Notes under the pieces: model-generated
What the model was told of the DNA's origin: nothing
The model's input: only the letters and a program-made list of their open reading frames with translations
Database searches by the model: none
Shown: in pieces, positions 1 to 30,755 of the stretch
Layout of the letters: each line of letters starts with the position of its first letter
Position numbering within the stretch: the first letter of the stretch is position 1
Origin: a virus
Reading direction: 5' to 3' (one strand)
Virus record (IMG/VR): IMGVR_UViG_3300021959_000236
Coordinates: 1-30,755 of that record
DNA: 30,755 nucleotides
Program-made: the position numbers and the translations under genes

Positions 1-3000
1 TCGTAGTTCATCTCCACCGTCTTGTTTACATGTTGAGCAAAGTTTTGTGCCGTTTCAAGACACGAGTTGCCAATCAAGAAGTTTTCAAGCGGAATGGAGT
101 CTCTTGGGTTGTCGTCAAGGGTTCCCCGCCCGCCGTTGAAGCCTTTCCATACGGTGTTTTCATTAAATACACCACGGCTTTTTGCGAACAAACCCTCCAC
201 AGCGTGCGGGTTGTTCACCGTCATGTTCATCCATACGGTGTCACCATTGCGTAGCCCACCCTGTGCATATGGGTACAACCAACTGCGATTGAGGATAGCA
301 TCAAAATCTTCTTGAATAACGGTGGCTGAACTGATGTAAAGGTCATCACCAACACTTAACGCAGTGGCGTTGTTTGCGGTAAGTGTTACAACAGTGTTTG
401 ATGCTGTAGGATGCGTTAAGTCGGAAACTACTGCACTTACTTCGCCAACATAATTGTATGAACCTCCCGAATAGATGTACAACTTATCGCCCTTGCGTGC
501 GTTGAAACCCACTGTGTTAGCATGAGCGAAGCGATTTGTAAGAGTTGCAGGTGCTATCTCAATACTTGTCGTACTTCCCGAAGTCGCCGCTACTTTCACT
601 TCCCATATCTCATCCGTTTTTGTAAGACTTGTGCTTGCTTCTGCTACTGTGATGTTTGCAGGGTCATCAAGAATACCCATGTTGTGTCCAGCCTTTGTTA
701 GCCGAAACTCAACACCGATGATGTCACCAAGCGTTATGGACACACCATTTAGTGGTTCAACAAGAATGGAGTTTTCCGATATTGGGCCGTTGTTTTTGCT
801 GAAATATGCCACTTCAACGGGCGTATCAAGCATAATTTCACCAACATACAACAGGTCACCCTCTTCAATATCAATAGCGTTTGAAGAGTTACGGTTAAAC
901 GGTGGGTCGGGGAACAGCGAAGCATTTTCCAGTGTGAGAATAATGCTGTTTCCACTTGGTGCGGCAATTGCTTGAGTGATGGTAGTTGTAGCACACTTGG
1001 TAATTGTGCGAGGGGCGTGGGGGTTAGCCAGCGGGCCAGCCTTGAACTCAACAGCCGACACATACTGGCGCAGGCCGTAATCAAGGTTGCCACCTTGCGT
1101 TTTCATGTTTGCCGCATCGTAGTAATACGGTGACCGCCCTTCAATATCCGAAGAAGGAAGTTCAAGGTCGGAAGCAACAGGAATCAGCGTTTCGTTACGG
1201 AAACCTGCACCGATATGCAATTTCGCTCCCACAATGGCATTTTGGAAAAATGTCTGCGAATAGCCGTCATGATAACCACCAGTAGCGTTGGATGGTATGG
1301 ACAGGTACCCATCAGTTGCGGGGTCGTTATCGTACACAGCCCACTCACCGCTGGTAAGGAAAACACGACGCAAACGGTTAATGCCTTTGAGATTACCAAA
1401 CGCATCCGTGTTACTCCCATTGGGGAACATTTTAGGATGAGACACATAAATGTGAAAGTGGTCAGTGTGGGTTGTGGCACCAGTGCTTGGGTGTGTATGG
1501 CTTGCAGTAGCATTTTCAACACGCAAAATTGTAGCCGATTCAATGTAATCTTGGTTATTGATAGTGTACGAATAGGCTGAATTAGCACTCTTATCAGCCA
1601 CACCGATGTCATCAGCACGACGACCTACAGGTGTAGGATTCCATGTGTGGGCTGTGTAGGTCGCATCAATATGCAGTTTCATGCTGTTATCGGGGCCGGG
1701 GAAAATGCCGAGTTCAGTATGGTCAAAGAACTGCTGTGGGAACACAGGAATCTCCACCATTGCACGGGTACTGGCATACTGCGTACCCAACTGATAATCG
1801 TGCGTAACTGTATCAAGGGATTGGAACAAGCGGTCATTGACAGTGCTACCATCCTGTGCCAGCGAATCATTATCAAAATCACCGTCATTAAACACATACA
1901 CCGATGTCGTATAGGTACCTGTGCTGGCTGTTGGTTCAATAACTCCTGTAGCGTTACACCAATCATGGAAGGTCGCATAAGCAACACCAGCGGCATCAAG
2001 GAACTTACGATTTTGAATGGCATTTGTTTCGTTAAATTGGAATCCAGCCCCATTTTTTAGAAAGTATTCAGCACTGGCACCATCAGCGAGGTAGATACGG
2101 CCAGTTTTGGGAAAACAAATAGTTCCCCATGATTTAATGTCGGGTGAGCCGTTGTTAAGTGGAGCAACACTCATTGAAAGAATTGAGGTATTGGTGTCCA
2201 CCACCCGTGCCTGCACTGCACAACTGCGACGAGTGGAGCCGGGAAGTCGCATGAGTGGGCTTGGGTCGTAGGTGGGCTTGGTGTTCACACCTCCCTGCCC
2301 CGGCCCGCCAAGCGTAACCGTAACAACAGGAGCGTTGGGTTCAATCTCCTTTACTACATGCGAGTCGGGCGACCCACTGCCAACAGCCGAGACATTCTCA
2401 TTCACGAAAGAGTCAGCAATGCCCGTGGCCGTGACAACCACTGTGGACATGTTGGATTCGGGGCTTTCTTGCTTGGACACCCCACGCACCCGACAGCGGC
2501 TCATGAGGAACATGATGCTGGCGATGTTGGGTACATCCCCGCTTTGTAGGCTACGCACCAGCGACAATTGATTTACTCGTGATTTAACAGACGGCTGGAC
2601 GAAAATCTTCGCAATGATACCCGCTTCATCAGTAATTATCACATTGTCAATGATGTTAAACATCTCAAACACACGACTTGAATGTGTGGTCGGGCCGAGG
2701 TCAAACACACCCGTGCCTGTCTTATCTGTCGTGGGCTGGCGTGTGCGCTTGCCAGCACCCTCATCGGTGATGGTGTCACTTTGACTTGACGACATGGCTT
2801 CAATAGCAAGGCGATGGTACACCGAATGATGCGTACTGCTGTTGTGCGAGCGTGCAACAGCAAACGGTGGGCTGGCTGGTTCAGCATTAACATCGTTTGG
2901 GGGGGTGTACAGGGCGGGCGTGCGGCTGTAATCCAGTTCTGTATCGCTGTCTTGCCCGCCTGTGTTGTCACCAATCAGTGTGTGCGACTCCTGCATGAGC

Positions 3001-5090
3001 GAGCCATAGCCACTGATGGCGTTTGACAGGTAAATCACACCGCCGGGTGAATAGAGTGTGGTGTTAGCAAGGTCAGCGGTAATGACATCCAATACCCGTG
3101 TGCCGCCACCCAAGTCAAACGAACCCGCTGGTACGGTCTTTTCTACCATGAGCATTGGTGTGGATTCGCCCATGCTCGCTCCTGTGAGGTCTATGGCGTT
3201 GTAATGCACCTCAACAAACGGAGCGAGGTTGTGGCTGGTCTTAAGGTCGGGAACATGCAAGAGAGCCACACGGCTCTCGGTTTCGGGAGTAAGGTGATAC
3301 AGACGGTTGTTCTCGTCAATGCTTCCTACTTCGGGCACTGGGCCTTTAAGCATAAACGGAGCGTACTTGAATCCGCTACCGCCAATAGCAATGAGTTCAC
3401 GCTTGCTCACTGGCATACCGTTATGCGTGATGGTGGCCACGCTGGACGAGTTCTCAATGCGGGCGATGGGTGCTTCCAGCGTTTCGCTGTAAAAATCAAT
3501 TAGCGAGTTCATCGCAAACATCTCGTCAATGTTACGAGTGTTAGAGTCATACGCCATTTGTACGATGTCAGCCGAGCCGTCAACCTGCTGGTCAATGATG
3601 AGGTCGGTTGGTTTAGGGTAGCGGCGCATATACTCATGGCCCGTGATGTGTGAGAAGGTGTGTCGCCCGCTGTGGCCCACTTGAAACAGCGTGTCAAGGT
3701 CAGCAGGCCAGTTCACGGCGTAGGCGTTAGTAGCCGTGTCGGTAGCCATTTGTGACGAGTACACCATACCGTGGTTTGCAATATCGCTTTCATCAAGAAT
3801 CATCTGCCCCGTCTTGTCAAAGATTTGCGTTCCGTAGTGAGGTGGCTGGTAAGGCTTGCCCGTACCGTTGTCAATCAACGAGTCAGCCCCAACGACCACG
3901 AAGTAGTTGTCCACATCGGTTGTTCGGGTGTGCAAGGCACCTCGCAAGCCGCCCGTACCGTTGATGAAGTCAATGTGAATACTGTTAAAGGTGACAACGC
4001 CTGTGTTTCCGTTGATGCTTTCCAACCGCACCCTTTCGGGTGGGGATTGGTTAGGCTTCTGTGTATTGCGGTTGATAGCACCGGGGTTAATCAGCAGGTT
4101 GTAAGGGGTGTGCGGTACGCTAATGGTGGTGGGTGTGCCACTGTTGGTGTAGTAATCCACGACCTTGTAATTACCCATACTATACGGTGTGGATGTAAAG
4201 GTCGTAGTTGGTGAGGATGAATCGTATGCTTTACCCGTCAAACGAGCGATGAGAGCCTGTGCGTCAGCCGCCGCCATCGTCAGCGTCGTGGTGCTGGCAT
4301 CGGTCACGGTATAGGCGGTGAACTCGTAAGACTCTTGCACGACATCTATCGGCTCTTCAAAGCGGAACAAAGCCGAGGTGGTTTGTCCCTTCACCGCCAT
4401 AGATGGCTGAAGCATGTTCTCGTCAAACTCATTTGAGAAGTGGATGGCCTCAATCGCACCACGAAACTCACCACCTTTACCACCGAGGTACACATGCTCA
4501 GTGGAGCGGGCAAGACGAGTTTCGGGTGGAATGTCTTGCTCGGAGACAATCTCGCCGTTGACAGCCAAGAACACACGGTTCTTGGTGATACCAGCCACAA
4601 CATGGTACAGCGGTCGGTTGTTGAAGTTGAGGTTGGTGGCCTCGCCATAATTGCCTGTGTCGTAACGGTTGTACGAATCGTGAATACCACCGTGTTCCTG
4701 TTGTGGGTACACGATGCCATCCCATCGGGTACTGGCATCATAGGCTGTGGCTAAGCGGAACACTGATGGGCCAGCGATGGACTCCACACTAACGCTAAAC
4801 ACAGCGGGGCCGGGAGTGTCCACCGTTCCCATTTCAAGGGTAAACTGCCCTTCTCGGTGGGCAATTACACCCCCACAATCGGGCACAACCCATGCCTCAA
4901 TGACGAAATCAGCAATTGTTTTATTGTTTATTGAAACGATGTCGCCGCTACCCTGTAGGGTCTTGGTCATCAGTTTGTTGCCGTCAGCATCCTTTACACC
5001 CGTCTTGGTGAAGCGGCCTTGAGGAATAATCACCGAATCGCTCACGCCGTCAAAAAAGAAGGCGTGACTACTGCGACCGATTGCAACCAT
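1..5090 (-). CDS. Large tail fibre / receptor-binding protein with LamG-like domain, 3' end beyond window
   Basis: An open frame of more than 1690 codons starts at ATG 5090 and runs off the left edge without a stop; sampled stretches along it (around 5090-4860, 2700-2400 and 120-1) translate cleanly. AGGTGA lies 4 bases before the ATG, just after the stop of the preceding tail gene. Residues about 45-210 look like a concanavalin-A/LamG jelly roll: a strand with FVIEAWV, then GQFTLEMG, then RPLYHVVAGITKNRVFLAVNG, then VYLGGKGGEFRGAIEAIHFS. The remainder is rich in Thr, Ser, Asn and Gly with beta-type patterning. As the last and largest gene after the tape measure and a distal-tail candidate, it fits a host-recognition fibre or baseplate protein. 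The LamG-like fold implies glycan or surface binding, which is inferred. No enzymatic motif was recognised. Confidence 0.75.
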   Translation of the reverse strand, partial: MVAIGRSSHAFFFDGVSDSVIIPQGRFTKTGVKDADGNKLMTKTLQGSGDIVSINNKTIADFVIEAWVVPDCGGVIAHREGQFTLEMGTVDTPGPAVFSVSVESIAGPSVFRLATAYDASTRWDGIVYPQQEHGGIHDSYNRYDTGNYGEATNLNFNNRPLYHVVAGITKNRVFLAVNGEIVSEQDIPPETRLARSTEHVYLGGKGGEFRGAIEAIHFSNEFDENMLQPSMAVKGQTTSALFRFEEPIDVVQESYEFTAYTVTDASTTTLTMAAADAQALIARLTGKAYDSSSPTTTFTSTPYSMGNYKVVDYYTNSGTPTTISVPHTPYNLLINPGAINRNTQKPNQSPPERVRLESINGNTGVVTFNSIHIDFINGTGGLRGALHTRTTDVDNYFVVVGADSLIDNGTGKPYQPPHYGTQIFDKTGQMILDESDIANHGMVYSSQMATDTATNAYAVNWPADLDTLFQVGHSGRHTFSHITGHEYMRRYPKPTDLIIDQQVDGSADIVQMAYDSNTRNIDEMFAMNSLIDFYSETLEAPIARIENSSSVATITHNGMPVSKRELIAIGGSGFKYAPFMLKGPVPEVGSIDENNRLYHLTPETESRVALLHVPDLKTSHNLAPFVEVHYNAIDLTGASMGESTPMLMVEKTVPAGSFDLGGGTRVLDVITADLANTTLYSPGGVIYLSNAISGYGSLMQESHTLIGDNTGGQDSDTELDYSRTPALYTPPNDVNAEPASPPFAVARSHNSSTHHSVYHRLAIEAMSSSQSDTITDEGAGKRTRQPTTDKTGTGVFDLGPTTHSSRVFEMFNIIDNVIITDEAGIIAKIFVQPSVKSRVNQLSLVRSLQSGDVPNIASIMFLMSRCRVRGVSKQESPESNMSTVVVTATGIADSFVNENVSAVGSGSPDSHVVKEIEPNAPVVTVTLGGPGQGGVNTKPTYDPSPLMRLPGSTRRSCAVQARVVDTNTSILSMSVAPLNNGSPDIKSWGTICFPKTGRIYLADGASAEYFLKNGAGFQFNETNAIQNRKFLDAAGVAYATFHDWCNATGVIEPTASTGTYTTSVYVFNDGDFDNDSLAQDGSTVNDRLFQSLDTVTHDYQLGTQYASTRAMVEIPVFPQQFFDHTELGIFPGPDNSMKLHIDATYTAHTWNPTPVGRRADDIGVADKSANSAYSYTINNQDYIESATILRVENATASHTHPSTGATTHTDHFHIYVSHPKMFPNGSNTDAFGNLKGINRLRRVFLTSGEWAVYDNDPATDGYLSIPSNATGGYHDGYSQTFFQNAIVGAKLHIGAGFRNETLIPVASDLELPSSDIEGRSPYYYDAANMKTQGGNLDYGLRQYVSAVEFKAGPLANPHAPRTITKCATTTITQAIAAPSGNSIILTLENASLFPDPPFNRNSSNAIDIEEGDLLYVGEIMLDTPVEVAYFSKNNGPISENSILVEPLNGVSITLGDIIGVEFRLTKAGHNMGILDDPANITVAEASTSLTKTDEIWEVKVAATSGSTTSIEIAPATLTNRFAHANTVGFNARKGDKLYIYSGGSYNYVGEVSAVVSDLTHPTASNTVVTLTANNATALSVGDDLYISSATVIQEDFDAILNRSWLYPYAQGGLRNGDTVWMNMTVNNPHAVEGLFAKSRGVFNENTVWKGFNGGRGTLDDNPRDSIPLENFLIGNSCLETAQNFAQHVNKTVEMNY

Positions 5091-5099
5091 CTCTTCACC

Positions 5100-6257
5100 T
5101 CAAAATATCCAATCAACTGGTGCAAAGTTGATGGTGTACGAATAAAGCGGTTCACCACCAAGTTGAACAAATGTAGCGTTAGCAACGCTTCCTTTGATGC
5201 CTGTGTACTTTCTGTTATTTTCAGTGAAAGTTGTACCCGCTGGTTTTGCATTGTTAGCAGTTTTGTCTATTGTTTCTCTCATGCCGCCAGTAGGCATGTA
5301 AAACAACGATTCGTTTGAGTTTACATTGGATGAAAATGGGATTTGAATAGCAATGATATAATCTCCATACTTTAAATTACTGCTTGAAATAGATTCAAAC
5401 TCAAGTTTTCCTTTCAAGATTTTTTCAAGGTTATTGGATATACCATGTATGCTCCCTCCGCCTATTGAAGCACCACCGCCACCATTGTTGCTGTTGTTCA
5501 GCACCGCAAACAATTCAGCCACTTTATCACCAGCACTTTTATTGCTTACGGCTGAAGAACTACGACCTCCCGAATACTGTGTGTGGTAAGGCTTTTGAAC
5601 ACCAAGACCGGGCGGGTATGAAGGGAAAGAAATGGTTTCATTGTTCCCGTTTTGTCCTTTGTTTACATTTGTTAATTCCACCGCAGTGCTTGTTGCACCA
5701 TCAATGGGTGAATTGATTTGATTTGCTGTTAATTCAAATGTACTGGTATAAGTGGTTACAAGCGTAACAAGGCTCGCCGCAATGTCCGATGCGCTCCTTG
5801 CAGAAGAATTATCATGGATAGTAATGTAATAACGCCCACCGTCAAGTCCTTCATTTGATAATGAGTTTTTAACCAGCCATATTTCATAACTGTTGTTGAT
5901 TTTGATAGAATAATCAGCATCAGCAGTTACACCATCCGCCATTCCATTTACGAGGTATGCGGCGTAAAAGTTCCAACGAAATGCTGAATCAGCAGGCAAT
6001 CCTGCTATGCGAGAAAAATCAATTACTGCACTGGCTTCTCGTTGTAATTCCCCAATGTTCAACAAATCATCATCTGTCATTACACCCTCAATAGTGATAA
6101 GAGATTTTGGAAGATTGAGGTCAAAAGCAAAACGGGAACCGCCAGCAAAGGGCACAGAAAGAGGTGAAACGCCCCTGTCCACATTCATGGTGAGGGTGGT
6201 GGCCATCAACTCAATGATGCCGCCATCATTGCGTACAAGACGGATTGGTGTACCCAT
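5100..6257 (-). CDS. Putative distal tail / baseplate protein
   Basis: A 385-residue protein whose ATG overlaps the tape-measure stop (ATGGG over TGA), with GGCGG upstream. The N-terminal 70 residues (TPIRLVRNDGGIIELMATT, then a short beta-rich stretch ending in LITIEGVMTDDD) resemble the opening of phage distal-tail or baseplate hub proteins, but this is a pattern judgement and no family was confirmed. The middle (about 200-275) is a Ser/Asn/Gly-rich low-complexity linker including an NNGGGGASIGGGS patch. The C-terminal 100 residues return to beta-type sequence ending in YSYTINFAPVDWIF. Its position between tape measure and fibre supports a tail-tip role. It could equally be a generic baseplate protein. 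Confidence 0.5.
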   Translation of the reverse strand: MGTPIRLVRNDGGIIELMATTLTMNVDRGVSPLSVPFAGGSRFAFDLNLPKSLITIEGVMTDDDLLNIGELQREASAVIDFSRIAGLPADSAFRWNFYAAYLVNGMADGVTADADYSIKINNSYEIWLVKNSLSNEGLDGGRYYITIHDNSSARSASDIAASLVTLVTTYTSTFELTANQINSPIDGATSTAVELTNVNKGQNGNNETISFPSYPPGLGVQKPYHTQYSGGRSSSAVSNKSAGDKVAELFAVLNNSNNGGGGASIGGGSIHGISNNLEKILKGKLEFESISSSNLKYGDYIIAIQIPFSSNVNSNESLFYMPTGGMRETIDKTANNAKPAGTTFTENNRKYTGIKGSVANATFVQLGGEPLYSYTINFAPVDWIF

Positions 6258-7480
6258 CAGTACCGCCCCCTCATGGTGGTGCCGCCGATGTTGCGGGCCA
6301 TCTCTTGCTGAATCATGTTGCCAATCTCACGAGCAAGGGCACGCTTGTCCGTGCGGTCGGTGATGCCGCTGGCATTGACTGTGATGTTGAAAGTGTTACC
6401 TTGTCCTCCAAAGCCCATCTCACCGGCTTTTTCAAGTGGCACTACTGCTTCTCTACCCGAAGCGTTGTCACCCAAAAGAGCAAGTGTAGGGCCATTTACA
6501 ATACCACCCTTAGCCAGTGCGGGAATACTCCAATTAGACAAATCCAACCCTACATTCCAATCATCACCGAAAGGATTGGGGATGGTTTTGGTGAACTTAA
6601 TATTTGCGAAAAGGTTGTTGATAGACTCAATTAAAGTGTTAATCGGGGCTTTAAGATAACCACCAATGGTTGTTCCAACATCACTAAAAGCGGTGCTCAT
6701 AGTGCTTACAATACCCGAAAAATCCCAATCAAAGATACCACCCTCGCCAAAGTAATAGTCAAAGGTAAGCCAATCGGGAAGTGTAAATGAGAAAATACTT
6801 GCCCAGTTGATGTCCCAATCAAAAATACCGCCTTCACCGAAGTAGTAGTCAAGGGTAAGCCAGTCGGGGAGGGTGAACGAAAACAGGTCACTCCACGAAA
6901 TGTTCCAATCAAAGACTCCGCCTTCACCAAAGTAATAGTCCAGCGTCATCCAATCGGGTAATGTGAAAGAAAAGATTGACCCCCAATCAATATCCCAGTT
7001 AAACACACCACCTTCGCCAAAATAATGGTCGTAGGTCAGTTCATCCGGCAGGTCAAAGTCAAACCACCCATCCCAGTCAAAGTCCCAATCAAAGACACCA
7101 CCCTCACCAAACCAGTGGTCGTAGGTCAATTCGTCGGGCAGTGTGAAGGAAAAGAGGCTATTCCAATTGATGTCCCAATCAAATACCCCACCTTCTCCAA
7201 ACCAGTAATCCCATGTGAGTTCTTCGGGCAGGTCGGGTAGGCTATCCCAAAGTTCACCAATTTTTGTTTTAATTGATTCCCACGCCTCATTAGCCTTTTC
7301 TTTGATGGACTCCCACGATAACTCGTCAATCTTGTCCTTAATCGGTTGAATCACATTGTCGTTGAACCACTTTGCCAAGTCTTTGAGTGCTTCAATCGCC
7401 ATCTGTCCAGCCGCTTTGAAACCGGGGCCAATCTGCGACACCATGCTGGACATGGAGGAAATCATGGAAATTAGCGACAT
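6257..7480 (-). CDS. Tail tape measure protein with six 30-residue repeats
   Basis: 407 residues, start ATG 7480 with GGGAGTGA upstream. The N-terminus (1-80) is helical and amphipathic (MISSMSSMVSQIGPGFKAAG). Residues 84-263 are six tandem 30-residue units with consensus LPDxLTxDYYFGEGGVFDWD followed by an aromatic tail. Residues about 325-407 show a typical tape-measure C-terminus: ALAKGGIVNGPTLALLGD, then GREAVVPLEK, then FNITVNASG and a basic helix. It follows the tail assembly chaperone pair, as in lambda-like tails. Tape measures set tail length and occupy the tube lumen; at roughly 0.15 nm per residue this one would imply a short tail of around 60 nm (inference). No lysozyme or peptidase domain is visible. 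Confidence 0.8.
   Translation of the reverse strand: MSLISMISSMSSMVSQIGPGFKAAGQMAIEALKDLAKWFNDNVIQPIKDKIDELSWESIKEKANEAWESIKTKIGELWDSLPDLPEELTWDYWFGEGGVFDWDINWNSLFSFTLPDELTYDHWFGEGGVFDWDFDWDGWFDFDLPDELTYDHYFGEGGVFNWDIDWGSIFSFTLPDWMTLDYYFGEGGVFDWNISWSDLFSFTLPDWLTLDYYFGEGGIFDWDINWASIFSFTLPDWLTFDYYFGEGGIFDWDFSGIVSTMSTAFSDVGTTIGGYLKAPINTLIESINNLFANIKFTKTIPNPFGDDWNVGLDLSNWSIPALAKGGIVNGPTLALLGDNASGREAVVPLEKAGEMGFGGQGNTFNITVNASGITDRTDKRALAREIGNMIQQEMARNIGGTTMRGRY
6692..7231 (-). repeat. Six tandem 90-bp repeats within the tape measure gene
   Basis: Six contiguous 90-base units encode residues 84-263 of the tape measure. Each starts LP[DE] and carries FGEGG[VI]F[DN]W at a fixed place; the last unit keeps the first half and diverges after DWDFSG. 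Third-position differences between units show the array is old or selected at protein level, not a recent slippage product. There are no spacers. Confidence 0.9.
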
Positions 7481-7484
7481 TCTT

Positions 7485-7760
7485 TCACTCCCAGTCTAAA
7501 AACGAATAATCCAGTGATACGACTTCCCTATCTCCCGCTTTGGCCTGTTGCTTCTTACGCTCAATCTCCTTATTGTTCTCTTCGGTTGATACCATCGCCC
7601 ACACGAGCGATTGCTTGAACAAATGAGGGGGCATTGAGTAAACTTCCATCAAGGAAATACCGAAGTGCTTAGCGATGATGTATGCCCACAATTCAATTTG
7701 TGTGCTTATGTCTTCCACCGCATCATACTTGTCTTTCTTGAGGAACTTTTCCACCCTCAC
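7485..7760 (-). CDS. Tail assembly chaperone, downstream T-like part
   Basis: 91 residues from a GTG at 7760 that overlaps the stop of the upstream partner (GTGA). The sequence is helical and charged, with IELWAYIIAKHFGISLMEVY near the start and a Lys/Glu-rich middle. Position, size and overlap match the T part of the lambda G/GT pair directly before the tape measure. The frame is open upstream of the GTG through the partner's last codons, so it can also be made as a -1 frameshift fusion (see the site at 7775-7786). Whether the GTG is used alone is unknown; no good ribosome-binding site precedes it. Confidence 0.6.
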   Translation of the reverse strand: MRVEKFLKKDKYDAVEDISTQIELWAYIIAKHFGISLMEVYSMPPHLFKQSLVWAMVSTEENNKEIERKKQQAKAGDREVVSLDYSFLDWE

Positions 7761-8128
7761 TCGCTCGGCTTCGTAAACCCCCCTTGCATAGCCTCCGCCA
7801 ACTCCTGTGGCTGCGGGAGCACTTTACAGACTTGCTCGCCAATGTAACCTTTGAGGGAAAGTAATTCATCAGTCGTCAAACTGGGGTTGGTTTTGGTAAT
7901 CCAATTGGAGAAGGCAAATCGCCAGTAGCCAGCCAAATCAAGAGTAACATCGCCTTTTTCCACACGAAGCATGTGTTGTGCGGCGGCTTGGATGTCAAGG
8001 AATGAGATGTCTCGTACCCATACCTCAATGACCTGCGTATCGTCGTTGGGGTCAATCCCAACTACATGCTTGGTCGTATCGTCATTCTTCAATAGCAGGC
8101 TCTTGTTCGTTACCACTGTTTTGCTCAT
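7757..8128 (-). CDS. Tail assembly chaperone, upstream G-like part
   Basis: 123 residues from ATG 8128; this start is chosen over an in-frame upstream ATG at 8143 because GAGAGG sits about 5 bases before it. The start lies inside the end of the SAP-domain gene, a 47-base overlap. Features include an N-terminal beta segment (HVVGIDPNDDTQVIEVWVRD), a helical middle with FLDIQAAAQHMLRVEKGD, and a C-terminal helix. It precedes the T-like frame and the tape measure, the standard place for a G-type tail chaperone. Identification rests on synteny and architecture, not on a diagnostic motif. Confidence 0.6.
   Translation of the reverse strand: MSKTVVTNKSLLLKNDDTTKHVVGIDPNDDTQVIEVWVRDISFLDIQAAAQHMLRVEKGDVTLDLAGYWRFAFSNWITKTNPSLTTDELLSLKGYIGEQVCKVLPQPQELAEAMQGGFTKPSE
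7775..7786 (-). promoter_or_regulatory. Candidate -1 programmed frameshift site (CAA GGG GGG TTT)
   Basis: On the minus strand the upstream chaperone frame reads CAA GGG GGG TTT six codons before its last sense codon (GAG). A -1 slip on the six-G run continues as GTT TAC GAA GCC GAG CGA into the downstream frame with no stop, giving a predicted G-T fusion of about 214 residues (117 + 97). The run is not a perfect X XXY YYZ heptamer, since the base before the Gs is A, so efficiency is uncertain. Position and gene order match the conserved tail chaperone frameshift. Confidence 0.55.
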
Positions 8129-8576
8129 CAGTTTCCTCTCCATTGGATGCGGCTACCTCTTCGGTAGGGGCTTCCGAGTCATCTTCAAGGGCCACCTCTT
8201 CGGCAGGGCTTTCCGATTCCTCTTCGGGAATGATGCCTTCGTCGTTTTGCTTGAGGCGCAAAACGATTTCAGCCTTGGTGCCGTACACAGGCAGGCCACG
8301 CTCTTTGCAAAGAGCACGCAGTTCTGCAACGGTCAATGAATCGTATTCTTGAAGGTCAGCGGGGAAAGGGTTCACAATCTCTTCCTCCACCAACGGTGCT
8401 GGTTCGTTAGCAGGAGCAAACACAACATCCAACAGGCTCTCCACATGAGCGTGGATAGCGTGGTTGTCCATCAAAGCCACCATGTCATCGCTGAACTCAA
8501 CACCGTTTGCCTCGCACACCCAACGAGCGTATGCAAGCGAACCAAGACGGCGGTATTGTTGAAGTGAAGTTCGCAT
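8082..8576 (-). CDS. SAP-domain protein with acidic tail
   Basis: 164 residues, ATG 8576 with TGAGG about 8 bases upstream. The N-terminal 55 residues are helical. Residues 78-111 fit a SAP helix-extension-helix (YDSLTVAELRALCKERGLP, then GTKAEIVLRLKQND), a fold commonly binding DNA. The C-terminal 50 residues are extremely acidic, with an imperfect repeat of S-E-x-P-x-E-E-V-A separated by DD. It sits between the tail tube and chaperone genes, where small tail accessory proteins are usual. In this setting SAP may mediate protein or DNA contacts; the role is unknown. Confidence 0.65.
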   Translation of the reverse strand: MRTSLQQYRRLGSLAYARWVCEANGVEFSDDMVALMDNHAIHAHVESLLDVVFAPANEPAPLVEEEIVNPFPADLQEYDSLTVAELRALCKERGLPVYGTKAEIVLRLKQNDEGIIPEEESESPAEEVALEDDSEAPTEEVAASNGEETDEQNSGNEQEPAIEE

Positions 8577-8585
8577 TCCAATTCC

Positions 8586-10469
8586 TCAGTATTTGATGAT
8601 GGTATCTCGTGCAATAACCTTGATGGTCTTTGGCATGATTTTGAGTTGCGACTTCACCATGCCCTTGTCTTCGGGGATTTGAAGTGGTGCTTCAACGATG
8701 TAATAATCATCAATAATGAGCATCATGCGTTCAGTTTCGCCCTCAGTGGTCGTCTTTTCAAAGTCAATGCGGATTTGATTGTCAGCAAGTCCTTCCTTGC
8801 TACTGTTGAACTCAGTAGCGGAGCGCATTTTGTGGAAGAACAAGGGGTCATCAACACCAATTTCCATCGTCATCTCATAGGATGTTTGACCCTCAACCAT
8901 GATGTTGGTGTTACGAGAGCCACCGAATGGTACTTGCTCAGTAGCCGAATTGACGCTACTTTGACCTCCAATGGTGTGGAAAGCCTGCATACCCGTTTGC
9001 CCAGTCAGCGTAAAGTTCAACACTTGAGCAACTTGAACACCTGCCATGTTGATGGAACCGTTGTAAAACATGAATGGTTTTTGAGTGCAGGGCGCAATAC
9101 CCGAAATGTATCTGTTGGTGTCCGTGTTGGCGGTATCGTCAAACATACGACGAGCGGCGTATTTTGAAGGGTTACCGTTCAAACGAGCCGTATCTGTGTA
9201 GCACAAGGCGGCGTTGAAGTTCACAGCCAATCGGAGAGCGGCATCGTTATCCGTGGTCATGGTGAAGTCAGTGACCTTGCATCCACGGAACACACGGGTT
9301 AATTCCTTTGAGTCAGTAGGGCCACCATCAACGGCTCCTTCGTCGGAGTCCACATTCCGGCGGCGTTGCGACACTTCAAGGCTGAATGATGGCTGATAGG
9401 TGTTGGTGAAAAGAAGGTGAGTTTGTGCATCGGTAATCGTTGCTGTACTACCCGACACGGTAACAAGTGGAGCGTTTCGTGTGGCGGCGTTTGTACCGTA
9501 TTCTCTCAGATGAACACCATCAACAATCACAGGATGAGGGTATTGAAGAGGTTCATCCAAGTAAATCTTGTTTCCATCAACACCGATAATGCGGCGAGCC
9601 TCACTGCGAAGAGCCGTGTCAAATCGGGTATCAGTGAAAGTACCATCCCACTGCAAAGCGGCATCACTGATGTCAGCATCATGAGTGGTTGTGACTGGTG
9701 TGTAGTTCGTGTCTTGAATGATGACATACTTGTTTATGTCAAAATTGGTTACTGAATCAACAGTAATAAAACTTTGACCCGCTTCTGTGGCGGCACTTAA
9801 ATCGGTCGTAACATCGGAATTAGAACCGTTGGTCACCACTTCTCCACCGAGGCAGTATTTGAGCCATCGGGCACTGTGCATAGCAACCTCAAACGAGCCA
9901 CCTTCGGTGATGAACTTACCCGGCACTTGCACGCTGGTATCTCGGCCAAGACCAACAACATGGAATCGCTTCAAGTCCATTTTGGTTTCGGGGAGGGTAA
10001 GAGCGTTAGCGATACCGAGGAATTGGTCAGTCAAAACAGACTCGCTGTTAGCACCTTGAGACATTGCTGAATCAAGAGGAGGAGTTTTGTAGGGTAGGAT
10101 GTGGAGAGTGACATTTGCATCGTTGATTGTAGTCGCTCCTGTGAGCATTTTAGGAGACAAGTACAAGTTTGGCCCGTCATTGCCCACGATGGTGAACACA
10201 CGGTCTAAGTCGCCATTTGCAATAGCAGACCCCGAACTTCGGGTGAACTTTACTTGAGAGCCAACCAGCATTCCATCGGGGTATCGCAAATTGTTGGTGT
10301 CAAACAACACGGCGTTTGCACCTGTAAACACCAATTTTGAGTGGTCACCAGCGGCAGGGTGTGAAAGGACAAATGTTCCATCACTGCCCGAAGCACATAC
10401 GATACTGATTCCAACTTCGGGAGCAAAGGAAACCTCCGCCAAATCGCCCTTGTACACTGTTGATGGCAT
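8586..10469 (-). CDS. Major tail tube protein
   Basis: 627 residues, ATG 10469 with AGGTGA 7 bases upstream. The protein is beta-rich. About residues 170-205 (GKFITEGGSFEVAMHSARWLKYCLGG) and the later GCKVTDFTMTTDNDAALRLAVNFNAA resemble the two halves of phage tail-tube proteins. Between them lies an extra module starting ATEAGQSFITVDSVTNFDIN that looks like the short beta domains inserted in viral structural proteins. The C-terminus ends in a beta hairpin region (MMLIIDDYYIVEAPLQIPED). Tail-tube proteins are usually 150-400 residues, so this one is enlarged by N-terminal and internal insertions. Its place after the tail-completion gene and before the chaperones agrees. Confidence 0.7.
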   Translation of the reverse strand: MPSTVYKGDLAEVSFAPEVGISIVCASGSDGTFVLSHPAAGDHSKLVFTGANAVLFDTNNLRYPDGMLVGSQVKFTRSSGSAIANGDLDRVFTIVGNDGPNLYLSPKMLTGATTINDANVTLHILPYKTPPLDSAMSQGANSESVLTDQFLGIANALTLPETKMDLKRFHVVGLGRDTSVQVPGKFITEGGSFEVAMHSARWLKYCLGGEVVTNGSNSDVTTDLSAATEAGQSFITVDSVTNFDINKYVIIQDTNYTPVTTTHDADISDAALQWDGTFTDTRFDTALRSEARRIIGVDGNKIYLDEPLQYPHPVIVDGVHLREYGTNAATRNAPLVTVSGSTATITDAQTHLLFTNTYQPSFSLEVSQRRRNVDSDEGAVDGGPTDSKELTRVFRGCKVTDFTMTTDNDAALRLAVNFNAALCYTDTARLNGNPSKYAARRMFDDTANTDTNRYISGIAPCTQKPFMFYNGSINMAGVQVAQVLNFTLTGQTGMQAFHTIGGQSSVNSATEQVPFGGSRNTNIMVEGQTSYEMTMEIGVDDPLFFHKMRSATEFNSSKEGLADNQIRIDFEKTTTEGETERMMLIIDDYYIVEAPLQIPEDKGMVKSQLKIMPKTIKVIARDTIIKY

Positions 10470-10479
10470 TCTTGTTCAC

Positions 10480-10929
10480 CTATGGTATCAGTTCCGCTAA
10501 AATCACGACTTCAATTTGGAATGTCATACGGAAAAGGAACTTGCTTCGGTCACTCAAATCAGTGCGGGTTTTGAACACGAGTCGGTCAAAGTTTGTACCG
10601 TCGCCTTTCCTCTTGGTATGTATCACCCTCCGCACTTCGTTCTCAAGGGCTTGTAAATGCTTGCGCCCCTTAACTGTTCGGACATCCACCGTGATATTTA
10701 TGCGTGTCGTTACAAAGTCGTAAAACAGTTCGGGTGCCTCTTCGTTGTGGGCTGTTTCGTACACCAGCACATAATCATGCTTTTCCAAGTCAAGACGCTT
10801 TCCATGCTCAGCGGTAGTATCAGCAATATCAATAACCACGGGGCGATAATTGCTGGTGTTGGCACGGTTCCAATCGCTCTTGAAAAGGTTGATGAGAGAG
10901 TCCAGCCCCTCAGTCCATGTGGCGACCAT
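10480..10929 (-). CDS. Putative tail terminator / tail completion protein
   Basis: 149 residues from ATG 10929; a GTG one codon earlier is possible, but AAGGAGGGG is best spaced for the ATG. It overlaps the stop of the preceding gene. The sequence is an alpha/beta mixture: an N-terminal helix (GLDSLINLFKSDW), beta strands with YRPVVIDIADT and HDYVLVYETA, then a strand ITVDVRTVKG, a helix, and final strands LFRMTFQIEVVILAEL. This size and strand pattern, just before the tail tube gene, match tail terminators such as lambda gpU-like proteins. There is no diagnostic motif. Confidence 0.5.
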   Translation of the reverse strand: MVATWTEGLDSLINLFKSDWNRANTSNYRPVVIDIADTTAEHGKRLDLEKHDYVLVYETAHNEEAPELFYDFVTTRINITVDVRTVKGRKHLQALENEVRRVIHTKRKGDGTNFDRLVFKTRTDLSDRSKFLFRMTFQIEVVILAELIP

Positions 10930-11297
10930 CACAGCCCCTCCTTCTCAATGATTTTCTTGAAGTCAATGGGGATAAAAAAGCCGTTGTCATAGCGCATGTT
11001 AAACCGCTCAAGGTCGGGGTTTTGACGCATCATCGCCTTATCAGTAGCCTCTTGGATGAGTTTGTACTCAATCTCGCTGGCTGGCTCGCCTGTTTGATTG
11101 CTGATAGGATAACCGTCTTGAATGGTGAAGCCCTTAGCACCAGCCTCAATGCGCTCCATTTGCTCACGAAACGAAGCGGGTTGAGTCGTGAATTGCTCAC
11201 GAAATTGTGCCTGCATGTGCTTGTCTTTCTTGAAAACTTCTTCAATCAAACGCTGGTGAATGTTTTCACCCTCACGCATGAAATCACGCTGATTCAC
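10929..11297 (-). CDS. Putative neck protein
   Basis: 122 residues from GTG 11297, overlapping the preceding stop as GTGA. It is strongly charged and mostly helical, with EEVFKKDKHMQAQFREQF in the first third and KIIEKEGL at the end. No domain was recognised. Its position between the connector-like gene and the tail-terminator candidate suggests a head-closure or neck component, on context alone. Confidence 0.4.
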   Translation of the reverse strand: MNQRDFMREGENIHQRLIEEVFKKDKHMQAQFREQFTTQPASFREQMERIEAGAKGFTIQDGYPISNQTGEPASEIEYKLIQEATDKAMMRQNPDLERFNMRYDNGFFIPIDFKKIIEKEGL

Positions 11298-12868
11298 TCA
11301 AACACCACCATCTCAATGTACTTTGGTAGGGTTCGCTCAATCTCGGCTTGATACAGTTGTACCTTGCTGGCGAGGTCAATGTTTTGAGTCCCTTCGGGAA
11401 TCAGCACGCTACGGTCGTCAGCCATCAGCAATTCAATGGCCACCATCTTTACACAAATATCCTCAATGGCTTTTTCCACATATCGCTCACCGTAAATGTA
11501 CGCCACCTTAATTGCATTCCATTCAAAGAACGGATAGGAGTTGTTGAAGTAAATGATGCCCATTTCATGGTCAATCCACCAGTCTCGCAAACGACCTACA
11601 TCACCGCTTCCGCTTCCACCTTGCAAGTCCACAAGGAATGATTTCTGCGTAATCGTACCGCTGGAAGGCAAGGAGCCGGTCACAACAACACACCCGGTAA
11701 AGGTCGTGGCCGTTTTACCCGTGTAACGGAAAACATTCGTGCCGTCTGTAGCCACACCAGCCTGTACGAAATCGGTAGTGGATGCTACTGTAATCGTGCC
11801 ACCAGCCTCAGCCGATGCGGTGGTACTTGCCGACTGTACTTGGTCAAGTTCAATGTCACTGCTGTCCACGACGATGCTACACACCTCACCAGCCTTGACA
11901 GGGCGCATGGAAGTGACCTTCACCACACCCGTGCCGTAGTCGCTGTTGGCTGATGCAAAGAACTCGTTGTGAACGGCTACATTGGCAGTGGAGCCTTCTA
12001 AAGTAAATGCTGGTGAAAAAGCAACAGCCGCTTTGTTCACCCTGTCCTCCTTGTTGATGAGGTCAGCGAGGTTTTGAGCGACAGTGGTGGCATCAAAGTC
12101 ATCACGCCACTGGCCTGTGCCTGTGCCTTGTGCGAGCGTTGCTACACTACCGTTGCCCGGTGAAAGGTAAATGTTTGCTGATGAAAGATTTGACACATCG
12201 TTGAACTTAATGCGTGCCTCAGCCGCCGCAATCTCTCGGTAATCATCACCTTGCCACAATTCAATGCGAAGCATTTGCTGTACATTGCGAAACAGCAGTG
12301 GGCTGGTACCGACATAATCTGTGTAGTAGCGGCGGCGGTAGGGCTTGTAAGTGTCAAAGTTGATGTACTCAGCGGCCACCAAATACGGTCGCCATGCGTT
12401 GCGAGTCATGTTGTCTATGCGGTCTTGCATTTTGAGAATGACATGCTCCACCTTATCCTTGGTCAGTCCACGAACTCGCCCATTGGTGAACGAGGCTTTG
12501 TTCTGTACATACCCGTTGTCGGCTACCTCGTAATCCGTAGTTGTCAGCGTAGCCCCACTAAAAGTAAGTTTGACATGTCCAGCCTTGCCGCCAGCCCCTC
12601 GCCCAATAGCGGTGATTTCCAAATCATCCTCACCGAAGGGGTCAGCGTCACTGTACACACGGATTTTGTCGCCTACGCTAAAACCCACTTGACGAAACTC
12701 GTTGCCTGTGATGTACACGGCATCCGTATCAGCGTCAGCACTCATGAGGATAGCGTCTTGCGGGCCAATGTCCAGCAGGTCAGCGACTTGTTGGGCGGTG
12801 CAGTACACTACAGCGGTGGGGTCAAGAGGCCGGGTTTCCGGCTCACCGGGACTGAACACTACTGGCAT
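11294..12868 (-). CDS. Head-tail connector-like protein with inserted beta modules
   Basis: 524 residues, ATG 12868 with GAGGGGGT upstream. The opening TAVVYCTAQQVADLLDIG (18-35) and the C-terminal helix bundle (AIEDICVKMVAIELLMADD, about 467-485, then an ERTLPKYI helix) resemble gp6-type head-tail adaptors, which are normally only 100-200 residues. The extra length is beta-rich. Residues about 355-410 form a module with GTITVASTTDFVQAG, then FRYTGKTATTFTGC, a pattern recurrent in phage structural proteins. Aromatic and arginine-rich YKPYRRRYYTDYVG lies near 174-187. Its location before the neck and tail genes fits a connector; the insertions may decorate the neck. Confidence 0.5.
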   Translation of the reverse strand: MPVVFSPGEPETRPLDPTAVVYCTAQQVADLLDIGPQDAILMSADADTDAVYITGNEFRQVGFSVGDKIRVYSDADPFGEDDLEITAIGRGAGGKAGHVKLTFSGATLTTTDYEVADNGYVQNKASFTNGRVRGLTKDKVEHVILKMQDRIDNMTRNAWRPYLVAAEYINFDTYKPYRRRYYTDYVGTSPLLFRNVQQMLRIELWQGDDYREIAAAEARIKFNDVSNLSSANIYLSPGNGSVATLAQGTGTGQWRDDFDATTVAQNLADLINKEDRVNKAAVAFSPAFTLEGSTANVAVHNEFFASANSDYGTGVVKVTSMRPVKAGEVCSIVVDSSDIELDQVQSASTTASAEAGGTITVASTTDFVQAGVATDGTNVFRYTGKTATTFTGCVVVTGSLPSSGTITQKSFLVDLQGGSGSGDVGRLRDWWIDHEMGIIYFNNSYPFFEWNAIKVAYIYGERYVEKAIEDICVKMVAIELLMADDRSVLIPEGTQNIDLASKVQLYQAEIERTLPKYIEMVVFE

Positions 12869-12881
12869 ACATCAAACCCCC

Positions 12882-13637
12882 TCACTGCATTTCATCTTCA
12901 CACTGCTCACAAAGAGTGTTATCTTGTGGCCCCATTTCGTTAGAACCATAATACATCATTGGTTCGGTTGGCCTTCCACACTTAGCGCATGGAACTTTTG
13001 GTGGGTTAAAAAAATCTCTTTTCAACACACTCCAAGCATCACGCATAGCAACATCACGAGAGGTCATGATGCGGCGGAGGTGTTCAGCCTCAGCATCGGG
13101 GTCAAAACCACCTTCTTCTTGAGGTTTCAAATGAGGGTACATGCCATAAAAACGCTTTTTGTCAGCATCCAATTCCTCTTGCTCCATTTCATGATACGGC
13201 TTACCTTCAAATCCTTCGGTATGTCCTTGCTCACGAGAAAAATTGATGTCACTTTGACGGGCTTCCCAATCGGCCAGTGCTTCATCGTGCATGTCTTTTT
13301 CACTCATATCCGGGCCGGATTCGGGGCCAAACTGTTCATCAATTGCTCCTTGTTCAGCCTCAACATCGGGTTCGCTCAGCGACTCTTCCAAGGTTTGACC
13401 TTCAAAGGGCATACGCTCACCCATAAACTTGAGGCCATGCTCTTGGGGATTGGCCACAGCATCACGCATGAGAGCATCACGAGCCTGTGTGAATTGTTCT
13501 CCACTGGCCTCTCCGCCAGCAGTGCGAAGAGCGGCTGATGCCTTTTTGTTTGCCCATTGTTGCAAACGCATTTCTTCGCCATCTTCAGTCAGCACCTTTT
13601 GTCGGTGCGGTCGCATTGCTTTAATCAGTACCTTCAT
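12882..13637 (-). CDS. Acidic helical protein with C-terminal zinc ribbon
   Basis: 251 residues, ATG 13637 with AGAGGTTG upstream. The first 210 residues are charged and predicted helical, acidic in the middle, without a recognised domain. Cys217, Cys220, Cys243 and Cys246 form CxxC-x22-CxxC, a likely zinc site. The stretch before it (AWSVLKRDFFNPPKVPCAKC) resembles the 74-residue protein at 28532-28756, which also has an AWxxLK helix, an NP and a CxKCGxP ribbon. Function is unknown; it may be a minor head or neck protein. Confidence 0.6.
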   Translation of the reverse strand: MKVLIKAMRPHRQKVLTEDGEEMRLQQWANKKASAALRTAGGEASGEQFTQARDALMRDAVANPQEHGLKFMGERMPFEGQTLEESLSEPDVEAEQGAIDEQFGPESGPDMSEKDMHDEALADWEARQSDINFSREQGHTEGFEGKPYHEMEQEELDADKKRFYGMYPHLKPQEEGGFDPDAEAEHLRRIMTSRDVAMRDAWSVLKRDFFNPPKVPCAKCGRPTEPMMYYGSNEMGPQDNTLCEQCEDEMQ

Positions 13638-13639
13638 AC

Positions 13640-13939
13640 TTACAACCTCTTCTTTTCGTCACGATGTCCTAAATTGTATTCCATCGGTTTGTTGCAAGCC
13701 CCACAGGTGGCTCTCCACAGGAAGTGGAGAAACCCGCAGTGCTTACAGCGTGTACCCGAACCAATGTTAAGGATGTCACCTATTTCTTGATTGCGGTTGC
13801 GCTGAGACTGTGTAATGCCCTCAAGCGGTCGCTGTGGGTTTCTCACCACCTCGCCGCCGTACTCGTAGTCAGCCTTACGGTCTTGCTTACCAGCACGAAC
13901 AATGTCGCTTAGGTCAATGCTTCGGACATCAAATGCCAC
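13640..13939 (-). CDS. Small zinc-ribbon protein
   Basis: 99 residues from GTG 13939 with GAGGTGG upstream, giving an N-terminus MAFDVRSIDL. The N-terminal half is charged and probably partly disordered. Cys65, Cys68, Cys79 and Cys82 form CxxC-x10-CxxC, a compact zinc ribbon (RCKHCGFLHFLWRATCGAC). The C-terminus is basic (HRDEKKRL). It stands 2 bases from the following zinc-ribbon gene and is presumably co-translated with it. Role unknown; nucleic-acid or protein binding is possible. Confidence 0.6.
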   Translation of the reverse strand: MAFDVRSIDLSDIVRAGKQDRKADYEYGGEVVRNPQRPLEGITQSQRNRNQEIGDILNIGSGTRCKHCGFLHFLWRATCGACNKPMEYNLGHRDEKKRL

Positions 13940-13948
13940 CTAACCACC

Positions 13949-14131
13949 TCAAGGAACGGTGGTAAAGACAACAAAGACATTTCCAAGCACCGTAATCGGC
14001 TCAGCCGAAATCAGCGCACTTCCAGCAAGAGAAGCCGCTTCGCTGGTAATCAGCGCACTGAGCGTACTGAGGTCACTAAACTCCTTGGGGGAGTAAGGGC
14101 CGAGCACCTTCACCGTTGGACTTACCGCCAT
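13949..14131 (-). CDS. Small hypothetical protein
   Basis: 60 residues, ATG 14131 preceded by GAGGTGAG at good spacing, which is the main support for it being real. It has an Ala/Ser/Leu-rich middle (ALITSEAASLAGSALISAEP) and a hydrophobic end (VLGNVFVVFTTVP). The proline-containing start KVLGPYSPKEF is soluble-like, so a membrane role is not convincing. It lies in the run of small structural-type genes after the capsid protein. No function assigned. Confidence 0.5.
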   Translation of the reverse strand: MAVSPTVKVLGPYSPKEFSDLSTLSALITSEAASLAGSALISAEPITVLGNVFVVFTTVP

Positions 14132-14142
14132 GAGGACTCACC

Positions 14143-14487
14143 TCATGCACGGCGACCAATAGCGATGAATGTACCTGCTTGAGTTACTGCACTATCTTCA
14201 ATTGTACCGTTAGCCAATGCACTCGCAATACGAAGAGCAGTGCCATCAATACGAACTTGTGGATTAAACAATACATTTTGAGTTGCTGGAACTGCACCTG
14301 TGTCTGTGATAACTTCTGCCGCCAAAACGCCACTTGCGTTCACACCAGCAAAGTCAATTTCACTAAAGAAACTACTCAAATCAATGTAGTTGTCACCAGC
14401 GTCATAAGTGCCTGTGATAATCATTCTGTCGCCAAATACTGTTGGTCTTGCGTCAATTGTTACGCCTGTGGAAACTTCGCCTGCCAT
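14143..14487 (-). CDS. Small beta-rich structural protein
   Basis: 114 residues, ATG 14487. Beta-type sequence includes DRMIITGTYDAGDNYIDLSS, then ASGVLAAEVITDTG and a final TQAGTFIAIGRRA. Low charge, Gly/Ala/Thr-rich composition and position shortly after the capsid gene suggest a capsid decoration or neck protein. Its 5' leader is identical over 19 bases to that of the gene at 14837-15250, so both may be made at high level. Family not recognised. Confidence 0.55.
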   Translation of the reverse strand: MAGEVSTGVTIDARPTVFGDRMIITGTYDAGDNYIDLSSFFSEIDFAGVNASGVLAAEVITDTGAVPATQNVLFNPQVRIDGTALRIASALANGTIEDSAVTQAGTFIAIGRRA

Positions 14488-14501
14488 ATTTTTTCACCTC
14501 A
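14483..14501 (-). promoter_or_regulatory. Repeated ribosome-binding leader, copy 1
   Basis: Minus-strand TGAGGTGAAAAAATATGGC, covering Shine-Dalgarno, spacer, ATG and the first base pair of codon 2. The same 19 bases occur at 15246-15264, and a close variant precedes the capsid gene at 16381-16399. Confidence 0.7.
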
Positions 14502-14825
14502 TTCTTCTGTTGGATTCAAATGCTCATCAACAAGAGCGAGAGCGGCGGATTTCGTTAGATACCCGTTACCCTTGTCCACTCCGTTATCGTCCAGCCACTT
14601 AAGGATGTCCTTTCGTGACCAGCCGTTGTCGGGGATGCCGTCATTGCCACCATCAACGGTGACTCCTTCATCGCCTTCAATGAGGAAGTGCTTTGCGGGT
14701 AGCGTGTGTCGCCACTCGTTCAACCACTCTTGAGTAACCTCAACAACCTCTCCACGAAGCCACGGAGAAGCAGTATCTCGCCGCCTCCGCTCGTAAAAAG
14801 GCCCAGTAAAGGTCACCGTGGGCAT
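14499..14825 (-). CDS. Small head/neck protein with HeH/SAP-like C-terminus
   Basis: 108 residues, ATG 14825, with GAGG about 10 bases upstream. The N-terminal 55 residues look like a small beta fold (VTFTGPFYERRRRDT, then LRGEVVEVTQEWLNEWRH). Residues about 68-103 (GWSRKDILKWLDDNG, then LTKSAALALVDEHL) fit a helix-extension-helix of the HeH/LEM/SAP type. Such small proteins occur next to capsid and connector genes in tailed phages. It is the second SAP-like domain in this window. DNA binding is possible but unproven. Confidence 0.5.
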   Translation of the reverse strand: MPTVTFTGPFYERRRRDTASPWLRGEVVEVTQEWLNEWRHTLPAKHFLIEGDEGVTVDGGNDGIPDNGWSRKDILKWLDDNGVDKGNGYLTKSAALALVDEHLNPTEE

Positions 14826-14836
14826 TCAAATCAGCC

Positions 14837-15250
14837 TCAGTCGTACAGCACCATCAGTTGGCTCGTTCCAGTGTTAGTACCCGATGCCTCAAGGGTAACC
14901 GTGCCACCGCTGATGGTCAAACCAAGGGTCTGAGCCGCCGCCGCCACACCGCTCGTCACGAATGCCGAGAAGATAGTAGGGGTACGGGTGTCAGTCGTGC
15001 CTTCCGTAAGGATGATGGTTTGAGCATCAGCGGCATTTGTAAGAGTAATCAAAGCCATCTTAGGAGCGGCATCGTAGCCATTAGCACCATCGGCGTTGGA
15101 GGCCGAGAAGGTGTCGGGGCCACCACCGGGGTAGGTGACATCCTTTGCGCCATCCAACCATTCGGTCGTGTCATGCGAGCCAGCACGAAGTTCCCATGCG
15201 CCAACGAGGGCCGCAGTTGCAGTTCCAGTCAATACAAGTTGTTTTGCCAT
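14837..15250 (-). CDS. Putative capsid decoration protein
   Basis: 137 residues, ATG 15250 with a strong GAGGTGA leader. It is almost entirely beta-type and low in charge: an N-terminal QLVLTGTATAALVGAWELRAG, a Gly-rich loop (TYPGGGPDTFSASNADGANG), then MALITLTNAADAQTIILTEG and a final strand pair ending in SQLMVLYD. Immediately downstream of the major capsid gene and translated from a near-identical leader, it is a good candidate for an abundant decoration or cement protein. A neck role is the alternative. Confidence 0.5.
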   Translation of the reverse strand: MAKQLVLTGTATAALVGAWELRAGSHDTTEWLDGAKDVTYPGGGPDTFSASNADGANGYDAAPKMALITLTNAADAQTIILTEGTTDTRTPTIFSAFVTSGVAAAAQTLGLTISGGTVTLEASGTNTGTSQLMVLYD

Positions 15251-15264
15251 ATTTTTTCACCTCA
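15246..15264 (-). promoter_or_regulatory. Repeated ribosome-binding leader, copy 2
   Basis: The same 19-base minus-strand leader as at 14483-14501, GAGGTGA then an A-rich spacer and ATGGC, starting the decoration-protein candidate. Confidence 0.7.
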
Positions 15265-15284
15265 ATGTGTTTTTGTTTCAACCC

Positions 15285-16385
15285 TCACTTGAGGTCACGG
15301 ATGGAACCATGACCGCCGAAGAAAGTCGTCCATAGTTCACCCATGGTACGGTACATTCCCTCTTGGCCGAGGCGGTTGATGGCGAATGGGTCGCCAGTTT
15401 CAATACCGCTCTCAAAGTATTGGGTTGGAATTGCAGTGCTGAAATACAGGTAGTCCGTGTCAAGGAAGTACATGCGGCTCAAAGTGTCGGTTTGAACATC
15501 CTTTGAGGGGATGATTGGAACACCGTTGTAGGTAGCCACGATGAAACCAGCCTCAATACCGGGAACACCTTTCACACCGTTGTAAGTAGGCGTAACACGC
15601 TTCTCTTCCATGAATCGCTGTTGCGATTGGAGGAGTTGCTGAAGGCGCATGAGCGTGTCGTACCCCGTAAGGATGACCTTGGGGTTACCACCACGAGTCC
15701 AAGTCTTTTGGAACAAGTCGTCCAATTGGTCAAGGGACAAGTTGCGGTCGGTACCACTGTTTTGGTTGTGCTCAGCCAACGACCACGAGTTTGCACTGCG
15801 GTCAATGGAGTACATGTCCTCATCAGTGGAGGCGGAGGCACCAACAGTAACACGGTCAAGGGACTCAAAGTTGTTACCAGCGGCGGTAGCCTTGTCGGTG
15901 GTCAGCATTTTGTTGATGTGCTCAGCGTGGTGCTTACCCATTTCTTCCTTCAAGATTGCACGGATGTCGCCCAGTCCATCGTCCTTGTCGGACAAGAACA
16001 TGGCTGTTTCGCTCATGTCAAAGGTGTGCACGACAGTCTTTGGCTTGGCGGCGATGTGCTGGAAGGTTGGCTTGGTGGTGTCGGGGAGCGTAGCGTTCTC
16101 AGCCACACCGCCACCAACAGTGAAGGAGGGGCGAGCCGTGATAACACGCCAGCCGCTTCGTTCCCAAGGTCGCTTTGGAAGGATGGAGAAGGCGTTGAAC
16201 TCTTGGTTCAACTGGCTCCAAACTTTGCGTCCATAAATCGCTTGGTAAGTACCAGCGGTCGTGGATAGCATTGGAGCGTCAGCCTTGAGCAACTCGCTAC
16301 CGGAGTAGGAGTAACCCATTGCGTTGCCTGCGCCATAGTAGTAGCGTTCCATGTCAGTAATGTTTCGGATGTAATCTCTTGCCAT
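15285..16385 (-). CDS. Major capsid protein, HK97 fold
   Basis: 366 residues, ATG 16385 with GAGGTGA 7 bases upstream. The order is N-arm (1-55, aromatic and Gly-rich), then VWSQLNQEFNAFSILPKRPW (about 55-74) leading into the E-loop and spine-helix region, a helix with HAEHINKMLTTD, a P/A-domain part with NPKVILTGYDTLMRLQQLLQ, and a beta end (VATYNGVPIIPSKDV, then RMYFLDTDYLYFSTA). Size and pattern fit HK97-type capsid subunits. It lies directly after the prohead protease/scaffold gene, the usual order. The N-arm is not separated by a long delta domain; scaffolding is supplied by the preceding gene. Confidence 0.85.
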   Translation of the reverse strand: MARDYIRNITDMERYYYGAGNAMGYSYSGSELLKADAPMLSTTAGTYQAIYGRKVWSQLNQEFNAFSILPKRPWERSGWRVITARPSFTVGGGVAENATLPDTTKPTFQHIAAKPKTVVHTFDMSETAMFLSDKDDGLGDIRAILKEEMGKHHAEHINKMLTTDKATAAGNNFESLDRVTVGASASTDEDMYSIDRSANSWSLAEHNQNSGTDRNLSLDQLDDLFQKTWTRGGNPKVILTGYDTLMRLQQLLQSQQRFMEEKRVTPTYNGVKGVPGIEAGFIVATYNGVPIIPSKDVQTDTLSRMYFLDTDYLYFSTAIPTQYFESGIETGDPFAINRLGQEGMYRTMGELWTTFFGGHGSIRDLK

Positions 16386-16408
16386 TTTTGTTCACCTCAG
16401 TTTGTGTT

Positions 16409-17254
16409 TCACTCTCCACGCAAAGTGCGTTGTGCGAGGGCGTGGACTTCATCCCACCCCATGTTTGCCAAGTCTTGCGTTGAGGGAATGTTGACGGAGG
16501 AAGCCGACTTTTTAATGGTCGTACCTGCTCCTGCGCCGATGTTGTCAATGCGCTCGGAAAGTGCCTCAATGGACTTCACGATTTCCGACAAAGGTGCTCG
16601 TGCGTCAAAGGCGGCTTTCTCAGCCTCAGCCTTTGCAACTCGCATCTCGTTGTTGAAACGAGCGGAGAAGTTGCCTTCAAGGTCGTTGCGGAAGTGTTGT
16701 TCCAAAGCGGCGGCTTTGTACACTTCGTAAGCGGCTTCAAGGTCAGCCTCACTCACATTGTCGGAGTTGAGGTAACCCTTAGCCATAGAGACAGGGCCGA
16801 GAGCACCAGCAGGGGTTCTACCGCCGCTGGAAGTGATAGCACTGATTGCACCCGTGGAAGGAGAACCGTTCTCCTGTCCTCGGCCACGGACTTGACCAGC
16901 GAAGTAGTCAGCACCGTCCACGGCATCGGGGTTGTCAAATCCACCAAGTTGAGCCTTTTCAAGAGCATCAAAGTGGTTTCGTGCGGCCAAGGTGTCCACG
17001 CCAGCCGACTTGAGGGTGTTTTCCATCCAACTCAAGTATTCTGCCGAGATAACATCGCTGTATTCGTCGTTGCTCTTTTCCATTTCATCATCCTCTTCTT
17101 TGGATTCTTTTTTGTCTTTCTTTTCATCGCCGCCTTCTTTCTTATCGGACATTGCTTCACGGAGTTGAGGAGGAAGTTCTCCCTTCTCCATAGCGTCCAA
17201 TCGTGCTTCAAGGCGTGACATAATTTCGCTCAAATCGCTGTTTTCTTCAGTCAT
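16409..17254 (-). CDS. Nested scaffold protein from an internal start
   Basis: An in-frame ATG at 17254 (codon 173 of the protease-scaffold gene) is preceded by AAAGGAGGAC with 8 bases between GGAGG and ATG, one of the best ribosome-binding sites in the window. It would yield a 281-residue scaffold beginning MTEENSDLSEIM without the protease domain. This mirrors lambda, where scaffold Nu3 is translated within the protease gene C. It explains how excess scaffold over protease could be made from one gene. Expression is inferred from sequence only. Confidence 0.75.
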   Translation of the reverse strand: MTEENSDLSEIMSRLEARLDAMEKGELPPQLREAMSDKKEGGDEKKDKKESKEEDDEMEKSNDEYSDVISAEYLSWMENTLKSAGVDTLAARNHFDALEKAQLGGFDNPDAVDGADYFAGQVRGRGQENGSPSTGAISAITSSGGRTPAGALGPVSMAKGYLNSDNVSEADLEAAYEVYKAAALEQHFRNDLEGNFSARFNNEMRVAKAEAEKAAFDARAPLSEIVKSIEALSERIDNIGAGAGTTIKKSASSVNIPSTQDLANMGWDEVHALAQRTLRGE

Positions 17255-17770
17255 GTTTGTGTCCTCCTTTAAAATGCGAAATTGTGCTTCGGGGTTAATG
17301 CCCTTTTCACAAATCGTCACCTCATGCAATTCCATTTTTGAAATCTCTTGGTAGTCGCCTTTTTCCATGTCGGACTTTCGCACTCGCTTGAATGCTTGTC
17401 CTCCAATGGAAAATCCACGAAGGTTTCCCTTGCGGATTTCAGCGGCTACTTCACGAGCCTTCTCAATGTCACTGCGGAGTTTTACTACAACGAACATACC
17501 TGTGTCATCCACTTCGGATTTCCACATTCGTCCGTTTGAATCAATGTACGAGTCAATGACTTCACCAACTTGAATGTTGGAATGAGCCAACTGCACATTG
17601 CGGTACTTTTCACCCTTCATGAAACCATCAAAGGCATCTTTTAGGGCGGAGCGAGTAATAAGGTCACCTTGTTTATCAACAAGTTCAACCGATGCGTAAC
17701 CAGCAACAACCAAATCGTTACCACTCTTGAGGAGAGTGATACCGTCAGTAGGTCGTTGAATGCTCAGCAT
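16409..17770 (-). CDS. Prohead maturation protease (S78-type) fused to scaffold
   Basis: 453 residues from ATG 17770. A GTG at 17806 would add 12 residues but would place the TATATATA box inside the coding region. Residues 1-165 match the HK97 prohead protease family: VVAGYASVELVDKQGDLIT (21-39), His63 in AHSN, Ser121 in GFSIGG, and ELHEVTICEKG at about 148-157, supporting the catalytic His and Ser. Residues 173-453 are scaffold-like: a coiled-coil start (LSEIMSRLEARLDAMEKG), a Lys/Glu/Asp-rich stretch, an Ala-rich helical region, and an end containing MGWDEVHALA. The protease matures the procapsid and normally degrades the scaffold. The scaffold also has its own internal start (17254). Confidence 0.85.
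   Translation of the reverse strand: MLSIQRPTDGITLLKSGNDLVVAGYASVELVDKQGDLITRSALKDAFDGFMKGEKYRNVQLAHSNIQVGEVIDSYIDSNGRMWKSEVDDTGMFVVVKLRSDIEKAREVAAEIRKGNLRGFSIGGQAFKRVRKSDMEKGDYQEISKMELHEVTICEKGINPEAQFRILKEDTNMTEENSDLSEIMSRLEARLDAMEKGELPPQLREAMSDKKEGGDEKKDKKESKEEDDEMEKSNDEYSDVISAEYLSWMENTLKSAGVDTLAARNHFDALEKAQLGGFDNPDAVDGADYFAGQVRGRGQENGSPSTGAISAITSSGGRTPAGALGPVSMAKGYLNSDNVSEADLEAAYEVYKAAALEQHFRNDLEGNFSARFNNEMRVAKAEAEKAAFDARAPLSEIVKSIEALSERIDNIGAGAGTTIKKSASSVNIPSTQDLANMGWDEVHALAQRTLRGE
17261..17270 (-). promoter_or_regulatory. Internal Shine-Dalgarno for nested scaffold
   Basis: Minus-strand AAAGGAGGAC lies inside the protease-scaffold coding region at the junction of the two domains, 8 bases from an in-frame ATG. 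Chance occurrence exactly at a domain boundary in the correct frame is unlikely. Confidence 0.8.
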
Positions 17771-17794
17771 TAAACATCCGACTTTCTGTTGTAG

Positions 17795-17802
17795 TATATA
17801 TA
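17795..17802 (-). promoter_or_regulatory. TATA-box promoter candidate before the protease/capsid genes
   Basis: TATATATA sits in the 39-base gap between the giant gene's TAG (17810-17812) and ATG 17770. Its centre is about 28 bases before the ATG, the spacing expected for an archaeal TATA box driving a leaderless transcript; only a weak GGATG precedes this ATG, unlike most genes here. A bacterial reading (TATATA as -10 with a TTGCTA about 19 bases upstream) is possible but less well spaced. It would let protease, scaffold and capsid genes be expressed separately from the upstream head genes. Confidence 0.55.
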
Positions 17803-17809
17803 CCACACG

Positions 17810-20800
17810 CTATTGCCGAGATAGCAAAGGTTGGTCATTATCGTATTCTATAGAGAGATTTTCACCTTCATCTGTTTGGACTTGAATGTGATTCAGTCGC
17901 TCTTTTTTCTTTTCTTTTCTTTCATCGGTGTTTTTCTTTTCACCATCAAAATCTGGAAGAGTGGCCTCATCACGCAATTGAGTTGGGCCACGAGGTGATT
18001 CTTGCGGCGTACCGACATCAATACCCAACCCCTTTGGCCCTGTCCAAGTCATCTTTTCTTTGGCGATTTTGTCCAAAGCCCGTGTAATCAGTTCCAAAGC
18101 CTTCTTCGTTTGGTTGGGCTTAAGCAAGCGGTTTTCATCATCATCATCAATGATGCCCGCACTGCCTTCTTCCATTTCTTCTTCCGTTGGCTTCTTTGGC
18201 ATATCTACTTCTACCTTCTTTGCCACATACCCTTTTACCATTAACGGAGCCACTGCCGACCAAAAAGGCATGAGACTTTCAGCCAGCACTACAGGATAAT
18301 CGGTTTTGGTAATACCGCTCATTGCACTCTTAGGAGAGTGAACATACCAAACATCGCCAATTTCTTCCATCTTGTACATTACTGTATCAACTTCGTTTAA
18401 CAGGATTTCAATATGACTCTCGTGGATTTGAATATCGTGAGGTACAAGAATTGGTGCAAATGATTTTGTCATAAGGTCAAGTGATTCGGTACTGGCGGCA
18501 CCCTCACCCTCTCCTTCACCTTCTAATTCTTTGACCTGTACATTATACACAGGGCGGTTGCTACGGTTCTTTTTGGAAATACCCGTGATGGATGCACGAA
18601 CAATGTCACCAACTTTGAACACTTTGCTTTGATTGTGGGCTGTGCCTACATCCATGTAATGTTCCCCTTTGTATTCCACTGCTCGGTTTCCAAGCCCTTC
18701 AATTTCAAGGATAGGGCCAGCACCCAATTGATAAGTGAACGGCCCAGTGCCTCTTCGGTCAAGAACGATGAAATTGAAGTCTCGGCTGTCACGGTACACA
18801 ATCCATTTTGGATGCCTACGCTCTCCACGCATGTAAGTGGACTTGTTATCACGCAACAAGATGTTATCATGGTCATTTTTGAGGTTCTTCACAGCGTCAA
18901 CCAGTCCTTCATCATCGGTCATGCGAGTATCATGTGGGCCGGGAACAATAACATGCTCTTGACTATCAAATTGCGAGCGAAGGATTTTCAAGCGTTCAAA
19001 CAGTTGCATTTCTCCCACATTGGTATCATCGTAGTTGATAATGTCAATAATGTTTAATTCATCTTCACCAAGAATACCGTCAAGTGTGTAATTCTTGTCA
19101 CTCATTTTGTCAAGAGCCTCTTTGGTAGCCTTGCGTAATCCTTTCTTTCTCCCATTTTCATCATACGCTGTGATTTCATCACCACTGCGAACAATGATGA
19201 TACGCTGTCCATCATACCATTTGCTTACAACCCATGACCCGCTGAAACCACGAAGGTGTTCAAGGTCGGCCAAATCAAAAATGCGGTGCATGGGGCGAAC
19301 TGCTGGACTCCACTTTGCATCGTCACTCTTGGACAATAACACATCGGGGTCAAGCAGGGAGGTAATCAGTTCGGTCATTTCGCTGGTTGCTATTGTAGTC
19401 ATGTTTTCACTGGCCACTTCTCCTGTTTCCATATTCATGCTTTGATGGGGGTTATTGGGGTACAACGGTGGAGGAGCATTAGCGTACACAAAGTCCGACA
19501 CATCTTTTCCATGAACCACTTGTGTGAGTTCTTCGGGTACACTATGATACAGACCCGGCCCTACATGGCTACCAACATGGATGTTGCCTTCACTGTCAAA
19601 CTCAGCACCAAGAGTGGGAGTCAATTCATACCCATGATGCCATGCACCGCTGTCAAAGTTATCGGTAATCGCCGTATTAACAGGACTCGCCGCTCCTACA
19701 GGTCGTTGACCAAAGCCTGCGGTTTCGGAAATATCTTCACCTGCTGTAAAAATACCCTCTTCATCATCCAATGCACGAGGGTCAAAATGCACGATGGTGT
19801 CAAGATTGTTTTTTGTGGTGCTTGTACTGCGGGCCTTTGTAGCACTTCCAGTTCCTTTTGAGTCGTGAATATCACCGCTAATGCTCCCAATACCAGCCGA
19901 AAGCATAGACATTTCAAACTGTGCAGGGTTAAGCATCATATTCATGTAACGAGGAATAGCGTGAGAATGATGTCCTTTCCATTCACTTTGCCCGCTTGCT
20001 TCTTGTTGAAAATGATTCAATGCTTGATGATAACCCTTTTCTCGTGCATGACGGAAGAAGCGTTCTTCATCGTTTAGTTCTTCTTCGGGCTTGTTCATCA
20101 ATTCTTCATCGCTAAACTGCTTGAGATTGATGCCGTCAATGTTAGGGATTTTACCACTGAGCAGTATATCTTTCACCGTGGATGCAAACAACGGCGTATT
20201 CATTTTTGAAGATAAGTTGATGAGTTCTGTTGCCTTTTCTTTTGCTACAGGAGTCTTTTCAACACCAAGAATCTTTAGCACTTCATCAACAGACATGTTG
20301 CTGTCAATCATTTTACCATCAGTAGATAGATGTTTGCCAAGTGTTTTGTGGAATGGATTTTGCACACCTTGTGAGGTGGCTTTTACCGATTTATCACTAC
20401 CATAATTAAGAGTAGTTAAACCGTGTACTGAATGAGGAACAGACGCAATGTATCGTTGAGCGTCACGCATCAATTGATGGTGGTTTGCAATGAAAGTAGC
20501 AGGGTCGTTGGGGTCAAACGCATTTGGGTCATGCTCAAGATATTTTGGAAGAATAATGTCCCGTGCTACTTGTGCAACAGTTTGGCGATGTCCTTTGTGA
20601 AGTTGCTCAAGTCGCCTTTGGTCTATTTCCCAATGTGTTGTTGGTTTTTTGATAGCCGCTTGCGCCTGTAATTGTTCTAATCGTTGAGTTGCTTGTCGTA
20701 ATTGTTCTCTCATTGGAAGAAGTTCTTCAAACGGAGTACCAGCAACTTGCTCTTCCATTAACCGTTCATTGAGCATTTCCACTTCTTCAAGCAGTTCATC

Positions 20801-23527
20801 TTCTTTTTGAGATGCAGGCAACATACCACCAAATTGCAAAAAGCGTGCTACAGCGTCAGCCTCACCAGCCGCTATTGTGGTTTTTGTCTTTTGATTTTTC
20901 TTGGCTGTTTGAATCTCTTGATTCATGTTTTGAATCACAGTGTCAATCCCATCGTTTAATTTTGTTTTATCAAACTCTCCAAGTTGCCTGTCTAACAAAA
21001 TCTTGTTTAACTCATCGTGATTTTCTTCGTTGTGCAGGTAGTCCAAAATAGCCTTTGGATTTTGTGTTCCAAGAATCTTTGATGCGTTGGTAATTGCCAT
21101 CATTGCATGATTCATTGAAGGGTTATCAAGAACACGGTTTTTCATTGAATCAAAAGAAAAACCGCTTTGTCCACCCCAACGCATGAAATCTTTGAACTCT
21201 TCACGAGTCGTTCCACCACTGGCCGACTCATCGCCACGCATCCAATCCTCAGCACTGGAAAATGATTTTTTTGCTGGTGTATTGGGGTGAAACATGCGCC
21301 CACCAAGCGTTTCCATGTTATGTGCAAGAATGGCATTAACATGACTACGAGAATCGGATGGTGATGCTCCGTAGGCCGTGTAGCCCCCAACATGCTGTGT
21401 AGGTACCACTGTGTGTGGAAACGCCATGCTTCGCAAAAACTTACCTACAAACTTATTTTTTAACTCGTTTTCCGAAAGATGTCTTATGTTGTATTCGTAT
21501 TGTGGATTGAGAGATGATTTGTGTTCAGTGTAGTTGTTTTTATTGGTGGCCCCTTCTGTGTTTGGGTGTTTCTTTGATGTACCAAACGGTGACAACAGGT
21601 TTTGCAAGTGTTCTGCACTTGAGTTGTAATTAAACTTGACATACTTTCCATCTTGTGTTGCTTCCCCTATGCTTTGCAATCGTAGAGGCATGAAATGATG
21701 AGCAAGCGTTCTGTTTAGTTCACTTGGTTGAATGTAATTGTCTCGGCTTTCTGTTAATTCATTAAACGGCGATACACCTTCTTCGTTAGCGTGTGTAGCG
21801 TTCAAGATTTCGTGGTATGTAGCAAGATTAGTTCCAGCACCACCTGTACTTTGAAATGGCGAAGCCCAAAAATGACCCGGCCCATATGTAAATCCATTTT
21901 CATGTTCTTGCCAGTATTTGGGTTTTTCTTCATCGGGATGTGGGCCGTGTGGTGAGGTGAAAAAAGCACGATGATTACGAATGTCTTTGATTTGACGATG
22001 CAATGAAGATTGTGTTTTTGCAACCGCTTCTATGTAATCAATCATACCAGCATCTACAATTGGTTCCTCTAACTTACCGTACAATGGATGGTCAGTAAGC
22101 AACTCTCGTGTTTTAGGGTCATAGCCAGCCAAATATAACAAGTCATCTTTGGACATTCTTACCTTTTCCAGTCCTCGCTCTTTACCCTTGAAATGAATAC
22201 GGGAAGCATCAAACAATTCATCATACGACATTTCTTTCATTGGTTCTTTGTGAATGTTAAGGCGAGGCAAATACTTCATTCGCTTATCAGCCCCGTAATT
22301 GTCCCGTATGGCTTCTTGAATGTGGCTGGCAATTGACTTATTATCAAACTCATCTAAAGGCTCGTGAGAAAGACGACCCAACGCTTGTTGAAGGAACATA
22401 CCTTCTTCACCTTTGGTGTAATCGTTATCGTTGTTTTCTTGATGGTAATGAGCGTTACGACCCATCATGGTCATAGGGCGAATAGCCCAGTTCATTTCGG
22501 GTGTCATTCGCATAAGAGCGTTGTACTTAAGGCGAGCAGAAGGAAACTTTTCACCGTTAGGCAGGGTAATCAAATCATGCTTGTCAAGCCCTTTTTCGTC
22601 AATGTGATTGACAATAGCACTGCGTTCTTCGGGACTGAACCACTCAAGGCCAAGCATGTAGCCGAGATGTCCAAGTCGGGTTGGGTGTTCCTCGTATTTG
22701 TCATCCAGCACCATGTTGTTATCTTCATCAGCCTCCCACATAGCGGCTCGGTCAGCAAAGTGTTCTTTGCGAAGTTGCTCTTTCATTTCAGCATTGGTCA
22801 TACCTTCAGCCAACAACTCCTCTTGCCGTTTATTGTTTTGCTTTAACCATCGGAAATAATCTCGCTCGTACAGGTCATGTTGATGATGAAGAAGTGTACC
22901 GTTTGGTCGGGTATCACCAATGATATTGACCTTTTTTCCTTCTCCTTGTTGAAACCCACCAACCAACGGATGTTTCTTACCAAGCGTATCAAAGAATTGT
23001 TTTTCCATTTCCTTTTCTTTTTCACTGTGGCCACCTAATGCCCAATTGCGTAGCATCTCCACATAAGCAGGTGTGCCCGTCACGGCGTTGGTACGAAGAA
23101 GAGGGTGGTTCACTTCATGGAAGGGAAAATGGTGGCGTTGGTATGGATGAGCACCGTCTTTGGGTTGATAATACGGCCACACCGCATGTCGGTTTTTAGG
23201 ATTAGTAGGGGATTGAAGGCCGTCTTTCCATACATGGTTGGTCGGCTCGCCGTGCGTGTGTTGCAAAGCAAACATGTAACCGATACCTTCGGGAAAATGG
23301 TAGTCCTTTTCCACATCAACACTGCTTTCTTCTTCTGCTTTAAGCACCATTTCAGCCGTTGCTTTCAACGACTTGAACAGCGGCTCAGTGGGAAGCGTGT
23401 GAAGGTTTTCAAACGCAAGAATGTATTCAGCCGCCGCAGTGCGAAGGTCAAGACCATCGTTCAATGATTTTAGCAACTCGTTGCTACACACATAGAAGTG
23501 GTCATCCATGTCCTCACCGCCAATCAT
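17810..23527 (-). CDS. Giant head-region protein with degenerate DNA-ligase-like domain
   Basis: 1905 residues; ATG 23527 overlaps the previous stop (ATGA), and an ATG at codon 7 has GGTGAGG just upstream. Residues 1 to about 1400 are largely unrecognised, His-, Asn- and Met-rich, with a coiled coil near 880-960. Residues about 1425-1580 resemble an ATP-dependent DNA ligase adenylation domain: motif I-like KWYDGQR (Lys1436, Asp1439, Gly1440, Arg1442), motif III-like YTLDGIL (1480-1486), motif IIIa-like LNIIDIINYD with LFERLKIL, motif IV/V-like NILLRDNKSTYMRGERR and KWIVYR. An OB-fold-like stretch follows (about 1580-1668), then an EGEGEGEG linker and an acidic/basic tail. Canonical motif I is KxDGxR; here Lys is one residue further away, and the motif IV and V lysines are replaced, so ligation activity is doubtful. 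Position between portal and protease suggests an internal virion protein. Confidence 0.7.
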   Translation of the reverse strand: MIGGEDMDDHFYVCSNELLKSLNDGLDLRTAAAEYILAFENLHTLPTEPLFKSLKATAEMVLKAEEESSVDVEKDYHFPEGIGYMFALQHTHGEPTNHVWKDGLQSPTNPKNRHAVWPYYQPKDGAHPYQRHHFPFHEVNHPLLRTNAVTGTPAYVEMLRNWALGGHSEKEKEMEKQFFDTLGKKHPLVGGFQQGEGKKVNIIGDTRPNGTLLHHQHDLYERDYFRWLKQNNKRQEELLAEGMTNAEMKEQLRKEHFADRAAMWEADEDNNMVLDDKYEEHPTRLGHLGYMLGLEWFSPEERSAIVNHIDEKGLDKHDLITLPNGEKFPSARLKYNALMRMTPEMNWAIRPMTMMGRNAHYHQENNDNDYTKGEEGMFLQQALGRLSHEPLDEFDNKSIASHIQEAIRDNYGADKRMKYLPRLNIHKEPMKEMSYDELFDASRIHFKGKERGLEKVRMSKDDLLYLAGYDPKTRELLTDHPLYGKLEEPIVDAGMIDYIEAVAKTQSSLHRQIKDIRNHRAFFTSPHGPHPDEEKPKYWQEHENGFTYGPGHFWASPFQSTGGAGTNLATYHEILNATHANEEGVSPFNELTESRDNYIQPSELNRTLAHHFMPLRLQSIGEATQDGKYVKFNYNSSAEHLQNLLSPFGTSKKHPNTEGATNKNNYTEHKSSLNPQYEYNIRHLSENELKNKFVGKFLRSMAFPHTVVPTQHVGGYTAYGASPSDSRSHVNAILAHNMETLGGRMFHPNTPAKKSFSSAEDWMRGDESASGGTTREEFKDFMRWGGQSGFSFDSMKNRVLDNPSMNHAMMAITNASKILGTQNPKAILDYLHNEENHDELNKILLDRQLGEFDKTKLNDGIDTVIQNMNQEIQTAKKNQKTKTTIAAGEADAVARFLQFGGMLPASQKEDELLEEVEMLNERLMEEQVAGTPFEELLPMREQLRQATQRLEQLQAQAAIKKPTTHWEIDQRRLEQLHKGHRQTVAQVARDIILPKYLEHDPNAFDPNDPATFIANHHQLMRDAQRYIASVPHSVHGLTTLNYGSDKSVKATSQGVQNPFHKTLGKHLSTDGKMIDSNMSVDEVLKILGVEKTPVAKEKATELINLSSKMNTPLFASTVKDILLSGKIPNIDGINLKQFSDEELMNKPEEELNDEERFFRHAREKGYHQALNHFQQEASGQSEWKGHHSHAIPRYMNMMLNPAQFEMSMLSAGIGSISGDIHDSKGTGSATKARSTSTTKNNLDTIVHFDPRALDDEEGIFTAGEDISETAGFGQRPVGAASPVNTAITDNFDSGAWHHGYELTPTLGAEFDSEGNIHVGSHVGPGLYHSVPEELTQVVHGKDVSDFVYANAPPPLYPNNPHQSMNMETGEVASENMTTIATSEMTELITSLLDPDVLLSKSDDAKWSPAVRPMHRIFDLADLEHLRGFSGSWVVSKWYDGQRIIIVRSGDEITAYDENGRKKGLRKATKEALDKMSDKNYTLDGILGEDELNIIDIINYDDTNVGEMQLFERLKILRSQFDSQEHVIVPGPHDTRMTDDEGLVDAVKNLKNDHDNILLRDNKSTYMRGERRHPKWIVYRDSRDFNFIVLDRRGTGPFTYQLGAGPILEIEGLGNRAVEYKGEHYMDVGTAHNQSKVFKVGDIVRASITGISKKNRSNRPVYNVQVKELEGEGEGEGAASTESLDLMTKSFAPILVPHDIQIHESHIEILLNEVDTVMYKMEEIGDVWYVHSPKSAMSGITKTDYPVVLAESLMPFWSAVAPLMVKGYVAKKVEVDMPKKPTEEEMEEGSAGIIDDDDENRLLKPNQTKKALELITRALDKIAKEKMTWTGPKGLGIDVGTPQESPRGPTQLRDEATLPDFDGEKKNTDERKEKKKERLNHIQVQTDEGENLSIEYDNDQPLLSRQ

Positions 23528-24093
23528 AGCGGCTTAAACTGTGGGCAAGCGTGCAAATCCATACCACCCTCGTGGAGCAAGCACCCTGTTCGCTGAGTGC
23601 CGCCGCAAAGCCCACACATCACTGGTGCGCCACTTTCTCGCATAGCCGCTCTTGGATTCATTTTCTTAACGGGCGACTCACCTTCTTCACGCTCAACGCC
23701 GCTACCCTCGTGAGGGTTCATGCGAGAGCCAAGTTGCTCCATGTTGGTTGCTTCCTTTGGCTTCTTTTTCTTTGGCGCATCCTCAGTCTCAATGGTGCGC
23801 CCGTTGGTGGTGAAGTAACCACTCTTGGTTTGTCCACCCGACTCGGCGTGGAAAGAAGGATTGATGTCCGTGATTTTTTCGGGCTTGAATCCCGGTTCGG
23901 CTTTTTCCATTTTGCCGCCGCAACCCATCTTCATGCAACCCATCTTGTTCATTTTAGAACCGCACTTTGGACAGTCTTTGCACTCACAAGGCTCTTTGCC
24001 GCAATCACACTTGGCCTTTTCAATTCGCTCAAGGCGTTGTTCAAGTTCAATGGCTTTTGCTAAATATCCATTTTCAACTGGGCGGGGTTTCAT
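23524..24093 (-). CDS. Cys-rich zinc-binding protein
   Basis: 189 residues, ATG 24093 with AAAGGAGGC upstream. After an N-terminal helix (LAKAIELEQRLERIEKAKC) comes a dense cluster of cysteines at about 29-58 (CDCGKEPCECKDCPKCGSKM, then more), able to hold two or more zinc ions. A disordered, Lys/Glu/Pro-rich middle follows. A second cluster lies at the C-terminus (VMCGLCGGTQRTGCLLHEGG, then HACPQF). No family was recognised. Tight coupling to the giant gene (ATGA) suggests a partner in the virion or in head assembly. Confidence 0.6.
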   Translation of the reverse strand: MKPRPVENGYLAKAIELEQRLERIEKAKCDCGKEPCECKDCPKCGSKMNKMGCMKMGCGGKMEKAEPGFKPEKITDINPSFHAESGGQTKSGYFTTNGRTIETEDAPKKKKPKEATNMEQLGSRMNPHEGSGVEREEGESPVKKMNPRAAMRESGAPVMCGLCGGTQRTGCLLHEGGMDLHACPQFKPL

Positions 24094-24431
24094 TGTACTG
24101 CCTCCTTTGCACTGTTAGCCATTTCGTGAATATCTTCCCACGACATGGCGTGAATATCTTCGTTGCTCATGGTGCCAAAACCGGGCTGGCTCTTGAGCAA
24201 TGCACTACTGTTAAGTTCCATGTCACCACGGAATGGGTCAATTTGCAAATCGGTAGTAAAGGGGGTGCTTACACTCACAAGCCCCATTTTGCGAAGAAGG
24301 CGTTGTGGGTTGTTAATGAGATTTTTGAGAGCCTCGTTTTCCGCCTTAAGGAGCATAAGATTAGAGTCCATGGACTCCATTTTGTTGATGAGAACACCAA
24401 TCAATTGCTCGGCATTTGAGGATTCAGTCAT
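24090..24431 (-). CDS. Small coiled-coil protein sharing scaffold termini
   Basis: 113 residues, ATG 24431 with GAGGTGAG 5 bases upstream. The N-terminus (MTESSNAEQLIGVLINKMES then a leucine/glutamate helix) is a short coiled coil and resembles the nested scaffold start MTEENSDLSEIM. The C-terminus has a tandem MSNEDIHAM / MSWEDIHEMA (88-105), the second of which matches MGWDEVHALA at the end of the scaffold. It may be a minor scaffold or a capsid/portal-binding assembly factor; this is inferred from the shared peptides only. Confidence 0.55.
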   Translation of the reverse strand: MTESSNAEQLIGVLINKMESMDSNLMLLKAENEALKNLINNPQRLLRKMGLVSVSTPFTTDLQIDPFRGDMELNSSALLKSQPGFGTMSNEDIHAMSWEDIHEMANSAKEAVQ

Positions 24432-24440
24432 TAACTCACC

Positions 24441-24872
24441 TCAAACCTTACGACCGTAGGAACCTGCGCTTCGCTTGTATTGTGGGTTGTGGCGAGAAGA
24501 GGACATAAAACCAAGGCGAGAACCCTCAATGTTGGTCTTTTCAGCAGGTGCTTCCATTTTCAACACAGGAACGCCGCCAGCGAAAATGTCTCGTGGGCCT
24601 TGAGGAGTAACTACATCGGATTTAACAATTTCTTGGTGCAAATCATCAGCCAAAAAGTCACTCAACTTTTGTACTTCCGAAAGATATTGCTTAGCCATAT
24701 GGCCATCACCATTTTCAAGAGCATTAAGAAAAGCCTTGTTTGCTTGTTCCATTTTTCGGGCCATCGGGTGCATTTTCAACAAGTCCATGTTAATCCCTGC
24801 TATGTCTGTCTCATATCGTTCAACTTTAAGAGCGTTACTGCCCACGGGGGCGACGAGCGTTAAGTAGTGCAT
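24441..24872 (-). CDS. Hypothetical protein after portal
   Basis: 143 residues from ATG 24872, overlapping the end of the portal gene by 38 bases. N-terminal short beta segment (MHYLTLVAPVGSNALKVERY), a helical middle with KMEQANKAFLNALENGDGHM and a following helix, and a basic Ser/Arg/Tyr-rich end (HNPQYKRSAGSYGRKV). No motif was recognised. Context suggests a minor head protein. Confidence 0.5.
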   Translation of the reverse strand: MHYLTLVAPVGSNALKVERYETDIAGINMDLLKMHPMARKMEQANKAFLNALENGDGHMAKQYLSEVQKLSDFLADDLHQEIVKSDVVTPQGPRDIFAGGVPVLKMEAPAEKTNIEGSRLGFMSSSRHNPQYKRSAGSYGRKV

Positions 24873-26619
24873 TGCTCAAGTTTTGTTGCATAGAAAGCGG
24901 TGGCCCTCGTTGTTGAACATTGCTAAATGGTGCGCCACTTCCCATACTATTTCGCCGTTCCGGTGCCGCAGGCCCACGGTTTCGCAAACCAATCCCTTGA
25001 CCACCGGGTTGTGGGGGAGGCATAATTTGCTGTGCCAACTGCGGTGGCATTTGTGGCCCTGCTCCCATCATTGGTGGCATACCGCCACCGGGTGGCATAC
25101 CGGGTGGCATACCGGGTGGCATACCGCCACCGGGTGGCATACCGGGTGGCATACCGGGAGGTGCTCCGCCGGGAGGTGCGCCTTGCTGTGGTTGAGGAGG
25201 TGGGGGACGCTTGTAAGTGAAACGGATGTCTCGGTTAGCCGTGTCCTCAATGAGTTCGGGCATAAAGCCCAATTGAGCCATGCGTTGCGCCACATTGAGT
25301 TCTTGTTCATCACGGCGTAGGCGTGTAATTTCATCTTCTTCTTCGTTTGGATAAAGCGTAAGTTTCCAATCATTAACATTCAATTGTTTAAGCATTCGTG
25401 GAAACAAGACTTCAGTGTACACTTTTTGTCCAAACTCTACGGCTCGGTTTGTTACCAGTATTTGCATACCTTCATTGTTGAGTCCACCCGATTTACCGCT
25501 ATCTACCATGAACACTGAAGATACGCCATAAAAAGCGGCCATACGATTTCGTATTTCGTCACGCACCGCAATATACTGCATCTCTTCCAGCGTGTCCATG
25601 AACTTAACCCAATTTACACCACCTCGTCCTGTAGCCGACTCAATACCGACCTTTGGTACATAATGAGGGTCACGCTCCATTTTTTCATCCACAGCCTTCC
25701 AAAAAGACTTCATGGATTCCAAATTATCTGTAGTAACTGATACAATGCCTTTTGGCATTCTTCGTTTTTGATATGCTGTGTAAATGTAATTGTCCATGGC
25801 TGTAAGCGTCATGGCTTGTCGCCACATTGTATTAACAGGCGAGCGACCATACAACTTAGAAGGCATATACTTGCTTAAATGTAATACTTCACCTTCTGCA
25901 AAGTATTGTGTTTTACCACTGCCTGCCATGTTCACATAATGAACATCTTGCAATTCAGCACCACATTGTTCACAAGTTTCATCTTCAGCATGTGTTTTAA
26001 CTTCATCACGATGAATTAAACAAATGCGATAACGGCCACCACGCACACCACGCTTGTCAGCAACAATACGCATAAAAATGGGGTCACCACGCATAATTTC
26101 TTTGACTCGGTAAAATGCTACTTCTTTGCTTTGTGGGTCAATAAAATACTCTTTTACGAGAATTAAAAAAGCGTCATCTACAATGTTGAGGTCACTTTCA
26201 ATTTCATTCATTACATGGAGAAACGATTGTTCCATGCTGTTTTCTTGCTTGAGAAGCCACTTGGGATAAGTCAATTCATCAATATCCGGTTTACGAACTG
26301 AGCCGCCGCACTCAGCACAAGATTCTACTTCACTTTGGTATTCTTCGTCACATACTGTACATTTGCGTGCAAACTTCTTTTCCCAATAATAACCACGGCG
26401 AAACATTTCTTGACGCAATTTTGCAAGCACAGTACGCAAAATCAACGATTCATTGCTTACAGCATAAAGAGCAGGAATGGTGATACCTTGAGCCATAACT
26501 GGCTCTTGAATACCGCTTGTCCAAAGCGGCATAGTAGGAGTAGGTGATTCTTTACGCCGAAATGGACTACCAAGAGCAGAAAGAAAACGAGAGATTCTGC
26601 TGTCATCATCTGCCATCAT
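24835..26619 (-). CDS. Portal protein with zinc-ribbon insertions
   Basis: 594 residues; tandem ATGs at 26619 and 26616 follow GGAGGG, and the second is slightly better spaced. Portal-like features: IPALYAVSNESLILRTVLAKL near 48-68, EVLHLSKYMPSKLYGRSPVN (about 244-263), then MTLTAMDNYIYTAYQKRRMPKG and the GVSSVFMVDSGKSGGLNNEG segment, which matches HK97/SPP1-type portals. Unusual are Cys87, Cys90, Cys101, Cys104 (CxxC-x10-CxxC) and Cys200, His203, Cys216, Cys219, two likely zinc sites inserted in the N-terminal half. The C-terminus (about 468-594) is a Pro/Gly/Met-rich tail with GMPP repeats. The portal forms the dodecameric DNA gate at one capsid vertex. Confidence 0.8.
   Translation of the reverse strand: MMADDDSRISRFLSALGSPFRRKESPTPTMPLWTSGIQEPVMAQGITIPALYAVSNESLILRTVLAKLRQEMFRRGYYWEKKFARKCTVCDEEYQSEVESCAECGGSVRKPDIDELTYPKWLLKQENSMEQSFLHVMNEIESDLNIVDDAFLILVKEYFIDPQSKEVAFYRVKEIMRGDPIFMRIVADKRGVRGGRYRICLIHRDEVKTHAEDETCEQCGAELQDVHYVNMAGSGKTQYFAEGEVLHLSKYMPSKLYGRSPVNTMWRQAMTLTAMDNYIYTAYQKRRMPKGIVSVTTDNLESMKSFWKAVDEKMERDPHYVPKVGIESATGRGGVNWVKFMDTLEEMQYIAVRDEIRNRMAAFYGVSSVFMVDSGKSGGLNNEGMQILVTNRAVEFGQKVYTEVLFPRMLKQLNVNDWKLTLYPNEEEDEITRLRRDEQELNVAQRMAQLGFMPELIEDTANRDIRFTYKRPPPPQPQQGAPPGGAPPGMPPGMPPGGGMPPGMPPGMPPGGGMPPMMGAGPQMPPQLAQQIMPPPQPGGQGIGLRNRGPAAPERRNSMGSGAPFSNVQQRGPPLSMQQNLSNALLNARRPRGQ
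25073..25158 (-). repeat. GMPP-coding repeats in portal C-terminal tail
   Basis: Imperfect 12-base repeats (plus-strand unit GGTGGCATACCG) interspersed with GCCACC, coding for GMPPGMPPGGGMPP-type sequence. They encode a flexible low-complexity tail. Confidence 0.8.
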
Positions 26620-27932
26620 AATCCCTCCGCATATACGCCTATCGTGTCAGCATTGATGCCCCACTTATCAAGAAGAGAAGCGGCTTTGTTTTTATGCTCT
26701 TTCCAATTGTTGTATGTTACCAATTGGTACAATTCTGTTTTTCGCATAGAATCTTTTTCCTCAATGTAATTCAAAACAGCCTTTGCCTGCAACGATTTAA
26801 GTTTAAGATGTGGAAGCACTCCTTTGAGAATATCACGAATGTCGTCCTTTGAAGAAAAAATAAGCCGATGAACAGGTTTGATGGTGTTTTTGGCCAACTT
26901 TTGGTCGGAGACTAAACGCCCACATCCAATCATTTTTTGCAATTCCTCGCAATGTATTTTCCCATTTTCACCGCTGGCTACAATGGTTACACGAGGGTCA
27001 CCACGCTCGGAAATGAAAATGCTTCCATCAGCATCAACAAAACCAGCCGTGTATGCCCAAATATCCTTAACAATGAAACCGTTTGTACCCTTTTTCACAT
27101 ATGTGTGCCGTTCACTTCCTTTGTACACATCTACTTCTTCACCATACATTTTGAGAAGTGAACTCATTTTTCCAGCCGTCATAGATTTGTTAAGGATATT
27201 ATAACCCCTACGCACAATTTCTTGACTTCCTAAAGCACCTTCTACTTCAAGTAATTTTGATGCATATTCAAGTGCGGCTATGTCCGTTTTTTTCAAATTA
27301 TCAATTTGATGTAAGGTATTTTTCCACATTGTTTGAGCATCCTTTTTCATTTCGTTAGCATCAACCCAATTTTGTTGGTCTATAGTGTCCCAATCTAACT
27401 TGTCGTTAAGGTGTTGCAATACAGTAATTGCCTTAAGGTATTGTTGGCAGGCTTTTTGCAAACTGGTACTTCTTGATTCACCAAACTTACGCAATGCTTT
27501 GAGAGAGCGGTCATCAAGACCAATGTTGCGTATAACATCTTCCATACCGTTTGCCCATGTAAGAGATTTGATTGTCAAATCAATTTCCATGGCTTTTACA
27601 CGGCGTATGTCTTTGATGATACCGTCATACTCTTCCCGAAACGCTTTGTCATGTCGGCGCATTTTGCGACACATACGAATAATAGTGTTAGCATCAGTAC
27701 CGTATTTGGTTTCAAACCATCCATCACCATTTACTGAAAATGATGATATATTGTCTTTTACTGATGAATCGTTTTTAACAAAAACAAGTGGCACTTGGTT
27801 AGGTTGAAAATAGGGATGTTGAGCCAAACTTTTCAATACATCGTGGGAAAAGTCGTCTGCAACCTGCAACGGCACATCGTACTCGTCACCGATAAACAGA
27901 CTCCCCCACATAATGACCACTGGATTGACCAC
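26616..27932 (-). CDS. Helical protein fused to a LAGLIDADG endonuclease domain
   Basis: 438 residues from GTG 27932 (AAGGA 8 bases upstream); ATG 27911 is an alternative. Residues 1-285 are mainly helical and charged with no recognised domain (for example GWFETKYGTDANTIIRMCRK near 71-90). Residues about 290-428 look like a LAGLIDADG homing endonuclease: TAGFVDADGSI at 295-305 with Asp300/Asp302 as acidic residues, then RVTIVASGENGKIHCEELQK, a Gly-Cys-Gly turn, and SLQAKAVLNYIEEKDSM. Only one LAGLIDADG motif is seen, so a dimer would be needed for cleavage. No intein splice blocks or C-extein follow. The N-terminal part may be a structural gene invaded by the endonuclease. Confidence 0.7.
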   Translation of the reverse strand: MVNPVVIMWGSLFIGDEYDVPLQVADDFSHDVLKSLAQHPYFQPNQVPLVFVKNDSSVKDNISSFSVNGDGWFETKYGTDANTIIRMCRKMRRHDKAFREEYDGIIKDIRRVKAMEIDLTIKSLTWANGMEDVIRNIGLDDRSLKALRKFGESRSTSLQKACQQYLKAITVLQHLNDKLDWDTIDQQNWVDANEMKKDAQTMWKNTLHQIDNLKKTDIAALEYASKLLEVEGALGSQEIVRRGYNILNKSMTAGKMSSLLKMYGEEVDVYKGSERHTYVKKGTNGFIVKDIWAYTAGFVDADGSIFISERGDPRVTIVASGENGKIHCEELQKMIGCGRLVSDQKLAKNTIKPVHRLIFSSKDDIRDILKGVLPHLKLKSLQAKAVLNYIEEKDSMRKTELYQLVTYNNWKEHKNKAASLLDKWGINADTIGVYAEGL

Positions 27933-27936
27933 TCAT

Positions 27937-28335
27937 TTAATCCTTTTTGCCTTTAACACCGACTTTCTTTGGTTTGGCCGTGACCGCAATCACCATCACC
28001 ATACCTTTTTTGCCTTTCATTTCTTTTTCGTCTTTCATTGCTTTCACCACCGTTGGTTTGCCACCCACGCCTTGCTTCTTGGCTCGCTTGCGTTTCGTGG
28101 CCGCACGCTTTTGACCCTCGCTCATAGAACCGCTGGTCTTTGGAGTCTTTTCGTTTACTTTGACACTGGGGCGACACTTAGGGTAACCCTTGCTGGAAGT
28201 GTTGGCTTTAGAGCGACCGCAAGGCGGGTGCTTGCCGTCCTTGTCCTTGCGGGACACATCCACCCACTTTTCCTTGAACCATCGGTTCAAGTTCTTCACA
28301 ATAAGAACATCGTGGCAGGTGCAACGGTCGCTCAT
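27937..28335 (-). CDS. DUF5872-like basic protein
   Basis: 132 residues from ATG 28335, which has GAGG upstream and overlaps the previous stop (ATGA); an earlier in-frame start at 28359 is less likely. Residues about 14-60 have LNRWFKEKWVDVSR, then a CGRSK and GYPKCRPS pattern, typical of the DUF5872 family seen in marine viruses and giant viruses. The C-terminal half is very basic (AATKRKRAKKQG and GKKG repeats), suggesting DNA or acidic-partner binding. The family has no established function. Confidence 0.65.
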   Translation of the reverse strand: MSDRCTCHDVLIVKNLNRWFKEKWVDVSRKDKDGKHPPCGRSKANTSSKGYPKCRPSVKVNEKTPKTSGSMSEGQKRAATKRKRAKKQGVGGKPTVVKAMKDEKEMKGKKGMVMVIAVTAKPKKVGVKGKKD

Positions 28336-28535
28336 TCTTTCCTCACCCACGCATCGCAAATGTGGTCTGCCTTACAGGTGAAATCATACCACTTGCAGTA
28401 ACCAGTTTTTGTGTCCCACGCTTTGCATGTACCACAGTTTTTCTTTGCCTTCATCTCCTTGTCCGTAGCCTCACGGTAGTTAGGAGCATCACGCTTTGCT
28501 TTGAGAAAAGCCATGACATAATCAAAGTCCATCAT
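28332..28535 (-). CDS. Small Cys-rich protein
   Basis: 67 residues from ATG 28535 (an ATG-ATG pair, second at 28532). Cysteines at about 34, 37, 47, 54 and 60 lie in CGTCKAWDTKTGYCKW, then FTCKADHICDAW. This CxxC...YC...C...CxAW pattern occurs in small phage proteins and recalls compact metal- or cluster-binding folds, but the ligand is not known. It overlaps its neighbours as ATGA on both sides. Confidence 0.6.
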   Translation of the reverse strand: MMDFDYVMAFLKAKRDAPNYREATDKEMKAKKNCGTCKAWDTKTGYCKWYDFTCKADHICDAWVRKE

Positions 28536-28756
28536 GTTTTCACCGCCGCAAAAGGATTAACTGGTTCTTGTGGTGCTTGTGGATATACTACATTTCCACA
28601 TTCAAAGTTACCACAAACTTTTGTTTCACTACCTTTTTGATAATACAACGGCCCACCGCATTTTGGACATCTTTCTCCATAAACTGGATAAAACGGATTT
28701 TCTCTGTACTGAAGAGCAGATTTCAAAATCTGCCATGCAGTATCAAAGGGTTTCAT
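28532..28756 (-). CDS. Small zinc-ribbon protein
   Basis: 74 residues, ATG 28756. An N-terminal helix with TAWQILKSALQYRENPFYPV is followed by a zinc ribbon: CPKCGGPLYY, then VCGNFECGN (C-x2-C and C-x4-C). The AWxxLK-NP-CxKCGxP layout is shared with the C-terminus of the 251-residue protein at 12882-13637. Pro-rich tail. Role unknown. Confidence 0.6.
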   Translation of the reverse strand: MKPFDTAWQILKSALQYRENPFYPVYGERCPKCGGPLYYQKGSETKVCGNFECGNVVYPQAPQEPVNPFAAVKT

Positions 28757-28935
28757 TTCTTTTTCCCCCTAAACTTACCCTTACAGTATTGAACAGCCCA
28801 ACCGTTGGCGTATGCAGACGGGTACACCTTGAACTTCCGTTTAGCGGCGGCTTTACCTTCGGGACACAGTTTCTTTTGGAGGGCATCCCAAGCGATGCCC
28901 ATTCCAACACAGTGACCACATTCGCAACCGTTCAT
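28753..28935 (-). CDS. Small basic Cys-containing protein
   Basis: 60 residues, ATG 28935 with GGGGGTT upstream. N-terminal CECGHC and Cys24, Cys51 are possible metal ligands. The C-terminal FKVYPSAYANGWAVQYCKGK followed by a basic end is a motif I have seen accompanying DUF5872-type sequences in marine viruses (recollection, not verified); a DUF5872-like gene lies just downstream here. Probable function unknown. Confidence 0.55.
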   Translation of the reverse strand: MNGCECGHCVGMGIAWDALQKKLCPEGKAAAKRKFKVYPSAYANGWAVQYCKGKFRGKKK

Positions 28936-28964
28936 TCAAAACCCCCAGTCATTAAACGGAAATA

Positions 28965-30449
28965 TCACGGAATCATCCACCCATCAGCAGGATTATCATT
29001 GCGATGAGGTTTGTCACGAAGCCACTCATCAAAACCGGGTAGTAAATCGTCAAGCAGAACTACAGCACCTTTGAACTCCTTAGTGGCCCAATTAGCCAGT
29101 GCAAGTGACATGGCTAAGTCGTCGTGCGTACCCACGCTTTCCAAGCGACCGTTCTTTTGCATACCAAAGCGGTTGAGTTCAGTCTCTAATTTGTGAGTAA
29201 ACTCACGGCTTCGCTTATCGCCGTATGGAGTTTGGATGCGGCCCTGCTCAAAGGCCATCAAGAGAGACATGAACAGGCTTTCCTTGCGTGTGCGTGTTGT
29301 CATAAAAGTCTTGATTGGAATGTCTTGGCGCATTTCAATCAATTCAGCCTCAAACATTCGCTGGAAGTTGTTGCCTTCTAATTCAATAAGTTCGGGCTGA
29401 AAACGGTTATTGAGCATCATGATTTGATTTTTCTGTGCCAGCCCCGACATACCACGCTCGTGTACAATACCAACAACTTGCTTGACATCCTCATTCGGTA
29501 GCATACGCATAACCGTCATAGCGGTAAAGTCAGCGTTCTTGTCCGATGCAATAGCGGTGTCCCACCCAATAAAATGCTGGCCAAACACTCCTATTACTTC
29601 ACCTTCTTCATCATACTCCATTTCAGCCTTATCAATCAACACAAGGTCAGTGTTGCGGGCTTTTTCTAAAATGTTGTGAGGAAACATACTGGCAACATCG
29701 TGAATAGGCTCGCATAGATATTCACGGGAAAATTGGATAGCAGGCATGGTAAGTCTCCGTTGGTCAAGCGATTCTATATCCCATCGCTCCGGCCACAGGG
29801 CTTCACCTTCTTTGTTGATGGCGGGGTATGTCTCCACTTGGAATGTCTCGGTCTGCTCCAACTGCGAATACAAGTCGTTGTACGAAAACGGCGTACCCAC
29901 CATCATAAGACGACCCGAATGGTGAAGAACAGGAAGCAGGACACCGTAAAACCAGTCTGCGGCACGCTGAAGTTCAGTACCCGTTGTACCCCACAGAATG
30001 TCGTCACACAACACAACATTCGGGTGGAAACCACGAGTACCACCACCCACCGACTTAGCCATGATACGGCTACCGTTGCTGAACTCAAAGTAGGTCTTTC
30101 GCCAAGGTCGGCCTTCGGGAATGAGGTAGCGAATGGAAGGCGTGCTCTCAATGTTTTGACGAATAAAACGCATGTGTTCAAGCGTCTGTTCCAACGAGTG
30201 CGAGAAAATCATGATGTGCTTTCCCGGCTGGAAAGCCGCAATCCACAAAGCGTAAGACATGAAGAACACAGACTTGCCATGGTCACGACTTGCTTTCACG
30301 CAGTAATAGCGGTTGTTTGCCAATCCTTCATCCCACGACCTGTGGTGGTTGGAGTAGTCAAAGCCCAAGATTTCCTTGAAGAAGTATTCAAACGACTTTG
30401 CAGACATCTTCCTGTCCATGTCGTGAATAAACTCCTCCATGTCGCTCAC
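28965..30449 (-). CDS. terL: Terminase large subunit
   Basis: 494 residues from GTG 30449; GGGGTGA lies 4-5 bases upstream, favouring GTG over ATG 30440. ATPase domain: Walker A-like ASRDHGKS (53-60), Walker B-like VVLCDD (145-150), and coupling region MVGTPFSYNDL (183-193). RNase H-like nuclease domain: Asp297 in FIGWDTA, Glu356/Glu358 in LIELEGNN, and Asp443/Asp444 in THDDLAMS. Length is normal for TerL. It packages genomic DNA through the portal and cuts it. No small terminase was identified within the window. Confidence 0.9.
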   Translation of the reverse strand: MSDMEEFIHDMDRKMSAKSFEYFFKEILGFDYSNHHRSWDEGLANNRYYCVKASRDHGKSVFFMSYALWIAAFQPGKHIMIFSHSLEQTLEHMRFIRQNIESTPSIRYLIPEGRPWRKTYFEFSNGSRIMAKSVGGGTRGFHPNVVLCDDILWGTTGTELQRAADWFYGVLLPVLHHSGRLMMVGTPFSYNDLYSQLEQTETFQVETYPAINKEGEALWPERWDIESLDQRRLTMPAIQFSREYLCEPIHDVASMFPHNILEKARNTDLVLIDKAEMEYDEEGEVIGVFGQHFIGWDTAIASDKNADFTAMTVMRMLPNEDVKQVVGIVHERGMSGLAQKNQIMMLNNRFQPELIELEGNNFQRMFEAELIEMRQDIPIKTFMTTRTRKESLFMSLLMAFEQGRIQTPYGDKRSREFTHKLETELNRFGMQKNGRLESVGTHDDLAMSLALANWATKEFKGAVVLLDDLLPGFDEWLRDKPHRNDNPADGWMIP

Positions 30450-30453
30450 GGTA

Positions 30454-30755
<302 letters not shown>

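Follow-up and report, generated by a model that had tools for sequence, protein, structure and literature searches.

The sequence analyzed is the 30,755-nt virus record IMGVR_UViG_3300021959_000236, taken over its whole length and referred to below as the window (30.8 kb). Its minus strand carries head and tail genes, among which terminase, portal, protease, major capsid and tail proteins were recognized by profile matches. The features of the protease and capsid region are as follows:

16409–17770, minus strand: full-length protease-scaffold ORF (scaffold part predicted), from ATG 17770 to the stop at 16409–16411, 453 aa
17255–17770, minus strand: protease-domain part (aa 1–172), with an S78 match and invariant H63 and S121, ending with the ELHEVTICEKGINPEA motif
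17261–17270, minus strand: internal Shine-Dalgarno (SD) AAAGGAGGAC, GGAGG core at 17263–17267, pointed out by codon invariance and the host anti-SD
17252–17254, minus strand: internal ATG, predicted start codon, conserved in groups A and B of relatives
16409–17254, minus strand: nested product, predicted capsid scaffold, 281 aa, 30.3 kDa, pI 4.6
17771–17803, minus strand: putative promoter TATATATA, located some 32 nt before ATG 17770
15285–16385, minus strand: major capsid protein gene (PHROG major head protein, E 1e-62; SU10_MCP), with its own SD GAGGTGA

Other ORFs of the same strand presented features of their own. Between the terminase and the portal, the C-terminal part of ORF 26616–27932 (minus strand) resembled a LAGLIDADG homing endonuclease (AYTAGFVDADGSIFI) and gave no Pfam match at E 0.001. 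The 1905-aa ORF located upstream of the protease (17810–23527, minus strand) showed near its C-terminus a weak match to an ATP-dependent DNA ligase domain, below cut-off, and its better start is probably an internal ATG with the SD GGTGAGGAC. At 6257–7480 (minus strand), a short tape-measure-like protein contained about six repeats of a unit of 35–40 residues (LPDxLTxDYYFGEGGxFDWDxxW).

The S78 prohead protease match covered about the first 170 residues of the 453-aa ORF. Both Pfam Peptidase_S78 (E 4.3e-10, 40.4 bits for a curated cut-off of 21) and Peptidase_S78_2 (E 1e-7, 32.4 bits for a cut-off of 24) were found in this N-terminal part, and the PHROG match of the ORF was a head maturation protease. 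With profile scores above the curated cut-offs, the N-terminal part reads as a caudovirus S78 prohead serine protease. H63 and S121 were invariant columns in an alignment of 65 sequences, and from what is known of the family we take them to be the candidate catalytic residues. Translation of the full-length protein more probably begins at ATG 17770 than at the upstream GTG 17806, an alternative start which would give 465 aa; ATG 17770 is the aligned start codon among close relatives.

The C-terminal part is acidic (pI 4.6), predicted to be helical, and adjoins the major capsid gene, which begins 24 nt after the protease-scaffold stop. The helices were best supported at residues 341–412 of the 453-aa protein in an AlphaFold model of low overall confidence; the mean pLDDT of this model of the fusion was 48.6, which made it unfit for a fold search. 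No named family, scaffold or other, was matched by the C-terminal part in the family libraries searched, and the profile search of solved structures gave chance-level matches only. Based on its position, its predicted helices and analogy with known systems, we predict that this part is a scaffold.

The protease domain ends with ELHEVTICEKGINPEAQFRILKEDTN, followed by AAAGGAGGAC and the in-frame ATG 17254, and the minus strand around the site reads ...CGC ATT TTA AAG GAG GAC ACA AAC ATG ACT GAA... The initial annotation had described a near-ideal ribosome-binding site 8 bases before an in-frame ATG at the protease/scaffold boundary, together with a predicted product of 281 residues. Both descriptions hold: GGAGG lies 8 nt before ATG 17254 at the end of the domain (6 nt when counted from the end of the whole AAAGGAGGAC), and this ATG shares the frame of the protease ORF, with 281 codons to the common stop at 16409–16411. 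The predicted N-terminal peptide of the 281-aa product is TEENSDLSEIMSR, or the same with Met. Of the 266 internal ATGs lying in frame in the window genes, only ATG 17254 had GGAGG 4–10 nt upstream. Most of the window genes carry an SD, and the anti-SD pairing energy of the internal site (−10.0 kcal/mol) falls within the range of most other gene starts of the window (−8 to −12 kcal/mol). Also, the SD region was somewhat more accessible than other positions (unpaired fraction 0.56 vs 0.45). Given the amino acids K-E-D-x-x-M, AAGGAGG arose at the site in 17.6% of synonymous shuffles, so that the case for the site is weak when this single sequence is considered. The comparative evidence, read from the sequences of relatives, is strong.

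Close relatives (group A) were collected by two scans. The first one, queried with the protein, gave 80 loci. For the second one the capsid protein served as anchor, so that the site played no part in the selection; it added 80 loci, down to 55% identity. The boundary ATG was present in 92/92 distinct group A sequences. The codons AAG GAG GA(C/T) were found in each of the 76 sequences free of indels between KED and M, and the capsid-anchored set, picked regardless of the site, showed equal conservation of the SD codons. In these 76 indel-free relatives, AAG GAG underwent 0 synonymous changes against 12.45 expected and was the only adjacent codon pair with zero synonymous changes among 247 tested; GAG is a minority Glu codon in group A genes (about 25%). 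The p-values attached to this invariance are approximate, because the statistics treat tree tours as independent. A coincidence of codon usage kept by common ancestry could account for such a motif, as illustrated by the frequency of AAGGAGG in shuffles of the window sequence and by the roughly 5% of conserved columns that show codon invariance in any case. However, the neighbouring synonymous sites are saturated (15.5 changes at L180 and 11.5 at R178) when K181 and E182 have none, and this explanation, already disfavoured, appears highly improbable to us. The site is conserved at the RNA level.

In 16 other group A sequences, one or three extra codons were found at KED-M, and GGAGG was mostly gone. 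Where the ATG was shifted, an SD-like stretch had often shifted with it and kept the register (GGAAGTGACAGAAATG, GGATGTGACCAAGATG), and stretches like GGAAGTGA or GGATGTGA sit five nt before this ATG, in the register where GGAGGTGA would pair. One clade of eleven of these indel sequences (L068–L070, L074, L075, L077–L080, L096, L100) kept the ATG, but the SD-like stretch before it pairs weakly (−5 to −6 kcal/mol), and this clade is the chief weakness of the SD argument. Throughout group A the amino acids K-E-D are conserved, including in the clade whose SD codons are lost, which would be in line with a K-E-D-x-x-M cleavage site or linker and with a scaffold freed solely when the full-length protein cleaves itself at the boundary between its domains, in the manner of P2 gpO. 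S78 proteases are commonly self-processing. Nevertheless, cleavage on its own leaves the invariant wobble bases unexplained, as it does the variable linker and constant ATG/GTG/TTG of the distant relatives described below, and we consider it quite unlikely as the sole source of the scaffold. Cleavage may take place in addition to internal initiation.

Synonymous constraint in the ORF was strongest not at the SD but at aa 105–114 (453-aa numbering), about 70 codons upstream. This patch, AAGGCTCGTGAAGTAGCCGC (17461–17442, or 17428–17461 with flanks, minus strand), showed a ratio of 0.28–0.38 of expected changes in the 92 relatives. No conserved RNA fold was detected in it (RNAalifold z 0.8), its 20-mer is single copy in the window, and the constraint was not found in group B. 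Separately, another ATG in frame with an SD-like stretch, some 50 codons beyond the internal start (KKEDDEM region), was considered and rejected: codons rich in Lys, Glu and Asp mimic SDs there, and its ATG is not conserved.

The distant relatives (group B) were founded on a relative located on a contig of the Poseidoniales genome AG-422-I20. This relative is 38% identical, and its 106-kb contig carries a 65% relative of the capsid protein. The viral contig C2 of this host genome is mostly N. Scans from the AG-422-I20 relative gave 82 distinct sequences spanning the boundary. The linker that follows ILK differs in length and sequence in group B, but a start codon was found just before the scaffold part in 82/82 sequences, as ATG in 78, GTG in 3 (L317, L328, L332) and TTG in 1 (L208). 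Since Met is swapped for Val or Leu solely through GTG and TTG, the pattern fits selection on the start codon and not on the residue. The same pattern bears on the idea that the internal SD, which sits exactly at the domain boundary, slows ribosomes between the two domains for folding and yields no separate product. Such pausing needs no start codon at a fixed spacing, nor would it restrict the exchange of M to GTG and TTG, and we give this idea very little credit. The initial annotation had proposed to check the conservation of the site in homologues, and the outcome it named as a refutation, a lack of conservation, was not observed: besides the SD codons of indel-free group A sequences, the start codon was kept in all intact relatives of the two groups.

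Anti-SD pairing in group B reached a median of −7.5 kcal/mol at the site vs −3.2 kcal/mol at neighbouring positions; several subclades pair weakly, near background. The 16S rRNA of AG-422-I20 ends with GGATCACCTCCT, which is the canonical anti-SD. The internal SD thus matches the ribosomal anti-SD of the host of a related virus, and ribosomes of this host could read the internal site. With a close relative in a Poseidoniales genome, the present record presumably also belongs to a virus of Poseidoniales. No named magrovirus record was present among the database matches of the proteins.

The full-length start differs from the internal one. A TATA-like box (TATAWATACCATAACA type) was conserved 28–33 nt before the full-length ATG in group A relatives. 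At −36 to −24, the motif was detected in 49/54 distinct relatives vs 3/60 at the capsid gene start, for a background of 0.8% per 13 nt, and in a wider set it was found in 63/79 group A sequences vs 4/73 in group B. No strong SD was observed at the full-length start (mean −4.6 kcal/mol over 54 relatives). A TATA-like box about 30 nt upstream together with the lack of a strong SD suggests that the mRNA of the fusion has no leader or almost none, and this box is probably, in group A, the promoter of such an mRNA. A check of leaderless starts in the host genome gave no TATA peak, with only 27 genes presenting clear intergenic upstream regions.

We hypothesize that internal initiation at AAGGAGG/ATG 17254 supplies free scaffold beside a protease-scaffold fusion encoded by the same region, and we regard this as very probable. 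One mRNA region would then give two proteins with a common C-terminus. The full-length 453-aa protein, a capsid maturation protease joined to its scaffold, would be started at ATG 17770 on a leaderless or short-leader mRNA transcribed from the TATA promoter just upstream. Ribosomes would also bind the internal AAGGAGG and initiate at ATG 17254, giving the 281-aa scaffold alone. Both products would be made, and an excess of scaffold over fusion, as the initial annotation had predicted, is plausible by analogy. The free scaffold, in many copies, would drive the capsid protein of the adjacent gene to assemble into procapsids, and the common C-terminal region would carry the fewer protease copies, as fusion, into the shell, the two products co-assembling. 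Inside the shell, the protease would later degrade the scaffold. The leaderless start and the assembly roles in this scheme are those which the layout and the examples of lambda and the herpesviruses lead us to expect. More tentatively, and with somewhat more doubt than belief, we suggest that archaeal tailed viruses set the protease-to-scaffold ratio by initiating in two ways on the same message, without a leader at the full-length start with its TATA box and through the SD at the internal start. To our knowledge, such a pairing of leaderless and SD initiation has not been described for capsid genes.

Comparable arrangements are known from other viruses. In phage lambda, the scaffold gene nu3 (5132–5737) lies in frame within the 3′ portion of gene C (4418–5737), which encodes the capsid protease; the two have a common stop and are followed by head genes. 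The initial annotation had assigned the present locus to the lambda C/Nu3 arrangement, and this stands for the layout, with a predicted in-frame internal start at the domain boundary and a common stop. It does not stand for homology: the annotated peptidase family of lambda C is S49, whereas the protease here matches S78, and no GGAGG precedes nu3 in lambda, whereas one precedes the internal start described here. Moreover, lambda has a bacterial host and no leaderless start, in contrast to an archaeal virus with a probable leaderless start. The herpesvirus UL26/UL26.5 pair follows the same logic of a fusion plus scaffold alone, but UL26.5 is made from its own transcript, the herpes protease belongs to family S21 and the hosts to another domain, whereas here an internal SD would be the signal. 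UL26 is a protease-scaffold fusion, and the separate in-frame scaffold gene UL26.5 starts in the middle of UL26 (PMC12474303).

The nearest annotated relatives are the haloarchaeal tailed viruses HVTV-1 and HCTV-1 (Druskaviridae), with the same gene order, about 30% identity for the protease and 35–37% for the capsid protein. In these viruses (L082, L083), too, the protease domain is followed by an ATG in frame (KNMGDNES, KNMTDDND); it has no SD (−3.6 to −3.9 kcal/mol), and their records annotate only a protease of 637–665 aa and describe no nested product. A nested scaffold may be produced in HVTV-1 and HCTV-1 through another initiation mode. Magroviruses, which are viruses of marine group II archaea, share the host group of the AG-422-I20 relative. 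Published magrovirus genomes carry a capsid protein and a prohead serine protease, and no scaffold is mentioned in this survey (PMC10160649). In the literature searched, which covers few subscription journals, no earlier description of an archaeal virus with a nested scaffold was found.

Being contained in the protease gene, the predicted scaffold escapes gene calling, and the nested product would thus put a name on a missing component of capsid assembly. The locus would also be a natural test case for archaeal internal SD initiation next to a probable leaderless start. The space-saving economy of nested protease and scaffold, known from lambda and the herpesviruses, would be extended to tailed viruses whose hosts are abundant, uncultured marine archaea. 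Also, the linker drifts but the start codon stays across two divergent virus groups, which suggests that the need of tailed-virus capsids for a separate supply of scaffold is ancient and has been strongly maintained.

Follow-up and report, generated by a model that had tools for sequence, protein, structure and literature searches.

A degenerate ligase-superfamily module within a giant head-region protein of a magrovirus-like virus

The locus described here raises the question of why a module resembling a DNA ligase should be carried by a very large protein encoded among viral head genes, and what purpose such a module could serve if the residues required for ligase chemistry are no longer present. 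The window, i.e. the whole stretch of DNA that was analysed, comprises 30,755 nucleotides (IMG/VR virus record IMGVR_UViG_3300021959_000236, positions 1 to 30,755). Its minus-strand head genes specify a terminase, a LAGLIDADG-bearing protein, the portal protein (24835-26619; Pfam Phage_portal, E 3e-10), three small proteins of 189, 113 and 143 amino acids, which are rich in K[SA] motifs and occupy the interval between portal and giant (23524-24872), the giant itself, an S78 prohead (maturation) protease (16409-17806; Pfam Peptidase_S78, E 4e-10) and an HK97-fold major capsid protein (MCP; 15285-16385; Pfam SU10_MCP, E 1e-12). The giant is therefore located between portal and prohead protease, as an earlier note on this DNA had stated, and the (portal)-giant-protease-MCP order is unbroken in 247 loci with these genes in view, many of which overlap on the same contigs.

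The open reading frame of the giant (17810-23527, minus strand) amounts to 1905 codons when counted from an upstream ATG at 23527. Translation probably begins at Met7 (23509), since a GGTGAGG sequence is positioned just 5' of that ATG and the earlier Met is missing in most relatives; from this likely start the head-region protein is 1899 residues long (17810-23509, minus strand). Residues 7-1200 (19928-23509, minus strand) are mostly helical, were modelled by AlphaFold2 with fair confidence (pLDDT 79.7, pTM 0.64) and have no known relative: a Foldseek comparison of the N-terminal 1200 residues with the PDB returned nothing at E<=0.001, Pfam nothing credible and PHROG no match. Neither a search of the phage collection with the whole giant nor a scan of the genome collection retrieved a relative.

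The ligase-like module, as delimited by Pfam, profile comparison, AlphaFold2 and Foldseek, encompasses residues 1401-1688 (18464-19327, minus strand). It consists of a nucleotidyltransferase (adenylation) domain at residues 1401-1590 (18758-19327, minus strand), recognised through Pfam DNA_ligase_A_M, phmmer matches to 4eq5 and 3rr5 and AlphaFold/Foldseek, followed by an OB-fold domain at residues 1591-1688 (18464-18757, minus strand), which corresponds to AlphaFold strands 191-287 of the model and to a profile alignment with the ligase of Xanthomonas phage SB3. The interval 18500-19270 given in the earlier note falls inside the module (approximately residues 1420-1676) and was correct as to location, while the full module extends beyond it at both ends.

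When analysed alone, the module matches Pfam DNA_ligase_A_M (PF01068) with 27.4 bits (E 3e-6; cut-off 26.2), and this family was matched in 43/43 aligned relatives. A profile of the module retrieves the Thermococcus ligase 4eq5 (E 6e-7) and human ligase 3 (E 1e-3), and NCBIfam ligase models match all ten of the most divergent members tested, with scores well under the curated cut-offs. The AlphaFold2 model of the module, generated from 43 relatives, has a mean pLDDT of 79.7, with most module blocks at 80-92, and its use as a Foldseek query against the PDB returned DNA ligases or ligase complexes as the top 48 matches (best E 7e-13), the next being an RNA-capping enzyme; the best match in BFVD is A0A516LT18, a protein of 827 aa (24% identity, E 4e-25). 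The likeness of the module to ligases is thus far above chance, and sequence-profile and fold similarity place it by descent in the covalent nucleotidyltransferase superfamily. Both the nucleotidyltransferase and the OB fold, which had been proposed near the C-terminus of the giant, are accordingly present in the prediction.

The module shares with ATP-dependent DNA ligases (PF01068 plus OB fold, as in Thermococcus 4eq5 and Xanthomonas phage SB3) not only the two folds but also a PM dipeptide before motif I, the GxR of motif I, motif IIIa and an S-x-Y..G..W block preceding motif V. Unlike these enzymes, it does not possess the motif I Lys, the motif III Glu or the motif V Lys, no N-terminal DNA-binding domain is seen, it is part of a head-cluster protein of approximately 1900 residues, and its OB domain is absent in one lineage (contigs L121, L122, L123 and L126). 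In the giants of this lineage, K[SA] sites immediately flank the remaining nucleotidyltransferase domain on both sides.

Motif I (19202-19222, minus strand) reads S-K-W-Y-D-G-Q-R, so that, as previously noticed, K1436-W1437-Y-D-G-Q-R1442 stands in place of KxDGxR, with Lys1436 one residue ahead of the canonical nucleophile site and Trp1437 occupying that site. This register is free of gaps against Thermococcus ligases. The same is true against the ligase of Xanthomonas phage SB3 (LASYVVQPKYDG), an ordinary phage enzyme employed as register control; among phages it was the sole tblastn match, and a weak one. Among 137 distinct relatives the nucleophile column contains W (87), Y (15), F (14), L (7), Q (5), M (4), I (4) and one gap, and Lys in none of them. 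The Glu position of motif III, which was located by strand order in the model without an unambiguous sequence alignment, is I, V or M in 43/43 sequences of the alignment designated A3. The first Lys of motif V is replaced by L, V, I or M in 43/43, and the second mostly by Arg (KWIVYR in the window). The motif IV acid is D or E in 30/43 sequences (otherwise G, K, N, S or a gap) and is D in the ordinary phage ligase too. The reported replacement of the motif IV and motif V lysines is consequently borne out for motif V, whereas the Arg found at the motif IV Lys position of the window's module is not diagnostic, because the control phage ligase shares it. Three catalytic-motif residues, the Gly and Arg of motif I and the Asp of motif III, are invariant in A3. 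Scans of viral contigs with two module profiles retrieved only degenerate versions and no intact ancestor. On the strength of these motifs, the module is classified as a predicted pseudoenzyme, a ligase fold without its catalysis.

It had been suggested that the module either employs a shifted nucleophile or nicks DNA without ligating it. An active ligase or nucleotidyltransferase, which would use the displaced Lys1436 or another residue to act on the incoming genome, is consistent with the presence of this Lys in 83/137 relatives (34/43 in A3) and with the invariance in A3 of the three catalytic-motif residues listed above. A displaced nucleophile must be conserved, and Lys1436 is not: elsewhere its column contains ten other residue types (A, I, V, S, L, D, T, R, H or C), yet the module is still constrained in these relatives. 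The motif III Glu and the motif V Lys are moreover missing from all A3 sequences, and one lineage dispenses with the OB domain. Lys1436 as nucleophile was therefore rejected, and an active enzyme of any such kind is considered very improbable indeed. The nicking proposal is likewise not supported, since no nuclease signature was found and no nicking chemistry is known for a ligase fold deprived of its lysine.

Loss of catalysis has not been accompanied by relaxed selection. Pairwise dN/dS values, several of which involve saturated synonymous distances, are 0.02-0.07 for the module versus 0.11-0.17 for residues 1-1384, and the least saturated pair gives 0.018 versus 0.119. Conservation of the giant peaks in the module, which is its most constrained part, and the invariant elements of the 43-sequence alignment include PMHRIF, the motif I GxR, TDxxGL and LxDxxSTYMxGExRHPKW. 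That a dead enzyme fold is selected so strongly implies that the module binds or builds something, and the persistence of ligase-like elements (the PM before motif I, GxR and the motif IV/V block) points to continued use of a ligase-type surface. The module clearly exemplifies a ligase fold maintained under strong selection after its chemistry was lost; a literature search for a dead ligase in a virion retrieved nothing relevant.

The identity of the virus bears on how this module has been interpreted elsewhere. The MCP of the window matches archaeal tailed viruses only, the best matches being haloviruses HVTV-1 and HCTV-5 at 35-37%, while a 95-kb relative encodes PolB, PCNA, an ERCC4-type nuclease and a thermosome (open reading frames read by eye). 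An HVTV-1-like MCP combined with these genes is the pattern published for magroviruses, and the window virus is accordingly described as magrovirus-like, an assignment made through its MCP and the replication genes of its relatives, searches of the phage collection having returned no magrovirus genome. Magroviruses, which infect marine group II archaea (PMC10160649), rank with the most common viruses in surface ocean waters; their MCP clade has been described (PMC8651126). Almost all of them are reported to encode a DNA ligase (PMC10160649), which is counted among their replication proteins (PMC10768690, PMC12999244) and whose gene in group A adjoins a phage prohead protease gene (PMC7318539).

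The "ATP-dependent DNA ligase" of this literature (group A contig_156409; PMC7318539, PMC10160649, PMC12999244) therefore has the same neighbour as the giant. It has been assigned a role in replication and repair, whereas the motifs of the module rule out ligase chemistry and its gene is part of the head cluster. In 37 magrovirus-like records, which may be incomplete and 19 of which are at least 80 kb in length, the sole PF01068 match is the module, located in frames of 1789-1982 residues, with one record, the 100-kb G027, giving no match at all, although the family profile finds its module (L236). No second PF01068 match was present in any of the 37 records, and neither the NAD-ligase family (PF01653) nor the RNA-ligase family (PF09414) was matched in eight large records. 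Because no ATP-, NAD- or RNA-ligase was detected elsewhere in the large relatives searched, the published magrovirus ligase, matched by its neighbour gene, is probably the module.

The same absence of a second ligase, together with published inventories that count a DNA ligase as part of magrovirus replication (PMC10160649, PMC10768690, PMC12999244), would agree with the module being the working replication ligase of these viruses, functioning with unusual motifs. This is nevertheless judged highly unlikely, considering that the canonical site offers no residue able to accept the adenylate and that the domain is embedded in a head-cluster gene; a host ligase could serve the viruses, and the records may be incomplete. 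A dead ligase-superfamily member in an unexpected place is a real and widespread feature of these genomes, and such a domain probably stands behind a published annotation. If so, the near-self-sufficient magrovirus replisome loses its ligase and the virus head gains a new kind of component.

Indications as to where the giant acts were obtained from predicted prohead-protease sites. Relative to shuffled sequences, the motif [LIMVF]xK[SA] is enriched 6.5-fold in the C-terminal tail of the S78 protease, a scaffold-like region rich in such sites, 5.5-fold in the three small head genes and 1.8-fold in tail-side genes, and its enrichment in non-redundant homologues of the small head genes is 3.9-7.2-fold. 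Controls in which Arg or Glu replaces Lys, Lys is followed by Asp or Glu, P3 is polar, or the motif runs in reverse show no enrichment in the protease tail or the small head genes, and K before T, G or N is enriched 2.6-fold in the protease tail. In the MCP, a predicted cut at L-L-K34↓A35 (the arrow denoting the scissile bond) has its K[SA] retained in 16/17 non-redundant MCPs and aligns with K102↓A103 of the HVTV-1 MCP (L033:17779-19152), in which all four occurrences of the motif lie within the first 102 residues, with 0.6 expected for the whole protein; the mature N-terminus of the HVTV-1 MCP is thereby predicted to be Ala103. In phage HK97, an S78-type protease cuts the MCP between Lys103 and Ser104. 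The motif [LIMVF]xK↓[SA], new here, is probably the site of the prohead protease. For archaeal prohead proteases, among them the enzyme of HVTV-1, a cultured virus, it would supply a rule under which the cut falls between K and S/A and the P3 residue is hydrophobic.

Since the giant as a whole is enriched just 1.4-fold in this motif, the case for its processing rests on site conservation. Three sites were found to be conserved among 36 divergent relatives, namely K20 (22/36), K1400 (22/36) and K1688 (35/36), the last two of which bracket the module and are both situated in low-confidence linkers of the AlphaFold2 model. The predicted site before the module, L-S-K1400↓S1401-D (19322-19336, minus strand), has K in 29/36 relatives and K followed by S or A in 22/36, and the predicted site after it, M-T-K1688↓S1689-F (18458-18472, minus strand), has K in 36/36 and K followed by S or A in 35/36. 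The giant is therefore encoded in a head cluster together with an S78 protease and carries a predicted cleavage-like motif at conserved positions. From the occurrence of this motif at the module ends and in the MCP, and from gene position in all checked loci, we infer that the giant is built into the procapsid.

Four observations carry the interpretation: the fold, the loss of catalytic residues, the strong constraint and the fixed position by protease and MCP. The reading considered likely is that the pseudo-ligase is kept for a binding or architectural role within a capsid-cluster giant, is cut out by the protease and acts by non-covalent binding. According to this reading, a nucleotidyltransferase and an OB domain that share descent with those of ATP-dependent DNA ligases would have lost catalysis while strong selection held their fold; the giant would enter the procapsid, where the S78 prohead protease would cleave it after the Lys of [LIMVF]xK↓[SA], a cut that is strongly predicted C-terminal to the OB domain and less securely ahead of the nucleotidyltransferase domain. 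Cleavage would free a pseudo-ligase of approximately 288 residues within the maturing head, and this would most likely bind non-covalently, whether to the end of a nucleic acid, to a nucleotide or to a partner in the head. The net charge of the module is -7, i.e. mildly acidic, and speaks somewhat against strong general binding of DNA; binding to DNA ends, as proposed in the earlier note, is a possible function.

A parallel in principle for reuse of this kind is the cap-binding protein snurportin-1, whose m3G-cap-binding domain is a dead nucleotidyltransferase fold employed for binding; this example shows that the fold can be reused. Weak profile matches to snurportin-1 were obtained with 16/43 members (E 0.03-0.06 with a divergent profile, 0.01-0.2 overall), and there is no sign of common descent beyond the superfamily; snurportin-1 differs from the module in being a eukaryotic nuclear import factor, in not being a head protein and in having no OB partner.

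A purely structural role, in which the dead fold would serve as a protein-protein scaffold or core (of the procapsid core or a portal-vertex plug) with no nucleic-acid ligand, would equally accommodate the position between portal and protease, the predicted protease sites, the mild negative charge and the dispensability of the OB domain in one lineage. The ligase-like elements are strongly retained, which suggests a ligase-type surface in use, and a role confined to structure is consequently viewed as possible though doubtful.

Non-covalent binding could also be exerted after delivery. It is conceivable but unlikely that the protease-excised pseudo-ligase caps or marks DNA ends (or binds a nucleotide) and enters the archaeal host with the genome. 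As an ejected effector, the freed module would enter with the DNA and mask its ends or hamper host enzymes of repair or defence, a role kept open by the same gene slot in HVTV-1, where a MuF protein is encoded alongside a giant that combines zeta-toxin-type kinase and ADP-ribosyltransferase domains. HVTV-1 gp113-gp115, the P1 proteins DarA and DarB and the SPN3US ejection proteins resemble the giant in being large and made with the head; in P1, the Dar proteins are packaged into the head and protect DNA, DarA being N-terminally processed by protease (PMC12810830), and P1 DarA and SPN3US head proteins are prohead protease substrates (PMC12810830, PMC10052503). The domains of gp113-gp115 differ from those of the giant, and sequence comparison gave no support for its homology to gp113 or gp115. 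Because of this lack of homology, and because conservation of the module exceeds arms-race expectation, the effector role is regarded as rather improbable, and retention of the pseudo-ligase as a binding or architectural domain is preferred.

Several further features of the head cluster and its surroundings were recorded. A protein of 438 aa encoded ahead of the portal gene (26616-27932, minus strand) matches a PHROG endonuclease (E 3e-8), and its C-terminal third includes the LAGLIDADG-like sequence TAGFVDADGS; it may represent the fusion of a homing endonuclease with a head-cluster protein. The portal protein (24835-26619, minus strand) has an N-terminal zinc-ribbon-like CxxC pair (Pfam E 2e-3) and an MPPG-rich repeat at its C-terminus. 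The head-cluster proteins encoded at 23524-24093 and 12882-13637 (both minus strand) are cysteine-rich with CxxC pairs, which suggests that there are several zinc-binding head proteins. The protein encoded at 6257-7480 (minus strand) consists in part of about six tandem repeats of approximately 30 residues, of the type LPDWLTxDYYFGEGGIFDWDINWxSIFSFT. Finally, the tail side of the 95-kb relative carries an open reading frame of 4684 residues (L030; G002:C1:45935-59989, minus strand), of whose counterpart the open reading frame at the left edge of the window (3-5090) may be a part.

Follow-up and report, generated by a model that had tools for sequence, protein, structure and literature searches.

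What does a protein of 1905 residues do between the portal and the prohead protease genes of a tailed virus? This is the question raised by the window analysed here, the whole of a 30.8-kb IMG/VR virus record, in which a single uninterrupted ORF of 1905 codons, counted from the first ATG, occupies positions 17810-23527 of the minus strand. The initial annotation had pointed to this ORF and to its unusual size for the slot, and both observations stand.

The giant ORF and its genomic setting

The main genes of the window all lie on the same (minus) strand, in the order terminase large subunit (28965-30449), a 438-residue nuclease-type gene, portal (24835-26619), three small genes, the giant gene, S78 prohead protease (16409-17806), major capsid protein (MCP; 15285-16385), small head and tail genes, a tail-tube-like gene and a short tape measure gene. 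The terminase and the MCP, the latter of the SU10/HVTV-1 type, were assigned by family matches, the portal by phrog_18178 (E 2.7e-67), the protease by PF04586 (E 4e-10) and the tail-tube-like protein by a weak match (E 2e-4). The family matches of the two neighbours bear out the earlier placement of the giant ORF in the portal-protease slot of the head cluster, where only 4 bases separate its end from the start of the protease ORF. The protease has a long lysine/glutamate-rich C-terminal extension of its own, which may serve as a scaffold.

The 438-residue gene between terminase and portal (26616-27932, minus strand) is kept in relatives; in its C-terminal part, which resembles a PHROG labelled HNH endonuclease (E 3e-8), there is a LAGLIDADG-like FVDADGS motif, and in HVTV-1 a nuclease gene is likewise present in the terminase-portal interval. 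Upstream of the giant gene, a 189-residue protein (23524-24093, minus strand), also kept in relatives and matching no family, has a Cys cluster, CDCGKEPCECKDCPKCG, that suggests zinc binding. Residues of about 83-108 of the portal gave weak zinc-ribbon matches (E 0.002-0.01), and the HVTV-1 portal has paired Cys motifs too. The tape-measure-like protein (6257-7480, minus strand) has merely 407 residues, which suggests a short tail.

Judged by its genes and those of its relatives, the virus is a magrovirus, i.e. a tailed virus of Poseidoniales archaea. An identical giant protein is encoded on a 58.9-kb contig, related records reach 115.6 kb, and a B-family DNA polymerase (PolB) and a chaperonin were each found in 8 of the 10 long related records. 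The MCP is 35-37% identical to that of the haloarchaeal Druskaviridae, and the portal and protease also match HVTV-1. The identification follows from the fit of these features to the published picture of magroviruses, which infect Poseidoniales, have tails and genomes of about 90-118 kb, and are akin to Druskaviridae (PMC10768690, PMC12999244, PMC8651126, PMC7318539). All the defining features of the Magrovirales, namely the archaeal tailed-virus head module, PolB, the chaperonin and the genome size, were found, as judged on the relatives, the window itself being 30.8 kb long.

Scanning in turn with the giant protein, alignments of it and the MCP revealed homologues throughout the magrovirus-type group, 1785-2147 residues long and 27-100% identical. 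The initial annotation had called for a search of marine viral contigs for homologues at the same position, and they were always in the portal-protease slot, hence inside the head cluster and not outside structural genes: among loci with enough flank, the portal was upstream in 89 of 89 and the protease downstream in 97 of 97 (some contigs having been fetched more than once). In the MCP-centred scan the giant ORF occupied the slot of every magrovirus-type contig that covers it, down to 27% identity, the divergent clades at 27-40% identity included. The haloarchaeal contigs of that scan were without this giant ORF, and neither the 84,980 prokaryote genomes scanned nor the annotated phage collection yielded a relative of the giant protein. 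Because the homologues are syntenic and 1785-2147 residues long, and because dN/dS is low, we take the giant ORF to be a genuine gene and no chance ORF.

The first ATG of the ORF overlaps the stop codon of the gene before it in the sequence ATGA. In several relatives (L004, L011 and L039), a stop codon stands immediately 5' of the codon for residue 7, so the likelier start is probably M7, at window position 23509, which would give a protein of 1899 residues. The composition had been described as His/Asn/Met-rich. This is true of His, which makes up 4.7% of the giant protein and 1.9% of the other window proteins, but not of Asn (5.7 vs 5.3%) or Met (3.5 vs 3.3%).

Body and ligase-like module of the giant protein

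The N-terminal body (residues 7-904; 20816-23509, minus strand) is mostly helical and His-rich. It is followed by long helices, in AF2 models a probable coiled coil (residues 905-960; 20648-20815, minus strand), and by a middle region (residues 961-1384; 19376-20647, minus strand) modelled mostly at pLDDT 70-90. The AF2 tile of residues 7-962 reached pLDDT 79 and pTM 0.67; it matched only helical bundles or coils in the PDB and nothing in BFVD at E<=0.001, although the lack of a structural match does not establish that the fold is new. No Pfam family was common to more than 3 of 43 members in the N-terminal body (best E 0.016), and none was common to relatives in the middle region. The MuF family (PF04233) matched neither the window protein nor its aligned relatives, and MuF was not detected in most magrovirus records searched. 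We took as chance the heme-oxygenase-type matches obtained with the N-terminal profile (E 0.17-0.8), a weak peptidase PHROG match in one relative (L223, E 0.008) and a 13-bit MuF match inside a coil of another (L250). The earlier description of the protein as mostly unlike any family therefore holds for about 70% of its length, residues 1-1380 having no match to a known family or fold, and needs amending for the C-terminal ~300 residues, since these form a DNA-ligase core.

This core, at residues of about 1385-1690, is the best conserved part of the giant protein and consists of a nucleotidyltransferase-like and an OB domain. The nucleotidyltransferase domain (residues 1385-1590; 18758-19375, minus strand) was recognised through PF01068 (DNA_ligase_A_M) and PDB 4eq5. 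PF01068 was matched individually by 43 of 43 diverse relatives, and its curated cut-off was exceeded in many relatives' records; the window protein itself scored 21 bits (E 3e-4), under the curated 26.2 bits. Among solved structures the best sequence match was 4eq5, an archaeal DNA ligase (E 0.045). Direct profile alignment to a pair of true viral ligases placed motifs III-V in the expected register, yet the match was not significant (E 0.029, probability 2%).

In the AF2 model of residues 905-1905, the nucleotidyltransferase part was poor (pLDDT mostly 25-65) and residues 1579-1690 were better. For the C-terminal tile, Foldseek returned no PDB match at E<=0.001, so that the ligase signal comes from a second look at the Foldseek matches with VIA-align, and from sequence. 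That second look identified the OB-fold domain (residues 1591-1690; 18458-18757, minus strand): for residues 1579-1690, DNA ligases of archaea and human took ranks 1-29 with Z of 6.6-7.7, and while a Z near 7 is by itself weak, the match is persuasive because of the uniform identity of the matches and the independent sequence match of the neighbouring domain. Against BFVD, the C-terminal tile had a single match, an uncharacterised viral protein of 827 residues (A0A516LT18, E 4e-10). The giant protein thus has the nucleotidyltransferase-then-OB architecture of ATP-dependent DNA ligases, except in one divergent clade (L228, L229, L246, L254 and L261), which has lost the OB domain. The C-terminal tail (residues 1691-1905; 17813-18457, minus strand) has conserved SAGI and LGID...ESPRGPT...LPDFD segments; when SAGI and ESPRGPT were weighed as S78 protease sites, no matching site was found in any other window protein. 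Similarity to a known replication protein does not extend along the full length, but is confined to the C-terminal part, where the catalytic residues are missing.

Ligases need the lysine of motif I (KxDGxR), which carries the AMP (PMC4609770). At the corresponding position the giant protein reads SKWYDGQR (19202-19225, minus strand), with W1437 in place of the canonical lysine. Among 81 distinct domain sequences this residue is W in 65, Q in 5, Y in 5, H in 4 and M in 1, with one gap, and it is never K in the 80 that are readable; the true ligases used for comparison have KLDG (L276) and KFDG (L277). A lysine adjoining the proper motif I place, K1436, occurs in 65 of the 81 sequences and is absent from the divergent clades. 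In the motif IV-V stretch, HDNILLRDNKSTYMRGERRHPKWIVYR (18791-18871, minus strand), the Glu is variable and the Lys is replaced: across the distinct domain sequences the motif IV position is a mixture of D, E, K, G, P, S, Q, N and R, the first Lys of motif V is L, V, M or I in all, and the second is mostly R, otherwise A, Q or T, and once K. Motif VI (RxDK) is variable among minimal ligases. Conservation is complete or nearly so at the G and R of motif I, in the STY segment and in HPKW. To judge from these residues, the ligase module of the giant protein is CATALYTICALLY dead.

The dN/dS values indicate that this pseudo-ligase module is under selection and not decaying, since they are lowest in the ligase-like part. 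In sixteen close pairs, dN/dS was 0.00-0.07 in residues 1383-1590, which together with the OB part mostly had the lowest values of six regions; across the ligase-like part it ranged from near 0 to 0.13, whereas most values for the N-terminal and middle regions lay in the range 0.03-0.3. The loss of the adenylation residues and the strong selection, taken together, suggest that the module probably serves for binding rather than catalysis. The net charge of the ligase-like domain is -10, and so acidic a domain does not favour tight DNA binding. An enzyme fold reused for binding is seen in the cap-binding domain of Snurportin-1, a nucleotidyltransferase-like fold without catalysis; its biology is different, and the weak Snurportin-1 Pfam matches in 4 of 43 giant-protein members (E about 0.05) are at chance level.

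Compared with ATP-dependent DNA ligases (PF01068 plus OB; archaeal 4eq5 and 6wbo), the giant protein shares motifs III-V, the surroundings of motif I, the domain order and the best structural matches. It differs from them in lacking the motif I and motif V lysines, in its variable motif IV Glu, in the clade without OB, and in having the module fused to a body of ~1380 residues among head genes.

The published replication ligase of magroviruses

Published lists of magrovirus replication genes include an ATP-dependent DNA ligase (PMC10768690, PMC12999244), which is reported from almost all magrovirus vOTUs (PMC10160649), and in one published magrovirus the "ATP-dependent DNA ligase gene" and the gene for the prohead protease lie together on a stretch of 678 bp (PMC7318539). 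Since the two share this stretch, and the giant ORF ends immediately before the protease ORF, the ligase reported for that genome is probably the giant protein, an identification made by synteny.

It could then be argued that the giant protein serves the viral replisome as its ATP-dependent DNA ligase and merely lies among late genes. Besides these published assignments, such a reading has on its side a real kinship with ligases, seen in PF01068, 4eq5 and the structural matches of the OB domain, and the scarcity of other candidates in most long records: PF01068 was not found outside the giant protein in 28 of the 29 magrovirus records searched (many of them incomplete), and the PF01653 (NAD-dependent) and PF09414 (RNA ligase) families had no match in the nine records tested. 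It is set against the absence of the AMP-accepting lysine from 80 of 80 distinct readable sequences, the loss of the motif IV and V residues and the lack of an OB domain in one clade. Moreover, the exceptional record, G021 (the L254 record, 102 kb), has a separate canonical KFDG ligase in another gene beside its giant protein; this is a stand-alone ATP-dependent ligase (L277, 1222-2358). We consider the replisome reading very unlikely, and the giant protein is probably not a replisome ligase. The statement that magroviruses carry their own replication ligase probably needs correcting, because the only ligase-like sequence in most sampled clades is a catalytically stripped module. Magroviruses, among the most abundant viruses of the ocean, may instead depend on the host ligase.

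The portal-protease slot and the role of the giant protein

The interpretation that we favour, by a little more than even confidence, is that the giant protein is a late structural protein of magroviruses, in which a large body is joined to a dead ligase core acting as a binding module, with a role in the head or at the portal and with possible ejection; its gene position, conservation, kinship with ligases, loss of catalytic motifs and selection are seen in the sequences, and its location in the virion, binding, cleavage and ejection are what we infer. The initial annotation had likewise made it a candidate inner-capsid or ejection protein. The protein would be expressed alongside the head genes and incorporated into the prohead at the portal or close to it, where the dead ligase core would hold either DNA, the motif I Arg being kept, or a conserved head partner. 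The body might be trimmed by the S78 protease, and might enter the cell with the genome. The giant protein is probably part of the virus particle, and if it is, an enzyme fold has apparently been reused in a virion context. Large head proteins that are packaged or ejected, carry enzyme domains and are encoded near head-maturation genes include T4 Alt, the N4 virion RNA polymerase and the ejection proteins of SPN3US. Their likeness to the giant protein is one of logic only, with no sequence link, and the magrovirus side is known from genes.

A possible, though less probable, account is that the protein is purely structural, a minor-head, portal-vertex or scaffold/core protein that is kept in the head or digested out of it, with nothing ejected. 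The gene order portal-giant-protease-MCP, the constant size of 1785-2147 residues and the long predicted helices would all suit such a protein. However, the lysine/glutamate-rich extension of the protease may, on its sequence, already provide a scaffold, and the enzyme-derived domain, together with the enzymes found in the same slot of relatives (zeta, ART and a true ligase), suggests more than scaffolding.

The Druskaviridae (HVTV-1, HCTV-1 and HCTV-5) have homologous portal, protease and MCP genes and likewise have a very large protein of several domains in the interval. Between its portal and protease genes, HVTV-1 encodes a 1048-residue protein, a MuF-like protein and a 1313-residue protein that combines zeta-toxin kinase with ADP-ribosyltransferase domains, besides small genes. 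The interval differs from that of the window in that a MuF-like protein, gp114, is detected and in that gp115 has zeta/ART domains instead of a ligase; no homology was found between gp115 and the giant protein. By analogy with packaged ADP-ribosyltransferases or zeta kinases, the module of the giant protein could have a new chemistry or bind nucleotides non-covalently, and the protein could be an ejected effector. The contents of the HVTV-1 slot and the near invariance of the motif I G and R, STY and HPKW agree with this, but no new conserved Lys or Cys/His/Asp set is present in all clades at the old active site, and we regard an effector of this kind as quite unlikely.

A druskavirus-like contig, L204, whose MCP is 64% identical to that of HVTV-1, has an intact 493-residue ATP-dependent DNA ligase with KLDG between a MuF-bearing ORF and the protease (L204 3059-4537; L276 877-2355). 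This ligase has the fold and the slot of the giant protein's module in common with it; it differs in its canonical KLDG, in being a stand-alone gene and in belonging to a haloarchaeal-type virus, and the likeness to the giant protein is one of position only. Going by these sequences, either enzyme-type domains would have entered the slot repeatedly, or the magrovirus module would descend from an L204-like ligase. An extended version of our favoured interpretation, which we think rather unlikely, is that a virion-borne pseudo-ligase is present across the whole order, accompanies the genome and, in packaging or entry, takes hold of DNA ends or nicks, having descended from an active ligase of the slot as in the druskavirus-like relative.

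The portal-protease slot of archaeal tailed viruses thus hosts differing enzyme-type domains, namely a zeta kinase, an ADP-ribosyltransferase, an active ligase and a dead one, and the idea of such a slot is testable in cultivable haloarchaeal viruses. In the haloarchaeal interval a motif, VYVDSPDEAPEGVQVQQG.GG.WY, recurs at L024 8539-12480 and 12473-12934 (HVTV-1 gp115 and gp116) and at L204 6865-7569, and is possibly a packaging or anchoring tag.
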